Assembly (NCBI GenBank): GCA_944322945.1
Contig: CALUQN010000001.1
Span: 1 to 64,000 of the forward strand
Direction: 5' to 3'
From: Candidatus Gastranaerophilales bacterium
GTDB lineage: Bacteria; Cyanobacteriota; Vampirovibrionia; Gastranaerophilales; Gastranaerophilaceae
DNA length: 64,000 nucleotides
Both the position numbers and the translations under genes were made by a program. Below are positions 1 to 64,000 of this stretch, one piece after another. The stretch's first letter is position 1, and each line of letters opens with the position of its first letter. The notes beneath the pieces were generated by a model that saw only the letters and a list, made by a program, of their open reading frames with translations, searched no databases and was not told where the DNA came from.

Positions 1-1344
1 CAAAATGACACCTTGTGAATACAGAAAATACCTTGAAATGTCCTACTGACCGATTACATTTTAGTGGGGACATTTCAAGTATGCCCAACCGACATACCTA
101 TAACTCTTTCGCCCAACAATGCACTTTGTACCCTCCCCAGGTCGGGGAGGGCTAGGGTGGGGAACAAACATGATGTTTACTGTCATCCTGAAAGCGTAGA
201 AAATCCGTTTTTTGAAAAACGTGATTTTCAAGCTGTTCAGGATCTTGCCATGCGGAAAATCTTGCCAGCTCTTCACAAGCTAAGACCCTGAACCAAGTTC
301 AGGGTGACAGACCCCCTCTCCTGTTAATTATTGACAACACCCTCACCCGAATCCGTAGCTCACTAACGTTTCGCACGGCTTCTCCCTCTCCCCATAGGGG
401 CGAGGGAAAGAGATAGTTATGTCGGTTGATTTACAAATCCGACAATAAATCTTCCCCAAGCCGGGGAAGGAGGTCAAATTCAGGGTGACAAAAGAAAAAA
501 AGGAAGTTTCAGAAACGTAGTTTCTGATGACTCGTTTCTTTTAGTCGCGTTTTTCTCTTTCTTTGGTTCTGTTTCAAGTTTTGCAGTTTTCTTTAATTTA
601 TTGCTATTTTTTCATTACATAGTGATGCAAACGTTTCGTTTGCTCTTTTACTCGCAATAAAAGAGAAAGAAATGAACAGCAAACATAATGGTTCTCGCCT
701 TGCCCCCCCCCACCTAATCTGTCTTGGATTTGCTTCACGCTCACGGAGACTCGCCTGTAAGCCCTGTGGGCTTAGCTGGCTCGTTCCGTTCGCTACCCGG
801 ACTATCGTCCCCTCTCACAAAACCAGACATTTAGTCAGGTTTTGTTCGGCAGAGTGCAAATCCGCTCCCCCACTGCTTCGCGGGGGCAGGGTATTGTTGG
901 GCAAGTATGCCCAACCTACAGTGACTCTTACGGTCATGACAAAGTTGGTGGGCACGCGTTCGCTTTGCCCACCCTATAACTACAGTGACTGCACCGTCTG
1001 CAAAAAAGAATACAGAAAAGTTATTTGAGGACGATAGTGCGAACGAGCTGAGGGCGCCGGCATTGCAGAGTTGGCTTGCGGGTGCAAGACAAGCAGGCAA
1101 TGCCCAGACCCGTTAATCGCGAGTGTGCAAAAAGCGCGAACGCAGTGAGACGCGTGTTCCGAAAATAACTTTTTTGTATTCTTTAATAATGCTGTCAGGC
1201 ATTGCCTGACCTACATGAACTCCACCCCATAGGGGCGATGGAAAAGAAAACATACTAGAACACAGTCTGACTTGCCACTCAATCACTTAATCACTTGCTG
1301 TAAACCTCTATTCACTATTCACTTAGTCAATTAATCGCTGCAGC
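1..1344. repeat. Gene-poor repeat region
   Basis: I see no convincing gene here; the open frames lack plausible starts and are built from repeats. Contents in order: a 12-base inverted repeat (32-43 with 68-79, CTTGAAATGTCC); an inverted-orientation relative (about 180-311) of the 195 bp repeat found at 13052 and 13539; GC-rich segments containing 'ccccataggggcgag'; the left arm of the long inverted repeat (477-686); a 'ggtgggcacgcg...ctataac' segment near 945-985 that recurs at 18328 and 23165; and a palindromic 'gtcaggcattgcctgac' segment at 1193-1211 that recurs inverted near 13303-13331. The base composition is patchy and unlike the neighbouring genes. Confidence 0.7.
477..686 (+). repeat. 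Left arm of ~207 bp inverted repeat
   Basis: This segment is nearly identical to the reverse complement of 13346-13552, with a few small indels and mismatches. Shared landmarks are 'ggaagtttcagaaacgtag' (itself containing a palindrome), 'ctttctttggttctgtttc', 'gcaaacgtttcgtttgctc' and 'aagaaatgaacagcaaaca'. The two arms enclose about 12.7 kb holding the giant coiled-coil operon and the kor operon. No transposase is visible. Confidence 0.9.
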
Positions 1345-2139
1345 TCAGACATTTATCACATCAGCAAGCTCTCTGTAACTCCCGCGTTTAAGATTGTCAT
1401 AAAATTTTTCGCAGGTATATGGCGCCAGCGCTTCTGTCCATTCTCTGTCTATATATATGCCTTCAACAAGTCTGGCAAAAAGTTCCGCAGGTTTTTCATA
1501 ATATTTTTTGTAACGTGAAATTTTTGCACTTACACGCGACTGTCTTCTCTGCGCGGAGCGAAGCCTGATATATGCGGCAAATGCCCGCGGCATACCAGGA
1601 AAATCATATTCAAGATTGTCTATTGTGTAAATCGTAGTCGTTTTTTTGAAAAATCCCCGCTCTACAAGTTTTACCCTGTCATATTTTAGAAGATAACGTG
1701 CTTTTGATTTTCTGATGTATTTGTCAAATTCTTTGAATTTTTTTGACCGTAAAAATTCCGGATATTCGCTTTTGATTATTTTTTCCAAATCCTTAATTTT
1801 GTTTTTTAACCGGTCTTTGTGCTCGTATAGTTTCAAAAACATTGAATTTTCATCGACAAAGTTTGTCACTTTGATTAATTCTTCCGTAAAAATTTTGTTT
1901 TCTTCCCCGAATAATATTTTAAAACTTCCGCCTGTTTTCGGCATATCAGGTTCTATTTGTGAATGGATATAGTGTGCAAATTCATGCAGCAAGGTCGGCA
2001 CAACTCTTTCCTGCGGGGTGTTTTTGGAGACATCAATCCTGTTTTTCAAATAAAATCCCTGATGACCGCGGGCTTTTGTTGAACGGTTGACTGTCAGCCC
2101 GAGGGTTCTGAAATATTTTATCAGAGTTTTTTCTTCCAT
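1345..2139 (-). CDS. HEXXH zinc metallopeptidase-like protein (ImmA/IrrE-like)
   Basis: A 264-residue protein with LLHEFAHYIHSQ near residues 50-61: a HEXXH zinc-binding motif in the 'HEfaHyih' context usual for ImmA/IrrE (M78) or SprT-like peptidases. Near the C-terminus, EKPAELFARLVEG could supply the downstream acidic zinc ligand. The middle is a Lys/Glu-rich helical stretch. There is no signal peptide, so it is probably cytoplasmic. It is the last gene of a minus-strand operon and starts 10 bases after the GlcD-like stop. The substrate is unknown; M78-type proteins often cleave regulators, but no adjacent XRE-type repressor is present, so a regulatory role is not supported by context. Confidence 0.6.
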   Translation of the reverse strand: MEEKTLIKYFRTLGLTVNRSTKARGHQGFYLKNRIDVSKNTPQERVVPTLLHEFAHYIHSQIEPDMPKTGGSFKILFGEENKIFTEELIKVTNFVDENSMFLKLYEHKDRLKNKIKDLEKIIKSEYPEFLRSKKFKEFDKYIRKSKARYLLKYDRVKLVERGFFKKTTTIYTIDNLEYDFPGMPRAFAAYIRLRSAQRRQSRVSAKISRYKKYYEKPAELFARLVEGIYIDREWTEALAPYTCEKFYDNLKRGSYRELADVINV

Positions 2140-2149
2140 TGGTTATTCC

Positions 2150-3535
2150 CTAAAAAATTTTGTACGGATTCAGGATGTTGTTCGGGTCAAAGGTCTTTTT
2201 GATTTTGCGCATATAATTCAGAGCCTCTGCATTTACAACCTGCGCAATATAAGGACGTTTGAGAGATCCTACTCCGTGTTCGCCTGACAATATTCCGCCC
2301 AATCTTGCAGTCAACTCGTACATCTCGGATTTAGCCTGCTTTAACCTGTTGTATTCATCTTCATCCCTATAATCTATCGGAATCTGCGGATGAATGCTTC
2401 CGTCGCCGACATGTCCGACCATACAGACATCCAGTCCGTATTTTTCGCAAATCGCACGTGTTCCGCGCACCAGTTCCGGAAGTTTTGAGCGAGGAACTAT
2501 CATATCATCTGTGGTTACATTCGGTTTTAATTTTGCGCAAGCGCCCATTGATGAACGTCTTGCCGTCCATATTCTGTCGTAATCTTCGTCAGTATCGGAA
2601 TATTGGATTGCGCTTGCTCCGCATTTGTTCAGGATAGAAACAACAATGTCTTTTTGGTAATCAATTGCGCAGGAAAATCCGTCAACTTCTATTACCAAAG
2701 CTGCGTCTTTGTCGCATAAAAGTCCTGACGGATAAAATTTTTCTACCGTTTGAATAGCGTTTTTATCCATGAAATCCAATGTTGTCGGATAAATCCGCTG
2801 TTCAATGATTGCGTTGACAGCACTCACGGCAGCATCTATTGTATCAAAGTATGCCATGATAACTTTTTTTGCTTCCGGCTGAGGAATTAATTTTAACACA
2901 GCTTCCGCAACAATTCCGAGTGTGCCTTCCGAGCCGATAAAGAGGCTTCCGAGATTGTAGCCGGTTGCGTTTTTAATCGTATTGGAACCTGTTCTCAAAA
3001 CTTCACCGTCTGCCATCACAACCAGCAGGTCAATTACGTAATCTTTTGTCGATCCGTATTTGAAAGTTCTGGCGCCGCCGGAAGCTTGTGCAATGCTTCC
3101 GCCGATTGTTGATACCGCAAGATTGGACGGATCAGGCGGATAATACAGTCCGTACTTTTCAACTTCTTTTTGCAGTGTTCCCACAACCACACCCGGCTGA
3201 ACTCTTGCCGTCATGTTTTCAGGATTTATTTCAAGAATTTTATTCATCTTTGAAAAATTCAGCACAATTCCGCCGTGTTCAGTACTGCAGGCACCTACTA
3301 CATTTGTGCCTGCGCCGCGGCAGATTACGGGTGTTTTGTATTTGTTTGCGGTTTTTAAAACCTTTTGAATTTCTTCTATATTTTGTACAAATACCACGGC
3401 ATCAGGCAGATTGCTTATCGTCCTAAGGTTGGAGGCATCCTGCGCATAGGCATATCGTTCCTCTATTGTTTCAAGGACATTGTCAGGGGTTAAATTTTTC
3501 TTTAATTCTTTTATCAGTTTGTTATTCGTCAACAT
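2150..3535 (-). CDS. glcD: FAD-linked oxidase, GlcD / D-lactate dehydrogenase family
   Basis: A 461-residue protein, the normal length for GlcD. The N-terminal FAD-binding (PCMH) domain shows ICRGAGTNVVG and, further on, PPDPSNLAVSTIGG and NATGYNLGSLFIGSEGTLG. The C-terminal oxidase domain has VGHVGDGSIHPQ and SGEHGVGSLKRPYIA, typical of flavoenzymes that oxidise glycolate or D-lactate. The likely reaction is a D-2-hydroxyacid to 2-oxoacid, with electrons passed to a partner such as an Fe-S protein or ETF. No GlcE or GlcF partner is adjacent. Its start lies inside the last codons of the coiled-coil gene (14-base overlap), so it is probably translationally coupled. The D-2-hydroxyacid dehydrogenase at 51849 could make its substrate. 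Substrate choice between lactate and glycolate cannot be read from sequence alone. Confidence 0.88.
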   Translation of the reverse strand: MLTNNKLIKELKKNLTPDNVLETIEERYAYAQDASNLRTISNLPDAVVFVQNIEEIQKVLKTANKYKTPVICRGAGTNVVGACSTEHGGIVLNFSKMNKILEINPENMTARVQPGVVVGTLQKEVEKYGLYYPPDPSNLAVSTIGGSIAQASGGARTFKYGSTKDYVIDLLVVMADGEVLRTGSNTIKNATGYNLGSLFIGSEGTLGIVAEAVLKLIPQPEAKKVIMAYFDTIDAAVSAVNAIIEQRIYPTTLDFMDKNAIQTVEKFYPSGLLCDKDAALVIEVDGFSCAIDYQKDIVVSILNKCGASAIQYSDTDEDYDRIWTARRSSMGACAKLKPNVTTDDMIVPRSKLPELVRGTRAICEKYGLDVCMVGHVGDGSIHPQIPIDYRDEDEYNRLKQAKSEMYELTARLGGILSGEHGVGSLKRPYIAQVVNAEALNYMRKIKKTFDPNNILNPYKIF

Positions 3536-6500
3536 AAGAAGCCAGCTTTTCGATATTCATACTTAATTTGGTCATTTGTTTTTCCATTCTTTCAAATTTC
3601 TTGTTCAGTCTTGCATCATCTCTGTCTTCCAGTAGTGCAAGTACTCTGTCAAACTTCATTTCAAGTCTGTCTAATCTTTGCTGCTGCTCTTCAAAACGGT
3701 TTTCTAATTCATTCAATATTGCGGATTTGGACGGAATTGTATCGCGTAAATCCGTTATTATTTCTTTTATTTCATCAATTTCTGCGGTCTTTTCAGAAAT
3801 TGCGCCGATATTTTCGCTTGTTGTATCAATCCATTCGCCAAGGTACATCATCACCTGATTCATAACCTTGCTTGAATTTGCGATTGTTGCAACCATTGTA
3901 TTTACGTTATCAAGTTTCTTTTCTATTCTTTCCGAATTTTTTGTGTTGTCAAGGATGTTGATGCGTTCTTCAAGTTTGAGGATTACTTTGCTAAACTCAT
4001 CAAGTCCGTTATTCAATGCCTTGTAGGATTCGTCTGATGTCAAAAGAAGTTTGTTTGTTCTTGTGCTGATACTGACGATATCTTCATTAAGCCGTTCTAC
4101 ATCATTTTTCAGATCATAAATTTGGTCAGTTGTTAGGCTTGCCTGCAATCCGTCTATTGAGCCCGCAATTTTGTGGATGTTATCTAAAATTTCAAGAACG
4201 TCATCACTTGATGAAGACTGCGACATTTCGTTCAGAACCATACGGAGTTTAGCGATATCTGATTCTACATCCTGCAATGTGTATGAGTATTCCTGTGAAT
4301 CACCTGTCCAAATTTGCTGCAGCTGATTGCGAACTTCTTTCAAATTCTGATTGATTTCGTCTGTTTTTTCTTCAACAAAATCTTTGATATCCTCTGATTC
4401 TTCCACAAATGATATCTGGTCAAAAACTGCTATTATTGCTGACATAACGGATTCTTTTATGTCATTGGCATTTTTGGATGAACTTTCTTCTATCTTATTA
4501 ATTTCTTTCAGTAGTTCATTAAATTCTTCACTCTTGCCGCTTACTTTTGTCAGTATGTTTTTAATTTCTTCAATTTCATAGATTATGTCATCGCCAGAAT
4601 CATCGGACATAGCAAGCACATCAACTTTTTCATGCAGAGCTTCCAGAGTTTCCTGAATATTTTTGGTGACATCCTGCGTATCATTCAGATTAATTGTCGT
4701 TTGAAGGTCGGAGAGTTTGTCTGATATTGCATCAAATTCTTTGATAATATCTGAGTTTAAATTTGATGTCCATTTAGAGACAACTTCTTCAATTTGTTCA
4801 ACTTGAGCTGCCTTATCAGCATTTGCATTAAGGCTTGCAGTGACTGCGGTTTCTATATGTTTTGCAAAATTTACAAGAATTTTATCAATGTAAGATTTTA
4901 AATCAGTTGAAAACTGCTGAATACTGGCAGCCTGCCCGCTGGACTTTGCAAATTCTTCGCGGAAAGTATCTGTAAGAATTTCCATCCGGTTTGAAAGCTC
5001 GGTTTTTAATATATCAATTGAGTGCAGCGCATCATCTTCGTTTGCTATAACAGATACGAATGATTTTATGTTTTCAAAATTTGTGTCGATATTTTTTTGC
5101 AGCTCTTCTTTGAAATTATCCATATAATTTTTTAGGGATAAGTCATACTGCTCGCTTGCAGCTGCAATTTTTCCTTCAATTGCTTCAATGCCGGCTTTCC
5201 ACTGGATGGAAAGATTTGTGGTTTCATCAAGATTTTTTTCCGCAACTTTGTTTATATTTTCTATTGTGATGTTTAGTATTTCAAGATTATTCCTTGAAAA
5301 ATCCGTCATCTGATTGTCAATTGCGATAATCTTTTGGGCAACATCTTTGAACACGTGTTCAAGTTTTGTGAGAGCTTCCTGGCTCATTGTAAGGCTGCTG
5401 TTCAAATCTGAGGTCAAATTCAGGTATGAAAGTTCAACCTGAGTTTTTACTTCTGTAATTATTTTATTGAAATCAAAGTCTAAAATTTGAGAAACAGCTT
5501 CTCTGACCGGCGCAAATCCTTCAATAATCATTGTGCTCTTTGTATCTATTGCATCAAGAATATCTGTATTTACGAGGTTAATTTCCTGTTTTACAGCGCC
5601 GAGTTTTTCTTCCAGTTCAAGAATTGATTGTTCAAGTGAATCCGGGGTAAGTTCTTTAATTTTGTTCAGTCCGCTGAACAACTGCTCAAATTTTACGTCA
5701 AGTTCTGCTAAATTTTGTTTTACATCACCTTTCACACCATCTTGAACAATATCTCTCATTCCAGCAATATTTGCGGTGATTTCTTCTATTTTGGAATTTA
5801 TATTTTCGGTAAGTTCATAGAATTTTACGTCCTGATTATTTTCTACTGTATTTAAGTCATCAGCTATTCTTTGAAGGTCATTTCTTATTTCAGAAATTTC
5901 CGCAACAGAATTGCCGAGTTTTATTTCTGCGTCTTCGTTATTCTTTTCTACTGTATTGATATAAGTTGTTATATTGCTGCTAAGGGTGATAAGTTTTTCT
6001 TCGTATTTATCGGAAACTTCATTGATTAAAGCTTCAACCGTGAACAACTTATTGAAGAGTTTTTCGTTAAAATCACCGCCTTCTGAAGAAAGCAATTGTC
6101 TGATTATTTCTACATCAGTTTTTAATTCTGTCATTTTTTCTTCAAACAATTGTTTGTATGCGTTGGCATTTGTCTGAAGAGCAGTTTCAACATTTTTAAC
6201 CGTTGCGGTTATATCATCTAAAGCCAGAAGGTTTCTTTCATCGCTTCTTTTGGCTATACTGATAATTTCTTCCTGACGGGATTGGAGTTCAAGTATAACC
6301 GCAAGGATATGTTCGCGCAGGTTTGTGAATTTTTCCTGCATATCGTCGTCATTGCCCGTATTAAGAGCTTTGATTTCTTTTATAGTATTGTTTACAAGTT
6401 CCGACAGGGAATCGTTGTTTTCAGCAATGTTGTCTACTATATCGGTGCGAACCATATCTAATGCGGAAAGTGCTGAATCAAAACATTCTTTAATTGAATC

Positions 6501-9500
6501 CACATTCAATTTTACGTCAGAATTAATTTCACCGAGTTTGCTTTCCACAGTGGAATTTACATCGCCCAAAAGGGAGTTTATGTGTTCAATATTATCAGCA
6601 AGGGCTGAATTTACTGCTCCGAGCTGCTCTCTTAATACGCTTTCAATATTTTCTGTTTTTTCACTTATGCCGGTGACATTTGTTGAAAGCACTGTATTGA
6701 TATTTTCTAGAGAATCTTTCATTGTAAGATTCATATCTGATATCGCTGCATTTATGTCAGTTGTATCAACGACTATTTTTTCATTTGCATTTTGCAGTTG
6801 TTCCAGCAAATCACCTGTCATATTTTCTACTTTTGTAGTTAAGGTTTCGGTTGCTGTATTCAAAGTATCATTTACGGAGGTCAACTGCGTATTTATTGCT
6901 GATGTAACATCGTCAAGTTTTTCGCCTATTGCATCGGAATTTGTTTTTAATTCCTCAGACAGGGTGTTTATTCCGTTTTGGATAGACGTGTTTACATTTT
7001 CTGATACTGAGTTCAAATTTGCTGTATGAGCACTTATAGATTCGTCTACAGATTGGAGTTGTTCTTTAAAAGATGCAGTTACAGCGTCGAGTTTCTCATC
7101 CAAATCATGCGGCGTATTATCTGTATTCTGGAAAATATTACCTATACTTTCCAGAATGGAGGTGTTGATATTTTGAATTTCGTGGCTGATATCATTTCTG
7201 CTGGAAACAATCGTATCACTCACCGTATTCAACGAACTCATCAGATTTGCTTCTGTGCTTGAGATTGCTGAACTGATAGCATTTGAAGTAAGATTTAGCG
7301 TCCCGCTCACGCTGTTGAGTTTTGCATCTACATCTGCCGTAAAGTTATCAAATTTTTCATTCAGTTTTTCATTATTTACCGCAAGTGTTTCGTTCACGAG
7401 ATTAACTTTGTCCTGAACTCCAACATTTGTAGTGTCGATAAATGTATTTAAACTTTCTGATGTTTGGGTCAAAAATTCGCTGACGCTATTCAGATTTTCA
7501 CTGACTATTGATGTAACGTTATCGAGTTTTTCATTAATTTGAACACCGGTTGAGGTAAGATTTTCATTAACTGTATTAACCCTGTTTTGGATTTCAGCGC
7601 CCATATTTTCAATAACATTATTTAAGCCGTCTGAAGTCTGCACAAGCGTTTCTGCAGCACCGGTAAATTTTTCATCTATTGCTGAGGTAATGTTATCAAG
7701 TTTTTCGTTAACTATTTCATTTCTTGCAATGATATTTTCGTTAATAAGATTAATATTTCCGTTAATTTCGCTGCCGGTAGTCGCAACAACAGTATGAAGC
7801 CCGTCAGTACCCAGTGTCATGGCTTCCGACACGCCGGCAAATTTTTCGTCCATTGCTGATGATATACCGTCGAGCTTTTCGTTAACTTTATCATTCCTTT
7901 CTGAAATATTTGCATTCAGAAGATTTATATTTTCTTTGAGTTCACTGCCCGTGGTTTCAACAACAGTTTGGAGAGTTTGCGAGGCAGTCGACAAGGAGTC
8001 TGCAGCGTTTGCAAATTTTTCGTCCATTGCTGATGATATACCGTTAAGCTTTTCGTTAACCTTATCGTTTCTTTCTGAAATATTTGCATTCAGAAGATTT
8101 ACATTTTCTTTAAGTTCACTGCCCGTAGTTTCAACAACAGTTTGGAGAGTTTGCGCGGTAGTCGACAAGGAGTCTGCCGCGTTTGCAAATTTTTCGTCCA
8201 TTGCTGATGATATACCGTCAAGCTTTTCGTTAACCTTATCGTTTCTTTCTGAAATATTTTCATTCAGAAGATTTATATTTTCTTTGAGTAAACTGCCCGT
8301 AGTTTCAACAACAGATTGCAGCCCGTCTGAAGTATGTGTCAGTGCATCACCTGCACTTGTAAATTTTTCATCAAGCGCGGATGTTATGTTATCAAGTTTT
8401 TCATTAACTCGGTCGTTCCCAGCTATAATATTATCATTCAGAACGTTGATGTTATCCTTAATAGCCGCACCGGTATTCTCAATAACCGAGTTCATACCGT
8501 TTGAAGTTTCGTTGAGTGATTCACGAACATTTGAGAGGCGTTCCTCCAATACAGAAGAAAGATTTTCAAGGTTTTCGGTTACACGAACATTATTTTGGTT
8601 AATAACATCAACAGCCTCAGATATTTTACCGCCTATATTCTGTCCGATATCGGAAGTTGTTCCATTAAGTGTTTCTTTTACTCCTTCAAAACGGGCATCC
8701 ATTGTTGATGAAATATTGTCGAGTTTTTCGTTTACTGCTGCAAAGTTTGATGTGACAGATTCATTTACTGTCTCAAATTTATTTGCAGCAGAATCCCCGC
8801 TAATTCTAAGAGTATTTGTAATTTCATCAAGTTTTTCACGGATTGTTTCATCAACAGCTTTAAATGATTCCAGCGAGGTTTCCAGACGCACGTCTGATTT
8901 TGAATTAAACACTTCAAGTGCTTCTACCAGCCCTTTTAATTGAAGTTTTACATCAGATATACCGTTGATGGAATTGTCCAGCTTTTCATCAGTTAAATCT
9001 TTTATCTGATTTATGGAAGTAATATATTCGTTTAATTTATTATTTAAACCGGTCAGGTTGTCATCATAATGACGAATACCTTCTGATAAAGCAGCCTCAA
9101 GCGCTGTTAGCTTTTCTGCGGTCTCTCCGCTGCCGGAAATCTTTATATCGTTTAAAATTTCAGTTATTGAACCCAGAGAATTTTTGAGAGCATTAATGTT
9201 TTGTTCAATGTCATAATCAGGTTGAGCCGGAATTTCAGGGATTTCTATATTATTTATAGCTTTTAATATATCTTCAAGCTTGCCGGAAAGAGCAGGATTT
9301 TCCGGACTGATTGACGGTGTGTCTATTGAAATATTTTCAACAAGACTTTTTATTGAAGACAGATTTTTGGCAAAATCTTCTTGGAGAACTGCGCTCAATT
9401 CGTCAATCTTGGCTGATGATGCGCCGATATCCGTCAAAATCTGTTCTAAATTTGAAGTTGAAAGTGATTTAAAATTGTCGCCGACTTTGCTTATTTCCGA

Positions 9501-10238
9501 TGATGTTTTATTAAATTTTTCATCTATTGTTGATCGCAAATCGTTGATTGCTTTTACCGCATTTATGGGTTCTCTGTCAATAAGTTCATCAATTTTATTT
9601 TCAACTGATGAAATTACATTGTACATCTCCTCATCTTTTTTGTCGGAAATCTCCAAAGATGAAAGAATTGCATTTGAAGAGAGGAAAATATTTTCCAGTT
9701 CTCTTTTTATAATATCATTTTGTTCGGTCGTATCCATTGTAAGGATATGCCTGAGGATATTCTGGAGGTTTGTGTTTATGTCAATAACGTAAGATTCCAG
9801 CGAACGGTTAAAATTCTCAAGATCGGATTTGATAGTTACGACACTTTTAATAACTTCATCCCTGTCGGATTTGTCAGCGGTCATGTCGTTGAGTTTTTGG
9901 CGGACAGATTCAAGAAAATTATGCTGGTTCAGCAATTCGCTGTAAAAATTATTTACATCGGTTTTTAACGAAGAGAAAAACTCTTCTGTTTCCGCAGTCT
10001 TGGAAAGTGAATCCTGAGCAGATAAAACATTATCCAAAGAAGAATTCAAAGCTGAAAACTGCTCAAGTGCATCAGTGTATTTGCTGTTAATCAGTTCTTC
10101 AATTTGAGGTAATGACACAGTCAAAATTTCATTTATTTCCTCGTTCTGGTTAAGTTCGTTAACCTTGTTGATTATTTCAGCCTTTTCGCTGTTGATTAGC
10201 TGTACCAAACCGTTAATATCTTCTACTCTCTGTGCCAT
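3522..10238 (-). CDS. Giant coiled-coil protein with 58-residue tandem repeats
   Basis: A 2238-residue protein, acidic and rich in Asn, Ser, Glu, Leu and Ile, with heptad-like hydrophobic spacing almost end to end. I see no signal peptide, membrane span or catalytic motif. From about residue 500 to 1000 it is built of about nine or ten tandem units of 58 residues with the signature 'VNEKLDxISSAMDEKFA' followed by 'TVVETTGSELKENINLLN'. The units near bases 7837-8360 are almost identical at the DNA level with exact 174-base spacing. Further C-terminal units are more degenerate, and the last ~120 residues are charged (LENRFEEQQQRLDRLEMKFD). A fibrous, cytoskeletal or chemoreceptor-signalling-like role is possible but unproven. 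It heads an operon with the GlcD-like and metallopeptidase genes and is divergent from kor. Confidence 0.9.
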   Translation of the reverse strand: MAQRVEDINGLVQLINSEKAEIINKVNELNQNEEINEILTVSLPQIEELINSKYTDALEQFSALNSSLDNVLSAQDSLSKTAETEEFFSSLKTDVNNFYSELLNQHNFLESVRQKLNDMTADKSDRDEVIKSVVTIKSDLENFNRSLESYVIDINTNLQNILRHILTMDTTEQNDIIKRELENIFLSSNAILSSLEISDKKDEEMYNVISSVENKIDELIDREPINAVKAINDLRSTIDEKFNKTSSEISKVGDNFKSLSTSNLEQILTDIGASSAKIDELSAVLQEDFAKNLSSIKSLVENISIDTPSISPENPALSGKLEDILKAINNIEIPEIPAQPDYDIEQNINALKNSLGSITEILNDIKISGSGETAEKLTALEAALSEGIRHYDDNLTGLNNKLNEYITSINQIKDLTDEKLDNSINGISDVKLQLKGLVEALEVFNSKSDVRLETSLESFKAVDETIREKLDEITNTLRISGDSAANKFETVNESVTSNFAAVNEKLDNISSTMDARFEGVKETLNGTTSDIGQNIGGKISEAVDVINQNNVRVTENLENLSSVLEERLSNVRESLNETSNGMNSVIENTGAAIKDNINVLNDNIIAGNDRVNEKLDNITSALDEKFTSAGDALTHTSDGLQSVVETTGSLLKENINLLNENISERNDKVNEKLDGISSAMDEKFANAADSLSTTAQTLQTVVETTGSELKENVNLLNANISERNDKVNEKLNGISSAMDEKFANAADSLSTASQTLQTVVETTGSELKENINLLNANISERNDKVNEKLDGISSAMDEKFAGVSEAMTLGTDGLHTVVATTGSEINGNINLINENIIARNEIVNEKLDNITSAIDEKFTGAAETLVQTSDGLNNVIENMGAEIQNRVNTVNENLTSTGVQINEKLDNVTSIVSENLNSVSEFLTQTSESLNTFIDTTNVGVQDKVNLVNETLAVNNEKLNEKFDNFTADVDAKLNSVSGTLNLTSNAISSAISSTEANLMSSLNTVSDTIVSSRNDISHEIQNINTSILESIGNIFQNTDNTPHDLDEKLDAVTASFKEQLQSVDESISAHTANLNSVSENVNTSIQNGINTLSEELKTNSDAIGEKLDDVTSAINTQLTSVNDTLNTATETLTTKVENMTGDLLEQLQNANEKIVVDTTDINAAISDMNLTMKDSLENINTVLSTNVTGISEKTENIESVLREQLGAVNSALADNIEHINSLLGDVNSTVESKLGEINSDVKLNVDSIKECFDSALSALDMVRTDIVDNIAENNDSLSELVNNTIKEIKALNTGNDDDMQEKFTNLREHILAVILELQSRQEEIISIAKRSDERNLLALDDITATVKNVETALQTNANAYKQLFEEKMTELKTDVEIIRQLLSSEGGDFNEKLFNKLFTVEALINEVSDKYEEKLITLSSNITTYINTVEKNNEDAEIKLGNSVAEISEIRNDLQRIADDLNTVENNQDVKFYELTENINSKIEEITANIAGMRDIVQDGVKGDVKQNLAELDVKFEQLFSGLNKIKELTPDSLEQSILELEEKLGAVKQEINLVNTDILDAIDTKSTMIIEGFAPVREAVSQILDFDFNKIITEVKTQVELSYLNLTSDLNSSLTMSQEALTKLEHVFKDVAQKIIAIDNQMTDFSRNNLEILNITIENINKVAEKNLDETTNLSIQWKAGIEAIEGKIAAASEQYDLSLKNYMDNFKEELQKNIDTNFENIKSFVSVIANEDDALHSIDILKTELSNRMEILTDTFREEFAKSSGQAASIQQFSTDLKSYIDKILVNFAKHIETAVTASLNANADKAAQVEQIEEVVSKWTSNLNSDIIKEFDAISDKLSDLQTTINLNDTQDVTKNIQETLEALHEKVDVLAMSDDSGDDIIYEIEEIKNILTKVSGKSEEFNELLKEINKIEESSSKNANDIKESVMSAIIAVFDQISFVEESEDIKDFVEEKTDEINQNLKEVRNQLQQIWTGDSQEYSYTLQDVESDIAKLRMVLNEMSQSSSSDDVLEILDNIHKIAGSIDGLQASLTTDQIYDLKNDVERLNEDIVSISTRTNKLLLTSDESYKALNNGLDEFSKVILKLEERINILDNTKNSERIEKKLDNVNTMVATIANSSKVMNQVMMYLGEWIDTTSENIGAISEKTAEIDEIKEIITDLRDTIPSKSAILNELENRFEEQQQRLDRLEMKFDRVLALLEDRDDARLNKKFERMEKQMTKLSMNIEKLASYVDE
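7837..8358 (-). repeat. Near-identical 174 bp tandem repeats inside the giant gene
   Basis: Three in-frame copies begin at 7837, 8011 and 8185 ('gcaaatttttcgtccattgc' on the + strand), each exactly 174 bases (58 codons) apart. They differ at only a few positions, far more alike than the outer units, so they are recent duplications or are kept uniform by recombination. Confidence 0.92.
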
Positions 10239-10407
10239 TTACATATCCACTTTCTATAAATATATTACATCCCTGATTAATATTCTATCAGAATAATACT
10301 TAAAAGGGCAATATTTTTAGTTCTATTATTACAATTGTAAACATACATTTAACTTTTTATTTTTAGGTGGTATAATTATTATCAGACTAGTGAAATATGA
10401 GGTGATA
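10239..10407. promoter_or_regulatory. Divergent intergenic region between giant gene and kor operon
   Basis: Very AT-rich spacer. For the + strand a -10-like 'tataat' occurs in 'ggtggtataattatta' (10365-10380), about 30-40 bases before the ferredoxin start, with 'gaggtgata' as ribosome binding site. The minus-strand promoter must also lie here, but no single box stands out. Confidence 0.5.
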
Positions 10408-10620
10408 ATGAGTCATATTGTAATAGATGAGTCCAAATGCAAGGCTTGTTATTTATGTATAAGTGAATGCCCTAAAAAACTTATAAAGAAGAGCGAAAAA
10501 GTTAATAAACTGGGTGCGCGTGTTGTAGAATTTGACGATCCCGAGCATGTTTGCCTCGGGTGTGCAATGTGTGCAACAAGATGCCCGGATATGGCAATAA
10601 CAGAAGTTTACAAAGGCTAA
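10408..10620 (+). CDS. korD: 2[4Fe-4S] ferredoxin, delta subunit of 2-oxoacid:ferredoxin oxidoreductase
   Basis: A 70-residue ferredoxin with two complete cluster motifs, CKACYLCISECP near the N-terminus and CLGCAMCATRCP near the C-terminus, each C-x2-C-x2-C-x3-CP. I chose the ATG at 10408 because 'gaggtg' sits just upstream; a GTG at 10390 would add six residues and has no better site. The gene ends 10 bases before the alpha subunit and begins a four-gene operon, so it most likely passes electrons from the TPP centre of the beta subunit to external ferredoxin. Confidence 0.88.
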   Translation: MSHIVIDESKCKACYLCISECPKKLIKKSEKVNKLGARVVEFDDPEHVCLGCAMCATRCPDMAITEVYKG

Positions 10621-10630
10621 GGGAGAAACT

Positions 10631-11701
10631 ATGACGGAATGTCTTGCTGAAAATAAAAAAGTTTTGACAAAAGGTAATTATGCAATAGCGCAGGCAGCTA
10701 TTAACGCCGGATGCGAATGCTATTTTGGGTATCCGATTACCCCGCAGAGCGAAATCGGTGAATATATGAGCAAACACATGCAGGATTTAGGCAGAGGCTA
10801 TGTGTCAGCAGAAAGCGAACTTGCTGCAATAAATATGGTACTCGGAGCATGCTCAACAGGCGCAAAAGCCATGACCTCATCTTCATCTTGTGCGGTTGCT
10901 CTTATGCAGGAAGGGCTTTCTTATGCAACTTCCGATGAGCTGCCGGTGGTGCTGGTGAGTGTTATGCGCGGAGGCCCGGGGCTCGGAAATATTTACCCGT
11001 CTCAGGGTGATTACAATCAGGCAACAATAGGCGGAGGAGACGGCGATTACAAGCTTATCGTCCTGGCTCCCGCTTCTGTTCAGGAATGCGTTGATTTGAC
11101 TTACAAAGCTTTTTATCTTGCGCATAAATATAAAAACCCGACAGTGCTGCTTGCTGACGGACTTCTTGCACAGATGATGGAACCCGTTGAATTTGGTGAA
11201 TATCCTTATCCGGAAATTGACAATTCATCTTGGGCTTTGACCGGCGCAAAAGGAAGACCTTCAAGAAAAATCCGTTCTTACGGACCGACTGAAGAAGGTC
11301 AGTGTGTACACATCGAACATCTGTTCGAAAAATACAAAAAAATTGAAGAAAATGAAGTTTTGTACGAAGAATACATGACTGATGATGCGGATTTGATTAT
11401 TGTAAGCTTCGGCAGTATGTCCAGAGTCGTAAAATCAGCAGTAAAAGAATTACGCAAAAAAGGTATTAAAGCAGGAGCCTTACGCCCGATTACACTCTAT
11501 CCGTTCCCGACAAAACGCATTGCGGAACTTTCAAAAAACGCTAAAAAGTTCCTCGTGACGGAAATCAATATGGGACAGATGATAAGAGATGTCAAACTTG
11601 CCGTAAACGGCAGAGTTCCTGTTGAATTTTTAGGCAAACCGGTCGGAGCAATGCTTCACGTTGAAGATGTTATGAACGCGGCAGAAAGGTTAATGGTGTA
11701 A
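10631..11701 (+). CDS. korA: 2-oxoacid:ferredoxin oxidoreductase, alpha subunit
   Basis: A 356-residue protein of the KorA/VorB family. It has the alpha-subunit start 'GNYAIAQAAINAGCECYFGYPITPQSE' pattern (G-Y-P-I-T-P at about residues 36-41), AESELAAINMVLGA, and the Ser/Thr-rich MTSSSSCAVALMQEG. The C-terminal transketolase-like part has LRPITLYPFPTKR. The complex oxidatively decarboxylates a 2-oxoacid with CoA to acyl-CoA, reducing ferredoxin. Gene order delta-alpha-beta-gamma is typical of KOR/VOR. Whether it prefers 2-oxoglutarate or branched-chain 2-oxoacids cannot be settled here. Confidence 0.9.
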   Translation: MTECLAENKKVLTKGNYAIAQAAINAGCECYFGYPITPQSEIGEYMSKHMQDLGRGYVSAESELAAINMVLGACSTGAKAMTSSSSCAVALMQEGLSYATSDELPVVLVSVMRGGPGLGNIYPSQGDYNQATIGGGDGDYKLIVLAPASVQECVDLTYKAFYLAHKYKNPTVLLADGLLAQMMEPVEFGEYPYPEIDNSSWALTGAKGRPSRKIRSYGPTEEGQCVHIEHLFEKYKKIEENEVLYEEYMTDDADLIIVSFGSMSRVVKSAVKELRKKGIKAGALRPITLYPFPTKRIAELSKNAKKFLVTEINMGQMIRDVKLAVNGRVPVEFLGKPVGAMLHVEDVMNAAERLMV

Positions 11702-11703
11702 TT

Positions 11704-12456
11704 ATGGCTGTTCAAGTTTTTAAAATACCTGAATCTATTAAAAAAGATTGCAATTTTTCATTCTGCCCCGGATGTGATCACGGTGTTGCTATCAGGCTTG
11801 TGGCGGAAGTTCTCGATGAATTAGGCCTCCGTGAAAAAACTATCTCGGCAACTTCTATCGGCTGTTCAGTATGCCTGTATGATTTTTTGGAAATAGACTG
11901 TATAGAAGCGCCTCACGGTCGTGCACTTGCTGCAGCAACCGGAGTTAAACGGTCAAAACCTGACAAATTTGTATTTACATATCAGGGCGATGGCGATTTT
12001 GCGTCAATCGGTCTTGCTGAAAGTTTACACGCCGCATTGAGAGGCGAAAAACTAAGCGCAATTTGTATAAACAATACAACATACGGTATGACCGGCGGAC
12101 AGCTCGGCCCGACAACTCTTTTGGGTCAGAAAACCACAACTTCCGTTGACGGAAGAAATGTTGAGTACTACGGATATCCGATAAAAATTGCGGAACACGT
12201 TGCACTCTGCGACGGAACGGCATTTAGCGCAAGAGTTTCGCTGGATACTGTTGCAAATATCCGAAAAGCTAAACAAGCAATAAAAAAAGCTTTTCAGGTA
12301 CAGATGGACGGGCTTGGATTTGGTTTTGTAGAAATTCTCGCTACCTGCCCGACTAACTGGAAAATGACACCGGAACAGGCGCATGAAAGAGTACGAACAC
12401 AGATGATGGAAGTGTTTAAGCCTGGCGTATATAAAGATATTACACAAAACAACTAA
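11704..12456 (+). CDS. korB: 2-oxoacid:ferredoxin oxidoreductase, beta (TPP) subunit
   Basis: A 250-residue protein that binds thiamine diphosphate. FCPGCDHGVAIRL gives the N-terminal CxxC-H signature, and the TPP/Mg motif is GDGDFASIGLAES ending in INNTTYGMTGGQ. GRALAAATGVKR is also a family hallmark. The gene begins two bases after korA stops, so expression is coupled. This subunit carries out the decarboxylation step. Confidence 0.93.
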   Translation: MAVQVFKIPESIKKDCNFSFCPGCDHGVAIRLVAEVLDELGLREKTISATSIGCSVCLYDFLEIDCIEAPHGRALAAATGVKRSKPDKFVFTYQGDGDFASIGLAESLHAALRGEKLSAICINNTTYGMTGGQLGPTTLLGQKTTTSVDGRNVEYYGYPIKIAEHVALCDGTAFSARVSLDTVANIRKAKQAIKKAFQVQMDGLGFGFVEILATCPTNWKMTPEQAHERVRTQMMEVFKPGVYKDITQNN

Positions 12457-12472
12457 GGGAAATATTACAAAT

Positions 12473-13018
12473 ATGGAAAAGAATTTTATCATCGCAGGAT
12501 TTGGCGGACAGGGCGTATTGCTCGCGGGTGAAGTTTTAGCTAATGCTTTTATGTTAATGGGTAAATATGTAACGTGGTACCCCAGCTACGGCGCTGAAAT
12601 GAGAGGCGGAACCGTTAACTGTGAAGTAGTTATGAGTGATGAAGAAGTCAGCGCTGTGTGCAAAAAAGACACTGATTTTGTAATAGCACTAAACCAGTTA
12701 TCTTTTGACAAATTTTTGCCTAAGATAAAAAAAGGCGGCTGGATGATTGCAAATTCTACTCTTGTTAAAGAGATTAAAAGCAGAGCTGACATAAACTACC
12801 TTTTTGCCCCGATTTCAAAACTTGCAGACAATCTTGGCGACATAAGAATGGCAAACATTATGTCCTTGGGATTTTTATCAAAAGTCAGCGGGATTATATC
12901 AATTGAAGCATTGAGCCACGCTCTTGATAATGTTCTTCCTCCGCACAGAAAACATCTTTTGCCCAAAAACCTTGAGGCTCTGCAAATCGGCTACGGCTAT
13001 CAATTAATTCCGGCATAA
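12473..13018 (+). CDS. korC: 2-oxoacid:ferredoxin oxidoreductase, gamma subunit
   Basis: A 181-residue protein starting IIAGFGGQGVLLAGEVLA, the glycine-rich gamma-subunit signature, followed by WYPSYGAEMRGGT, which is diagnostic for KorC/VorC/PorG. It starts 16 bases after korB with 'aaggga' upstream and is the last gene of the kor operon. A repeat block follows directly, and I see no clear intrinsic terminator. Confidence 0.92.
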   Translation: MEKNFIIAGFGGQGVLLAGEVLANAFMLMGKYVTWYPSYGAEMRGGTVNCEVVMSDEEVSAVCKKDTDFVIALNQLSFDKFLPKIKKGGWMIANSTLVKEIKSRADINYLFAPISKLADNLGDIRMANIMSLGFLSKVSGIISIEALSHALDNVLPPHRKHLLPKNLEALQIGYGYQLIPA

Positions 13019-13051
13019 TGTTATAAAGACGTTAAGTCCGTTTCATTAATC

Positions 13052-13246
13052 TGTCACCCTGAATTTATTTGACTACTTTTTCCAAAATCTTTGATTTTGT
13101 GAAAAATGTCCGGTTTCCCGCAGGGGCTTAGCTTGTGGCGTGCTGGCAAGATTTCCCGCACGGCAAGATCCCGAACAGCTTGAAAATCTCGTTTTCAAAA
13201 AAAACGGATTTTCTACGCTTTCAGGATGACAGCAAACGTTACGTTT
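13052..13246 (+). repeat. 195 bp direct repeat, copy 1
   Basis: Starts 'tgtcaccctgaatttatttg' and ends 'acagcaaacgttacgttt'. It matches 13539-13733 almost base for base. Its core contains 'gtgctggcaagatttcccgc' and the imperfect palindrome around 'cccgcacggcaagatc'. A third, inverted and more diverged copy lies at about 180-311. Confidence 0.9.
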
Positions 13247-13345
13247 AATGTTAGGGAGCAGATGGTTAGTGAGTAGTCTTAGCGCTTACGCGCAGGTGTT
13301 ACTGTAGGTCAGGCACTGCCTGACAGCATTACTGGTGCAAATATC

Positions 13346-13552
13346 ATGTTTGCTGTTCATTTCTTTCTCTTTTATTGCGAGTAAAAGAGCAAACGAAACG
13401 TTTGCATCACTATGTAAGAAAAAATAGCAATAAATTAAAGAAAACTGCAAAACTTGAAACAGAACCAAAGAAAGAGAAAAACGCGTCCTAATGAAACGAG
13501 TTATCAGAAACTACGTTTCTGAAACTTCCTTTTTTTATTGTCACCCTGAATT
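13346..13552 (-). repeat. Right arm of ~207 bp inverted repeat
   Basis: Reverse complement of 477-686. On the + strand it runs from 'atgtttgctgttcatttc' to 'tgtcaccctgaatt', overlapping the start of direct-repeat copy 2 by about 14 bases. Confidence 0.9.
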
Positions 13553-13733
13553 TATTTGACTACTTTTTCCAAAATCTTTGATTTTGTGAAAAATGTCCGG
13601 TTTCCCGCAGGGTCTTAGCTTGTGCCGTGCTGGCAAGATTTCCCGCACGGCAAGATCCTGAACAGCTTGAAAATCTCGTTTTTCAAAAAAAACGGATTTC
13701 TACGCTTTCATGATGACAGCAATCGTTACGTTT
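13539..13733 (+). repeat. 195 bp direct repeat, copy 2
   Basis: Second copy of the repeat at 13052-13246, with only a handful of substitutions (for example 'ggtcttagcttgtgccgtg' against 'gggcttagcttgtggcgtg'). Confidence 0.9.
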
Positions 13734-13736
13734 GCT

Positions 13737-14501
13737 TTAGCACATTTTTTCGTAAACATTATCTATGTATGTTTCTTCAAATCCGTTTTTTGCAAGCAGT
13801 TCAACAGCTTTAGCTCCATCTTTATCATATTTGCCCAGCACGACAACGGAATCTTTTTGTAAAGTTTTTCCCAGTTTGTATGCCAGCAGCTCCTGCTCAT
13901 ATTCATCAAGATACATCCACATATTTCTTGTCATAACAACAGAGCGTCTGCCTTCTATTTCGTCAACCTTTGTCAACACATTACCGACAGTAAAATTAAC
14001 GTGTTTTTGAGTGTTTTCATTGAATCGAACAACATCACCCACATTGCGGATTTTTTTATAATCCAAAAATCTGCCGTCCATAAACAGGTTTTTAAATTTT
14101 AATCTAAAAATATCAACAACCGTATAAGGTTCAGGCAGCAGCGGGATTTGACCGGTTTTTGCATCATTAACAAGATATTGGTTCAGATCAAAAGCTTCTA
14201 TCGGGAAAAACCTTTGTGCATTTTTGCTCCCAAGCTTGCTGATAAGACTCATCACAAGCGTAAACGGTTCCGTGCCGTCAGAGCATGCTGCGTTATATAT
14301 ATTAACCCTGTCATTACCGGCAAAGTGCCTGTGAAGATATTTTGCAAAACTGCGCCACTGTAAATCTCCCCTGAAAAAATACGTAAAATTCGGGCGCTGA
14401 CCGACGCCGTTCAGACGAAAATTTGAGGTAAATGACGGTGTTTTTTGCGGAAGCTGCGCATTTTGAGCATAAGCAGCCCTCGGGGATAATGTAATATTCA
14501 T
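13737..14501 (-). CDS. CheR-like SAM-dependent methyltransferase
   Basis: A 254-residue protein. FTYFFRGDLQW resembles the CheR 'TxFFRd' lead-in; IYNAACSDGTEPFTLVMSL corresponds to the CheR SAM-binding 'a.cstGeEpySlAm' motif; IEAFDLNQYLVNDAKTG corresponds to the 'a.Di...L..A..G' segment. It lacks the N-terminal CheR helical domain. The first 35 residues are disordered, with TPSFTSNFRLNG. No chemotaxis genes are nearby, so the methyl acceptor is unknown. It lies 55 bases downstream of the R3H ATPase on the same strand. Confidence 0.72.
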   Translation of the reverse strand: MNITLSPRAAYAQNAQLPQKTPSFTSNFRLNGVGQRPNFTYFFRGDLQWRSFAKYLHRHFAGNDRVNIYNAACSDGTEPFTLVMSLISKLGSKNAQRFFPIEAFDLNQYLVNDAKTGQIPLLPEPYTVVDIFRLKFKNLFMDGRFLDYKKIRNVGDVVRFNENTQKHVNFTVGNVLTKVDEIEGRRSVVMTRNMWMYLDEYEQELLAYKLGKTLQKDSVVVLGKYDKDGAKAVELLAKNGFEETYIDNVYEKMC

Positions 14502-14556
14502 ATCCGCATTAAACCGCCGGAAAAAATTTTTTTGCCTTCATATATTAAAATTATTA

Positions 14557-16197
14557 TTATTTTTGAAAATCTTTGCCGCCGACAATCCTGAGATGACGTT
14601 CTTCACCTTCACCGACGGATTTGCTTTCAAGATTATGCTGCTCGACAAGTTCATGCTGAAGTTTTCTGATGTGCTGGTTTTGCGGCTGGAGTTCCACTTG
14701 CGCCGCCCCTGCAAGAATTTTGTTAATAGCAGCCTTTGCCTCATCCAGTGCGCGTTCCGCATCATCATAGTATCCGCACAAAGTTTCTGAAGATTCCGCT
14801 ATATCCAAAGCTTCTTTCAAAACTTTTTGTATCTGCGCCATAGAATTTGTCTTGATAAAGAAAATCTGTAATCTGTAATCGTTTGCGGTGCTCAAAATTT
14901 TGGCGCCGCCTTTTGCAAAGTTTTTATGCGCAAGCACTATATCAGCATCGTCAATGTTTCTGGTAATTTCCGCGTTCAAATCCAGCCGCTCGATTACTTT
15001 TTCTACAATGCTTCTTGAAACAGCATAAAGATATATTTTCTTGAATTTTTTGACGTTATCAACGTATTTCTGGCGTGAAAAGCTGAATTTCAAGCTGTCC
15101 GAAGGACTAATCTTCTGTTCAAGCTCGTTAATCTTTTCCACAATCGGGTGCTGCTCCTGAATAGCCGGTTCCGGCGGCTGTACAGGTGCAGAATCTGTGT
15201 TACCGGCAGAGTTATCATAAGTCTTGTCAACTTTTCTTATCTCAGGTCTGATTGGCCAGCCGCGGAGAATATAATCAACAGCTTCCGCCGTATCTTTATA
15301 CACCGCAAGCGTATTTCTGTCCAAAATTTCTATTACAATATCAAAAGTTGGCTGTTTTTCTCGTTCCAGCACTGTTTTTTGAGAAGCCCTGCGCTTTGCT
15401 TCATCATCACCGAGGGTGACGGACTGAATACCTCCAACCAAATCCGACAGAGTAGGGTTCTTGATTAAACTTTCCAGACTGTTGCCGTGTGCGGTTGCAA
15501 TCAGCATAACCCCTCTTTCCGCAATGGTTCTAGCCGCCTGCGCTTCCGCCTCCGTTCCTATTTCATCAACCACAATTACTTCCGGGGTGTGGTTTTCTAC
15601 TGCCTCTATCATTATGTCTTTTTGAAATTCCGGCTGTCTCACTTGCATTCTTCTTGCATGTCCGATTGCAGGGTGCGGAGTATCACCGTCGCCGGCGATT
15701 TCATTTGACGTATCGACGACTACAACACGTTTTCCCAGCTCATCTGCAACAAGTCTTGATATTTCCCTCAATTTCGTTGTCTTTCCAACCCCCGGACGCC
15801 CCAAAAACAGTATGCTCTTATTCTGCATACAAAAATCTTTTATACAGGCAATTGTACCGGTTACAACCCTGCCGATACGACATGTAAGCCCGACAATTTT
15901 CCCTTGCCGGTTCCTTATTGCACTAATTCGGTGGAGAGTTCCGGGAATACCGGAACGGTTGTCCGATGTGAATTCCTGAATATTATTAGTTATGTAATCA
16001 ATATCATCATAAGTAACTGCGTCACAATCAAAATATTCTATCTTGCCGGAGGCGTGACGTATCTCCGGAAGACGCCCTATATCAAGTACTATCTCGATTA
16101 CATCTTCCATTTTTTCGTACGTAACCTGCCTCCTGATTTTGTCGGGTAAAATGTCTATCAGTTTGTCCAGGTCATTTTGAAATTGTAAGTTACTCAT
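14557..16197 (-). CDS. AAA ATPase with C-terminal R3H domain (Ycf45/SpoIIIAA-like)
   Basis: A 546-residue protein. The ATPase domain has Walker A GRPGVGKTTKLRE, a TSNEIAGDGDTPHPAIGHAR segment and Walker B VIVVDEIG followed by AQAARTIAERGV. Residues from about 500 onward, QNQHIRKLQHELVEQ then LESKSVGEGEERHLRIV, form an R3H single-strand nucleic-acid-binding motif. This architecture matches the Ycf45 proteins of cyanobacteria and plastids and is a lineage clue. It is cytoplasmic with no membrane span. The start has 'aaaggc' about 10 bases upstream. The cellular role of the family is not firmly known. Confidence 0.85.
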   Translation of the reverse strand: MSNLQFQNDLDKLIDILPDKIRRQVTYEKMEDVIEIVLDIGRLPEIRHASGKIEYFDCDAVTYDDIDYITNNIQEFTSDNRSGIPGTLHRISAIRNRQGKIVGLTCRIGRVVTGTIACIKDFCMQNKSILFLGRPGVGKTTKLREISRLVADELGKRVVVVDTSNEIAGDGDTPHPAIGHARRMQVRQPEFQKDIMIEAVENHTPEVIVVDEIGTEAEAQAARTIAERGVMLIATAHGNSLESLIKNPTLSDLVGGIQSVTLGDDEAKRRASQKTVLEREKQPTFDIVIEILDRNTLAVYKDTAEAVDYILRGWPIRPEIRKVDKTYDNSAGNTDSAPVQPPEPAIQEQHPIVEKINELEQKISPSDSLKFSFSRQKYVDNVKKFKKIYLYAVSRSIVEKVIERLDLNAEITRNIDDADIVLAHKNFAKGGAKILSTANDYRLQIFFIKTNSMAQIQKVLKEALDIAESSETLCGYYDDAERALDEAKAAINKILAGAAQVELQPQNQHIRKLQHELVEQHNLESKSVGEGEERHLRIVGGKDFQK

Positions 16198-16498
16198 TTA
16201 TCTTTTTGCCTTTCATTTTGCTAGCTGTATGACAAAATAAATTTTTGGCTTGTTTATTATTTAGTTTTCAATGTTTTATCTCTCCTATTATTATTATAAC
16301 ATTTTTTGAAAAATTTTGCCATGTTTTTCTGCTATATTTGTAGTAATTTTACAAAAATTTACATTTCGCGCTTGTTTAGATTTGTAAACAAATGTAACAA
16401 AGCACGCTGAAATCCTAAAGTTTTTAAGAAAAAAAGCCGTAATACCATGTGTACACCCAGGAAATGTTACTAAGATTTGAAAGGAAATTCGGACAAAA
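16198..16498. promoter_or_regulatory. Divergent AT-rich intergenic region with inverted repeat
   Basis: No gene seen. A perfect 7-base inverted repeat TTGTTTA-N6-TAAACAA at 16372-16391 lies between divergent genes and could be an operator. The 16499 gene has 'gaaaggaaa' as a ribosome binding site about 10 bases before its ATG. Confidence 0.4.
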
Positions 16499-18256
16499 AT
16501 GGGATTAGCGGCATCACAGGCTAGATTACTAACCATAACAACGAGAAAGGCTGATTGCGAATATCAATCAATGAGATTGTCGCACCAGAAAATCGCGTTG
16601 TCACGTGATATGACCACCCTTTCAAACGAATATCAAAACTCTTTGACCAAGACAAAACTGGTTTATGATTTTTACGGAACAGGAGATACATCAACACCGT
16701 TGTCCTACAGCTTGATGATGTCACCGTCCATTTTGAATAACAATGTACCGATAATGCTTACAAACGCAGAAGGCAGAGTTGTACTGGATGCAAAATATGC
16801 AGCAGCAGCGAGAGCCGCCGGCATACCGCAAGAAGGTATTGACGGCTATCCGTCAGAAGCTATACGTAACGCATTCTTGCTTGCTTTGGGCGATCAGGGC
16901 ATTATCTCAAAAACATTGGCAGAAAGCTTAACCAATATTACTTATGATCCGATAACAGGCTGCGGCTCAACACCGGGTGAAAGAATTATCACAGAGCAAG
17001 GCAACTTTGACGCATTAAAAGACCGATTAATTGAAAACAGTACAGATGCAATTACATTGGGCGCTAATTTTGATGATGTTAAACAAATGGCTCAACAGGC
17101 AGGCGGCGACAACACCTCTAACGATTGCGGAGGCCTTGACGGTACAGGGTTGACAGTTATACCTGAAGGCGGCACTGTTAATATTAACCCGAGCACGGAT
17201 AACGGTGATCACGACTTTACAATTGCAGACTTTTTGAATAACGAAGTTATTTGGTACGGTACCTGCGATAACGGTAAAGACAAAGGTAGCGGTGACGATG
17301 CAGCAGCTACAATTGTTGACAGATTGGTAAATCAATTGATTCCATGGTTGAACGAACAATTGACATCTGTATTGGATATCGGTTCTGATACTGAAGAAGC
17401 GGTAAAACAGGCTAACGCGTTGGAATACGCAGTAACAGAAACTCTTGCATACTACCAGAACCTTGTTTATAATACAAATTCAAATCACGGCTGGAATTAC
17501 ACAGACGGTAACCGTTTTGAAGACCAACACAAGCACTGGAGCAATAGTGTCAAGGGTGTCAGCAATATCATTAATTCAGACTCAGAATTAGGTTTCATAT
17601 ATTCAGCCCAAAAAACCGGTTGGGGCTGGGGCGTAATTAAGAGAGACAGCGCACTGACCGCAATCAACATCAGTAACATTGTTGATGTATATTTGACCAA
17701 ATTTGCAGAAAGTTTAGACAACTTAGACAGTGATTACAACGTAGCATTCGGTGCATACAGTAAAAACTCTTCTAACCTGGTAACAGATGATGGAGAATAT
17801 CTCTACACCTTCAGAGTAGGTTCAGAATATTCATCAGCAAACCTTGCAGCATCACAATTCTATGATGCATTATTCAACCAGTTATGCGAACGCGGCTGGG
17901 TCGAAAGCGGTGTTGACAAAAACGGCGAATCGCTTGTTCATGATACCGAATATATTCAAGAAATGCTGGCTAACGGTATGATGTATATGACAACGATGGA
18001 TGACGACGGATATTATTATCAAGGCAACTACAGCACAAATTCTTACGTAAAAGAAATTCCGGACGAAGACGCTATCGCTCTTGCCGAAGCTAAATATCAA
18101 ACAGAAAAACAGAAAATCAATTCTAAAGAAGAAACAATTGATATGAAGATGAAAAACCTTGATACAGAAATTTCATCACTCACAACAGAATACGATACTG
18201 TTAAATCAGTAATCTCCAAAAACATAGAAAAATCGTTTAAGCGATACGAAGCATAA
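16499..18256 (+). CDS. Hypothetical protein with helical ends (MGLAASQARLL type)
   Basis: A 585-residue protein that I do not recognise as a named family. The first ~60 residues (MGLAASQARLLTITTRKAD, then MRLSHQKIALSRDM) and the last ~50 (LDTEISSLTTEYDTVKSVIS) look like long amphipathic helices. The ~450 residues between are rich in Asn, Asp, Gly and Thr, with GDNTSNDCGGLDGTG and NPSTDNGDHDFT. This layout, helical ends around a variable middle and no Sec signal peptide, is that of axial proteins exported by flagellar or type III systems. From memory, such MGLAASQ starts recur in gut Melainabacteria proteins. A single FliI-type ATPase lies at 45667. The secretion link is inference. Confidence 0.85.
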   Translation: MGLAASQARLLTITTRKADCEYQSMRLSHQKIALSRDMTTLSNEYQNSLTKTKLVYDFYGTGDTSTPLSYSLMMSPSILNNNVPIMLTNAEGRVVLDAKYAAAARAAGIPQEGIDGYPSEAIRNAFLLALGDQGIISKTLAESLTNITYDPITGCGSTPGERIITEQGNFDALKDRLIENSTDAITLGANFDDVKQMAQQAGGDNTSNDCGGLDGTGLTVIPEGGTVNINPSTDNGDHDFTIADFLNNEVIWYGTCDNGKDKGSGDDAAATIVDRLVNQLIPWLNEQLTSVLDIGSDTEEAVKQANALEYAVTETLAYYQNLVYNTNSNHGWNYTDGNRFEDQHKHWSNSVKGVSNIINSDSELGFIYSAQKTGWGWGVIKRDSALTAINISNIVDVYLTKFAESLDNLDSDYNVAFGAYSKNSSNLVTDDGEYLYTFRVGSEYSSANLAASQFYDALFNQLCERGWVESGVDKNGESLVHDTEYIQEMLANGMMYMTTMDDDGYYYQGNYSTNSYVKEIPDEDAIALAEAKYQTEKQKINSKEETIDMKMKNLDTEISSLTTEYDTVKSVISKNIEKSFKRYEA

Positions 18257-18406
18257 AAAGGTTTAAAATAATTGACCGCCGGATTGAGTAATTTTTATTC
18301 AATCCGGCGAATTTTTAATGAGACAAATTTGGTGGGCACGCTTTCGCTTTGCCCGCCCTATAACTAGTTTATTGTCGGATTAGTAAATCCGAGAATTCAC
18401 TGAACC
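18257..18406. repeat. Terminator-like hairpin and dispersed repeat
   Basis: 'gccggattgagtaatttttattcaatccggc' (18281-18307) is a strong hairpin just after the upstream gene. It is followed by the repeat 'ggtgggcacgctttcgctttg...ctataact' (18330-18366), related to 945-985 and 23165-23205, and by 'attgtcggattagtaaatcc', which recurs inverted near 430-450. Confidence 0.6.
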
Positions 18407-19957
18407 CTATAATTGGCTTAATCTTTCTGTAATCTTGTTTAGTAATTCTTCATTATCGGTTTTGCGGGCATAAGCTTGTGCTTTTTCAAACAAGCCGCGG
18501 GCTTTATTCGGACTGCTGTATTCCAGCATGATATCACCTGCACTCATGTAATTTTGTGCAACTTTTGATGGAGAATCAGCATCTATGTAATTTTGTACGG
18601 CGTGTGAGTAAAGTTTCAGAGCCTCCTGCGGTTCGCCAAATCTATCATACGCTTTGCCGGTGCTTGACGCAACAAAACCTTTTACTCTGGAATTGTCAGT
18701 CTGTACCGCAAGCCCGTCTGCTATTTCCAGGTACTCAAATGCTTCTCTTTCGTACATATCTGTGTAAATATTACCGATTTTTGCCATTGAAGCAGATTGC
18801 GCCACGAGATTTTCAGCTTCTCCTGCAAATGATACAGTTGCAAAATAGTGGTCTAATGCAGGATTTATCTGATTTACATCATCATAGATTTCCGCCATTG
18901 AGTAATGCGTTTTTGTTTTTATGTTGTTGTCAGTGGTACTTTTTGACGACATATTGAAGCTTTTGAGCGCCTGAGAGTAGTATTGGTGTTTTTGGTAAAT
19001 TTTTCCTATTTCAAAGAAAATTTTGGATTCTGTTTCCGTATCACCAATTTCATTTGCCCGTGTCAGCGCCTGCTGAAAAGCTTCTATTGCCTTTTTAGGT
19101 TCGTTAGCATAAGCAAGTTTTTTAGCTTTCAGAAAGGAAGATTTTAACTCTTTATCCTGCGGGATTAGAGACGATACAGGCTCTTCCTGTTGTGGTTGTT
19201 CGGCATTTGCTTTTACCGCCGTTTTTTCAGCATCAGCACCTGTAGATTTTTTAACGGCATTTTCCTGTTCAAGCGAACCTTCGGGGAATTTTACCAGAAA
19301 TTGCGGGTTTACATCTTCTTCATTATATTTGAAATCTATTTGCTGGAGGAAAAGAGCATCTACCCAGTTTTCTACCACTTTTGAATTTTTGTTCAGTGTC
19401 TCTGAAATATAATTATCAAGAATTGTTGAGGCGTTTTTGAGGTTTGATTTTACAAGTTTTGTATCAGGATGCGCGCTTGTAACTTCGTCCTGAACAAGTG
19501 AAATATACTTGTCAACTTTACTTTTAAGTTCAGCCGGGGTGCCGATAGCAATTGCGGTATTATTAAAATCCTTTATTATTTGCGCTATGTTGATGTTAGA
19601 ACTTCTGTTGAGCGCGTTCAGAGAAGCATTCGGCACAGCATCTGTTGAATTAGCTCCAAGTGTGTTTGTCTGCGTCTGAACAGGCGCTGTACGGGGCATT
19701 GTAGTGAAAAACGAACGCTGTGTCTGCGGGGTATAGACGTTTTGCGGATATGAGGATTGAATCTGCTGGTATGCCGGAGTGTGTGACGGTAATCTTTGTT
19801 CTATGTATTGCAGACCCTTGCTCCTGCCGTTCTGGGAAGCTTGTTCTTCCCGCTGGGCATTTGCGGATTTTTCCTCATCCTGCTTTTTGCGGACGGGGGT
19901 TCTGCCGTCTTTTACGACGTATGGACGTTGGTAGACATTATTTAAGTTCAACCCCAT
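18407..19957 (-). CDS. TPR-repeat protein
   Basis: A 516-residue protein. The first ~270 residues are low-complexity and Gln/Ser/Thr-rich, with a short helical stretch (NIAQIIKDFNNTAIAIG). The last ~240 residues are tetratricopeptide repeats, for example PKKAIEAFQQALTRANEIGD, EIGKIYQKHQYYSQALKSFN and TGKAYDRFGEPQEALKLYSH. There are about six units. No signal peptide or membrane span is visible. The likely job is protein-protein interaction. The neighbours are hypothetical proteins, so the partner is unknown. The ribosome binding site is weak: 'gaaagg' lies about 17 bases upstream. Confidence 0.8.
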   Translation of the reverse strand: MGLNLNNVYQRPYVVKDGRTPVRKKQDEEKSANAQREEQASQNGRSKGLQYIEQRLPSHTPAYQQIQSSYPQNVYTPQTQRSFFTTMPRTAPVQTQTNTLGANSTDAVPNASLNALNRSSNINIAQIIKDFNNTAIAIGTPAELKSKVDKYISLVQDEVTSAHPDTKLVKSNLKNASTILDNYISETLNKNSKVVENWVDALFLQQIDFKYNEEDVNPQFLVKFPEGSLEQENAVKKSTGADAEKTAVKANAEQPQQEEPVSSLIPQDKELKSSFLKAKKLAYANEPKKAIEAFQQALTRANEIGDTETESKIFFEIGKIYQKHQYYSQALKSFNMSSKSTTDNNIKTKTHYSMAEIYDDVNQINPALDHYFATVSFAGEAENLVAQSASMAKIGNIYTDMYEREAFEYLEIADGLAVQTDNSRVKGFVASSTGKAYDRFGEPQEALKLYSHAVQNYIDADSPSKVAQNYMSAGDIMLEYSSPNKARGLFEKAQAYARKTDNEELLNKITERLSQL

Positions 19958-20304
19958 TTTAAGTCTTTAATACCTTTCTATTTACCATAATTACTTACTA
20001 CTACGGCAACTTCTACTATAGCCTAATTTTTGTGAACATTGCTCATACTTTCGTATGAAATCCACAGTTTTTATTTAAGGTTTTTTTTTAAGAAGTCAAT
20101 GGTATAGAAGATTTTTATAACCAGAAAAATTGTTACAAATTGTTAACTTCTTAAAATCCTTACGGTGAGTGCATTTAAGGCGTTTTAGCGCATAAAAATC
20201 CTCTTATTCATGCAATTTTCATAAAATAAAATTTTTTATATAGGCATAGGGGATAAGTAAAGTAAATAATTTTCTTTTCACGGGGAAAATTGAAAGGGGA
20301 AAAA
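19958..20304. other. AT-rich intergenic stretch
   Basis: About 350 bases between divergent genes with no gene or clear palindrome. It presumably holds both promoters. 'gaaagggga' at 20292-20300 is the ribosome binding site of the downstream gene and fixes its ATG at 20305. Confidence 0.4.
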
Positions 20305-22116
20305 ATGTCACTACAAGAAGTACGATTTTTACAGACTTTGAACGGAGGAAGCACAAGCAGCGCAACTCCGAAAAAATTAACACCGGAAGAACTTGCGGCA
20401 AAGAAAAAAGCTCAGGAAGAACTTATGGAAAATTTCAAGCTGGCAGCTGACAAATTAAAACAAACTGACAACTTGGAATTAAACGGTAAAAAGAACAAAG
20501 ATAATCGCGAAGTACGCTTGAATGCGTTGATTGATTATTTCAAAAACGGTGGTTTTGGTTTGACTGAAAAAGAAGCAAAAGAATTTGCTGAAGAAGCTCT
20601 GAAAGATGAACAGGCAGAAGAACGTAATGAACATACAAGATTGTATTTCAACAAAGACGAATACAACGCAAATAAAGATAAAGATAAGAAAGAAGGTTTT
20701 GAACCTAAATACATTAGGAAAAAATCAATAAGAAAAGCAATGCTTGCAAGACCGGAATTATTCTTCGAACAAAATAAGGATGGTTCATTTATACTTGACA
20801 AAAACGGACAGATGATATTCTCCCAGGCAAAATATACCAATACATTGCTTGAACACACCGGCGACTACAGAATGGAACTTTCTGAAAGAGAAACAGTTGC
20901 CGCTGAATTTGGTATCAAAAAACGCCGTGCAAAAACTATGGCAAAATATGCAAACTTTGATTATGAAAAAGACAGAACCTGGTTGTACAGAGCTGCAGGA
21001 ATTCTTGCAGGTACAGGATTAGGAATTCTGACAGGCGGAATTCTTGGTAAAACATCGCGTACAGTAATTGATGGTGATTTTCTGGCTCAAGCTGTAGATT
21101 CAGAAAATGGTGAATTACTGGCAGAAGCTATCCGTAATGTAGATATAAGCAAACCAAACACTAAAAAATACGCAGCAGTCGGCGGTTTGAGTTCATTACT
21201 TCCGTCAATAGGTTTATCAATGTTTATCAAAGACAGAGGTAAATCAAGCATAATGCAAACAACTGCGGAAAACATTGTTGATAACGGTGTAGCTTCAGTT
21301 AAAGGCGACGACAACAAACATATGGTTTCAGGGCTTCTGGAATTGATGGATGCGGCAGGTTTAGATCGTGAACAAAAAATCAGATTGATTGAGTTAACAC
21401 AAGGTATCGCGTCAGGTAAACATACAACAGACCGTGAACTTGCAGCGTTAGGCACAGAAATGAAAACTATTCTGACCCTTCCTCCTGAAGAGGTAGTAGA
21501 AGAAGAGGAGGAAGAAGAAGAACCGGTAGTTACGCCGACTAATCCGACTAATCCGACCAATCCAACCAATCCGACTAATCCGGAGCCAACTGTCGAATAC
21601 GGTGCAAAACTCAAATCAAGAGACATACCAACAGAAACAGATGAAGATGTATTCCAATATCATCATACAGCAGGTGAATATTGGTCAGGTATAGCAAAAG
21701 TAATGTATGACGTTGATGATGAGACTGCATACAAACTCGGTGTCGAATTGAAAAAACGTCACGGTTTTGCTCCATCCTCAGCAGATATGCCTAAGATTGT
21801 CAACCTTCCGAAAACACTTCTGGGTCATACAAGAAAATATGACAATGATGAAGATGTAAACCGTATCAGAAGTACAGAGGCAAGCGACGGCAGACAAAGA
21901 GCAACAAGTGCGTTCAAACCTCAAAAGGTAACCACAATGACAAAAGTTCATGACGGTTATGTGACACAAACCACAAACCCCGGCAAAGAGGATGAATCCT
22001 ACAAGGAAGTCGTCACAGCACAGGGTATGAATGACAAGGAAGCACAAACTTGGCTTCAAACAGCACAAAAACTCATTAAAGAAGTGCCTGAAAAAATCGC
22101 AGCATTATTTAAGTAA
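20305..22116 (+). CDS. Hypothetical protein with Asn-Pro-Thr linker and LysM-like C-terminus
   Basis: A 603-residue protein starting MSLQEVRFLQTLNGG; a TTG 15 bases upstream lies inside the ribosome binding site and is unlikely. The N-terminal half is charged and helical, with a NGQMIF..AKY segment. Residues ~230-250 hold a Gly-rich hydrophobic stretch (GILAGTGLGILTGGILG) that may span or associate with the membrane. A Glu run (VVEEEEEEEEPVV) and five NPT repeats form a linker before the C-terminus. YHHTAGEYWSGIAKVMYDV resembles a LysM start, suggesting glycan binding, but this is weak. A terminator hairpin follows. Function unknown. Confidence 0.85.
   Translation: MSLQEVRFLQTLNGGSTSSATPKKLTPEELAAKKKAQEELMENFKLAADKLKQTDNLELNGKKNKDNREVRLNALIDYFKNGGFGLTEKEAKEFAEEALKDEQAEERNEHTRLYFNKDEYNANKDKDKKEGFEPKYIRKKSIRKAMLARPELFFEQNKDGSFILDKNGQMIFSQAKYTNTLLEHTGDYRMELSERETVAAEFGIKKRRAKTMAKYANFDYEKDRTWLYRAAGILAGTGLGILTGGILGKTSRTVIDGDFLAQAVDSENGELLAEAIRNVDISKPNTKKYAAVGGLSSLLPSIGLSMFIKDRGKSSIMQTTAENIVDNGVASVKGDDNKHMVSGLLELMDAAGLDREQKIRLIELTQGIASGKHTTDRELAALGTEMKTILTLPPEEVVEEEEEEEEPVVTPTNPTNPTNPTNPTNPEPTVEYGAKLKSRDIPTETDEDVFQYHHTAGEYWSGIAKVMYDVDDETAYKLGVELKKRHGFAPSSADMPKIVNLPKTLLGHTRKYDNDEDVNRIRSTEASDGRQRATSAFKPQKVTTMTKVHDGYVTQTTNPGKEDESYKEVVTAQGMNDKEAQTWLQTAQKLIKEVPEKIAALFK
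21535..21582 (+). repeat. Nine-base tandem repeat coding NPT
   Basis: Five tandem units of roughly 'actaatccg/accaatcca' encode the NPT linker of the 20305 protein, a likely length-variable microsatellite. Confidence 0.75.
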
Positions 22117-22141
22117 TGTAATCTCCCCAAATATAAAAACC

Positions 22142-22171
22142 GAAAAGCATCCGCATCTGCGGGTGCTTTTC
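22142..22171 (+). terminator. Intrinsic terminator of the 20305 gene
   Basis: Hairpin GAAAAGCA-t-CCGC-loop-GCGG-g-TGCTTTTC located 26 bases after the stop codon. Confidence 0.75.
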
Positions 22172-22187
22172 GGCATACCGGCAACAA

Positions 22188-22216
22188 AAAATCCCTGACA
22201 AAAAGTCAGGGATTTT
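22188..22216 (-). terminator. Intrinsic terminator of tpiA
   Basis: Twelve-base perfect stem AAAATCCCTGAC / GTCAGGGATTTT. Read on the minus strand it ends in a T run, 22 bases after the tpiA stop. Confidence 0.85.
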
Positions 22217-22238
22217 AAATTTGAATACACACTGAAAG

Positions 22239-23042
22239 TTATTTTGCAGCTACTACAAGTTTCATTGTTTTAGCGATAATTTCGTTAAAACTGTCAGCTT
22301 TCAAAGAAGCACCGCCGATTAAAGCGCCGTCAATATCAGATTTAGACATTTGTTCTTCGATAGTGGAAGGTTTAACAGAACCGCCGTAGAGAATTCTGAT
22401 AGCATCAGCAGCCTCAGCTCCGGCAACTTCTTTAACAACACTTCTAATCATGGCAATAACTCTGTTAGCCTCATCAGAATCGCAAGTTTTGCCTGTACCG
22501 ATAGCCCATATCGGTTCGTAAGCGATTACTGATTTAGCAATATCTTCTGAAGAAATTCCTTCTAAAGCAGCCTTGATTTGACCGGCAATCCAGCTGTCAG
22601 TAACGCCTGCTTCTCTTTGTTCAAGAGTTTCGCCGCAGCAGATAATCGGGATTAAGCCGCCGGCAAGAATTGCTTTAGCTTTTTTGTTAATCATTTCATC
22701 AGTTTCAGAGAAGTATTGTCTTCTTTCTGAGTGACCGATAATGACATAAGAGCAGCCTGCATCAGCCAGCATTTCTACGGAAATTTCACCGGTATAAGCG
22801 CCTGATTTTTCCCAGTGGCAGTTTTGTCCGGCTATGTTAATTTTGTTTCCTCCGCAGCCGCAGTCACATTTAACTGTTTCGACAGCAGCAAGTGATGTAA
22901 ATACAGGAGCTATTACTATAGTAGGTAATTCTACAGCTGTATAATCTTTTACAAAACCTTTGATGCCTTCAAATAATTCTTTGGCTTCAGATTGAAGCAG
23001 GTTCATTTTCCAGTTTCCTGCAATAATTGGTTTTCTTGACAT
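22239..23042 (-). CDS. tpiA: Triosephosphate isomerase
   Basis: A 267-residue enzyme of glycolysis, interconverting dihydroxyacetone phosphate and glyceraldehyde 3-phosphate. Hallmarks in order: AGNWKMN (catalytic Asn and Lys), IIGHSERR (catalytic His), VIAYEPIWAIGTGKT (catalytic Glu and flexible loop 6), and ILYGGSVKPS (phosphate grip). It is slightly longer than the usual ~250 because of a CDCGCGGNK insertion near residue 65, which adds three cysteines. 'aggagag' precedes the ATG. It is a single gene with its own terminator; the other glycolytic gene here is fba at 62384. Confidence 0.97.
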   Translation of the reverse strand: MSRKPIIAGNWKMNLLQSEAKELFEGIKGFVKDYTAVELPTIVIAPVFTSLAAVETVKCDCGCGGNKINIAGQNCHWEKSGAYTGEISVEMLADAGCSYVIIGHSERRQYFSETDEMINKKAKAILAGGLIPIICCGETLEQREAGVTDSWIAGQIKAALEGISSEDIAKSVIAYEPIWAIGTGKTCDSDEANRVIAMIRSVVKEVAGAEAADAIRILYGGSVKPSTIEEQMSKSDIDGALIGGASLKADSFNEIIAKTMKLVVAAK

Positions 23043-23364
23043 AATTTCTCTCCTTTTTTTGGTACATAGACATTTATATTATATCTCAAAATAATTTTAT
23101 GCAAACAGAAAACCCCCGGGAGAAATTCCAAAATTCCAAACCCGTCATTCTAAGGGTTTTAGTTATAGGGCGAGCAAAGCGCACGCGTACCCACCCTATA
23201 ACTCTCTCCTGAATCAGGAGAGGGGGAAACGAACTTAACGTCCTTTTAAACATTACGCTTGACAAACTTCATGTTGCATCTATTTGTAAATTTTTTGTAA
23301 TAATAGAATTTAATGCTCTATTTGTGTGATAAACTTTTTGCGTTGGAATTAAGAGGATATATGT
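23043..23364. repeat. Intergenic stretch with dispersed repeat
   Basis: No gene. 23158-23226 carries the repeat 'ttatagggcg...cccaccctataact' plus 'tctcctgaatcaggagag', a near-perfect palindrome. An AT-rich promoter region for the 23365 gene follows, with 'gaggat' before its ATG. Confidence 0.55.
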
Positions 23365-24066
23365 ATGAAAAAATTTTTGGCTCTGCTCATTTTGAGCACA
23401 CTTTTGGCTGCGTCTGCACCTGCTTTCCCGGCGACTTCAAGGTTATTCACCGCTAAAGAAATCAAGAAAAATAACGAAACAATTTATGAAATCGGTTTCC
23501 GCCTGCTCAATGCTAATAAAATCGACAAACGGATGACGTTTTCTTACTCTACAAAAGATAACGTCAATGCTTCCACCAGCCACATTAACAGAAATATTAT
23601 CATATATGACGGGCTTATCCAATACATATCAACAGAAGATGAACTGGCTGCAGTTCTCGCTCACGAAATTTCGCACGCAGTTGATTCGTATAACGGGATA
23701 TTCAGAGGTTATCTTGAATTTGTTCCGCATATTTTTATCCCGCGTAAATATGAAAGAAAAGCCGACCAGAGAGCTGTTGACTATATGGTTAACGCCGGCT
23801 ACAACCCTGTTGCGCTCATTGTCATTATGAACAAAGCTTTCCCGCAATACAGGTACGAAGTCCTCGGGACTCACCCGCTCACTTCCAGACGAATGGCAAT
23901 GATTTACGAGTATATTTACACAAAATACCCGGCTTTCCTGGTGAATAATCCTTATCAAAATAATGTATATTACCAGAATTTTCTGCTAAATTCAGAACAC
24001 AACCGCAAAAAATTCGCACAAAAAGTTAAAACAGGTTCCAAGAAAAAAATAAGATATGATTATTAG
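23365..24066 (+). CDS. Secreted M48-family metalloprotease
   Basis: A 233-residue protein with a clear signal peptide (KKFLALLILSTLLAASAPAF). AAVLAHEISHAVDSYNG gives the HEXXH zinc motif, and KYERKADQRAVDYMVNAGYNP gives the downstream 'E..AD..a..ym..aGY.p' third-ligand motif. GTHPLTSRRMAMI is the conserved M48 C-terminal motif. It resembles periplasmic BepA/LoiP-type peptidases, which act in envelope quality control. It lacks TPRs. The next gene overlaps it by 11 bases. Confidence 0.9.
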   Translation: MKKFLALLILSTLLAASAPAFPATSRLFTAKEIKKNNETIYEIGFRLLNANKIDKRMTFSYSTKDNVNASTSHINRNIIIYDGLIQYISTEDELAAVLAHEISHAVDSYNGIFRGYLEFVPHIFIPRKYERKADQRAVDYMVNAGYNPVALIVIMNKAFPQYRYEVLGTHPLTSRRMAMIYEYIYTKYPAFLVNNPYQNNVYYQNFLLNSEHNRKKFAQKVKTGSKKKIRYDY

Positions 24067-24703
24067 GTTATTTCTGGCATTTTTACTGCTGACATCGTCC
24101 GCTTTAGCCGGTGAATTAATCCGGGATGAACTTGTTGAAACAACCCTTGACAGTTCGCTAAAGCCCAAGCCGTACGTCCAAAAAGTCTACAAAGATAAAT
24201 TAGTTGAAAAGACTCTATTAGGGAAAAATTTGCCCATGCCTGTGCCGAACCTGCATTATAATTATGCGGATTCTGACGGGGTAGTGGTTAAGCTCCGACC
24301 CAAAACGAAAATTTCAACCGGCGGCAAGCTGCGTGACGGTGATGTCGTTAAATTTGTGGTAACACAAAATATCGTCCACAACGGTAGGGTTATCCTTGAG
24401 AAAAATTCCGAAGTTAGCGCAGTGGTTGAAAATATTTCACCAAACGACAGATACGGCGTTCCGGCAAGTATTGTCATTTCCCGTTTCAGTTCGGAAGTTT
24501 TACCGGACAAAACACTCGACGGCGAGATTAATCTGCAGGGTAAAAACAATTCCTTATGGGTTTATCCGCTTTCATACTTTTTGATGCCGTTTTTCGGGGC
24601 AGGATTCGGAACAACATTCATCCGGGGAGGAAATGTTAACATCTCACCTGATGAAACTATTGAAATCTACTACCGTCCGACCCGTTTCAGAACCGGTTTG
24701 TAA
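24056..24703 (+). CDS. Secreted protein of unknown function
   Basis: A 215-residue protein with signal peptide IIRLFLAFLLLTSSALA. The mature part starts with repeated VETTLDSSLKPKPYVQKVYKD and VEKTLLGKNLPMP segments. A beta-rich domain with VVKLRPKTKISTGGKLRDGD follows, then an apparent hydrophobic Gly-rich stretch (FLMPFFGAGFGTTFIRGG). Co-transcribed with the M48 protease. The last 17 bases overlap the end of the convergent ketosynthase gene. I do not recognise a family. Confidence 0.8.
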   Translation: MIIRLFLAFLLLTSSALAGELIRDELVETTLDSSLKPKPYVQKVYKDKLVEKTLLGKNLPMPVPNLHYNYADSDGVVVKLRPKTKISTGGKLRDGDVVKFVVTQNIVHNGRVILEKNSEVSAVVENISPNDRYGVPASIVISRFSSEVLPDKTLDGEINLQGKNNSLWVYPLSYFLMPFFGAGFGTTFIRGGNVNISPDETIEIYYRPTRFRTGL

Positions 24704-25913
24704 AAATCAGCGATGTATTAATCCCGCCAAAGGCAAAGTTATTTGACATAACATAATTTGTGTCAATTTCCCGACCTGTGTGCATTATATAATCCAGAGG
24801 CGCACAGTCGTCGGCAACCTTGTTTAAATTCAGCGTCGGATGGAACCATTTTTTGTTCATCATCTCTATTGTTAAAATCGCCTCTATGGCACCGCAGGCG
24901 CCGAGAGTGTGTCCTGTGTAGCTTTTGAGTGAACTTATCGGGACCGCGCGCTTGAATACGTCATAAGTTGCGTTGCTTTCTGTCATATCACCCTGAATTG
25001 TACCTGTACCGTGAGCGTTTATATAACCTATTTTATCAGGTGAAAGCTTTGCACTCTCAAGCGAAAGCTCCATAACTTTCGCAACTGTCGGACGATTTGG
25101 AGTTGTGATATGGTTTCCGTCTGTGTTTGTCGCAAACCCTATTATTTCCGCAATAATATTTGCACCGCGTTTTTTTGCGTGCTCATATTCCTCTAAAATA
25201 AGAGTTCCGGCGCCCTCGCCTATGACAAGCCCGTCGCGTTCCGCGTCAAAAGGTGACGGCGTAAGTTCAGGCGTAGAATTTTTCTGGCTTGTTGCATAAA
25301 GTGTATCAAAAATCGCAATCTGTGTCGGGTGAAGTTCATCCGAGCCGCCGGCTATCATTACGTCAGCATAACCGTTTTTTATAGCTTCATAAGCGCTGCC
25401 GACTCCCAAAGACCCTGATGTGCAGGCAGTAGACGTCGTTATCAGCCGTCCTGTTGTCTTAAAATACATTGAAATATTCACAGGCGCAGTGTGAGCCATC
25501 ATTTTTACGTAAGAGCCTGACGTCAAACCTTTTACGGATTTTTCCACCTGCATTGAATAAAAATCAATCAAAGCTTCCATTGTACCGGATGAAGAGCCGT
25601 AACTCACGCCTGTTCTGCCGTTTTGAATTACAGAATCATTCAAAAGTCCTGCCTGCTCAAGTGCTTTTTCAGTACATGCAACACTCATCACGGAAACTCT
25701 GCCCATTGTACGCAAAACCTTCCGCGTATAATGTTCAGGGGTCTGAAAATCTTCTATCGGCGCTGCAAGCTTTGTATTCAAACGCTCGTACTGCTCAAGG
25801 CTTTCCATATATTTGACAGAATTTTTATACACTTGCAAGCGTTCAAAAGCTTCCTCTGCGGAGAACCCCAGCGAGCTGACCAAAGACATTCCGGTAACTA
25901 CCACACGCCTCAC
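24687..25913 (-). CDS. Beta-ketoacyl synthase (FabF-like), aryl-polyene-type cluster
   Basis: A 408-residue ketosynthase with the full catalytic triad: Cys164 in STACTSGSLG, His301 in NAHGTGTIQGD and His335 in KSYTGHTLGACG. It performs decarboxylative condensation of malonyl-ACP onto a growing acyl chain. It is the last gene of a minus-strand operon (KS2, dehydratase, ketoreductase, this KS) whose members overlap by 4 bases each. By content it plays the elongating-KS part of an aryl polyene/flexirubin type II system. A housekeeping FabF is less likely given the neighbours. Its 3' end overlaps the convergent 24056 gene. Confidence 0.9.
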   Translation of the reverse strand: MRRVVVTGMSLVSSLGFSAEEAFERLQVYKNSVKYMESLEQYERLNTKLAAPIEDFQTPEHYTRKVLRTMGRVSVMSVACTEKALEQAGLLNDSVIQNGRTGVSYGSSSGTMEALIDFYSMQVEKSVKGLTSGSYVKMMAHTAPVNISMYFKTTGRLITTSTACTSGSLGVGSAYEAIKNGYADVMIAGGSDELHPTQIAIFDTLYATSQKNSTPELTPSPFDAERDGLVIGEGAGTLILEEYEHAKKRGANIIAEIIGFATNTDGNHITTPNRPTVAKVMELSLESAKLSPDKIGYINAHGTGTIQGDMTESNATYDVFKRAVPISSLKSYTGHTLGACGAIEAILTIEMMNKKWFHPTLNLNKVADDCAPLDYIMHTGREIDTNYVMSNNFAFGGINTSLIFTNRF

Positions 25914-26632
25914 AGGTAAAGCCCTCCGTTTACTGAAATTACCTGACCTGTAATATATGACGCATCTTCACTCATAAGGTAATTTATAAGGCTTGCGACT
26001 TCTTTTGGCTTGCCGAGACGCTTCATCGGAATCATTTTCTTCATCTCGTCAACAGGCAAATCCTTTGTCATATCGGTTTCAATTGCACCAGGTGCAACGC
26101 AGTTTACGGTTATACCGCGCTTTGCAAGTTCAAGACTCAAAGCCTTTGTAGCTCCGATAATTCCTGCCTTTGAAGCGCTGTAATTCACCTGACCGCGGTT
26201 ACCGCACAATCCGGAAACAGACGAAAGGGTCACAATCCGACCTTTTATCCTTTTTTCTATCATCGGCATTACGAGCGGTCTGAGCACATTGTAAAATCCG
26301 CCTAAGTTTGTGCTCAAAACGTCATCCCACTCGCTGTCTTCCATTGCCGGAAATACATTGTCTCTGGAAATTCCTGCATTGACAACGATACCGTAATACA
26401 TTCCGTTTGCAGAAATATCATCAAGGAGAACACGGCTGCATTCTTCTCTGTTTTGAACATTGAATTTCAAAACGCGTGCACTTTGTCCCAGAGCTTCTAT
26501 CGCTTTTTTGACGTCATCAGGAATTGTTTTGTTGTAGTGCAAAACAATATCATATCCGTTTTTTGCAAGATATATTGCAGTTTCGCGGCCAATGCCGCGA
26601 CTTGAACCTGTAATCAAAATCTGTTTATTCAT
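25910..26632 (-). CDS. 3-oxoacyl-ACP reductase (FabG-like ketoreductase)
   Basis: A 240-residue short-chain dehydrogenase. The cofactor loop is TGSSRGIGRETA (residues 9-20), NAGIS lies near residue 85, and the catalytic residues are Ser138, Tyr151 and Lys155 (TLSSVSG and YSASKAG). The C-terminus is ITGQVISVNGGLYL. It reduces the beta-keto group after each condensation. Four-base overlaps with both neighbours indicate translational coupling within the polyene operon. Confidence 0.92.
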   Translation of the reverse strand: MNKQILITGSSRGIGRETAIYLAKNGYDIVLHYNKTIPDDVKKAIEALGQSARVLKFNVQNREECSRVLLDDISANGMYYGIVVNAGISRDNVFPAMEDSEWDDVLSTNLGGFYNVLRPLVMPMIEKRIKGRIVTLSSVSGLCGNRGQVNYSASKAGIIGATKALSLELAKRGITVNCVAPGAIETDMTKDLPVDEMKKMIPMKRLGKPKEVASLINYLMSEDASYITGQVISVNGGLYL

Positions 26633-27072
26633 CGTACCTCTTCAAAATTTACGGTATCTTCCGGCATATACGCATTTACTATAGCATTTGCGCACTCTTG
26701 TTCTCCATTATAGATAAAACACTCAAATGATACAAGGTCGGTATCGCCATAAACTTCTTTTGCCTTTATAGTATAAGACTTTCCCTCTTCAAATTTTTCA
26801 AGTGTATTTTTGTAAGAGCGTGTACCGAGTAAAAAGCCTATTTTAGGAGTGCACTCATTGTTTTTAAAAAACGAATAGCACCCTATAGTCTGTGCCATAA
26901 ATTCAATACCCACAAGCGGATTTACACCGTCTTTTTCAAAGAAAATTTTATCTTTGCGGATATCAACAGAACAAATAATATAATGTTCTGCAAGATTAAC
27001 CTCAATGATATCATCAATCAATATCATCGGATAATTATGCGGGAGAACTTTTTCCAAATCATATTTCTTCAT
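26629..27072 (-). CDS. Hotdog-fold 3-hydroxyacyl-ACP dehydratase, APE type
   Basis: A 147-residue protein. It starts LPHNYPMILIDDI, the usual FabZ-like lead, and has PLVGIEFMAQTIGCYSFF, the acidic 'E.mAQ' helix of hotdog dehydratases. The FabZ 'GHFPG' segment is not conserved (FFEKDGVNP at that place), a feature shared by the short dehydratases of aryl polyene clusters as far as I recall. It would remove water to build the conjugated double bonds. A second dehydratase domain is fused to the ligase at 30658. Confidence 0.75.
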   Translation of the reverse strand: MKKYDLEKVLPHNYPMILIDDIIEVNLAEHYIICSVDIRKDKIFFEKDGVNPLVGIEFMAQTIGCYSFFKNNECTPKIGFLLGTRSYKNTLEKFEEGKSYTIKAKEVYGDTDLVSFECFIYNGEQECANAIVNAYMPEDTVNFEEVR

Positions 27073-28163
27073 TTTCTCTTACCCATAATTATAACAGCAT
27101 TTGTACCGCCAAAGCCGAATGAGTTTGACATGCAGATATTAAGTTTTTCCGTGCGGGCATTCTTATCCGCAAGCTTGATTTTAGGCAAAGCGTCATCGTA
27201 AACACCGTCGTAAACATGCGGTAGTAACTTATGTTCCGGATTATCTGTCAGCATCTCACAGCACATAGCAATTTCAACACTGGCAGCAGCACCGAGACAG
27301 TGTCCGGTGAGCGGTTTGGTGGAACTCACGAACACCTTATCACCAAAAATTTTATTGATTGCATTGGCTTCCATAATATCGTTGCTCACAGTGCCTGTGC
27401 CGTGCATGTTTATATAATCTACATCTTCAGGCGTAAGCCCTGCTTGATTAAGAGCGATTTGGATAGCGCGTGCAGCCTGTTCGCCTTCCGGATCAGGAGT
27501 TGCAGCGTGGTAGGCGTCTGATGTCTCGCCAAGCCCCAGAATTTCTATGCCGTTTTCAGCATCTTTTTCCAGAATAAAAAGTGCGCCGCCCTCACCAATA
27601 TTCATACCTTTACGATTTTTGCTCATCGGGTTTGTAAGTTCATCGGACAAAACCTCCAGCGCGCCGAAACCGTAAAGCGGCAAATCAGCCATCGGCTCTG
27701 TCCCGCCGGTGATTACGGCATCACAGATACCGCTGTTTAAAAGTTTCATCGCAGTAGAAAATACTTTCACTCCGGAAGTGCAGGCGGTTGAAACAGACGC
27801 GTAAAAATTTGTAAACCCCAAATATTTAGCCAAAAATTCAGCAGGATTGCCGAATTGAGCATATTTCAGCTCGCCGTCGCGCTCCAACTCCTGTATTCCG
27901 GAATTGGTTGTGCCGATAACTATTCCTATCCGGTCTTTTCCGTATTTTTTGATTAAATTATCAATTTCAGGACGCATTTTATTGACGCAATGAAGCAAAA
28001 TTTGATTGCAGCGCAAATTATAGTCATGCTCTGATATCTGCGGCAAATCAGCCGTAATCTTATGCTCGCTCACAACACCGTTGAGTGCGTTTTTGAAAAT
28101 TTCCCTGATATCCTCTCCCAGACAGCATATTGCTGATGTTTTTGTAATAAAAATTTTTCCCAT
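27069..28163 (-). CDS. Second beta-ketoacyl synthase of the polyene cluster
   Basis: A 364-residue ketosynthase, shorter than FabF (~410), with an intact triad: Cys128 in VSTACTSGVKVF, His254 in NMHGTGTVSND and His288 in PLTGHCLGAAAS. Because its active Cys is present it is not a chain-length factor; it may act in starter loading or an early condensation, as proposed for the extra KS of APE systems. It is the first gene of the minus-strand arm, 38 bases from the divergent arm, sharing a symmetrical promoter region. Confidence 0.88.
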   Translation of the reverse strand: MGKIFITKTSAICCLGEDIREIFKNALNGVVSEHKITADLPQISEHDYNLRCNQILLHCVNKMRPEIDNLIKKYGKDRIGIVIGTTNSGIQELERDGELKYAQFGNPAEFLAKYLGFTNFYASVSTACTSGVKVFSTAMKLLNSGICDAVITGGTEPMADLPLYGFGALEVLSDELTNPMSKNRKGMNIGEGGALFILEKDAENGIEILGLGETSDAYHAATPDPEGEQAARAIQIALNQAGLTPEDVDYINMHGTGTVSNDIMEANAINKIFGDKVFVSSTKPLTGHCLGAAASVEIAMCCEMLTDNPEHKLLPHVYDGVYDDALPKIKLADKNARTEKLNICMSNSFGFGGTNAVIIMGKRK

Positions 28164-28182
28164 AACTTTATTTTTACCAACG

Positions 28183-28198
28183 ACTATATTATTATAGT
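28183..28198. promoter_or_regulatory. Symmetrical bidirectional promoter region of the polyene cluster
   Basis: ACTATA-N4-TATAGT forms a 6-base inverted repeat in the 38 bases between the two divergent arms, giving a -10-like box on each strand. On the + strand 'tattat' (28187-28192) stands 9 bases before the ATG at 28202, which has no ribosome binding site. Confidence 0.45.
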
Positions 28199-28201
28199 AT
28201 C

Positions 28202-28807
28202 ATGAAACGTTTCAATAAGACATTTTATATATACAAATCTTCATACATCAAAGATGAGGTGCCGGACGTAAGCTTTCTGCCAATGCTTATGCGCAGAAAG
28301 CTCAGCGCAATCGGGAAAGCTGCAATCTTTACAATGAACAGCATCTACGCCGGCGGGGATATAAATCTTGTCTATGCTTCAAATTACGGCGAAATCGAAC
28401 GTGTTAAAAAGCTTCTGCACCAGAAAAATACCGATGGCGAAATGTCTCCGACAGGATTTAGTTTTTCGGTGCACAATTCATCAGTGGGACTTTTTTCATT
28501 GATTAATAAGATTAATTCGCCGTATAATTCGCTATCAGCAGGAGAAAATAGCCTCTCCGCAGGCATTTTGGAAAGTATAATCACTGAAAACAATGTCCTT
28601 TTCTGCTATGCGGAAGAAATCGGCGGATTGGAAAGCTGCGCCTGCCTGTTCGGGCACACACCGCAAAATGACGCAATTAAAGCGGAATTACTGCCAAATA
28701 ACGGAGAAAAAATAACTGACAACGGGTTTGATGCTTTTGTAAAATTTTTAAACGGTGAAAACGATGAATATGTAAGCGATTTTTACCTGTTGAGGAAACT
28801 CTTATGA
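28202..28807 (+). CDS. Chain-length-factor-like truncated ketosynthase
   Basis: A 201-residue protein resembling the 'ketoacyl-synt_2'/APE chain-length-factor family: short, single-domain, and without ketosynthase Cys and His motifs. Its SPTGFSFSVHNSSVGLFSL segment matches the 'SPTxFSxSVHNaaaG' pattern I know from those proteins; the catalytic Cys position is occupied by Ser. MRRKLSAIGKAAIFT lies near the N-terminus, also typical. It would pair with a ketosynthase as the non-catalytic half of a heterodimer that sets chain length. It overlaps the next gene by 4 bases. Confidence 0.75.
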   Translation: MKRFNKTFYIYKSSYIKDEVPDVSFLPMLMRRKLSAIGKAAIFTMNSIYAGGDINLVYASNYGEIERVKKLLHQKNTDGEMSPTGFSFSVHNSSVGLFSLINKINSPYNSLSAGENSLSAGILESIITENNVLFCYAEEIGGLESCACLFGHTPQNDAIKAELLPNNGEKITDNGFDAFVKFLNGENDEYVSDFYLLRKLL

Positions 28808-29541
28808 TAAAATTTTTCAGAATAATATCAGTCGCAGTCTGTATTACAATTTTCGCCATTGGCTCCTGCTTGCTGAGTTTTATCATTTTCCCGCTCGGGG
28901 CACTATTTGTACCTGAAAAATTCCGCCGGAACTTTTACACAACCATTGTGCATTATTCGTGGAAAATCTTTACAGCCCTTATCCAAATAGCAGGCTGTGT
29001 CAGAGTTAAGATGATTGGCGATTTTAGCGACATCAGAGGAAAAATAATCGTTGCCTCACACCCGAGCCTGATTGATATCGTACTTTTGATAGGCAAAATC
29101 CCAAACTCTGTATGTATAGCCAAACAAGGCTTGATGAAGAATTTTATAATGCGTAACATTGTAAAACATGCTTACATAGTGAACGGCGGCGACAGTTCAG
29201 AGTTCATCACAGAGGCAAAACAATTGCTGGCAGCAGGTTTTAATATTGTCATATTCCCGACAGGCACACGCACAAAAAAAGGCGAGGATATTAAAATCCA
29301 CAAAGGAGCTGCCCAGCTTGCAATCGCCTCAGGAGTAGATATTACGCCAATCAAAATTGACTGCGACTATGAATTCTTGCAAAAAAACAGGTCAATGCTT
29401 GACGTTGGAAATCATATTGTCAATTATACACTCGAAATACAGCCCTCCATAAGCCTGAAAGACTTTGATTGCGGAGAATTAACAGAAATCAAACTCCGAA
29501 ACCACATCTCTGAAAAGATTAAGCAGGCTATAAGCCAATAA
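28804..29541 (+). CDS. 1-acyl-glycerol-3-phosphate acyltransferase-like protein (PlsC family)
   Basis: A 245-residue protein with an N-terminal membrane segment (residues ~7-30, VAVCITIFAIGSCLLSFIIF). The acyltransferase motif I is VASHPSLIDIVLL (H-x4-D), and motif III is IVIFPTGTRTK. It transfers an acyl group onto a lipid or glycerol acceptor at the inner membrane. In an APE-like cluster it is a candidate for attaching the polyene or a fatty acid to the lipid anchor. It overlaps the CLF-like gene by 4 bases. Confidence 0.85.
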   Translation: MIKFFRIISVAVCITIFAIGSCLLSFIIFPLGALFVPEKFRRNFYTTIVHYSWKIFTALIQIAGCVRVKMIGDFSDIRGKIIVASHPSLIDIVLLIGKIPNSVCIAKQGLMKNFIMRNIVKHAYIVNGGDSSEFITEAKQLLAAGFNIVIFPTGTRTKKGEDIKIHKGAAQLAIASGVDITPIKIDCDYEFLQKNRSMLDVGNHIVNYTLEIQPSISLKDFDCGELTEIKLRNHISEKIKQAISQ

Positions 29542-29550
29542 ATGGGATGT

Positions 29551-29684
29551 ATATAGCAAATTCCACCAATACTATAAAAATCCGTCATTTTGAGGACTTT
29601 AGTCCGAAGAATCTTTTTTATTTAGATACTTTGCTAACGCTCAGTATGACGCGTTTTTAAGAATTTGGGTGGAATTTGCTATAT
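29551..29684. mobile_element. MITE-like element, copy 1
   Basis: 134 bases bounded by a perfect 17-base terminal inverted repeat (atatagcaaattccacc / ggtggaatttgctatat). It has no coding capacity. The interior contains 'ccgaagaatcttttttattt' and 'gctaacgctcagtatgac', shared with copies at 51303 and 63432. It sits inside the polyene operon between the acyltransferase and the first ACP gene. Confidence 0.85.
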
Positions 29685-29758
29685 TAGCTTCCAATAAATT
29701 GACTTTAATGTTTTATCAGGTTAAAATTTTATAGACACAGGAATTAGGGATTAAAATT

Positions 29759-30016
29759 ATGAGTTTAGAAGAAGATATAAAAAAATTGATTATAAAATCG
29801 CTGGAGCTTGAAGACATAAGTGTTGACGACATAGAAGATGACGCGCCGCTATTCAATGACGGGCTTGGACTGGATTCCATTGACGCACTGGAGCTCGGTA
29901 TGGCTATTAAAAAGAAATATAATCTGACACTAAACTCTGATAAAGATGAAAATTCGAAGATTTTCTATTCCGTAAAAACACTTGCAGATTACATAAGGGG
30001 GCAGGGTCTTGGCTAA
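29759..30016 (+). CDS. Acyl carrier protein 1
   Basis: An 85-residue acidic protein with GLGLDSIDALELGMAI; Ser40 of the DSI motif would carry the 4'-phosphopantetheine arm added by the PPTase at 35153. 'taggga' precedes the ATG. It overlaps the second ACP gene by 8 bases. Paired ACPs are a standard feature of aryl polyene clusters, where one may carry the starter and the other the growing chain. Confidence 0.92.
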   Translation: MSLEEDIKKLIIKSLELEDISVDDIEDDAPLFNDGLGLDSIDALELGMAIKKKYNLTLNSDKDENSKIFYSVKTLADYIRGQGLG

Positions 30017-30263
30017 ACAGTTTACACGCGAAGAAATCAGCGAAAAATTAACCGAAATTTTAACCGATGATTTTGAAATTGATGAAGAAAAAATCACTCC
30101 GGAGGCAAACCTGTTTCAGGATTTGGAACTTGACAGTATTGACGCAGTGGATCTGGCAGTTAAGCTGCAATATTTTACCGACAAGAAAATTGCACCGGAA
30201 AATTTTAAACAAATAAAAACTGTTGATGATGTGATTAACGCGATAGAAGATTTGTTGAAATGA
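30009..30263 (+). CDS. Acyl carrier protein 2
   Basis: An 84-residue acidic protein with LELDSIDAVDLAVKLQ; Ser43 is the phosphopantetheine site. It begins with TTG inside the end of ACP 1, with 'ggggcaggg' just upstream, so translation is coupled. It is clearly diverged from ACP 1, so the two probably have different partners. Confidence 0.9.
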   Translation: MAKQFTREEISEKLTEILTDDFEIDEEKITPEANLFQDLELDSIDAVDLAVKLQYFTDKKIAPENFKQIKTVDDVINAIEDLLK

Positions 30264-30661
30264 AATTGAGATTTTTATTACCTATATCTTTTACTTTAAT
30301 GGTAATTTTTTTATTCTGGTACACACGGATTTTTGCATTCAAACTTTATCCGGTTATCATGGATTTTTCATTTTTGGCAGTGTTCGTTTCATCACTTTTT
30401 ATGAAAGAAACAGTAATACAAAAAATTGCAAGAATGATGGAGGGCGGAGAGCTGTCGGATTTTTCAAAAAAATACACAAGAAATCTCACATACATCTGGT
30501 GTATTTTTCTGCTTGCAAATTTTTTAATCGCTCTTGCAACAGTCTTTATGGCAGACAAAATCTGGATGCTCTATAACGGCTGCATTTCATATCTTGCACT
30601 CGGAACATTCTTTATAACAGAATATATTATCCGTATAATAATGAAGAAAAAATACGAATGA
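30260..30661 (+). CDS. Small inner-membrane protein of the polyene cluster
   Basis: A 133-residue protein with about four hydrophobic helices: FLLPISFTLMVIFLFWYTRI, VIMDFSFLAVFVSSLFM, TYIWCIFLLANFLIALAT and the C-terminal YLALGTFFITEYIIRIIM. It ends with a Lys-rich tail. It matches in size and position the COG4648-type membrane protein of APE clusters, whose role is unknown. Four-base overlaps on both sides. Confidence 0.7.
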   Translation: MKLRFLLPISFTLMVIFLFWYTRIFAFKLYPVIMDFSFLAVFVSSLFMKETVIQKIARMMEGGELSDFSKKYTRNLTYIWCIFLLANFLIALATVFMADKIWMLYNGCISYLALGTFFITEYIIRIIMKKKYE

Positions 30662-32250
30662 ATTTTATAGATTTATTTACAAAAAATGAATACGACAACA
30701 GACCTTTTTTGCGAAAAAACGGGCGCGATTTTACGCTTAAAGAAATCAAAAAATTTGCTGCGTTTCAGAGAGAAAATTTTTTAAAATCCGATAAAGAAAA
30801 TGTTGTACTTTTCGGTGATTCAAATTTTGATTTTATGATTAATTTTTTCGGTGCGGTTTTTGCAAAAAAAAATATTTTTTTGTTGACAGACAAAAACCGT
30901 CTCAATCAGCTTGATATTGATTATATTCTGCCGGAAAAATTTGAAGAAACGGATATTGAAAACTATGAATTTCCGACAGTAAATCCTAAAGAAATTTTTA
31001 TAACTTTATTCACATCAGGTTCAACTTTTTCACCCAAAAAATTTAAAAAAAGTCTGTACAATATTCTTGCAGAAAGCAAAGATATTTACGAGCAATTTTA
31101 TAAAGATTTTCCGTCTGAAAAAACAATCGTTGCGGCAACAACAAACCCCGCTCATATGTTCGGTTTAACTTTTTATTTTATACTGCCGTTTGAATACGGA
31201 TATATTATTGACACAGAACGCGTGAGCTTTCCGGAAGAGCTTGATTTAAAAAAAGATTATATTCTTATTTCAACTCCTGCATTTTTAGACAGAATCACTG
31301 ATTACAGACTAAAAAGTTATCCGCGGATTATTTTCACGGCAGGGTCAAAATTAAAACAGGAAACTTTTGAAATTTTTGAAAAAAATTCAAAAGTCGTGGA
31401 TATCTATGGCAGCACCGAAACCTCCACTATCGCGTACAGAAGCAATTCCAAGGATGAATATTTGACGCTTGTTGACAACGTAAAACTCGACACAAAGGCT
31501 GAGGTAATAACAGTTGAATCCGAATATTTTTTAGAAGATAAATTGACGATTGCTGACAGTTATGAAATGGTCGGCGAAAAACAATTTATACTAAAAAAAC
31601 GCACCGACAGAATTGTAAAAATTATGGAAAAAAGAGTTCTCTTGAGCGAGATGGAATCCATTGTAAATAAGCACGAATTTGTTAAAGAAAACTACTGTTT
31701 GAAATACGGCGACAACCTTGCCGCTGTAGTGGTTTTGAATGAAAGCGGAAAAGAATTTTTCATAAAAAACGGCAAGTTAAAAACCGTACAAAAAATAAAA
31801 AATTTCTGCAAAAATTACTCGGAAATTCTTCCAAAAAAATGGAAATTTTTGCCGGAAATTCCGACAACCCAATCCGGCAAAATTGACAGGACAAAAATTG
31901 AAAAATTGTTTGATTTGAATCTTTCTTTTCCTTTTATAACTTCAATAAATATCGGACAAAATTCACTTGAATTAAAGTTAATTTTTTATAAAAATTCTAA
32001 CTTTTTCAACGGACATTTTGAAAATTTTCCGATAGTTCCCGGAGTGGTACAGCTCTTTTATGCAAACTTTTTTACGGAAAATATGCTCGGTATAAAACTG
32101 CCGCTCACGGAAGCTAAAAAAGTCAAATTTTCCAACATAATTCCACCGGACAAAGAAATAACTCTGAAGATTAAAGAAAAAGAAAATTCAGTAGAATATA
32201 CCTACCTGTCGGATGACAGAATATTTTCATCAGGTATATTCGTAAAATAA
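30658..32250 (+). CDS. AMP-dependent acyl/aryl ligase fused to a hotdog dehydratase
   Basis: A 530-residue two-domain protein. Residues 1-~420 are an adenylate-forming enzyme: LFTSGSTFSPKKFKK replaces the usual TSGSTGxPK loop, YGSTETSTI is the A5 motif, and the C-terminal lysine region reads PTTQSGKIDRTKI. Residues ~430-530 carry NGHFENFPIVPGVVQL, the GHF...PG dehydratase motif of ApeI/FabA-like enzymes. The ligase would activate an aromatic acid starter and load it on ACP; the dehydratase would serve chain elongation. The fusion puts starter loading and elongation on one chain. Confidence 0.85.
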   Translation: MNFIDLFTKNEYDNRPFLRKNGRDFTLKEIKKFAAFQRENFLKSDKENVVLFGDSNFDFMINFFGAVFAKKNIFLLTDKNRLNQLDIDYILPEKFEETDIENYEFPTVNPKEIFITLFTSGSTFSPKKFKKSLYNILAESKDIYEQFYKDFPSEKTIVAATTNPAHMFGLTFYFILPFEYGYIIDTERVSFPEELDLKKDYILISTPAFLDRITDYRLKSYPRIIFTAGSKLKQETFEIFEKNSKVVDIYGSTETSTIAYRSNSKDEYLTLVDNVKLDTKAEVITVESEYFLEDKLTIADSYEMVGEKQFILKKRTDRIVKIMEKRVLLSEMESIVNKHEFVKENYCLKYGDNLAAVVVLNESGKEFFIKNGKLKTVQKIKNFCKNYSEILPKKWKFLPEIPTTQSGKIDRTKIEKLFDLNLSFPFITSINIGQNSLELKLIFYKNSNFFNGHFENFPIVPGVVQLFYANFFTENMLGIKLPLTEAKKVKFSNIIPPDKEITLKIKEKENSVEYTYLSDDRIFSSGIFVK

Positions 32251-32281
32251 ATGAATTTACAAACAACAAAGAGGTTTTACC

Positions 32282-32698
32282 ATGGTTAAATTTGAATCAT
32301 CAATGATAATTGAAATACCGTTTTACGACTTGGATCCTATGAATGTTGTCTGGCACGGCAATTATGTTAAATACCTTGAGGAAGCAAGGTGTGAAATGTT
32401 TAAGAATTTAAAATACACGTATGAAAACATGCGCAAGGAGGGAATTGCCTACCCTGTTGCCAAAATGGATTTAAAGTTCATAAAATCATGCAAATTCGGA
32501 CAAAAAATAAAAGTAACCACTTTGCTGGAAGAGATTGAACCGTGTATAATAATAAAGTATATTATAACTGATGCGTCAACAGAGGAAAAAATCTTAACCG
32601 CAAGAAGTATGCAGATTTGTATTAATACAAAAAACGGAGAAAGTATCCACTGCGCACCGGATAAACTAAAGGAAATTTTTGAGGAGTGTAAAGTATAA
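32282..32698 (+). CDS. Acyl-CoA/ACP thioesterase, 4HBT (YbgC) type
   Basis: A 138-residue hotdog thioesterase. FYDLDPMNVVWHGNYVKYLEEAR is the classical 4HBT active-site segment with its catalytic Asp and the following H-x-x-Y. 'aaagaggt' precedes the ATG. In the cluster it could release the finished chain or edit mis-loaded ACPs. A housekeeping role is possible but the context argues for the polyene pathway. Confidence 0.88.
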   Translation: MVKFESSMIIEIPFYDLDPMNVVWHGNYVKYLEEARCEMFKNLKYTYENMRKEGIAYPVAKMDLKFIKSCKFGQKIKVTTLLEEIEPCIIIKYIITDASTEEKILTARSMQICINTKNGESIHCAPDKLKEIFEECKV

Positions 32699-32703
32699 AT
32701 ATT

Positions 32704-33216
32704 ATGAAAAAGATTTTATTAATTTTGTTGGTTTTATGTTTTAGTTTAAACACGGCAACGGCATTTGGAAGTAAGAAAAACGCAAAAGAAATTGCAGAAC
32801 AGATACCGGAATTAAAAAATGTTTCCTGCACGTTTACACAAAAGAAAACCCGCGGGGATATTGAGCTGAATTCTGGCGGAAATTTTCAATTTATAAAAGA
32901 CAAAGGCGTTGTATTTGAGACAATGTATCCTATACACATGATAACGGGTTACGAATCCCCGAGAACCAAACATATTAACGATATAATCCTTGCTGTTGCA
33001 AAGAAAGATTACACCTATCTGGACAAAAATTTTGACTTAAATTTTACAAAACTTGATGACAGATGGCAGCTTGTTTTGAACCCTAAAAAAGATGTTATCA
33101 AAAAGCATTTGCACAGTGTAACCATTGACGGCAGCAAAGAAGACATTGACAGAATTTTTATAGACACAGTAAACAGCGGACAGACAGAAATTTTATTTGA
33201 ATGCGGGAAAAACTAA
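32704..33216 (+). CDS. LolA-like outer-membrane lipoprotein carrier
   Basis: A 170-residue protein with signal peptide KKILLILLVLCFSLNTATAFG. The mature beta-rich domain has ISCTFTQKK-type (VSCTFTQKKTRGD), GGNFQFIKDKGVVFETMYP and a late VTIDGSKEDIDRIFIDT, as in LolA folds. It is expected in the periplasm, shuttling a hydrophobic product to the outer membrane. Its stop overlaps the MMPL start by one base (TAATG). Confidence 0.82.
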   Translation: MKKILLILLVLCFSLNTATAFGSKKNAKEIAEQIPELKNVSCTFTQKKTRGDIELNSGGNFQFIKDKGVVFETMYPIHMITGYESPRTKHINDIILAVAKKDYTYLDKNFDLNFTKLDDRWQLVLNPKKDVIKKHLHSVTIDGSKEDIDRIFIDTVNSGQTEILFECGKN

Positions 33217-35348
33217 TGAAGAATTTTTTAAGAATTTTATTTATCGGATTATTTCTGACACTTGCATTTTTTGCACTGAAAAATCCGGCAAAAACAGAGA
33301 CAAATATATTACGCACGGTAGTGCCGCAAAAGCAATCAAATCTGCTTGATTTGAGCAACATGTATTCAGCAAAAATCAACGTTTTGATTGAAGGTGAAGA
33401 ACCCGAAGAAGTCAGCGACACAGCAGATAAATTTGAAAAACTTGCTGTCCAAAATAATTTAAAATCTATCTCTGTTGACGGCAACAAAATTCTTGAATTA
33501 TACAAAAAATCCCGAGGTGGATTGCTGTCCAAAGACACAGCAAAACTGTTAGAAAAAAATGATTACAAAAAAGTAAAAGAAAATACAATAGAAATGATTT
33601 ACAACCCGCTTGGATTTTCGCTGCTTGAGCCGGAAGAAGATCCGTTTTTGCTGTTTACGGACTACATAATGAACCTTGGAGATAACATCAATCCGGATAG
33701 CATTATCAATCACAACGACAAATATTACAGAATTTTGAATTATGAATTTGACAAAAATATAGCACTTTCACCTGCGCTTTTAAATAAACAGGTAAAAAAA
33801 ATAATCAAACTTCAAAAATCATTATCAAAAAACGGGGTTGAAGTATATCTAACAGGAACACCTGTCCACTCGTATTATGCAAGCAGCAGGTCAATGATTG
33901 AGATAAATCTTATCGGGATAATTTCGGCAGTTTTTGTGTTGTTATTATGCCTTAATTATTTTAAAAAAGTTCAGGTGCTCATCCCTATCGCCGGGAGCAT
34001 CTTATGCGGGGCGCTTACAGGCTACTTTGCAACAGCACTGATGTTCCCTGCGATACACGTTTTGACATTTGTTTTCTCTACGACATTGATTGGTATTTCT
34101 GTTGATTATTCTCTGCATTATTTTGTTTGCAAAACTGAAGACAAAAACGGTGAGGATGTTATAAAAGATATTTTCAGGAGCCTTTCCGTCAGCTTACTCA
34201 CGACAATTTCAGCGTTTTTGGTTTTGTATTTTTCACACACCGAACTATTGAGACAAATAGCAGTATTCACAATCACCGGACTTGTCACGGTATATTTGTT
34301 TGTTGTTCTTTTTTACCCGCTGATAAGCCAAAAAATTGATCTGAACAACAGCACCCCGCAAGTGAGATGGAACTTTGCATTTTCTCCAGAAAAGACAAAA
34401 AAAATACTTATTGCAATGGCAATAATCACACTCAGCGGAATGTTTTTTGTAAAGACAAATGATGACATAAGAAGTATGTACAAACCGTCAAAAAAATTAG
34501 TAGAGGCAGAAAAAACTTTTGCGGAAGTCGCAGGGATAAACCCCAAGACATCTTTTGTTGTAGTTGAGGGTAAAAATTTGCAGGAAGTTCTGGAAAAAGA
34601 AGAGCACATCGCAACCCTCCTCGGAAACACAAAATATCAGGCAATAAGCAGATACATCCCGTCAATCAAAACTCAACAGAAGAACAGAGCCTTGATGCAA
34701 AAATTATATGAAACAGAAATTTCTCCATATACAACAGCGCTGAGTGCAAGTTCAAAAGTTCCGGCGGGTGATTATCTTGAATTCAGCAAAGAAAATTTTC
34801 CGTTTTTGGAGAACTTTTTCCTCGGGGCAAATAAGACGCTTATGATTTTATACGATTTTGACAATCCTGATGTGATAAAACAGATTCCGGGCACTGAATA
34901 TTACAACGTGCGTGAGGATATTTCAAACCTTGTGAAAGAGTGCCGCGTCAATTGCGCAAAACTTCTGATACCCGTATTCATTTTACTTTATGCACTGCTT
35001 GCTGCTATATACAAACCGGAAAATGCAGTAAAAATTATACTTCCGTCACTTTGTGCATGTCTTTTCACAACAGGACTTTTAGGACTTTTGCATATTGAAC
35101 TTAATCTTTTCCACGTGATAGCGATGTTTTTAATAATCGGGTTCAGCCTTGATTATTCAATCTTCAGATTTAACGGCGAAAAACTTGTAAGAGACGCGGT
35201 GTTTATGTCTTGTATGACGAGCGCATTTTCATTTTTCTTATTGTCGCTAACAGGCTTCAAACTGATTAGTTCATTGGGGTTTGTCTTAACAACAGGGCTT
35301 TTGAGTTCATATATTTTAAGCCTGCTTTTGATACCTAAAGAAGAATAA
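33216..35348 (+). CDS. MMPL/RND-family exporter
   Basis: A 710-residue membrane protein. I chose ATG 33216, in TAATG with the LolA stop and 'gcggga' upstream, rather than ATG 33201. It has two halves, each with an extracytoplasmic domain then a bundle of about five helices: IEINLIGIISAVFVLLLCLNYF to VYLFVVLFYPLI, and LLIPVFILLYALLAAIY to ILSLLLIPK. The Asp in ISVDYSLHYFVC and GFSLDYSIFRF is the proton-relay signature. It likely moves the lipid-linked polyene across the inner membrane to the adjacent LolA protein. Its last 196 bases overlap the convergent PPTase gene. Confidence 0.9.
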   Translation: MKNFLRILFIGLFLTLAFFALKNPAKTETNILRTVVPQKQSNLLDLSNMYSAKINVLIEGEEPEEVSDTADKFEKLAVQNNLKSISVDGNKILELYKKSRGGLLSKDTAKLLEKNDYKKVKENTIEMIYNPLGFSLLEPEEDPFLLFTDYIMNLGDNINPDSIINHNDKYYRILNYEFDKNIALSPALLNKQVKKIIKLQKSLSKNGVEVYLTGTPVHSYYASSRSMIEINLIGIISAVFVLLLCLNYFKKVQVLIPIAGSILCGALTGYFATALMFPAIHVLTFVFSTTLIGISVDYSLHYFVCKTEDKNGEDVIKDIFRSLSVSLLTTISAFLVLYFSHTELLRQIAVFTITGLVTVYLFVVLFYPLISQKIDLNNSTPQVRWNFAFSPEKTKKILIAMAIITLSGMFFVKTNDDIRSMYKPSKKLVEAEKTFAEVAGINPKTSFVVVEGKNLQEVLEKEEHIATLLGNTKYQAISRYIPSIKTQQKNRALMQKLYETEISPYTTALSASSKVPAGDYLEFSKENFPFLENFFLGANKTLMILYDFDNPDVIKQIPGTEYYNVREDISNLVKECRVNCAKLLIPVFILLYALLAAIYKPENAVKIILPSLCACLFTTGLLGLLHIELNLFHVIAMFLIIGFSLDYSIFRFNGEKLVRDAVFMSCMTSAFSFFLLSLTGFKLISSLGFVLTTGLLSSYILSLLLIPKEE

Positions 35349-35824
35349 CTTTTTACGGCAAGCATAAAATTATCAAGTTGAAAAACAGCTGTAGATTTGG
35401 CAGGCATCTGGAGTTTTATACCTGCCTCGTATTCCGTCCAGAATCTGTAAAAATATTCCTGGCTCGGATTTTCAACAATGAGGTTATAATACTTAAAAAT
35501 TTCCGCGAATTTCCGCGGCTTTATGAACTCTATATCAACCCCGACGGGTGCACTGTCAAAAGCAGCCAGCACCAAATTTTTTGAATGCGAAATACTAAAA
35601 TTTATATCTGAATATATAAACTTCGGTTTTTTATTGACAATTTCAAGTTCAGTATTTTGTACACCGAATTTGACAGAAGCTATATATTTGACCAAAAAAC
35701 GCCCGAGGCAAAACTGCCGCTTTTGCTTTTCGGACTTAAAGGATTTTCCCTCAAGAAAATAATCCAGCGAATTAAGGTCAATATTATTCAAAAAAGTATC
35801 GGAATTAATATAGAAAATTTCCAT
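35153..35824 (-). CDS. 4'-phosphopantetheinyl transferase, Sfp superfamily
   Basis: A 223-residue protein with VGVDIEFIKPRK (Mg-binding Asp and Glu) and FYRFWTEYEAGIKLQ (W.xxEa..K), the two Sfp motifs, plus INFSISHSKNLVLAAF. It converts apo-ACP to holo-ACP and so activates the two ACPs of the cluster. It is the only minus-strand gene within the right arm. The last ~65 codons lie antisense to the MMPL gene; the Sfp core could end earlier, but no stop codon interrupts. Confidence 0.88.
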   Translation of the reverse strand: MEIFYINSDTFLNNIDLNSLDYFLEGKSFKSEKQKRQFCLGRFLVKYIASVKFGVQNTELEIVNKKPKFIYSDINFSISHSKNLVLAAFDSAPVGVDIEFIKPRKFAEIFKYYNLIVENPSQEYFYRFWTEYEAGIKLQMPAKSTAVFQLDNFMLAVKSYSSLGIKSRLKIYELKSPVVKTNPNELISLKPVSDNKKNENALVIQDINTASLTSFSPLNLKIE

Positions 35825-35826
35825 GC

Positions 35827-35832
35827 TATAAT
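35827..35832 (+). promoter_or_regulatory. -10 box of a probably leaderless methyltransferase gene
   Basis: Consensus TATAAT, 9 bases before the ATG at 35842, in only 17 bases separating two divergent genes. No Shine-Dalgarno is present, so a transcript would start at or very near the ATG. Confidence 0.55.
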
Positions 35833-35841
35833 TTTAATATC

Positions 35842-36921
35842 ATGAGAGAAGAAAAAGCAAGCGAATTAAAATACAGAAGAGAACGGCGCGGCAAAAGTTC
35901 ACGTGTAGAAGCACTCACAAGAGCGCAAGAGATAGCGTTTGCACCGTTTACATTTCAGGTTGTCGGAACGCTTCTGGATACCGGAATATTAAAATTTATT
36001 GACGGGGCTCCATCAACGATTGAAGAAATAGCTAAACATTGCAATGTTACGGAATACTGCGTGAGCACACTTTTTGACGCTGCAGAAGCCGCAGGGCTTG
36101 TACAATATGAGGATGACAAATTTTCATCGACAAAACTGTCGCAGTCATTTTTATATGACGAGATGACGCGGGTTAATTTCAATTTTATGAAAGATGTATG
36201 TTACCTGGGGGCATCTGAGCTTTCAAAATCTTTCAAAACATCAGAACCTTGCGGGCTGCATAAATTTATCGGAGATTACCCGACAATTTATCCGGCGCTC
36301 ACAAAACTCCCTCCAGAAATACAAAAAAGCTGGTATGAATTTGACCATTTTTATTCAGACGGATGTTTTGAAGAAGCGCTCAAAATCATTTTTAAAAATA
36401 ATCCGGAAGAAATTTTTGATATCGGCGGCAACACCGGCAAATTTGAAAAAGCCTGCCTCGCATACAACGAAAACTGTAAAATCACAATGCTTGACCTGCC
36501 GGAAAATATTGAACGGGCAAAGCAGAATATTAATTCTTCCAGATGTAATTTTTACGGGATAAATGTTGTTGATAAAAATTATGAATACCCGCACTTTAAA
36601 GGCGCTGTTTTTATGAGTCAGTTTCTGGATTGTTTTTCAAAAGAACAGATTGAGTATATTCTCACAAATATCCGCAAGAATATGGAGGATGATACAAAAA
36701 TCTATATACTGGAGCCGTTTACGGATAATCAATTATTCAAAGGTGCAGCTTATTCGCTCAAACATATTTCACTTTATTTTACCTGTATGGCGAACGGCAA
36801 GAGCAAGATGTATAAAAAATCAGATATGGAAAAACTTATCACAAAATCAGGATTAAAAATTACTGCCGAATACAGAATCAGCACCCACGACTACACACTT
36901 TTGGAGTGCGCAAAAGCATGA
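35842..36921 (+). CDS. SAM-dependent (O-)methyltransferase
   Basis: A 359-residue protein. A basic N-terminus (RRERRGKSSRVEALTRAQ) leads to a winged-helix dimerisation domain (TIEEIAKHCNVTEYCVSTL). The SAM motif is IFDIGGNTGKFEKAC, followed by MLDLPENIERAKQNI and FMSQFLDCFS. This is the plant-OMT/acetylserotonin-OMT type layout. Aryl polyenes and flexirubins often bear ring methyl or O-methyl groups, which this could add. It overlaps the next acyltransferase by 4 bases. Confidence 0.85.
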   Translation: MREEKASELKYRRERRGKSSRVEALTRAQEIAFAPFTFQVVGTLLDTGILKFIDGAPSTIEEIAKHCNVTEYCVSTLFDAAEAAGLVQYEDDKFSSTKLSQSFLYDEMTRVNFNFMKDVCYLGASELSKSFKTSEPCGLHKFIGDYPTIYPALTKLPPEIQKSWYEFDHFYSDGCFEEALKIIFKNNPEEIFDIGGNTGKFEKACLAYNENCKITMLDLPENIERAKQNINSSRCNFYGINVVDKNYEYPHFKGAVFMSQFLDCFSKEQIEYILTNIRKNMEDDTKIYILEPFTDNQLFKGAAYSLKHISLYFTCMANGKSKMYKKSDMEKLITKSGLKITAEYRISTHDYTLLECAKA

Positions 36922-37817
36922 AATGGTATCAGGTAAAAGAGCAGGCAGCAGGCATAAAAAGGCTGATGTTAACATATTATATTCATAAATTTTTCGGAAG
37001 AAAAGCCGTAGAATTTATAACCTTTTTTGTAACTTTTTTTGCGTTTATTTTTGCACCGGAAGTCAGAGGGTATTCAAAAAAATACCTCGCCGTTGCCGGT
37101 GTCAAACCCAATTTAATCAACCAATTCCAGCATTTTTTATCCTACGCAGGTATTCTTATTGACAATATGGAAACTTTTATTAACAAATTTAATCCATACA
37201 ACATAACCTTTGCGGATGAAAAAACAAAAGAAGAATTTTTCAATATTGTTATTCAAAAAAAAGGCGGATTTTTTATAAGTTCACACCTCGGGAATGTGCA
37301 CGTGCTACGCTCGTTTTTGCGTACAGAATACAACAAATATAATGTCCGTGTAAATATTTTTTTGAGCGAAAACCAATGCAAAATTTTTAACGAATTTATC
37401 AAAAGGATTATGATACCGCAGGAGGATGCTGCTACTTATCCGGTAGAACAAATAAACATCAGCACTCCGATAGAAATTAAAGAAAAACTGGATAAAGGCG
37501 AACTTGTTTTCATCGCCGGCGACAGAGTATCCGAAAGCGGCTCAACGATTTTTGAGACAAAATTTCTCGGCAAAACCGTTGAATTTCCGCTCGGAACATT
37601 CAAATTTGCAAAACTGATGGACTGCCCGACATTTTTCATCGTACTTGTAAAAAATAAAGCTGGTAAATATGTTGTTTATCTTGAAAAAGCACCCGATAAC
37701 ACAAAAGATGTTCAAGCTGCTTACGTAAATTTTTTGGAAAACCTGACCCGCAGATATCCGCTGCAATTTTATCATTTTTATGATATATTCAAAGATGACA
37801 AAACAGGAGAGAAATGA
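36918..37817 (+). CDS. LpxL/HtrB-like lipid acyltransferase
   Basis: A 299-residue protein. I chose ATG 36918 in an ATGA overlap with the methyltransferase stop over GTG 36906. FITFFVTFFAFIFAP is an N-terminal membrane anchor. ISSHLGNVHVLR corresponds to the lipid A acyltransferase H-x4-E motif, but the acidic residue is His here. FIAGDRVSESG gives the GDR motif, and VEFPLGTFKFAKLM follows. APE clusters carry such an acyltransferase, probably for attaching product to a lipid. It overlaps the next gene by 4 bases. Confidence 0.82.
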   Translation: MKWYQVKEQAAGIKRLMLTYYIHKFFGRKAVEFITFFVTFFAFIFAPEVRGYSKKYLAVAGVKPNLINQFQHFLSYAGILIDNMETFINKFNPYNITFADEKTKEEFFNIVIQKKGGFFISSHLGNVHVLRSFLRTEYNKYNVRVNIFLSENQCKIFNEFIKRIMIPQEDAATYPVEQINISTPIEIKEKLDKGELVFIAGDRVSESGSTIFETKFLGKTVEFPLGTFKFAKLMDCPTFFIVLVKNKAGKYVVYLEKAPDNTKDVQAAYVNFLENLTRRYPLQFYHFYDIFKDDKTGEK

Positions 37818-38707
37818 TGACAAACTGCATTGACTTGGTTATTGATGAAAATAAGTGTATTCACTGCGGGTTATGCGTAAAAGACTGCACCGCCGGAGTG
37901 CTTGAACAGAATGAAAACGAAGTGCCGCATATTGCAGAAAACGGCGAAAAAAGATGTATAAAATGCCAGCACTGTCTGGCAGTATGCCCTACAGGCGCAC
38001 TTTCAATTTTCGGCAAAAATCCGCAGGATTCTGATTCCATAAAACAAATCAACAGCGAAGAAGTTTTGAACCTAATCAAAAGCCGCAGAAGCTTCAGACA
38101 CTACAAGAGCGAAAATCTTGATAAAGAAACTATGGATAAGCTTAAAAATATGCTGAACTGGGTTCCGACAGGCTGCAACAACCACCGTCTGCATTTTGCA
38201 TTCATTGATGATATTGCCGTGATGAATGATTTCAGAGGATATGTGACCAGCACCCTCATAAAAATTCTCACAAAAACACCTGTAAAACCTATACTGGATA
38301 AGTTTGGAAAACACAAAGACGCTATTCTGAACGGAGAAGATGTAATATTTAGGGGTGCACCTCACTTAATCGTTGCCTGTTCCCCGATAGATGCACCGTG
38401 TGCAGACATCGACCCTGTCATTGCATTGAGTTACTTTGAACTTTATGCCCAAAGTCTTGGCGTCGGTACTGTCTGGTGCGGATTTGCCGAAATTTGTCTC
38501 AAAATGTTTCCTGAATTATGTCATCAGCTTCAAATTCCGGACGGATACAAAGCATCCTACGTTATGCTTTTCGGCCCGCGCGACATAAAATATTCCAGAA
38601 CAACCCAACCGGAGCCATACACAATTTCAGTTGCACAAAAAGGCGGCAGAAATAACATGAACTTAATCGAAAAAGCAAAACGATATTTTTGGAATTTTAT
38701 CAGATAA
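37814..38707 (+). CDS. Ferredoxin-nitroreductase fusion protein
   Basis: A 297-residue protein. Residues 12-60 hold two [4Fe-4S] motifs, CIHCGLCVKDC (Cys15, 18, 21, 25) and CIKCQHCLAVCP (Cys48, 51, 54, 58). From about residue 80 there is an FMN nitroreductase-like domain: IKSRRSFRHYKSENL, NWVPTGCNNHRL, and late SYFELYAQSLGVGTVWCGFA. It would use reduced ferredoxin and FMN to reduce an unknown substrate. It overlaps the acyltransferase by 4 bases, so it may belong to the polyene operon. Its role there is unknown. Confidence 0.87.
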   Translation: MMTNCIDLVIDENKCIHCGLCVKDCTAGVLEQNENEVPHIAENGEKRCIKCQHCLAVCPTGALSIFGKNPQDSDSIKQINSEEVLNLIKSRRSFRHYKSENLDKETMDKLKNMLNWVPTGCNNHRLHFAFIDDIAVMNDFRGYVTSTLIKILTKTPVKPILDKFGKHKDAILNGEDVIFRGAPHLIVACSPIDAPCADIDPVIALSYFELYAQSLGVGTVWCGFAEICLKMFPELCHQLQIPDGYKASYVMLFGPRDIKYSRTTQPEPYTISVAQKGGRNNMNLIEKAKRYFWNFIR

Positions 38708-38718
38708 AGGCAAAAACA

Positions 38719-39009
38719 ATGAACAAAAATGTAGAAGTAATACAATATGAAACAACAGGCACCTGCAGCAGAATGATTCAGGCTGCAATAGATGAAGAAG
38801 GCAGAATAGTTGACGCAGGATTTCTCGGCGGCTGCAACGGCAACCTCAAAGGAATCGTAAGCCTAATCCGCGGAATGAAAATAGACGATGTAATTGAAAA
38901 ATTACAAGGGATTACCTGCGGGGATAAACCGACTTCCTGCCCTGACCAGCTTGCCCGCTGCCTTATTGAATACAAAAATAAAACTAAAGCTAAAGTGAAA
39001 AATGATTAA
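38719..39009 (+). CDS. TSCPD domain protein
   Basis: A 96-residue protein with the Cys pattern GTCSRMIQAAI, GFLGGCNGNLKGI, ITCGDKPTSCPDQLARCL. This is a TIGR03905-like stand-alone TSCPD domain, otherwise found at the end of class II ribonucleotide reductases. The conserved cysteines suggest metal binding. ATG 38719 has 'aaagg' upstream; a TTG 30 bases earlier overlaps the previous gene and is less likely. Function unknown. Confidence 0.85.
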   Translation: MNKNVEVIQYETTGTCSRMIQAAIDEEGRIVDAGFLGGCNGNLKGIVSLIRGMKIDDVIEKLQGITCGDKPTSCPDQLARCLIEYKNKTKAKVKND

Positions 39010-39913
39010 ATCTTTCATAAATCAAACAAAAAATTCTTTGTTTAAAATTTTTATTGAAATATTCATTCCAAACAAGCGTATACGGCGTATTGTAAAAGGT
39101 GATTACGCAAAAAAATATCTAAAAAAATACGTAAAAATTGTTCAAAAAACAAGCATTACACAAAGCGAATTACAACCGGCACCTGATGTCATCTGGCAGT
39201 ACTGGGAACAGGAGGTTGAAAATGCCCCGCCGCTTGTAAAAACATGTCTTAAAAGTGTCAAAAAATACTCCGATAACAGAGAAAGAATTATCATCACCCC
39301 GCAAAACATAGAAAATTACACGGATATTCCGGGATTTATTTATGACCTTAAAAATAAAGGGATAATCAAAACCGCACATTTTTCAGACATTCTGCGCTCA
39401 AACCTGCTGTCAAAACACGGCGGAACCTGGGTGGATGCAACAGTGCTTTTTACTGATAAAATGCCTGATTACATCACAAATTCAGACCTGTTTGTTTTCC
39501 AAAATGACCCTAAAGCTGACCTTGACGGACTGAATATGGCAAGTTACTTTATCCATTCAAAGCCAAATCACAAAATAATAAATGATACCTTGAATGTTTT
39601 GTACGAATACTGGCGGGATAACCGTTTTTTGGTGAATTATTTCACATTTTTACATGCGTTTACAATGGTGACATCCGCCTGTGAAGAAAACAAAAAACTG
39701 TGGCAAAATGTTCCGTTTTTCAGCTTTATTCCCGTTCAGCAGATGCAGAATGAGCTTTTGAATAAATACAACCCGGAACGGTTTGAGCAATTGAAACAAA
39801 CTTCTTCCATACACAAACTCACTCACAAGATGAAAGTTTTGAGTAAAGAAAAGAACATTGATTTGACCGGTACATTATATGAAAAACTGATTGGGGACGG
39901 ATATGAAAAATAA
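39002..39913 (+). CDS. Capsular polysaccharide synthesis-type glycosyltransferase
   Basis: A 303-residue protein with VIWQYWEQEVENAPPLVKTC and HFSDILRSNLLSKHGGTWVDA, which are hallmarks of the Caps_synth/GT32-like family; the GGTWVDA motif binds the sugar nucleotide and metal. The N-terminus (IFIEIFIPNKRIRRIV) is hydrophobic and basic and may be membrane-associated. It overlaps the TSCPD gene by 8 bases and the GT8 gene by 11, indicating coupling. It may glycosylate the cell surface or the polyene lipid. Confidence 0.85.
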   Translation: MIKSFINQTKNSLFKIFIEIFIPNKRIRRIVKGDYAKKYLKKYVKIVQKTSITQSELQPAPDVIWQYWEQEVENAPPLVKTCLKSVKKYSDNRERIIITPQNIENYTDIPGFIYDLKNKGIIKTAHFSDILRSNLLSKHGGTWVDATVLFTDKMPDYITNSDLFVFQNDPKADLDGLNMASYFIHSKPNHKIINDTLNVLYEYWRDNRFLVNYFTFLHAFTMVTSACEENKKLWQNVPFFSFIPVQQMQNELLNKYNPERFEQLKQTSSIHKLTHKMKVLSKEKNIDLTGTLYEKLIGDGYEK

Positions 39914-40871
39914 AATTACAATCAGCTACGCGCCGGATGACAAATATCTTGACCAGACAATCGTCTCAATGACAGGCGCAGTCATCAACAATCCGCACAC
40001 AGAATTTGTGATTTTGTACTCAAACCTCAACGCGGAAAGTCTGTTTAAGCTTGAAAAATTCAAAACTGAAACCCTCTCCTCAATCCGCATGGTTAAAATT
40101 GACCCGTCGGAATTTGACGGTTTTCCGATGTCCGGCTGGGTGACAAAAGAAGCGTGGTTCAGAGTCAAACTTCCTGACCTTTGTCCAGATTTGGACAGAA
40201 TACTTTATCTTGACTGCGATACACTTGTTAACGGCGATTTGAGCGGGTTATGGGAAACTAATCTTGAAGGCAGCTTTCTCGGTGCGGTAGAAGATGTCTG
40301 GGATGTGCCCAAACACATAAAAAGGTTAGGACTTGTCCAGCCTGCCTATTTTAACTCAGGCGTCATACTTTTTAACTGCAAATACTGCCGTGAAAACAAA
40401 TTTTATGAACGGGTCAAAAATTACGCAACCTCAACAGAAAAGAAAATAAAATTTTGCGATCAAGATGTTCTGAACGTAGTGACTGACGGCAAAAAAGTTC
40501 TACTAAACCCGAAATACAATTACCTGAACACCTGGTGGCGGAATTTTTACTACGAGTACGAAGGCGAAACTGAAAAAGAATACCTGAAAGCCGCAGATAA
40601 CCCTGTAATAATTCATTACACCGGCATAAAACCATGCTTTAAAGGCTGCGCTCATCCGCTGAAAAATTTGTGGCAGGAATACGCAGAAAAATCTATTGTA
40701 TATGATGAGCTGAAATCCTGTTATGAAAACTCAATGCCGCCTAAACAGGCAACCATTGCAAAAAAGTTATTTTCAATAAAAAATACCTTCAGTCATAAAA
40801 AGAAAATCAAAACACTGACAATTCTGGGAATAAAAATTCCGATAAGCGGGAATTTATACAGACAGGCGTAG
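39903..40871 (+). CDS. GT8-family glycosyltransferase
   Basis: A 322-residue protein. ATG 39903 is preceded by 'ggggacgg'; TTG 39891 has no such site. ISYAPDDKYLDQTIVSM starts the fold, RILYLDCDTLVNGDLSGLW is the DxD metal and nucleotide-sugar site, YFNSGVILFNCKYCR and FCDQDVLNVV follow, and IIHYTGIKPC is the C-terminal His motif. It resembles LgtC/WaaJ-type galactosyl or glucosyltransferases. It is the last gene of the long + strand run. Confidence 0.9.
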   Translation: MKNKITISYAPDDKYLDQTIVSMTGAVINNPHTEFVILYSNLNAESLFKLEKFKTETLSSIRMVKIDPSEFDGFPMSGWVTKEAWFRVKLPDLCPDLDRILYLDCDTLVNGDLSGLWETNLEGSFLGAVEDVWDVPKHIKRLGLVQPAYFNSGVILFNCKYCRENKFYERVKNYATSTEKKIKFCDQDVLNVVTDGKKVLLNPKYNYLNTWWRNFYYEYEGETEKEYLKAADNPVIIHYTGIKPCFKGCAHPLKNLWQEYAEKSIVYDELKSCYENSMPPKQATIAKKLFSIKNTFSHKKKIKTLTILGIKIPISGNLYRQA

Positions 40872-40964
40872 GCTGAAATCTAAAAATCATATTTAAAAAT
40901 TACTAAAAATAAAAGCAAAAATAATCATTTACGTTTTTTATACATCCAAAAGGGGGTTACACAC

Positions 40965-42350
40965 ATGACATTACAAATTAATCCGGTTAGCTTTAAGTCA
41001 ACTCTGCCGCAGCAGCAATATATGTTTGTCCGACAGCCGCAGACAAATACACAACCGGCAAAATCTGTATCTCAAAACGGAACAAAAATTCTTGCAGGAT
41101 TATCTCTGGCAGGAGCCGCTGTTTTGAGTGTAGTCACAATCAGCCAGAAAAAAAATATTCAAAAATTACAAAAAATGCTTGCCCAAAGTGTTGAAAAAGC
41201 ATCAAATACAAAACCGCAGGAACCTGTAATCCAGCCGCAGAATTTAGCAGAAGAAACTATTTTTCCGTATGTCGTAAAAAAATTCGAAGAGACTGCACTG
41301 TATGAACAGTTTAAAACAAGCAAGCAAAACTTTATGGAATTTATTTCCGGCGCACACACTCCGGAAAAAATTAAAGAATTTTTATTCGGTATAACCGCTG
41401 ATGAAACAACCGGTGCGGAGTTTATAAAAGAAGTTACTGCAAATCCGCGGGAAAGCTTTAAAAATACAAAACTTCTCACAAAAGCAATCGGCGGAGAAAA
41501 AAATCTGCTCGACTGGCTGCACGCGCCGCAAGGTTACAATGAAGCTTACGAAAAATACATCACAAAAATTTTCAATACGCCTGAAACAACCGTCAATGAT
41601 TTGATAAACATTTCGCCCAATTGGCACCTGTTCAGATTTATGGACAAGACCGGCCCTGTCGTCAACGGTCAAAAACAATCTTCTGTTGAAAATTTACACA
41701 TAGGCGAACTGCCAAAAGAATTTACAGAACTCGGAGATTTCAAAAATTTTGTTAACTGGCTCTACGAAAGACAAAACGATAAAATGCTCGAATACAGCGG
41801 CAAATATATGACAGTAGAACCGCTAAAAGCCGGAATGTCAGGCAAAGCACCGCTCAAATTGCAATTTTGCACAAAAGACGGCGAGCCATTGAACACCCCT
41901 TACATCATTAAAAAAGAATTCACACCACCAAAACAAGATGATTATATAAATCAATTATACCGGTCAGATTCGGTATTTCTTAACGCTCAGATTGATTATT
42001 ACCTGACGCGCCACAGCTGTGAAAACGCACCGAAATTTCACTATTTTGACTGCCCTACAGGCTCTGCCGTCTATGACTTTATTGACGGAGAACCTTATAC
42101 CGCAACTACCAATATCATAGAGATTAATAAGGCTATGAAAGATTTAAACCTGCTTGGTATCTTCTACAATGATTGCAAAAGCAACGGGAATATTTTGGTA
42201 AAAGACGGTACAATGCGGATTATAGACAGCGGAGAATCATACTTCCACGATGTTTTGCGCCCGCCGTGTGAAAATCTGCATATTGAACTGCCAAATTGGT
42301 GCGGCAACCGCATTGCAAATCTCACGCTGAATAAAATTTATGGTGAATAA
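40965..42350 (+). CDS. Divergent protein kinase-like protein with N-terminal membrane segment
   Basis: A 461-residue protein. It starts MTLQINPVSFKSTL and has one hydrophobic stretch at residues ~42-59 (ILAGLSLAGAAVLSVVTI). The last ~180 residues follow kinase-fold order: a glycine-loop-like LKAGMSGKAPLKLQF (287-301), YIIKKEF (313-319, candidate beta-3 Lys), hinge-like VYDFIDGEPY (369-378), catalytic-loop-like FYNDCKSNGNILV (400-412) and IIDSGES (419-425) in the DFG place. It could be an active or pseudo-kinase. 'aagggggtt' precedes the ATG. I reached this from motifs only; family-level similarity is unverified. Confidence 0.6.
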   Translation: MTLQINPVSFKSTLPQQQYMFVRQPQTNTQPAKSVSQNGTKILAGLSLAGAAVLSVVTISQKKNIQKLQKMLAQSVEKASNTKPQEPVIQPQNLAEETIFPYVVKKFEETALYEQFKTSKQNFMEFISGAHTPEKIKEFLFGITADETTGAEFIKEVTANPRESFKNTKLLTKAIGGEKNLLDWLHAPQGYNEAYEKYITKIFNTPETTVNDLINISPNWHLFRFMDKTGPVVNGQKQSSVENLHIGELPKEFTELGDFKNFVNWLYERQNDKMLEYSGKYMTVEPLKAGMSGKAPLKLQFCTKDGEPLNTPYIIKKEFTPPKQDDYINQLYRSDSVFLNAQIDYYLTRHSCENAPKFHYFDCPTGSAVYDFIDGEPYTATTNIIEINKAMKDLNLLGIFYNDCKSNGNILVKDGTMRIIDSGESYFHDVLRPPCENLHIELPNWCGNRIANLTLNKIYGE

Positions 42351-42439
42351 CTGATTACAGACATTCACAAAAACTTTATCAGATAACGGAAATAAAATTA
42401 CGCTGAAGAGATATTGTTGTAAGTGACAGCTTACTCTTA

Positions 42440-43423
42440 TTAGTGCTGCAAAAATTTGTAAAATTCATGCCAATCATCTGTTTGCAAATGTTCAAATATT
42501 ATGTAATTTTTCAGATGCTTAACCAAATTTTTATCAAGAGAGTTCACTTCTGAATTGACGATACAGACTTCTTTCATCTTATTGAAAAACTTCTTCTGCC
42601 ATTTACGCTTTGCTCTTCTGTATAATACAGCCAGAAAATCATATTTGTACTGGAAAAATGCGTACTTGTATAAATCAGTCAATTGCTCACGCGTCAAAGA
42701 TTTTTTTATTTCATCAATAAGTATAAACGCGTCAAAAATCCGTTCATCATAATCTTTAGATACAGATGAAATATTCGACTGATTATACCAGTAGAACACA
42801 TCCGGATTAATTTTGAGCGACTTTGCTATCAACAATGTTTGAAGATTAAATAAGGTGTCCTCAAAAATAATTTTCTCAAAGAATTTTAGATTGTTCTCCC
42901 GTAAAAATTCAAGCGAATAAATTTTATTGCACACAGACATTCCTGAATAAAAAGGATTGCTGCAGTTGTCAAAGGTAAGTACACTTTCTCCCGACTCCCA
43001 GCCGTCCCAGTCCTCTAACTTAATGCTGTTTTTGGTCAATGTTTTCATATTCTTTTTAAAACATATACCAAGATTAAAAATCCACACATCGACCGGCTTT
43101 TTGCTGCATGAGTCAGCAAAAGTTTCGTATAATGTCAGGTTGAGCCAATCATCAGCATCAACAAAAGAAATATAATCCCCGGTTGCAGCTTCTAAACCGC
43201 GGTTTCTTGCAGATGCTGCTCCGCCGTTTTCTTTTTCTATTACTTTAATACGGTTATCCATTGACTTATACCGTTGTAAAATTTCTCCGGAATTATCAGT
43301 AGAACCGTCGTTTATACATATAATTTCAAGGTCTGTATAAGTTTGCAGCAAAAGTGACCTGAGGCATTTTTCAAGATAAATCTCAGCGTTATAAACAGGT
43401 ACAATCACAGAAATTTTAGGCAT
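42440..43423 (-). CDS. GT2 glycosyltransferase (B-type of the paired set)
   Basis: A 327-residue GT-A enzyme: ISVIVPVYNAEIYLEKCLRS, CINDGSTDNSGEIL, SARNRGLEAATGDYISFVDADDW (DxD metal site). The C-terminal part has NKIYSLEFLRENNLKFFE and FEDTLFNLQTLL. It shares DADDWLNLTLY, VLTFD, NPF and KYAFFQYKY with 54919-55956. It overlaps the partner gene by 8 bases. Confidence 0.92.
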   Translation of the reverse strand: MPKISVIVPVYNAEIYLEKCLRSLLLQTYTDLEIICINDGSTDNSGEILQRYKSMDNRIKVIEKENGGAASARNRGLEAATGDYISFVDADDWLNLTLYETFADSCSKKPVDVWIFNLGICFKKNMKTLTKNSIKLEDWDGWESGESVLTFDNCSNPFYSGMSVCNKIYSLEFLRENNLKFFEKIIFEDTLFNLQTLLIAKSLKINPDVFYWYNQSNISSVSKDYDERIFDAFILIDEIKKSLTREQLTDLYKYAFFQYKYDFLAVLYRRAKRKWQKKFFNKMKEVCIVNSEVNSLDKNLVKHLKNYIIFEHLQTDDWHEFYKFLQH

Positions 43424-44390
43424 GTTTCACCGCCTTGTCTAAGTCAGAATTGCTTCCTGTTAAGAATAATCTTAATAAATAATTCTTTTTCGCATCATCA
43501 ACATCGCACTCCCCGCAGCAAGCCTGCAAGAAAGATTTGAAATATTCTTTTGCCGCGTTAAAATAGCCCGCCTTAACCTCCGGCGGCAAACGGTTGTAAT
43601 GAAACATAATCAAATCAATATTGAGTTTCAAAATGCTTTTCTTGTACTTGTCAAACTTTCCGTGTTTTTGCATAATCTCATCACCCAATTTAAGACTGGT
43701 CAAAACATCCAGCACACTGTTGTCCTTTTTCATCATAATAGAACCCTCGCGTGCAGCACGGTAAAAATACAGAGGGGTATTGGAAAATACAAAATTTTTA
43801 CATGCGCAAAAATATTCATATCCCCACGGTCCGTCCTCATATTGTATGCCCTCGGCAAACTTTATATTATTTTCTTTTATAATTTTAGTTTTATACAACT
43901 TACTCCATGCGGTGAGCGGAATATCCGAAAGTATAGACGCCGGCAGCTGCTTTTCTGTTAATAATTTGTTTTCAAAAGAGTTGTCAATTGCACAAAACGA
44001 CAGATACAGCTTTCTTGTATTCTCCATCAAAACAAAATTGTTAAATGATATGTAATCCGGATTATGAGTTTTTGCAATATCAATTACGTTTTCAACCAAA
44101 AGGGGCGATACATAGTCGTCAGAATCAACAAATAAAATATACTCGCTGTCCGCAGCATCAATACCTGTATTTCTCGCAGCGGACAGCCCGCCGTTTTCTC
44201 TATTTATAATCTTTATTCTGCTGTCAAATTCAGCGTAGCGTTCAAGGATAAATAATGATTTATCTGTAGAACCATCGTTTACGCAAATGATTTCTATATC
44301 CGAAAAAGTTTGGTTGAGCAAACTGTCCAGACAAAACGACAGATACTTTTCCACGTTATAAACAGGCACAATTACAGACACTTTAGACAT
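43416..44390 (-). CDS. GT2 glycosyltransferase (A-type of the paired set)
   Basis: A 324-residue GT-A enzyme: VSVIVPVYNVEKYLSFCLDS, CVNDGSTDKSLFIL, and LSAARNTGIDAADSEYILFVDSDDY. The C-terminal half has IQYEDGPWGYEYFCACKNF. It is a close relative of 53949-54926, with YNVEKYLSFCLDS identical. Upstream lies a -10-like TAATAT six bases before the ATG and no Shine-Dalgarno. It heads the two-gene minus-strand unit. Confidence 0.92.
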   Translation of the reverse strand: MSKVSVIVPVYNVEKYLSFCLDSLLNQTFSDIEIICVNDGSTDKSLFILERYAEFDSRIKIINRENGGLSAARNTGIDAADSEYILFVDSDDYVSPLLVENVIDIAKTHNPDYISFNNFVLMENTRKLYLSFCAIDNSFENKLLTEKQLPASILSDIPLTAWSKLYKTKIIKENNIKFAEGIQYEDGPWGYEYFCACKNFVFSNTPLYFYRAAREGSIMMKKDNSVLDVLTSLKLGDEIMQKHGKFDKYKKSILKLNIDLIMFHYNRLPPEVKAGYFNAAKEYFKSFLQACCGECDVDDAKKNYLLRLFLTGSNSDLDKAVKHA

Positions 44391-44396
44391 AATAAG

Positions 44397-44402
44397 ATAT
44401 TA
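44397..44402 (-). promoter_or_regulatory. -10-like box, probable leaderless start
   Basis: TAATAT on the minus strand, 6 bases before the ATG at 44390; there is no ribosome binding site. Confidence 0.45.
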
Positions 44403-44450
44403 GCCAAAATCAACAATATTGTAATCAATCTTTTAATTGAAATGAACAGA

Positions 44451-44483
44451 AAAAAGCCCCGCACTAACTGCACAGGGCTTTTT
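44451..44483 (-). terminator. Intrinsic terminator of rpsP
   Basis: Stem AAAAAGCCC / GGGCTTTTT, with the T run continuing on the minus strand ('gggcttttttctg'). It lies 20 bases past the rpsP stop. Confidence 0.8.
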
Positions 44484-44502
44484 AACAATTATAAATTTAA
44501 AC

Positions 44503-44913
44503 TTACGCTTCAGTAGCGGCAGTTTCTTCAGCCGGAGCTTCGGCTGCTTCTGCGGCAGCGGCTTCTGCAGCTGCTTTAGCTTCTGCTTCAGCTTTAGCCT
44601 TTGCTTCTGCTTCTGCAGCAGCTTTAGCTTGAGCTTTTTTAGAAAGTTTAACAGTTTCTTTCTTTTTGTAATTCAAAGTACCGTCTTCGTTGCAGTTTTT
44701 GATTAAGTAAGCAACTGTTTCTGTCGGCTGGGCACCTTTTTTAACCCAATCCTTAGCAGCTGCAAGGTCTAATTGCATAACTTTAGTTTTAGGATTGTAG
44801 TGACCCAATTCCTGAATAGGTCTGCCTTCGCGTTTTGTTGTTGAATTAATAACGATAATTCTGTATGCAGGGTTCTTTTTTGCACCCAATCTTTTTAATC
44901 TGATTTTTAACAT
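44503..44913 (-). CDS. rpsP: 30S ribosomal protein S16 with Ala/Glu-rich extension
   Basis: A 136-residue protein. The N-terminal ~82 residues are standard S16 (KIRLKRLGAKKNPAYRIIV, EELGHYNPKTK-like QELGHYNPKTKVM, AAKDWVKKGAQPTETV). S16 is usually ~80-90 residues, so about 45 residues are extra: a low-complexity Lys, Ala, Glu tail starting KKAQAKAAAEAEAKAKAE and ending ETAATEA. It assembles into the small subunit. It has its own terminator. No rimM or trmD neighbour is present, unlike the common order. Confidence 0.95.
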   Translation of the reverse strand: MLKIRLKRLGAKKNPAYRIIVINSTTKREGRPIQELGHYNPKTKVMQLDLAAAKDWVKKGAQPTETVAYLIKNCNEDGTLNYKKKETVKLSKKAQAKAAAEAEAKAKAEAEAKAAAEAAAAEAAEAPAEETAATEA

Positions 44914-45115
44914 GTTTAAATTGTCCTTCTCTTTATTTGAGTTAACTATACTGCCATTACAATGAGTAATGAGCTTAATGAATGCTTGTGAGCACCGGCA
45001 TCACCGCCGCCGCTTGCGGCTTTGCCTTGAACGGGCTAAAGAGGAATTACCCTGTTCCATTTTCAGTAAAACACAAAAAAAAACGGTTAGCAATAGTGTT
45101 TTAAGAAATATAAAA
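44914..45115. other. Intergenic spacer upstream of rpsP
   Basis: About 200 bases, including a GC-rich palindromic patch 'ccgccgccgcttgcggc' (45006-45022). It presumably contains the rpsP promoter. No gene seen. Confidence 0.35.
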
Positions 45116-45144
45116 GCGCTGAAAACCTTATTGATTTTCAGCGC
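45116..45144 (-). terminator. Intrinsic terminator of the 45167 gene
   Basis: Ten-base perfect stem GCGCTGAAAA / TTTTCAGCGC with a 9-base loop. The minus strand continues into a T-containing stretch. Confidence 0.7.
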
Positions 45145-45166
45145 GGTCAAGTTAGAAATTAAAAAT

Positions 45167-45526
45167 TTATTTTGCCGCAGTACCTGCGAATGCTGTTAAT
45201 TTTTCACCGATTTTCCCTGCCCAGCCTTTTACCATATCATTAAGTCCGCCGACACCTTTTGAGAGATTCGGGTGCTTTGCTAAAAATTCACCGAACTCTT
45301 TTGATATAGCCTTGCCGGCTCTGCTGTATAAGCCTGGTTTGAATATAGCAGCCAGCAGCAGTGCTGCGGTTGTAAGTGTTCCGGTTACAGCCATCGCATT
45401 TTTTGCGGTGCTGCAGCCTGAATTTTCAGGAATAATTCCCGGACGCCAGCCGCAGTCGCGCGGATTTTTGCCCGGCACATAGCAATATCTTTGCGGATAA
45501 CCTACAACAACTCCATATTCAGACAT
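45167..45526 (-). CDS. Small membrane-associated hypothetical protein
   Basis: A 119-residue protein with a Tyr/Pro/Arg/Cys N-terminus (GYPQRYCYVPGKNPRDCGW), one hydrophobic helix (VTGTLTTAALLLAAIF) and an amphipathic helix (FGEFLAKHPNLSKGVGGLND). 'aggag' before the ATG supports the start, and a terminator follows. No family recognised. Confidence 0.75.
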   Translation of the reverse strand: MSEYGVVVGYPQRYCYVPGKNPRDCGWRPGIIPENSGCSTAKNAMAVTGTLTTAALLLAAIFKPGLYSRAGKAISKEFGEFLAKHPNLSKGVGGLNDMVKGWAGKIGEKLTAFAGTAAK

Positions 45527-45630
45527 AACATAACTCCTTTTTACTATTAAAATAACCTACACACTTTTATAAAGTTTTTTTACGCTGAAATAGTGTTATT
45601 TTTTAAAGAAATCTTTACAAACAGTAATAT

Positions 45631-45659
45631 TTGTTTTTTACGTGAATTATCATTATAAT
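45631..45659 (+). promoter_or_regulatory. Promoter of the FliI/SctN-like ATPase gene
   Basis: TTGTTT (45631-45636) and TATAAT (45654-45659) are separated by 17 bases. The ATG follows 7 bases after the -10, so the transcript is probably leaderless; no ribosome binding site is present. Confidence 0.65.
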
Positions 45660-45666
45660 TAGAAAT

Positions 45667-47013
45667 ATGCAGGATTTAGACACATCAAAACTTGAAAATT
45701 TAAAAGAACAGGTGCGCAGCAAACTGGACAGCACACAGCTTTACGGGTTCAAAGGTACTGTATCAAAACTTTTGGGGCTGACTGTAGAGGTTAAACTTCC
45801 GGGGTTAAAAATAGGGGATTTGTGTTTTATAGAGACTTATGACGGACGTAAAAAGCCGGCAGAAGTTGTTGCTTTTAAAGGTGAAGCAGCTCAATTGCTT
45901 TTGCTGTATGACGGCGAAGGTATAGGGCAGGGCAGCCTTGTAACAACTACAGGGCGTCCGATTATCATACCAGTCGGAGATTTTCTGTTGGGCAGATTGA
46001 TAAACCCGATGGGCGATCCGATTGACGGGAAGCCTATGGACACAACAGGTGCACTCTGGCGTCCGATTGAAGGACCTCCGCCCGGCCCGTTTGAACGTCC
46101 TATTATTACGGAAATATTTTCAACCGGAGTCAGGGCAATAGATTCTTGTATGACAATGGGCTGCGGTCAGCGTCTCGGGTTATTTGCAGGTTCCGGGGTC
46201 GGCAAAAGTACGCTTCTTGGTATGATTGCAAGAAATTCAGACGCGGACGTAAACGTTGTTGCACTAATCGGTGAACGCGGAAGAGAGGTTAAAGAGTTTG
46301 TCGAAGATGCTCTCGGGGAAGATGGTATGCGAAAATCCGTACTTGTCTGTTCAACCGGTGACCAGCCGCCGTTAATCAGACAAAAAGCGCTTTTGACGGC
46401 AACTGCGGTTTGCGAATATTTTAGAGATCAGGGCAAAAAAGTTTTTCTTATGACCGATACAGTAACCCGTTGTGCAATGGCAGGGCGTGAAGTCGGCTTG
46501 TCTATCGGTGAACCGCCTACAATGAAAGGTTATCCGCCGTCTATTTTCTCGTGGCTGCAAAAAGTTCTTGAACGCGCCGGCAACAGCCCGAGAGGTTCAA
46601 TCACTGCTCTTTACACCGTACTTATGGAAGGTGATGATATTTCAGACCCTATCGTTGATATTGTGCGCGGTATTGTAGACGGTCACATTTTCCTCTCACG
46701 TAAGGTTGCGGAAATGAACCATTATCCGGCGATTGATGTTCTGGGAAGTATTTCAAGGCTTATGTCCGCAATTGCAACTCCGGAACACAAAGAAGCTGCC
46801 GGCAAGATGAGAAAAATTCTTGCTATGTATCGTGAAAACAAAGACTTGATTGATGTCGGTATGTACCAGCCTGGCTCTAACCCTAAACTTGATATTGCAA
46901 TCGAGATGATGCCGCAGGTTAACGCATTTCTCCAGCAAAGAACAACCGATATCGTAAGTATGGATACAACAATAAGCACGCTTGTTGAAATGATGCGCAA
47001 TGTTGATATCTAG
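45667..47013 (+). CDS. FliI/SctN-type flagellar or type III secretion ATPase
   Basis: A 448-residue ATPase of the length usual for FliI/SctN. PPPGPFERPIITEIFSTGVRA, Walker A GLFAGSGVGKSTLLGM, VALIGERGREVKEFVEDALG, and the SctN-specific segment GEPPTMKGYPPSIFSWLQKVLERAG. It unfolds and feeds substrates into the export gate. F1-ATPase beta is excluded by the GYPPS segment. It stands alone: no FliH, FliJ or export-gate gene is adjacent, so the rest of the apparatus must be elsewhere. Followed by a convergent gene. Confidence 0.9.
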   Translation: MQDLDTSKLENLKEQVRSKLDSTQLYGFKGTVSKLLGLTVEVKLPGLKIGDLCFIETYDGRKKPAEVVAFKGEAAQLLLLYDGEGIGQGSLVTTTGRPIIIPVGDFLLGRLINPMGDPIDGKPMDTTGALWRPIEGPPPGPFERPIITEIFSTGVRAIDSCMTMGCGQRLGLFAGSGVGKSTLLGMIARNSDADVNVVALIGERGREVKEFVEDALGEDGMRKSVLVCSTGDQPPLIRQKALLTATAVCEYFRDQGKKVFLMTDTVTRCAMAGREVGLSIGEPPTMKGYPPSIFSWLQKVLERAGNSPRGSITALYTVLMEGDDISDPIVDIVRGIVDGHIFLSRKVAEMNHYPAIDVLGSISRLMSAIATPEHKEAAGKMRKILAMYRENKDLIDVGMYQPGSNPKLDIAIEMMPQVNAFLQQRTTDIVSMDTTISTLVEMMRNVDI

Positions 47014-47030
47014 TAACATTTGACGCTTTA

Positions 47031-48359
47031 CTAAAATTGAAGAGCATGTGCAAATAATTCTCCGACTCGCAGATTATGTAAGCGTCCGTCATCTTTTGTA
47101 AAAAGATTTTCCCAGTGGCTTTCCGGCGTTCCGTCAGCGGAATATGACGGATTTGTCATCATTATGTGATGTGTATTTGTATCATACCGCAGCGGGAAGA
47201 TATCGTGTGTCTGCATAAAACTCGGCAGCTTGTCGCTTGCAAGGTAAAACCCGAACAGCGATGAGTTTATCCTGTTAAGAATCTGCTCGTACGAAAGCCC
47301 GCCCTCGTAATTGTCATTTTCGACCTGTACACCCGGTGCATAATCCCGCATATATTTACACTTTTCTGAAAGACTTCTCACTGCATAAAAATCATCACCC
47401 GTTATAAAATCCGTTCCGGCAGTCAAACCCATTAGACGATAGCGCTCAAAGTCGTCCGAACTTTTTTCACCGACAAAACTCAAATTGTTTTTGCCGGAAC
47501 GCCTTCTGATTTCATACAAAATATACTGCATCTGCGGATATTCCGGCAGATCACCGACTCCGGTATAATTTGCACAGTCAAATCCGCCTATGTGCTTGGC
47601 TGAATCTATAAACATAGATTCAAAACCCAGCTTCATTAATTTTACACATTCGTTTATATAAAGCTCTTGATGCTCCGGATTACACCAGTTGAATGTCACA
47701 TCTTCTCTATCACGCTGAGCCACTTTCATCTGATCCGCAGAAATCACCATACGAAAACCGGTTTTTAATCCTCTAAAATGCGCAATATCATTAAATGCAC
47801 GTATCTGCTCTTCCGGTGAAATCTTATCTGCAAGAGAATAATCTATAACATTTGCGCTGTAACCCGCATTGAGTTTCAGACCGTAAATAGAATTTTCTTC
47901 CGCCGGATGTTTGTTGTAACCGTCACCGAAAATATTCGGGAATATTTGCGAAATAATAATACAATTAGCCCAGCTGTTTGCTGAAGGCGGAATTGCCGGC
48001 AGAAGTTTTATCATGCTCAAAATTCCGCCTGCGCACCTGTTGCCGTGCATTTGCGCAATCGCACGGTTATTGATTTCTATATAATTAGCAAGCCGTCCCC
48101 ACTTGTCTCCATAGTTTGGAGATTCAATATAATCCGGAAATTTATCGTAAAAAATTTCACCTTCCGATAAAGTCAAAACAGAAGATACCGAGTCTTTTAT
48201 ACTACGGGTAAGCAGCTCGGCAGGCACAATATTACCAATCCATTTTTTCCGGCAGCCCGCGCCGAGTGCCCGGAACATTTTTTCCTGAGTCCATTTGTCC
48301 GGTTTAAATTTTGTATGATGACCGGCGGCTTTAAGTAGGTTTTCGCAAGAATTTGTCAT
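47031..48359 (-). CDS. Conserved hypothetical protein, possible (beta/alpha)-barrel glycosidase-like fold
   Basis: A 442-residue protein I cannot name. Features: no signal peptide; FNDIAHFRGLKTGFRMVIS followed by NPEHQELYINECVKLMKLG and FESMFIDSAKHIGGFDC. This order (move upstream to a strand, helix, then a strand ending in an Asp) resembles GH13/GH-type barrels, but the usual catalytic signatures are not convincing. A later SFVGEKSSDDFERYRLMGL and HDIFPLRYDTNTHHIMM are rich in His and Asp. It is convergent with the ATPase gene. Function left open. Confidence 0.75.
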   Translation of the reverse strand: MTNSCENLLKAAGHHTKFKPDKWTQEKMFRALGAGCRKKWIGNIVPAELLTRSIKDSVSSVLTLSEGEIFYDKFPDYIESPNYGDKWGRLANYIEINNRAIAQMHGNRCAGGILSMIKLLPAIPPSANSWANCIIISQIFPNIFGDGYNKHPAEENSIYGLKLNAGYSANVIDYSLADKISPEEQIRAFNDIAHFRGLKTGFRMVISADQMKVAQRDREDVTFNWCNPEHQELYINECVKLMKLGFESMFIDSAKHIGGFDCANYTGVGDLPEYPQMQYILYEIRRRSGKNNLSFVGEKSSDDFERYRLMGLTAGTDFITGDDFYAVRSLSEKCKYMRDYAPGVQVENDNYEGGLSYEQILNRINSSLFGFYLASDKLPSFMQTHDIFPLRYDTNTHHIMMTNPSYSADGTPESHWENLFTKDDGRLHNLRVGELFAHALQF

Positions 48360-48423
48360 ATATAATTTTTAAAATATCTGTTGCAAAAATTCATCAGCCC
48401 GCAGCCTGACCGGTAAGGCAATA

Positions 48424-48455
48424 AAAAGACCCCGTAAAATCTTACGGAGTCTTTT
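48424..48455 (-). terminator. Intrinsic terminator of ppdK
   Basis: Stem AAAAGAC-c-CCGTAA / TTACGG-a-GTCTTTT, 34 bases beyond the ppdK stop on the minus strand. Confidence 0.85.
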
Positions 48456-48488
48456 CAGGTTTTATGACGTTATGTTGAACTTAAAAAG

Positions 48489-51158
48489 TTAAACTGCAGC
48501 GAGTTCACGAACCTTTTGAGCTTCAACAACCGCTTGTGCCGCAGCAAGTTTTGCCTGCGGAATTCTGAACGGTGAGCAGGATACGTAATCCAAACCAATT
48601 CTGTGGCTGAATTTTACTGAATCCGGATCGCCGCCGTGTTCGCCGCAAACGCCGCCAACAAGGGTCGGATTTACTGATTTTCCTTTTTCCATTGACATTT
48701 CAATCAATTGACCGACACCTTTTTGATCTAATGTTTCAAACGGGTTAGCCGGCAGGATTTTCTGTTCAACGTAGTTTGTAAGGAATTTACCCTCAGCATC
48801 GTCTCTTGAATAGCCGAATGTCATTTGAGTCAAGTCGTTTGTACCGAATGAGAAGAATTCTGCGTATTCAGCGATTTCGTCAGCTGTCAATGCAGCACGC
48901 GGAATTTCTATCATAGTACCGAACTTGTAATCAACTTCAACACCTTTTTCAACCATAACTTCTTTAGCTACGCGAACAAGGGTTTCTTTTGCAACTTTAA
49001 GTTCGTTCACGTGACCGATTAACGGAACCATTACCCAAGGTTTAACCGCAACACCTTCTTTTTTCAAATCACAGCAGGCTTCAAAGATTGCTCTAACCTG
49101 CATTTCATTGATTTCAGGATAAGTCAAACCAAGACGGCATCCGCGAAGACCCATCATCGGGTTAGATTCTGAAAGTGCTTCTACAACGTGGAGAAGTTCT
49201 TCTTTTTCTTTTGCGTCTTTGCCAAGAGCTTTCAAAGTAGCGACTTCAGCAATCAAATCTTCCTTAGAAGGAAGGAATTCGTGAAGCGGCGGGTCAAGAA
49301 GTCTTACTGTAAGCGGTTTATCGCCTAATGCTTTGAACATTGCATAGAAATCTGAATACTGCATCGGAAGAAGATGTGCAAGAGCTTCTTTTCTTGCTTC
49401 CGGAGTTCCGGCAATAATCATCTTTTGAACCCAAGGAAGTCTGTCCGGATCCATGAACATGTGTTCTGTACGGCAGAGACCAACACCTTCAGCACCGAAT
49501 TTTTTAGCGTTTTCAATATCTTTTGGAGTATCAGCGTTAGCTTCAACTTTCATGGTTTTGATTTCATCAACCCATGAGAAGAATTTATTCCAGTTTTCGT
49601 CGATTTTAGCTTCTACGAGCTTGACAGCGCCTTCCATAACGATACCTTTGCCGCCGTCGAGAGAGATAATATCATCTTTGTGGTAAACAGTACCGTCACA
49701 GCCTGTCAGGGTTTCGTTTGCAAGGTCGATTTTCATATCTTCGCATCCGGAAACGCAAGGTTTACCCATACCTTTTGCAACAACAGCTGCGTGAGAAGTT
49801 GCGCCGCCTCTGAGTGTCAGGACACCTTGAGATACAGCCATGCCGTGGATGTCATCCGGACAAGTTTCTACACGTACGAGGATAACTTTTTCACCTGCTT
49901 CGCCGCGTTTTGCTGCTTCTTCAGTATCAAATACGATTTTACCTACAGCAGCACCCGGAGATGCGTTTACACCCTGAGCAATTTTGTGAGCCTTAGCCAT
50001 TGCTTCTGTATCAAAGCACGGCAGAAGAATTTGGTTAACTGTATACGGGTCAACAAGCTGGATTGCTCTTTCTTTTGTAATAATACCTTCTTCATACATA
50101 TCTACAGCAATTTTAACTGCAGCTGCAGCTGTTCTCTTACCGTTTCTTGTTTGAAGGATGTATAATTTACCTTTTTCAATAGTGAATTCCATATCTTGAA
50201 CATCTTTGTAACCGAGTTCAAGTTTTTTAGCGATATCAACGTATTGTCTGTACAAGTCAGGCATTTCAGTTTCCAATTCAGCAATAGGTTTCGGAGTTCT
50301 GATACCTGCAACAACGTCTTCGCCTTGAGCGTTTGTTAAGTATTCACCATAGAATTTATTTTCACCTGTTGCAGGGTTACGTGTGAATGAAACACCTGTT
50401 GCGCAATCGTCGCCCATATTACCGAATACCATTGTTTGAACGTTAACAGCAGTACCGTAGTTGTGGTCGATTTTGTTCATGTTTCTGTAAGCAACCGCAC
50501 GCGGAATATTCCAAGAACGGAATACGGCTTCAATAGCTTCCTGCAATTGAACGTACGGATCTTGCGGGAATTCTTTGCCTGTAACTTCTTTAATAATATT
50601 TTTGTAAATAGGAATAAGAGATTTCCAGCCGTCAGCAGAAACTTCTGTATCTGATTTTACGCCTTCTCTTTCCTTAACTTTTTCAACTTCTGATTCAAAG
50701 TATTTTTGTCTGTCCATTTCCCAGGCTACAGAGCCGAACATTGTCAAAAATCTTCTGTAAGAATCGTAGCAAAAACGTGGATTGTTTGTTAATCTAATCA
50801 TTGCTTCGACTGTGTCATCGTTCAAACCGAGGTTAAGGATAGTTTCCATCATACCCGGCATTGAAATTCTTGCGCCTGAACGAACAGAAACCAAAAGCGG
50901 ATTTGTTACATCGCCGAATTTTTTACCTGTTTGTTTTTCAACATCAGCCAGAGCGGTTTTAACTTCATCCATCAAACCTGCCGGCATTTGATTGCCATGA
51001 TTGATGTAATCCATGCAGGTTTCAGTTGTGATAGTCAATCCCGGAGGAACCGGCAACCCCAAATTTGTCATTTCAGCAAGGTTCGCACCTTTGCCTCCGA
51101 GAAGGTTGCGCATGTTTGCATTACCCTCTCTAAAAAGCCATACGCGTTTTTCTGCCAT
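48489..51158 (-). CDS. ppdK: Pyruvate, phosphate dikinase
   Basis: An 889-residue enzyme interconverting PEP + AMP + PPi with pyruvate + ATP + Pi. I chose ATG 51158 (MAEKRVWLFREGNANMRN) because 'ggagaaaaaatt' precedes it; an upstream extension to 51227 lacks such a site. N-terminal ATP-grasp: GGKGANLAEMTNLGLPVPPG. Phosphohistidine domain: TLRGGATSHAAVVAKGMGKPCV (catalytic His). C-terminal PEP domain: GVGLCRTEHMF, DPPLHEFLPS, RGCRLG and GVCGEHGGDP (catalytic Cys). With tpiA and fba it suggests PPi-linked glycolysis. Single gene with terminator. Confidence 0.97.
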   Translation of the reverse strand: MAEKRVWLFREGNANMRNLLGGKGANLAEMTNLGLPVPPGLTITTETCMDYINHGNQMPAGLMDEVKTALADVEKQTGKKFGDVTNPLLVSVRSGARISMPGMMETILNLGLNDDTVEAMIRLTNNPRFCYDSYRRFLTMFGSVAWEMDRQKYFESEVEKVKEREGVKSDTEVSADGWKSLIPIYKNIIKEVTGKEFPQDPYVQLQEAIEAVFRSWNIPRAVAYRNMNKIDHNYGTAVNVQTMVFGNMGDDCATGVSFTRNPATGENKFYGEYLTNAQGEDVVAGIRTPKPIAELETEMPDLYRQYVDIAKKLELGYKDVQDMEFTIEKGKLYILQTRNGKRTAAAAVKIAVDMYEEGIITKERAIQLVDPYTVNQILLPCFDTEAMAKAHKIAQGVNASPGAAVGKIVFDTEEAAKRGEAGEKVILVRVETCPDDIHGMAVSQGVLTLRGGATSHAAVVAKGMGKPCVSGCEDMKIDLANETLTGCDGTVYHKDDIISLDGGKGIVMEGAVKLVEAKIDENWNKFFSWVDEIKTMKVEANADTPKDIENAKKFGAEGVGLCRTEHMFMDPDRLPWVQKMIIAGTPEARKEALAHLLPMQYSDFYAMFKALGDKPLTVRLLDPPLHEFLPSKEDLIAEVATLKALGKDAKEKEELLHVVEALSESNPMMGLRGCRLGLTYPEINEMQVRAIFEACCDLKKEGVAVKPWVMVPLIGHVNELKVAKETLVRVAKEVMVEKGVEVDYKFGTMIEIPRAALTADEIAEYAEFFSFGTNDLTQMTFGYSRDDAEGKFLTNYVEQKILPANPFETLDQKGVGQLIEMSMEKGKSVNPTLVGGVCGEHGGDPDSVKFSHRIGLDYVSCSPFRIPQAKLAAAQAVVEAQKVRELAAV

Positions 51159-51489
51159 AATTTTTTCTCCTTTTTTCATTAAAATGCATAAATATACATA
51201 TTTTGCTTTGATTAGATTGTAGCACAAAAATATTTATTTAGCACACCGAATGTATGAAATATTCTGATAAAACAGAAGAAAACCTACTGTGAAAATATGT
51301 ATTATACCGCAAATTCCTCAGGTACTATAAAAAGCCCGTCATTCTGAGGGCTAAAGCCCGAAGAATCTTTTTATATAGATACTTCGGCATCTCACAACGC
51401 GGTACTTAATCGTTTTGTTCGGCAGAGTGCTCAGTATGACGCAGCTTTGAAAATTTTTAGCGGAATTTGCGATATAAGTCAGGAAAATA
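51159..51489. other. Intergenic stretch containing MITE-like copy 2
   Basis: About 330 bases without a gene between two minus-strand genes. The MITE-like element fills 51303-51476, and the ppdK promoter presumably lies at 51170-51260. Confidence 0.5.
51303..51476. mobile_element. MITE-like element, copy 2
   Basis: 174 bases bounded by imperfect inverted repeats (tataccgcaaattcctca / agcggaatttgcgatata). The interior has 'gaagaatctttttatat' and 'ctcagtatgacg' shared with the other copies, plus a ~35 base insertion containing 'ttgttcggcagagtgct', which also occurs near 840-855. Noncoding. Confidence 0.8.
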
Positions 51490-51720
51490 TTATTTTTTAA
51501 AATAATCACAAATTAGAGTTTTCTTACGGGGAAGCAGATTTTTCAAACTTTCAATAACCGGATTTTTATCTAATTTTTCCAGTTCTTTTTTCAGGATGGC
51601 TTTTTCCAAAACGACTTTGTTGTATAACTCGGAACATACTGAACTTTTATCAATATGCTCTTTTAGTTTTTTTAATTGGAGTTCTTTTTCTTTAATTGAT
51701 TTAATGAGTTCATTTCTCAC
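51490..51720 (-). CDS. Small charged coiled-coil hypothetical protein
   Basis: A 76-residue Lys/Glu/Leu-rich helical protein (KEKELQLKKLKEHIDKSS, AILKKELEKLDKNP). No motif or membrane span. Plausible as a gene because it keeps heptad-like spacing, but there is no strong ribosome binding site, so confidence is moderate. Confidence 0.5.
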   Translation of the reverse strand: MRNELIKSIKEKELQLKKLKEHIDKSSVCSELYNKVVLEKAILKKELEKLDKNPVIESLKNLLPRKKTLICDYFKK

Positions 51721-51848
51721 GACTAAAAAACCTCTTGTACCTCACATACAAAGAATAGTACACAAAAACGTTTTTTAAATCAGCTTTTTAGTCGATTTGA
51801 AATTCAAAACCGAAAAATCCTGCAGCAGGAGCAGATTATTATCCGGTT

Positions 51849-52886
51849 CTACACAACCCTATATTGACTGCTGCCTGAAAGGCAATCCTTTATCCCGTTA
51901 ATTGAAGCTTTCAAAATATAATCAATTGCTTCCTGTGTTTCGTACGCTATATGCGGCGTAATAATAACATTATGAAAATCAGCAAGTTTATGCAGAATTT
52001 CGACCTCCTGCCGGCAAGTCAAACCTGCCTCCGCTTTAAGGTTTTCTGACAATTCATCACACTTGAAAGAAATATCTTCGCACTCAAGTACATCAAGCGC
52101 AGCCCCTTTGAGCTTTCCGTTATTGAGGTTTTCGTAAAGTGCTCTTATATCTATTAACTCCCCGCGGGATGTATTTATAATCATTGCGCCTGATTGCATC
52201 AGTGAAAATTCTCTCTCCCCGAGTAAATGATAATTATCTCCGGTATAAGGTATATGCAGTGAAATCACATCGGAATTTTGCAATAAAGCATCAAATTCTA
52301 CATATTGTATATTCCTTTTCTCCATAAGTTCCAGCTTTGGTTTGAGGTCGTAAGCCAGTATTTTCATACCGAATGCTGATGCGTAATTGCATAAATTTGC
52401 GCCTATCGCACCTGTTCCGATTACGCCGAGAGTCAGATACCCCAAATTCCGCCCTATAAAACTCCGTTCGCAAAAATTTTTACTCCTTATTGATAAATCA
52501 GCCGGTATAATATTCCGTGCAAGAGCAATCAAAAGACCAAAAGTGTACTGTGCAACCGTTGTAGACCCGTAGCTTTCAACATTCACAACCATTATATTCC
52601 GCTCTTCACAAGCTTTTTTGTCTATATGATCAACACCTGTTGAGCGTGTTGAGATTACTCGCAAATTTTTAAACCCGCTAATTACTTCCCTGTCAATAAT
52701 TGACTCGATAAACACACTTATCACACAGGTATTATCCCTATCTTCGTCTGATAACCGTGCTAAAGTCTCACTGTTCAAACTCCATTCATAAAAACTTATT
52801 TCAAAATTATTAAGTTCATTCCAATGTTCTTCTATATACCTGCGTTCTGATTCTCTGTAATCAAACACCAACATTTTTACTGCCAT
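51849..52886 (-). CDS. D-isomer-specific 2-hydroxyacid dehydrogenase (D-lactate dehydrogenase-like)
   Basis: A 345-residue NAD enzyme. ATG 52886 (MAVKMLVFDYRES) has 'aaggagaaa' before it; a longer frame exists without support. NAD motif: LGVIGTGAIGANLCNYASAFGM (G-x-G-x2-G). Catalytic Arg is in INTSRGELID, the Glu in AALDVLECED and His in VIITPHIAYET. It likely reduces pyruvate to D-lactate with NADH, a fermentative step, and could supply the GlcD-like oxidase. A specific substrate is not proven. Confidence 0.88.
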   Translation of the reverse strand: MAVKMLVFDYRESERRYIEEHWNELNNFEISFYEWSLNSETLARLSDEDRDNTCVISVFIESIIDREVISGFKNLRVISTRSTGVDHIDKKACEERNIMVVNVESYGSTTVAQYTFGLLIALARNIIPADLSIRSKNFCERSFIGRNLGYLTLGVIGTGAIGANLCNYASAFGMKILAYDLKPKLELMEKRNIQYVEFDALLQNSDVISLHIPYTGDNYHLLGEREFSLMQSGAMIINTSRGELIDIRALYENLNNGKLKGAALDVLECEDISFKCDELSENLKAEAGLTCRQEVEILHKLADFHNVIITPHIAYETQEAIDYILKASINGIKDCLSGSSQYRVV

Positions 52887-52960
52887 ACAATTTTCTCCTT
52901 TTATTTTTAAATTATCCGAAAAACTGCATTTTATTCTATTGCACAAAAGTTTAACCAACC

Positions 52961-52975
52961 GGAGTAAATTTTACT
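52961..52975. promoter_or_regulatory. Palindrome in the divergent ldh-hsp20 region
   Basis: Perfect 7-base inverted repeat GAGTAAA-t-TTTACTC, midway between divergent starts at 52886 and 53047. Candidate operator; it is not the CIRCE sequence. Confidence 0.5.
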
Positions 52976-53003
52976 CTAAACTGCAATGAACAATGCGGTG
53001 GAA

Positions 53004-53021
53004 TATATTATCCTGATAATA
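53004..53021. promoter_or_regulatory. Second palindrome overlapping the hsp20 -10 region
   Basis: Perfect 8-base inverted repeat ATATTATC-ct-GATAATAT, containing a -10-like GATAAT 26-30 bases upstream of the hsp20 ATG, where a bound regulator would block transcription. Confidence 0.5.
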
Positions 53022-53046
53022 TGAAGAAACGAAAGGAGCACCCCTG

Positions 53047-53526
53047 ATGAAACACGATTTAATAATTAGAGAACCTGACCTGTATTTTGACAGTATTCAC
53101 CAGGAATTAAATAATTTTCTGAGAGACACGCTGCTTATCAATTCATTTGCAAACCCGCTGAACCTGAAGAAAAAATCAACTTGGCGTCCTGCTGTAGAAA
53201 TTAAGCAAAATGACGCAAACTATAAAATAAAAGTCCAGCTGCCAGGAGTATTAAAAGATAACATTGACATTGAACTGGACAACGATTTTATGACAATAAC
53301 AGCGGAAATAGAAGAAGAAAAAGAAGAAAAACAACAAGGCGAAAAAAATGAACGCTTTCACACAAGCGAATTTCGCTACGGGAAATACCAGAGAACAATT
53401 TCTTTTGATACACCTGTTAAAACTGATGAAGCAAGTGCCAGATACCAAAACGGCGTTTTATCTATAACAGTACCGAAACAAAATCCGTCCAATAAAGCAC
53501 CTCAAAAATTAACCATAACAGACTAG
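53047..53526 (+). CDS. Hsp20/alpha-crystallin small heat shock protein
   Basis: A 159-residue protein with the alpha-crystallin domain: WRPAVEIKQNDANYKIKVQLPG at ~51-72, FMTITAEIEEEKEEK, FRYGKYQRTISFDTPVKTDEA and YQNGVLSITVPK. It is an ATP-independent holdase that binds unfolding proteins. 'aaaggagc' precedes the ATG. The charged Glu/Lys loop (EEEKEEKQQGEK) is normal. It has two palindromes upstream and a structured region downstream. Confidence 0.93.
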   Translation: MKHDLIIREPDLYFDSIHQELNNFLRDTLLINSFANPLNLKKKSTWRPAVEIKQNDANYKIKVQLPGVLKDNIDIELDNDFMTITAEIEEEKEEKQQGEKNERFHTSEFRYGKYQRTISFDTPVKTDEASARYQNGVLSITVPKQNPSNKAPQKLTITD

Positions 53527-53673
53527 GAACCATCCGTCGCAGTTCTCCCGCGACTGTGCGGGCGTGCAAAACAAGGCGATGTGTTCCGTTACTTGACTGC
53601 TGACGGGGCAGCACGATTACCTGTCTTAAACTTGCAGTCAAAAGAAGGAGGCGTTGTAATGACGCCTCTTTTT
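53526..53673 (+). ncRNA. Candidate structured RNA / 3' UTR ending in a terminator
   Basis: The stretch after hsp20 is much more GC-rich than its surroundings and folds well on paper. GGAAC (53526) pairs with GTTCC (53583), enclosing GTCGC/GCGAC; TTGACTGC (53593-53600) pairs with GCAGTCAA (53634-53641), and inside it GACGGG (53602) pairs with CCTGTC (53620). It ends with a strong terminator. It contains no usable frame and matches no RNA family I can name. It may be an independent RNA or the hsp20 3' UTR. Confidence 0.45.
53648..53673 (+). terminator. Intrinsic terminator after hsp20
   Basis: GAGGCGT-N7-ACGCCTC followed by five T residues. Confidence 0.88.
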
Positions 53674-53948
53674 ACTGTCAATTACTTATACCTTGAATAA
53701 CGCTTTGCATAATACTCCTTTGTTTATTGCAGATAAAATATTTACCTTATTATGTAGAATTTTTATAGCATAAGTGATGTAATAATATCACTTTTATTTA
53801 TTTTTCGCACTAACTAATCACCCTGAAGATTTGGGGACAAATCTCCTGAACAAATTTCCAGAATTGACCAAACAGAAGCACCAGCCATAAACGTTTTATC
53901 CTTTAAAAGATTGATTACTTTTGAGCCTCAGTGCGGTATGCTTTGGCT
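53674..53948. other. AT-rich spacer before GT2 pair
   Basis: No gene seen. -10-like TATGCT (53937-53942) stands 6 bases before the ATG at 53949 of the glycosyltransferase, which lacks a ribosome binding site. Confidence 0.45.
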
Positions 53949-54926
53949 ATGGCTGAAGTTTCTATTATTGTTCCCGTTTACAACGTCGAGAAATATCTTT
54001 CTTTTTGTCTTGATTCTATTATTAATCAGACTTTTAAAGATATTGAAATTCTCTGCGTAAATGACGGCTCAACAGACAATTCGCCAACAATTCTTGAGCA
54101 TTATGCAAATTTTGATAAACGTATCAAAATTATCAACAAACCAAACGGCGGGCTCTCTTCTGCGCGTAATGCGGGAATAGACGAGGCTTCCGGGAAATAT
54201 ATAGCCTTTGTGGATTCTGATGATTTTGTTTCACATTTTTTTCTTGAAAAAACACTCGGGTTGCTAAAAAAATACAATGCTGATTTTGTTTCGTTTATGT
54301 TTTCATCAGTTGTCGGGAATAATCTAAAGATGTACGGACACAATGTGACGTTTGATAAGCTATTAACAGAAAAAGCACTTACGGAAAAACAACTTCCCGG
54401 AGATTTTTATACAAAAATCCACCCGACTGCCTGGTGCAAACTATATTCAGCAGATTTAATCCGGAGAAATAACCTTAAATTTACTGAAGGCATTGTATTT
54501 GAAGATTTGCCGTTTGCTGCGGAGATTTTTTTCCTCGCTAAAAAAATGGTTTTTACGAACCTTGCACCGTACTATTACCGCGTAGATAGACAAGGTTCTA
54601 TTATGGCGAAAAAAGATGAAAAAATGCTTGATTTTGTAAAAAGTATAAACGCCGTTGACGCCGTGTTTGAAAAATATCACAGATTTGAAAAATACAAAAA
54701 TTCAATGCTTATATATAAGCTACAGCTTGCTGTCTATTGTTTTACGACTATTAATGAGGCTTACCGGGAAAAATTCTTCTATACGCTGAAAGATTATTTT
54801 TCAAAATTCGATTTCAGAGAATACAACCGAAAACAGCTTGAAAAAGATAAAAACTATAAAATAATATCGCTTATATTAAGCTGTAACTACGCTTCTTTTT
54901 GTAAGGCGGTGAAAAATTATGCTTAA
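53949..54926 (+). CDS. GT2 glycosyltransferase (A-type), second pair
   Basis: A 325-residue GT-A enzyme starting MAEVSIIVPVYNVEKYL at ATG 53949; a GTG at 53931 would overlap the putative -10 box. CVNDGSTDNSPTIL, LSSARNAGIDEASGKYIAFVDSDDF (DxD) and a C-terminal EGIVFEDLPFAAEIF. It is paralogous to 43416-44390, and both are followed with 8-base overlap by a B-type partner. Confidence 0.9.
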   Translation: MAEVSIIVPVYNVEKYLSFCLDSIINQTFKDIEILCVNDGSTDNSPTILEHYANFDKRIKIINKPNGGLSSARNAGIDEASGKYIAFVDSDDFVSHFFLEKTLGLLKKYNADFVSFMFSSVVGNNLKMYGHNVTFDKLLTEKALTEKQLPGDFYTKIHPTAWCKLYSADLIRRNNLKFTEGIVFEDLPFAAEIFFLAKKMVFTNLAPYYYRVDRQGSIMAKKDEKMLDFVKSINAVDAVFEKYHRFEKYKNSMLIYKLQLAVYCFTTINEAYREKFFYTLKDYFSKFDFREYNRKQLEKDKNYKIISLILSCNYASFCKAVKNYA

Positions 54927-55956
54927 ATATCCGAAAATTTCAGTAATAATACCTGTCTACAACGCGGAAAAGTTTCTTTCCCGCTGTCTTGATTCAGTTA
55001 TTAACCAAACCCACGAAAATCTTGAAATAATTTGTGTTAATGATGAATCAACCGACGGTTCACTTGAAATTTTGCAGGAATATGCAGCCAAAGACTCCCG
55101 CGTTATCATAGAAAATCAGAAAAATCAGGGGGCGCCGGTTGCCAGAAACCGAGGAATAGAAATCGCAACAGGCGAATATATACATTTTGTCGATGCGGAT
55201 GACTGGCTTAATCTTACTCTCTACAGTGACTTTGCCTCTGTTTTACGCGGCGGCATGCTTGATATTTTTGTTTTTAATGCTCAACTTTATTTTGAACAAG
55301 CAGAAACTATAGAGCCTAAATATACCTTCTTAATTGATGTCTGGGATAACTGGCAGGACGTAAATCAGGTTCTGACATTTGATGACTGCAATAACCCGTT
55401 CTGCTCCGGGCTTGCGATTTGGAATAAAATTTACAGAACTGATTTTTTGAGAATTAAAAAGCTCAAATATCTGCCCTATCCGCCTTTTGAAGATTTTCTA
55501 TTCTGCCTGCAGGCATTTATGCACGCTGAAACCATAAAAGTTACGCCTGAATCATATTACATCTACAATCAGACAAATGTTGGCTCTCTGACTAAAAATT
55601 ACAACCGAAACATATTTAATATCTTCAATGTAATTGAAGATTTGCAGAAAACCATTGATGAACTTCATATGCGTAACGCTTTTAAATACGCGTTCTTCCA
55701 GTATAAATACGAACAATTAACAGCCTTGTTCGATAAAACTGCCTGGAAATATAAGAAAGACTACTATGACCGTATGAAATCACTTATCTTTGACGGCACA
55801 TTGGAGACTTTAAATCCAGCTATCTGCGAAAAGTTAAAGAATTTTAATCTTCTGTCCGTAATAAAAAGCCGTGACTGGTTCGGGTATCAGATGTATTTGT
55901 GGCTGAATTTTAATCTTAAAATGAAAGATTTAAAATCTCATCTGTTTAAAGGATAA
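54919..55956 (+). CDS. GT2 glycosyltransferase (B-type), second pair
   Basis: A 345-residue GT-A enzyme: ISVIIPVYNAEKFLSRCLDS, CVNDESTDGSLEIL (the usual DGST is DEST), VARNRGIEIATGEYIHFVDADDW. It shares long stretches with 42440-43423, such as VLTFDDCNNPFCSGLAIWNK against its counterpart. It begins 8 bases before the A-type stop. Sugar and acceptor unknown. Confidence 0.92.
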   Translation: MLKYPKISVIIPVYNAEKFLSRCLDSVINQTHENLEIICVNDESTDGSLEILQEYAAKDSRVIIENQKNQGAPVARNRGIEIATGEYIHFVDADDWLNLTLYSDFASVLRGGMLDIFVFNAQLYFEQAETIEPKYTFLIDVWDNWQDVNQVLTFDDCNNPFCSGLAIWNKIYRTDFLRIKKLKYLPYPPFEDFLFCLQAFMHAETIKVTPESYYIYNQTNVGSLTKNYNRNIFNIFNVIEDLQKTIDELHMRNAFKYAFFQYKYEQLTALFDKTAWKYKKDYYDRMKSLIFDGTLETLNPAICEKLKNFNLLSVIKSRDWFGYQMYLWLNFNLKMKDLKSHLFKG

Positions 55957-56238
55957 AATAAGTTTGGCAATCGTTTATTCTATATATATAAAATAATATT
56001 TTACGATTTGTTAAGAAAATGGCATGTAAAAATTATGCAAAAAGTCTAATATTACAAATTGTAACTGTATTATTAAGAAAAGTTAATCAGCCTGAAATCA
56101 TGGCAGACTCATGGTTTTCAGGGATAATGAGAGGAGGCAGTTAGCAAATAAATAAAATAGTTGTCTGCTCATGACAGTTAGAGTAAAATTAAAATATGCT
56201 CAATTTCAGAGCAGTTTCTTGTAGGGGTGAGAAATTAG
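55957..56238. promoter_or_regulatory. Long 5' leader region of the yggS-sepF operon
   Basis: About 280 AT-rich bases. A hairpin CCTGAAA...TTTTCAGG (56090-56121) with an internal 'atcatggcagactcat' and a nearby 'ggcag...ctgctcatgac' suggest RNA structure. 'aggggtga' is the ribosome binding site of yggS. No gene. Confidence 0.35.
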
Positions 56239-56904
56239 ATGCAAGAAGAACAAATACGTAAAAATTTTTTGCAAATACAAGAAGATATTGCACCTTATAG
56301 ATTGAATATCATTGCAGTGACAAAATATTTTGACGAAAGTGCTATGGAAGCTGCGTACCGTGCCGGACTTAGAGATTTCGGCGAATCGCGGGCGGTTGAA
56401 GCCATTGAAAAAATCCAAAGGCTCCCTGATGAAGTCAGAAAAAATTCAAAATTTCACTTTATCGGACATCTCCAGACAAATAAAGTCAAAAAGGTGGTTG
56501 GAACTTTTGATTTAATTCACTCGGTAGATTCATACAAGCTTGCGGAAGTTATTTCCGAGGAAGCTTTAAAGCACGGCAAAGTTCAGGATATACTTTTGCA
56601 GCTGAATAACGCCGGAGAAGTCCAAAAGTCCGGTTATTCCAAAGAAAATCTTTTTTCTGATTTTCCTAAGATAACGGCACTAAAAGGCGTGAAGGTTAAA
56701 GGATTGATGAACATGGCGCCTCTCGGTGCTGATGAGAAAACTCTTGAAAACCTCTTTACGGATGTTATAGCAGTGAGAGACGAACTTCAAAATAAATTTA
56801 ACGGTGAAATGAAAGAAATTTCTATGGGGATGAGCCAGGATTATAAAATAGCAGCCCGCTGCGGCTCTACAATGCTAAGAATAGGTAGAAAATTATTTGA
56901 GTAA
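56239..56904 (+). CDS. yggS: PLP homeostasis protein (YggS/PROSC family)
   Basis: A 221-residue single-domain PLP-binding protein: IIAVTKYFDES (PLP lysine), DFGESRAVEA (GEnR-like), FHFIGHLQTNKVKKV, VKGLMNMAP, and SMGMSQDYKIAARCGSTMLRIG (phosphate-binding end). It keeps free PLP levels balanced. It stands 24 bases before sepF, an arrangement common in Cyanobacteria and Firmicutes. Confidence 0.95.
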   Translation: MQEEQIRKNFLQIQEDIAPYRLNIIAVTKYFDESAMEAAYRAGLRDFGESRAVEAIEKIQRLPDEVRKNSKFHFIGHLQTNKVKKVVGTFDLIHSVDSYKLAEVISEEALKHGKVQDILLQLNNAGEVQKSGYSKENLFSDFPKITALKGVKVKGLMNMAPLGADEKTLENLFTDVIAVRDELQNKFNGEMKEISMGMSQDYKIAARCGSTMLRIGRKLFE

Positions 56905-56928
56905 AGTTAATTAACGGAGGATAAATCG

Positions 56929-57429
56929 GTGGCAGTAGTAACAGACAAAATTAAATCAGTAGTTGATTTTTTAGTAAAAGGGTTTGAACCCAGAGAAACT
57001 ATATTTGATGAAATGGCAGACGAAATGAATGAAGAATATCCTGTTCAGGATAATCTTGCTATTGATCCTGCTTATTCATACCAGTCAAAAATTGAAAAAA
57101 CAAATGACTTAAAAGTTGTAAATCATCCGAATTACAGAGGTTATGAAGTTATGGTCATGGAACCTCGTTCGTTTGATGATGCTGCCCACATTGTTCAAAA
57201 TCTTAAAGACAGAAAGACAGTAGTTCTTAACCTCCATCTGTTAGATAAAGAACAATCCCAAAGAACCATCGACTTTGTCTGCGGTGCAGCTCACGCACTC
57301 TGCGGCAAACCGCAAAAAGTCGGCGATTTGGTATTTGTATTTACTCCGAGCAATGTAACTTTGTCTGTTGAAGTTAATGCTAATCAAAATAAATTTAACG
57401 ATTCATTGTGGAGAGGTCCTCTGCAATAG
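56929..57429 (+). CDS. sepF: Cell division protein SepF
   Basis: A 166-residue protein with an N-terminal lead (VVDFLVKGFEPRE, probably an amphipathic membrane-binding helix) and the SepF core: VMVMEPRSFDDAAHIVQNLKD, KTVVLNLHLLDKEQSQRTIDF, VGDLVFVFTPSNVTL. It bundles FtsZ filaments and tethers them to the membrane. It starts with GTG after 'aacggagg'. A terminator follows. Confidence 0.95.
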   Translation: MAVVTDKIKSVVDFLVKGFEPRETIFDEMADEMNEEYPVQDNLAIDPAYSYQSKIEKTNDLKVVNHPNYRGYEVMVMEPRSFDDAAHIVQNLKDRKTVVLNLHLLDKEQSQRTIDFVCGAAHALCGKPQKVGDLVFVFTPSNVTLSVEVNANQNKFNDSLWRGPLQ

Positions 57430-57466
57430 GTCTATCGGGACTAGATAAGAAGAGATAGTTGTATAA

Positions 57467-57494
57467 AAAAGGGAATGATTTTTCATTCCCTTTT
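57467..57494 (+). terminator. Intrinsic terminator of yggS-sepF
   Basis: Twelve-base perfect stem AAAAGGGAATGA / TCATTCCCTTTT with T-rich tail. Confidence 0.9.
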
Positions 57495-57601
57495 CTTTTG
57501 TTTTGTAAAATATTGTAAAAATTAATTTCTGTATCTAACAAAAAAAATTTTTGTTGTAATTTAATAAAATAAATCAAATCAAATTACGAAAGGGGTATTA
57601 A

Positions 57602-58858
57602 ATGAGGGTTCAAAGTGTTACATTAAACAATTACGGAGTTAAAAGTTTAAATAATAAGACTAAAAATAAGGTGCAGTCAAACCCGCAATTCAAGGGCTAT
57701 GAGCTGGATTATAAAGCCGGATTTAATAATATCAGTCATACATATTGTACATTGTATAAAGACGGTAAATTACTGCTAAGCGGAGACGGCGGACTGTACA
57801 ACCACGACTACAGGTCAGCAGTAAACAATGCCGTATATGAGCTTCATCCGGAAGGTTACGGCGTCAAAATAATACCCAGAAATATAAATAATAATACCGG
57901 AAAAATTTATATAGCATCACCTGATGAAGAAATTCCCGAAGAAATGCAGAAAAAGTATGATTTTATAGTGTATGATTCTATGCCACCTATGGTGACGCTG
58001 AAAGATTTAGATCACAAATTCCACGCAATATACGGCGATAGCGACAATTACAGCGAAAAAATAACAAGACTGATTAATTTCCACAACAGAATGTATCAAA
58101 ATGATACTGAAGAAGAGTATAAATGGTGGACAAAGTACAATGAAGATAAATTTGCGTACAACAATTCCGTAAAATACCGGGACATGTACGCCTTAAAGAT
58201 ACAAAGAGGCGATAAAACACCGCGTACAGCGCATGATTACAATACGGCAGAATATTTTGTGAGCGAAAACGGACAAAAATTAGTAATATCAAGTGCACAA
58301 AACGATAAATATTCCGCAAAATCTACTTTAACCAGAGAAAAATTGAATTTTTTATACAAGCTTGAAGACTTAATGAACAGGGCAAATCCTATTCTGGACA
58401 AGAGAGATATTGCAGCGCGCAAGCTGGCTGCCATAAACGCGTGTATAGAAGGTGCAGAGTGTGGTATGGCAGCTGCTGACTTCAAAATCAAAAGTAAATT
58501 CCTTTTAAAAACAGCCAAAGAAGAACAATTGAAGCTTATGGAAGAAACTCTGGATAATTTTGAAAAACAAAATTACATGTCAACTGACCCGCATTATCGA
58601 CGCGATTACAGCTACGCGACATCAAAGCTTGAATCTTTAGTAAACAAAGATGAGATGTTAGAATTAAAAAAAGAAATAGAGAAGTACAAAGAGGAAATAA
58701 GGGGGTACAAAGCGGAAAAATCTTCTTGCGAACGCACTATCAATAAGAATGCCCCGTTACTGGCACAAGAAAAAGAAAAAGTTCAGGCTCTGATAGATGA
58801 GGCTGAACCTATTTATCAGGAGCTGAAAGCGTACTACGAAGCTAACAATCCTTTTTAA
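57602..58858 (+). CDS. Hypothetical protein with NPQFKG motif and C-terminal coiled coil
   Basis: A 418-residue protein. Its N-terminus (VQSNPQFKGYEL, residues ~25-36) resembles the INPVSFKS start of the 40965 protein. The middle has a domain of unknown kind; DEMLELKKEIEKYKEEIR to AEKSSCERTINKN form a coiled coil. There is no signal peptide and no membrane span. 'cgaaaggggt' precedes the ATG. It sits between division genes but on its own terminator-bounded unit. Function unknown. Confidence 0.82.
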   Translation: MRVQSVTLNNYGVKSLNNKTKNKVQSNPQFKGYELDYKAGFNNISHTYCTLYKDGKLLLSGDGGLYNHDYRSAVNNAVYELHPEGYGVKIIPRNINNNTGKIYIASPDEEIPEEMQKKYDFIVYDSMPPMVTLKDLDHKFHAIYGDSDNYSEKITRLINFHNRMYQNDTEEEYKWWTKYNEDKFAYNNSVKYRDMYALKIQRGDKTPRTAHDYNTAEYFVSENGQKLVISSAQNDKYSAKSTLTREKLNFLYKLEDLMNRANPILDKRDIAARKLAAINACIEGAECGMAAADFKIKSKFLLKTAKEEQLKLMEETLDNFEKQNYMSTDPHYRRDYSYATSKLESLVNKDEMLELKKEIEKYKEEIRGYKAEKSSCERTINKNAPLLAQEKEKVQALIDEAEPIYQELKAYYEANNPF

Positions 58859-58923
58859 AATTAACATAATTAAAATAAACGTTATGGACTTATTATCAAT
58901 TTGATATAAGTCCATAATTGTGC

Positions 58924-58929
58924 TATATC
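58924..58929 (+). promoter_or_regulatory. -10-like box, probable leaderless start of nadK
   Basis: TATATC 6 bases before the nadK ATG (58936), with no Shine-Dalgarno. Confidence 0.45.
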
Positions 58930-58935
58930 TAATTT

Positions 58936-59730
58936 ATGAAAAAATTTGCAATTGCATACAACAAAAATATAGAGCACTCAACAGAGGCAATGACCGAGTT
59001 GAAGTTTGTCCTTGAGCAGAACAACATTCAGCCGGAACTGCTTGATATAGATAACTTAAAAGAGGGATATCATTTTGTGTTTGTCATAGGGGGCGACGGC
59101 ACAATCCTGAAATCAGCACGCTTTTATGCCAAGTATTCAACCCCCATATTCGGCATAAACCTTGGCAGACTCGGATTTTTGTCACAATGTGCAAGAAGTG
59201 ATATAAAAGCCTCAGTAGAAAAAATTTTGAAAAAGAAATACCGGATTGAAGAGCGGATTATGCTCCAGAGCGGAGACAAGCTGGCATTGAATGATTTTGT
59301 TGTAAAAGGCTCGTCAACCGGCAGAACTTCCAAATTTTCACTGAAAATTAATGATAAACTTGTCTGTGATTATCTGGCGGACGGAATTATTATTACAACC
59401 CCGACAGGCTCTACAGCTTACGGTTTGTCTGCCGGCGGGCCGGTTATAGCGCCGGCATTGAACGCTTTTGTTATCGTTCCAATATGCCCGCACACTCTGA
59501 CAGCACGCCCGATTGTTATCCCTGATAATGAAAAGATTACAATATCAGCTGGAAATCCTGACTTACACTATGTCGCATCAACTGACGGACAGGAATTTTA
59601 TGAGTTCAAATCGGAAATTGATATAAGAAAATCCGACTACACTGCAAAATTGGCACTTTTAGACGGGGTTGAATTTTATTCGGTATTGAAAGATAAATTG
59701 CACTGGGGCACTTCTCCAGCGAATATTTAA
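58936..59730 (+). CDS. nadK: NAD kinase
   Basis: A 264-residue enzyme phosphorylating NAD to NADP. FVIGGDGTILKSARFY has the GGDGT motif, followed by IFGINLGRLGFLS, the LADGIIITTPTGSTAYGLSAGGPV catalytic segment and CPHTLTARPIVIP. It is slightly short but complete. It has no neighbour in operon contact. Confidence 0.95.
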   Translation: MKKFAIAYNKNIEHSTEAMTELKFVLEQNNIQPELLDIDNLKEGYHFVFVIGGDGTILKSARFYAKYSTPIFGINLGRLGFLSQCARSDIKASVEKILKKKYRIEERIMLQSGDKLALNDFVVKGSSTGRTSKFSLKINDKLVCDYLADGIIITTPTGSTAYGLSAGGPVIAPALNAFVIVPICPHTLTARPIVIPDNEKITISAGNPDLHYVASTDGQEFYEFKSEIDIRKSDYTAKLALLDGVEFYSVLKDKLHWGTSPANI

Positions 59731-59934
59731 TCAAAATGGTTAAGAATTATGTATTTGATTTTAATCCCGTAAACATTGCGTTTTGGCTTAATTTTTGTTC
59801 ATAATTATACACAAATTATTGTACTTTTTTTCTATTTAAAATAGTATGATATTATATTATTAGTGTATTCATTGTTAAAATGAGTAATAAAGTAACTGAA
59901 GTCAAGTAATAATCAATATAAAGAGGTAAACATA
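59731..59934. promoter_or_regulatory. ftsZ upstream region
   Basis: 204 AT-rich bases with 'agtatgatattatattattag' (59842-59862), a likely -10 zone, and 'aaagaggta' as ribosome binding site 7-8 bases before the GTG. Confidence 0.45.
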
Positions 59935-61089
59935 GTGGAAAATTACGTATCAGATATCTTCGCTAGAAAAGAAGAACCATCAAATAACCAGACCCAAAGG
60001 ACTCCGATTAACCCTACCAAAATAAAAGTAATAGGTGTTGGCGGCGGCGGCGGAAACGCAGTAAACCGAATGATTAAAGCAGGTCTTTCAGGCGTAGAAT
60101 TCTGGTTAATGAACACAGATTTACAGGTTTTGGAATACGGACAAACAAAAAATAAAATCCAATTAGGTGCAAAATCAACAGCAGGGCTCGGTGCAGGCGG
60201 AGATCCATCAGTAGGTGAAAGAGCAGCAGAAGAAGCTCAGCAAGAAATAACCGAAGCAATAGACGGCGCAGATATGGTATTTATTACAGCCGGAATGGGC
60301 GGCGGTACAGGTACAGGCGCAGCTCCGGTTGTTGCAAAAATTGCTAAAGAATTAGGAATTTTGACAATTGCAGTTGTTACAAAACCGTTCTCCTGGGAAG
60401 GAAGAAAAAGACAAAATCAAGCTTGCCAGGGGTTAGAAAAATTAAGAGAAGCCGTTGATGCTGTAATCGTTATCCCTAACGACAAACTTCTTCAGGTTGT
60501 TGACAGACAGGTTACATTATCAGAATCATTCTCAATTGTTGATGAAGTTCTTCTCCGCGGTGTTCAAGGTATTTCAGACATCATCACGGTACCAGGGCTT
60601 ATCAACGTTGACTTTGCCGATGTTAAATGTGTTATGCAGTCATCAGGCTCCGCACTTATGGGTATCGGCCGCGGACAAGGTGAAGGCAGAGCTGTCAAAG
60701 CTGCTGAAATCGCTATTAACTCTAAATTACTTGAATCTTCAATTAACGGTGCATCCGGCGTAATCGTTAACATTACAGGCGGCCCTGATATGACATTGCA
60801 CGAAATCTCAGACGCTGCAAATATTATCCACGATGCAGTTCTTGATGATGCAACAGTTATTATCGGTACAGCCGTAAATGAAAATATTCAGGGTGAAATT
60901 CAAGTCACTGTTATTGCAACCGGTTTTGAACTGAAAAACAATCAGGAACCTGAACAAAAAACAGAAGTGAAACAGTTGAGTGCATCAGATTTCTTTGCAA
61001 ATTCATTCAATCAGCCAAAGAGACCGTCAATGCCCGAAATGTCACCTAGTTTTTCAAATATAGAAATCCCTGATTTCTTGAAAAAGTAA
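59935..61089 (+). CDS. ftsZ: Cell division GTPase FtsZ
   Basis: A 384-residue tubulin homologue. [25 protein letters not shown], and the GTP signature [18 protein letters not shown]. It ends with the conserved C-terminal tail EIPDFLKK, the SepF/FtsA contact site, after a ~40-residue disordered linker. It starts with GTG. It polymerises into the division ring; SepF at 56929 is the likely tether. Terminator follows. Confidence 0.98.
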
Positions 61090-61113
61090 AAAACAGTAAG
61101 TATGAAAAAGATT

Positions 61114-61145
61114 AAAACACCGTCTAAAATAACAGACGGTGTTTT
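61114..61145 (+). terminator. Intrinsic terminator of ftsZ
   Basis: Twelve-base perfect stem AAAACACCGTCT / AGACGGTGTTTT with a T run. Confidence 0.92.
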
Positions 61146-61171
61146 TTAATTGAGAAAAAAATCCACATATT

Positions 61172-61630
61172 TTAATATTTCAAATAAGATTCGTTTTCTT
61201 TGGCAAATTCTATCTTTTGTGAACTTGCGATTTCTTTGAATTCTTTTCTGGAAATTGTTTTGAACTGATAAATTTTATTGAATTGGTCAACCCCTTCGCC
61301 CCAGCCGTCATTGAATGAACGTTTTTTAAGCTGCCATACGGATTTTATTATTGTTTTGTCATTACAGCCGACAATCATTGTGGCATCAACCCTGTCGTTT
61401 TTAAATGTTATACTTCTTGAAGGTGCATTTAGAAATATCACACCGTCACATTCACGGTCAGTTCCTTTTTGGAATAGTTTGACATCAGCGTGAATCATAT
61501 CCCGTCTGTTGTATGCCCCGTAGTAAACATCACCGTCTTCGGAAGTTATTTCTGTTGTAATATACTGGTTACAGCCGCTTGTGCTGACACATATAGCCAG
61601 CAGACCGGCAAGCATTAAAAATTTTTTCAT
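61172..61630 (-). CDS. Predicted lipoprotein of unknown function
   Basis: A 152-residue protein with signal sequence KKFLMLAGLLAICVSTSGC, whose STSGC is a lipobox (lipidated Cys19 or so). The mature part is beta-rich, with FLNAPSRSITFKNDRVD and two further Cys. Its start overlaps the upstream gene's stop by 4 bases, so the two are one operon. No family recognised. Confidence 0.8.
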   Translation of the reverse strand: MKKFLMLAGLLAICVSTSGCNQYITTEITSEDGDVYYGAYNRRDMIHADVKLFQKGTDRECDGVIFLNAPSRSITFKNDRVDATMIVGCNDKTIIKSVWQLKKRSFNDGWGEGVDQFNKIYQFKTISRKEFKEIASSQKIEFAKENESYLKY

Positions 61631-62244
61631 AATTCCTCTACTTTTGCATGAAGCTCGTACATTTCTTTTAAATCGTATGAAATATTAGTTAACACAATTT
61701 CTGTAATATCAATATCCTTTGGAACAAGAATTCTGACATTGTAAGTTTTATTTGGTTCAAATCTGATAGGCAGAGAGTTTTTGGCAAATAAATCCTGAGA
61801 TATTGAAACATTTGCTCTTACTGCTTTGTCAGTTGGCAGGTACATTCCGGCAAACACTGCTGCGGCAACAGGTGACCCGATAAAAAGCGTTACACCCGTT
61901 ATAACTCCTGAAATTACAGCTCCGGGAAGCGCTATTCCATAATATCTGCCCATATCTCTTTTTCTGGAATTTCTGTACTGATGACGTCTGGTATCTGAGG
62001 TTACATCATCCGCGTAGTCAGTGATAAAATTAACCTCTGTATCAGATGAGACCAAGACAGGCTTTGCATTTTTGTTAGTAATTTTCAGGTCATAAACATT
62101 GTAATGTTTTCTGACTGTTTTATGCTTGTATTCCTGCTGGTCGGTCGGAGTCATAACAGCTGAAACATTTGGAATTTCTTTAGCGAAAACCATACTATTC
62201 AAGCATAATACGCTCAACAATAACCCGCATAAAAATCTTTTCAT
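61627..62244 (-). CDS. Secreted/membrane-associated protein of unknown function
   Basis: A 205-residue protein with signal peptide KRFLCGLLLSVLCLNSMVFA. Residues ~100-140 contain a Gly/Val-rich hydrophobic stretch (IALPGAVISGVITGVTLFIG followed by PVAAAVFAGMYL) that could cross a membrane. The rest is beta-rich. First of a two-gene operon with the lipoprotein. Function unknown. Confidence 0.78.
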   Translation of the reverse strand: MKRFLCGLLLSVLCLNSMVFAKEIPNVSAVMTPTDQQEYKHKTVRKHYNVYDLKITNKNAKPVLVSSDTEVNFITDYADDVTSDTRRHQYRNSRKRDMGRYYGIALPGAVISGVITGVTLFIGSPVAAAVFAGMYLPTDKAVRANVSISQDLFAKNSLPIRFEPNKTYNVRILVPKDIDITEIVLTNISYDLKEMYELHAKVEEL

Positions 62245-62327
62245 TCACACCACCTATTTTTTACATATTATACCTGTAACGTTAAATTTAGTCAATTTAT
62301 ACTTTAGTATAGAATGCCACACATACA

Positions 62328-62357
62328 AAAATCCCGTCTCTGATGAGGCGGGATTTT
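62328..62357 (-). terminator. Intrinsic terminator of fba
   Basis: Stem AAAATCCCGTC / GGCGGGATTTT (one G-T pair) with a T run on the minus strand, 27 bases beyond the fba stop. Confidence 0.88.
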
Positions 62358-62383
62358 CAAGATTATTCTCGACAACAGGATAA

Positions 62384-63343
62384 TTAGTCTTTAGCGTGTC
62401 CTGCTGTACCGAGAACGTCAACCATTTTGTGTTTAACCATTTCTTTAACAGCAGTTCTGCCCGGTCCCATATATTCTCTCGGGTCGAATTTTTCAGGGTG
62501 TTCAATAAAGAACTCTCTAATTGTAGAAGTCATAGCAAGTCTCAAGTCAGTATCGATATTAATTTTAGCTACACCGTGTTTAGAAGCGTAGTTGAGCATA
62601 TCTTCCGGAACACCTTGAGCGTCAGGCAGGTTGCCGCCAAACTTGTTGCATTTTTCTACAAATTCTTTCGGAACTGATGAAGAGCCGTGAAGAACAAGCG
62701 GATAATCATAGCCAACAGCTTCGTTAACTGCTTTTTTAATTGCTGCAAGTCTTTCAAAGTCTAATTTAGCTTCACCTTTAAATTTGTAAGCACCGTGAGA
62801 AGTACCGATAGCTACAGCAAGAGAATCGCAGCCTGTTTCTTTAACGAATCTTGCAGCTTCTTCAGGGTCAGTGTAAGTTGAATCTTTTGCGTGAACTTTA
62901 ACATCATCTTCAACACCTGCAAGTTTACCGAGTTCAGCTTCAACTGAAACACCGCGAGGATGAGCATAATCAACAACCTGTTTGGTCAATTTGATGTTTT
63001 CTTCAAGCGGGAATCTTGATCCGTCAATCATAACTGAAGAAAAACCGCCGTCGATACAAGCTTTGCAAATTTCAAAATCTGCACCGTGATCTAAGTGTAA
63101 TGCGATAGGTACAGTAGTTGTAGCCAGAGCAGCTTCAACCAGTTTAATTAAGTAAGTTTGGTTAGCATATTTTCTTGCACCGGCAGAAACCTGCAAAATG
63201 ATAGGTGATTGAGTTTCTTCAGCAGCTTCTGCAATACCTTGCAAAATTTCCATGTTGTTTACGTTGTAAGCACCGATAGCATAACCGCCAGCGAGAGCTT
63301 TTTTGAACATTTCTCCTGTTCCAACTAATTTTCTTTCACTCAT
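62384..63343 (-). CDS. fba: Fructose-bisphosphate aldolase, class II
   Basis: A 319-residue zinc aldolase. ATG 63343 (MSERKLVGTGEMFKKAL) has 'aaggagaac' before it, so the longer frame to 63379 is rejected. AIGAYNVNNMEILQG; ALHLDHGADFEICKACIDG (zinc His and catalytic Asp); SVMIDGSRFPLEENI; AVAIGTSHGAYKF (zinc His); and LVLHGSSSVPKE. It cleaves fructose 1,6-bisphosphate in glycolysis. It forms a pair of pathway steps with tpiA. Single gene with terminator. Confidence 0.97.
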   Translation of the reverse strand: MSERKLVGTGEMFKKALAGGYAIGAYNVNNMEILQGIAEAAEETQSPIILQVSAGARKYANQTYLIKLVEAALATTTVPIALHLDHGADFEICKACIDGGFSSVMIDGSRFPLEENIKLTKQVVDYAHPRGVSVEAELGKLAGVEDDVKVHAKDSTYTDPEEAARFVKETGCDSLAVAIGTSHGAYKFKGEAKLDFERLAAIKKAVNEAVGYDYPLVLHGSSSVPKEFVEKCNKFGGNLPDAQGVPEDMLNYASKHGVAKINIDTDLRLAMTSTIREFFIEHPEKFDPREYMGPGRTAVKEMVKHKMVDVLGTAGHAKD

Positions 63344-63431
63344 GTGAGTTCTCCTTCTTCTTGTAAACATTTTACACACATGTAAAATATAACAAACAAA
63401 GATTTAATTCAAGCAACCGCGGCAGGGACTA

Positions 63432-63567
63432 ATATAGCAAATTTCACAGATACTATTAAAAATCCGTTATTCTTAGGGCTTTAGGCGTAAGAATCTTTAT
63501 TATTCAGATACTTCGCTAACGCTCAGTATGACGAGTTTTTGAAAAATTTTAGCAGAATTTGCGATAT
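63432..63567. mobile_element. MITE-like element, copy 3
   Basis: 136 bases bounded by imperfect inverted repeats (atatagcaaatttcaca / agcagaatttgcgatat). Its interior, with 'aagaatctttatta' and 'cgctaacgctcagtatgac', matches copy 1 closely in size and order. It lies upstream of fba. Confidence 0.85.
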
Positions 63568-63640
63568 AAATTCCCCGCGGCAAAACCTATGATTTTAGGA
63601 AATATCAGCATTACAAAAAACACCTGCAAAAAATTTAAAA

Positions 63641-63907
63641 TCAGTCTATATGCGTATAGGTATTGTACTCTTTATTTAACAATCCTAATTTTTCGCCAAG
63701 TTTTTGATATAAACCCGCAAAAAAATCTTTTACCGGATTAGTTTTTTTTAAACTACCACGCTGGCTCATCAACTCTATTTGTTTATCAAGTGACAAACTT
63801 GTTAATTCTTCTTTGGATAATTTGGTTGATTTTGAAATTCTTTGTAAAGTTTGTTCGCTTAGTTTATATTTTACTTTAGAAAAATTACCAACAGGTTCGC
63901 ATTTCAT
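63641..63907 (-). CDS. Small hypothetical protein
   Basis: An 88-residue basic protein with a helix-forming segment (SEQTLQRISKSTKLSKEEL) and a later FFAGLYQKLGEKLGLLN. 'gaggta' precedes the ATG. No signal peptide or recognised motif. Confidence 0.62.
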   Translation of the reverse strand: MKCEPVGNFSKVKYKLSEQTLQRISKSTKLSKEELTSLSLDKQIELMSQRGSLKKTNPVKDFFAGLYQKLGEKLGLLNKEYNTYTHID

Positions 63908-64000
63908 AATTTACCTCTATTTATACCGCTTAATAGTTTTTATATTAATTTACAGCAAATTTGGAGTGAATTCAAGCAATATATCTTGGGACTTATATAG

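Follow-up and report, generated by a model that had tools for sequence, protein, structure and literature searches.

Organization of the rod gene and its locus

The stretch analysed (the window, 64,000 nt of contig CALUQN010000001.1 of a Candidatus Gastranaerophilales bacterium) carries on its minus strand, at 3522–10238 and from an ATG start, a gene for a helical rod protein of 2238 residues that is present in a single copy in the 2.1-Mb host genome (35 contigs). The original prediction had described a coiled-coil-like frame with 58-residue repeats, lacking a membrane or catalytic domain and overlapping an FAD oxidase by 14 bases. All of this was confirmed: neither a transmembrane or signal segment nor an enzyme domain was found, 58 was the strongest repeat lag, and positions 3522–3535 are shared with a GlcD-like FAD-linked oxidase gene (2150–3535, minus strand; PF01565 and PF02913), whose start falls within the terminal part of the rod gene. 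Our analysis added a conserved C-terminal module, a hinge, and a 29-residue rather than heptad periodicity. A promoter scan gave 34 against 29.4 (s.d. 4.9) in shuffled sequences, without a clear excess.

From the N terminus, the protein consists of an all-helical head (residues 1–304; 9327–10238), a proline-rich hinge (residues 305–342; 9213–9326) that holds 6 of the 12 prolines and is conserved in the genus, rod I (residues 343–1260; 6459–9212), rod II (residues 1261–1829; 4752–6458), which has a helical period of ~3.61 and no clear repeats, and the C-terminal module, or C-module (residues 1830–2238; 3525–4751), all encoded on the minus strand. The protein contains one cysteine and is acidic (D+E 18.4% versus K+R 8.9%), and its rod is rich in Asn (13%) and Ser plus Thr (20%).

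Downstream of the oxidase gene lies a minus-strand gene for a 264-aa protein with a HEFAH zinc-peptidase-like motif (1345–2139), which matched no Pfam family above cutoff. On the other side, the plus strand codes for a 4Fe-4S ferredoxin-like subunit (10390–10620) of a 2-oxoacid oxidoreductase operon and, in three further genes (10631–13018), for 2-oxoacid:ferredoxin oxidoreductase subunits. The proposed metabolic operon was thus borne out on the GlcD and metallopeptidase side, but not on the side of the 2-oxoacid oxidoreductase genes, which are divergent. Elsewhere in the window, an aryl-polyene-like cluster (24687–37817) codes for ketoacyl synthases, a reductase, an ApeP-like dehydratase, an acyltransferase, an AMP-binding/ApeI-like protein, a thioesterase, an exporter-like protein matching SecD/SecF_C, and an O-methyltransferase.

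Non-heptad periodicity of the rod

The hydrophobic residues of rod I follow a period of 3.625 (29/8; 11+11+7), clearest from residue 480. Between residues 480 and 1190 the period was measured as 3.63, with a power of 103, while shuffled sequences reached 11.5 at most. When the rod was folded on 29 residues, seven positions (0, 4, 7, 11, 15, 18 and 22) were hydrophobic with 70–100% occupancy, forming a stripe of less than 90 degrees. Positions 25/26 made a polar layer, Lys and Arg lay on one flank, and Asp and Glu faced outward. The pattern indicates an 11+11+7 coiled coil that is nearly straight and not heptad-based; with a period of 29/8, the 58-residue unit corresponds to 2 × 29 residues. 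Core positions are mostly occupied by large aliphatic residues, with Ala at 8 of 189. The hendecad dimers of FilP and Scy have Ala-rich cores (PMC9858780), and the scarcity of Ala in the rod core therefore makes a higher oligomer more likely, suggesting an assembly of three or more strands.

A length-variable rod between fixed ends

Self-comparison of the protein at lags of 7–399 residues gave the strongest signal at 58 (z 4.4), followed by 116, 290, 174 and 232. The 58-residue array (7365–8582, minus strand) comprises units starting at residues 553, 611, 669, 727, 785, 843 and 901, and weaker units start at residues 502, 959, 1046, 1104 and 1191. Tandem Repeats Finder (TRF) reported a 174-bp array at 7837–8318 with 2.8 copies, 94% matches and a score of 859 (threshold 50). 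The two most recent copies are the adjacent units 669 and 727 (residues 669–784; 7887–8234, minus strand), whose DNA identity is 94% overall and 90% at third codon positions. Neighbour-unit identity falls outward from this pair to 76–71, 60 and 51%. The expected contrast between near-identical middle units and diverged outer units was therefore found as a gradient, with strict near-identity limited to two units. In congeners the outer units were orthologous across species and the inner units grouped within species, indicating that the middle units are recent copies. TRF also detected a 9-bp tandem repeat (21535–21582) in another gene of the window (20290–22116), whose 608-aa product contains a Pro-Thr-Asn triplet run.

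Alignment to the congeners L031–L033 was nearly gap-free at residues 1–335 and from ~917 to 1800, and its large indels lay at 515–916. Among 103 distinct genes of relatives we counted 50 recent tandem duplications, of many periods and at many positions. Some pairs of close species differed by whole units, L039 and L122 by 29 aa and L040 and L139 by 46 and 80 aa; each of these steps is also the period of a repeat present in the longer gene of the pair. Complete genes of the 103-gene set span 748–2688 aa (CV 0.26), and a gene of 2867 aa occurs in L164; since most relatives are MAGs built from short reads, each species being represented by a single genome, these differences are between species and the repeat copy numbers may be collapsed. 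In one supported clade, L162 and L163 (778 and 761 aa) differ 3.7-fold from their sister L164. The original prediction had named a constant repeat number with high divergence in relatives as an outcome that would speak against it, and this was not observed: species differ greatly in rod protein length, in many cases by entire units. These comparisons indicate a hypervariable rod length arising through recurrent, lineage-specific tandem duplications, whereas length variation in coiled-coil regions is on average 3.6 times less than in other protein regions (review PMC5082667). We considered whether every duplication preserves the helical phase and make no such claim, because the 50 duplications are non-independent and gave a Rayleigh p of ~0.06; periods of 23, 24 and 27 did not fit.

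The ends behaved differently. The distance from the first C-module motif to the C terminus had a median of 249 residues (IQR 246–256) across the 103 relatives, while whole length had the CV given above, and conservation of the C-module was far above that of the rod and head. In an alignment of 47 sequences, its motifs (minus strand) were YSYTLQDVESDIAKLR (4242–4289), with invariant Y, D, E and D columns; SISTRTNKLLL (4041–4073) followed by TSDES, with the family form SISxRTNKLLLxSDES; YLGEWID (3825–3845), with an invariant E-W-x-D; and, in addition, IEKLASYVDE. The head aligned without gaps between congeners and was weakly conserved beyond them. AlphaFold2 predicted the C-module as all-helical (mean pLDDT 71) and the head as helices 2–78, 82–121, 126–167 and 172–302 (mean pLDDT 70, pTM 0.36); confidence was low around the hinge, at 304–311 and 334–345. 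Neither of these medium-confidence models had a significant fold match in the PDB.

Occurrence and gene context in relatives

We searched a C-module profile in 289 genomes of the class Vampirovibrionia. It matched 187 genomes of the same family, the host included, some of them weakly (down to ~5e-4), and five genomes from other families of the order at ~1e-17 or better. Among the genomes listed without a match, G222, of the same family, also had none with a longer profile. Matches in seven further class members and in 12 genomes elsewhere in the phylum had E values above 1e-8; they were weak or short, and we read them as coiled-coil noise. No convincing homologue was present in the oxygenic cyanobacteria sampled. 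The C-module matched nothing in phages and plasmids, and an origin of the rod gene from either was dismissed on that ground. The named relatives were mostly Candidatus Gastranaerophilales or Melainabacteria MAGs. The gene thus appears to be near-universal in the sampled family and clade-restricted. No paper on such a rod protein was found in the literature, and the giant length-variable rods appear to constitute an undescribed family without a family model of its own.

GlcD directly followed the rod gene in all 79 evaluable loci among the 80 best-matching ones, and in 76 the two genes overlapped by 11, 14 or 17 bp; 2-oxoacid oxidoreductase genes were divergent from the rod gene in 70 of 70 close loci. 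A HEFAH zinc-peptidase-like gene like that of the window occurred after GlcD, within three genes, at 35 of the 79 loci. Loci from the family's other genera, and from a second family of the order, often had a uracil-DNA glycosylase or phosphoglucose isomerase gene upstream of the rod gene instead. Mapped on the C-module tree, the context labels required 9 changes, against 25 with shuffled labels. The coupling to GlcD is fixed in the near clade, whereas other branches have lost or loosened it or do not have it at all, and the metabolic pairing thus does not define the family and says little on its function. The association with flavoprotein and metallopeptidase genes that had been pointed out as unusual is accordingly real, and for GlcD it is constant in the near clade. 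At eight loci from lineages without the GlcD coupling (L052, L055, L058, L060, L154, L155, L157 and L158) the rod gene lay 52–216 bp downstream of uracil-DNA glycosylase, L060 being from another family of the order, and this arrangement is possibly the older context. Rod-like genes stood near MlaD and ABC-ATPase-type genes at two loci only (L064 and L065). None of the conserved neighbours pointed to cell shape, division or segregation.

Relation to known protein families

Two Pfam families matched above cutoff: Apolipoprotein (PF01442; 151.1 bits versus 90) in seven stretches, and Baculo_PEP_C (52 bits versus 38); in each case the highest-scoring stretches fell in the rod. The Apolipoprotein match peaked in the repeat rod; over the first 513 residues it was weak, and the 25 matches listed for the C-module did not include it. 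We read the two matches as reflecting periodicity and composition, and the known-family match (for example to a chemoreceptor or secreted adhesin) that had been put forward as one possible refutation was not found. No homologue of known function and no solved relative was found.

Several identities were considered and rejected. A chemoreceptor lacked support from a transmembrane segment or an MCP Pfam match, the profile match to 2ch7 being weak and of coil type. SMC/Rad50 was dismissed because there was no ATPase domain and the SMC model scored 37.6 bits against a cutoff of 729. PADLOC ZorA models matched down to 1e-25, with the match confined to the rod; the protein has no MotA/ExbB-like membrane motor or transmembrane segment, and NCBIfam ZorA scored 56 bits against 190. 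A trimeric autotransporter would need a signal peptide and a YadA-type C-terminal anchor, but the protein has no N-terminal hydrophobic segment and matched no anchor family. The hendecad-type rod expected of DivIVA/FilP/Scy proteins was present (3.625, 11+11+7 layers), but their N-terminal GYDxxEVD motif was seen in 0 of 103 relatives and there was no DivIVA Pfam match. As in coiled-coil-rich cytoskeletal proteins, the protein is predicted to be soluble and is dominated by coiled coil, with no transmembrane or enzyme domain. The highest 19-residue Kyte–Doolittle mean was 1.31, and none of the 103 relatives exceeded 1.6; N-terminal hydrophobicity was 0.97, compared to 2.7–3.4 in secreted-like proteins of the same window, and no signal peptide or transmembrane segment was seen across these relatives.

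Discussion

We tentatively favour a cytoplasmic, homo-oligomeric rod that acts as a scaffold or filament, a reading we hold at somewhat less than even confidence. The architecture, periodicity, fixed ends, unit-wise length change, clade restriction, single copy and lack of export signals are read from the sequences themselves; the cytoplasmic location, oligomerisation and scaffold or filament role are what we infer from them. A helical head and a hinge would be followed by a nearly straight rod of 29-residue layers and a conserved helical docking or assembly module, giving a contour length of ~330 nm if fully helical (2238 × ~0.148 nm). The C-module, and perhaps the head, would set assembly or attachment, and the rod would supply reach, as in a structural scaffold or a filament subunit of the kind formed by bacterial coiled-coil-rich proteins. 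Tandem repeats that recombine unequally would let this reach evolve quickly, gaining or losing complete units while the reading frame stays intact. Of the length-variable filament, scaffold or cytoskeletal element originally proposed, the length variation and the lack of an enzyme, receptor or adhesin domain were upheld, and polymerisation remains putative. A more specific version, in which the rods form an order-specific cytoskeletal system of gut Melainabacteria whose filament or cable subunits are tuned in length by gain and loss of 11+11+7 units between fixed ends, is conceivable but rather unlikely.

An alternative that we consider possible, though unlikely, is a non-polymerising tether or spacer. 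In the manner of golgins or SMC-like arms, its head and C-module would bind different partners (envelope, chromosome or enzyme complexes), and the rod would limit how far apart these can be. The two distinct ends, the hinge at 305–342 and the much stronger conservation of the C-module than of rod or head are consistent with it, but no partner was identified, and coils acting as spacers are usually constant in length (PMC5082667), which is hard to reconcile with 761–778 versus 2867 aa in one clade. Because variation of this extent is unusual for spacer-type coils (PMC5082667), rod length may also matter little.

The remaining alternatives fare worse. Export by a non-classical route as a surface fibre or adhesin, in which the gut environment would drive the variation in length, is improbable. 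Variable repeats, Asn/Ser/Thr richness, polar core layers and few cysteines are common in surface fibres, and Asn/Ser/Thr-rich rods with polar core layers occur also in extracellular fibres, so that these traits and the single Cys in 2238 residues agree with such a fibre; against it stand a family without signal peptide or hydrophobic anchor, although window controls with clear signal peptides were recognized, the absence of a YadA-type anchor or any other surface family above the Pfam cutoff, and the overlap with the gene of a flavoenzyme that lacks a signal peptide. An amphipathic helix protein coating lipids or membranes would account for the PF01442 match and the 11-residue-type periodicity. 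Lipid-binding helices have a broad hydrophobic face, and the rod has a narrow stripe (7/29, <90 degrees) in a strongly acidic protein; the match also fades outside the repeat rod, and we rejected this identity as very improbable even though the match itself is real. Most improbable is a scaffold or regulator dedicated to the adjoining GlcD and 2-oxoacid oxidoreductase genes: their constant presence in the close loci favours it, but there are genera of the family in which the rod gene persists with no GlcD next to it, often with uracil-DNA glycosylase or phosphoglucose isomerase upstream.

The putative scaffold or filament rod resembles several known proteins in part. Like Scy and FilP of Streptomyces, the family consists of long hendecad-rich rods with large length differences and expansion of coil repeats (PMC9858780), but Scy and FilP have Ala-rich dimer cores and the GYDxxEVD motif of a DivIVA-like superfamily and belong to another phylum, and the 58-residue repeat here is a doubled 29-residue (11+11+7) unit. 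The Fm7001-type coiled-coil-rich proteins of cyanobacteria, the sister lineage, are soluble and proposed to be intermediate-filament-like (PMC7002697); the present rod is much longer, is built of tandem units and has no convincing homologue in the sampled cyanobacteria, and its polymerisation is only putative. Crescentin and other intermediate-filament-like proteins share the soluble rod without a nucleotide-binding domain, in contrast to which ours is mostly non-heptad, far longer and not conserved in length, with no sequence match reported. The apolipoprotein A1/A4/E domain has a similar 11/22-residue helical periodicity, but the stripe of the rod is narrow, the protein strongly acidic and the match best in recent repeats. 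The tail of ZorA, from the Zorya anti-phage motor, is likewise long, helical and similar in composition, but the rod protein has no membrane motor segment and lies among metabolic genes.

The family reverses the usual length constancy of coiled coils, and does so in a gene kept by nearly every sampled member of the lineage. Its 29-residue core pattern offers structural study a clear non-heptad coil, and its natural length series, which runs from 748 to about 2870 aa and includes pairs exactly one unit apart, offers a way into the role that length plays in a bacterial rod protein. The rod gene adds an apparently undescribed core gene to a gut lineage whose cell biology is hardly known.
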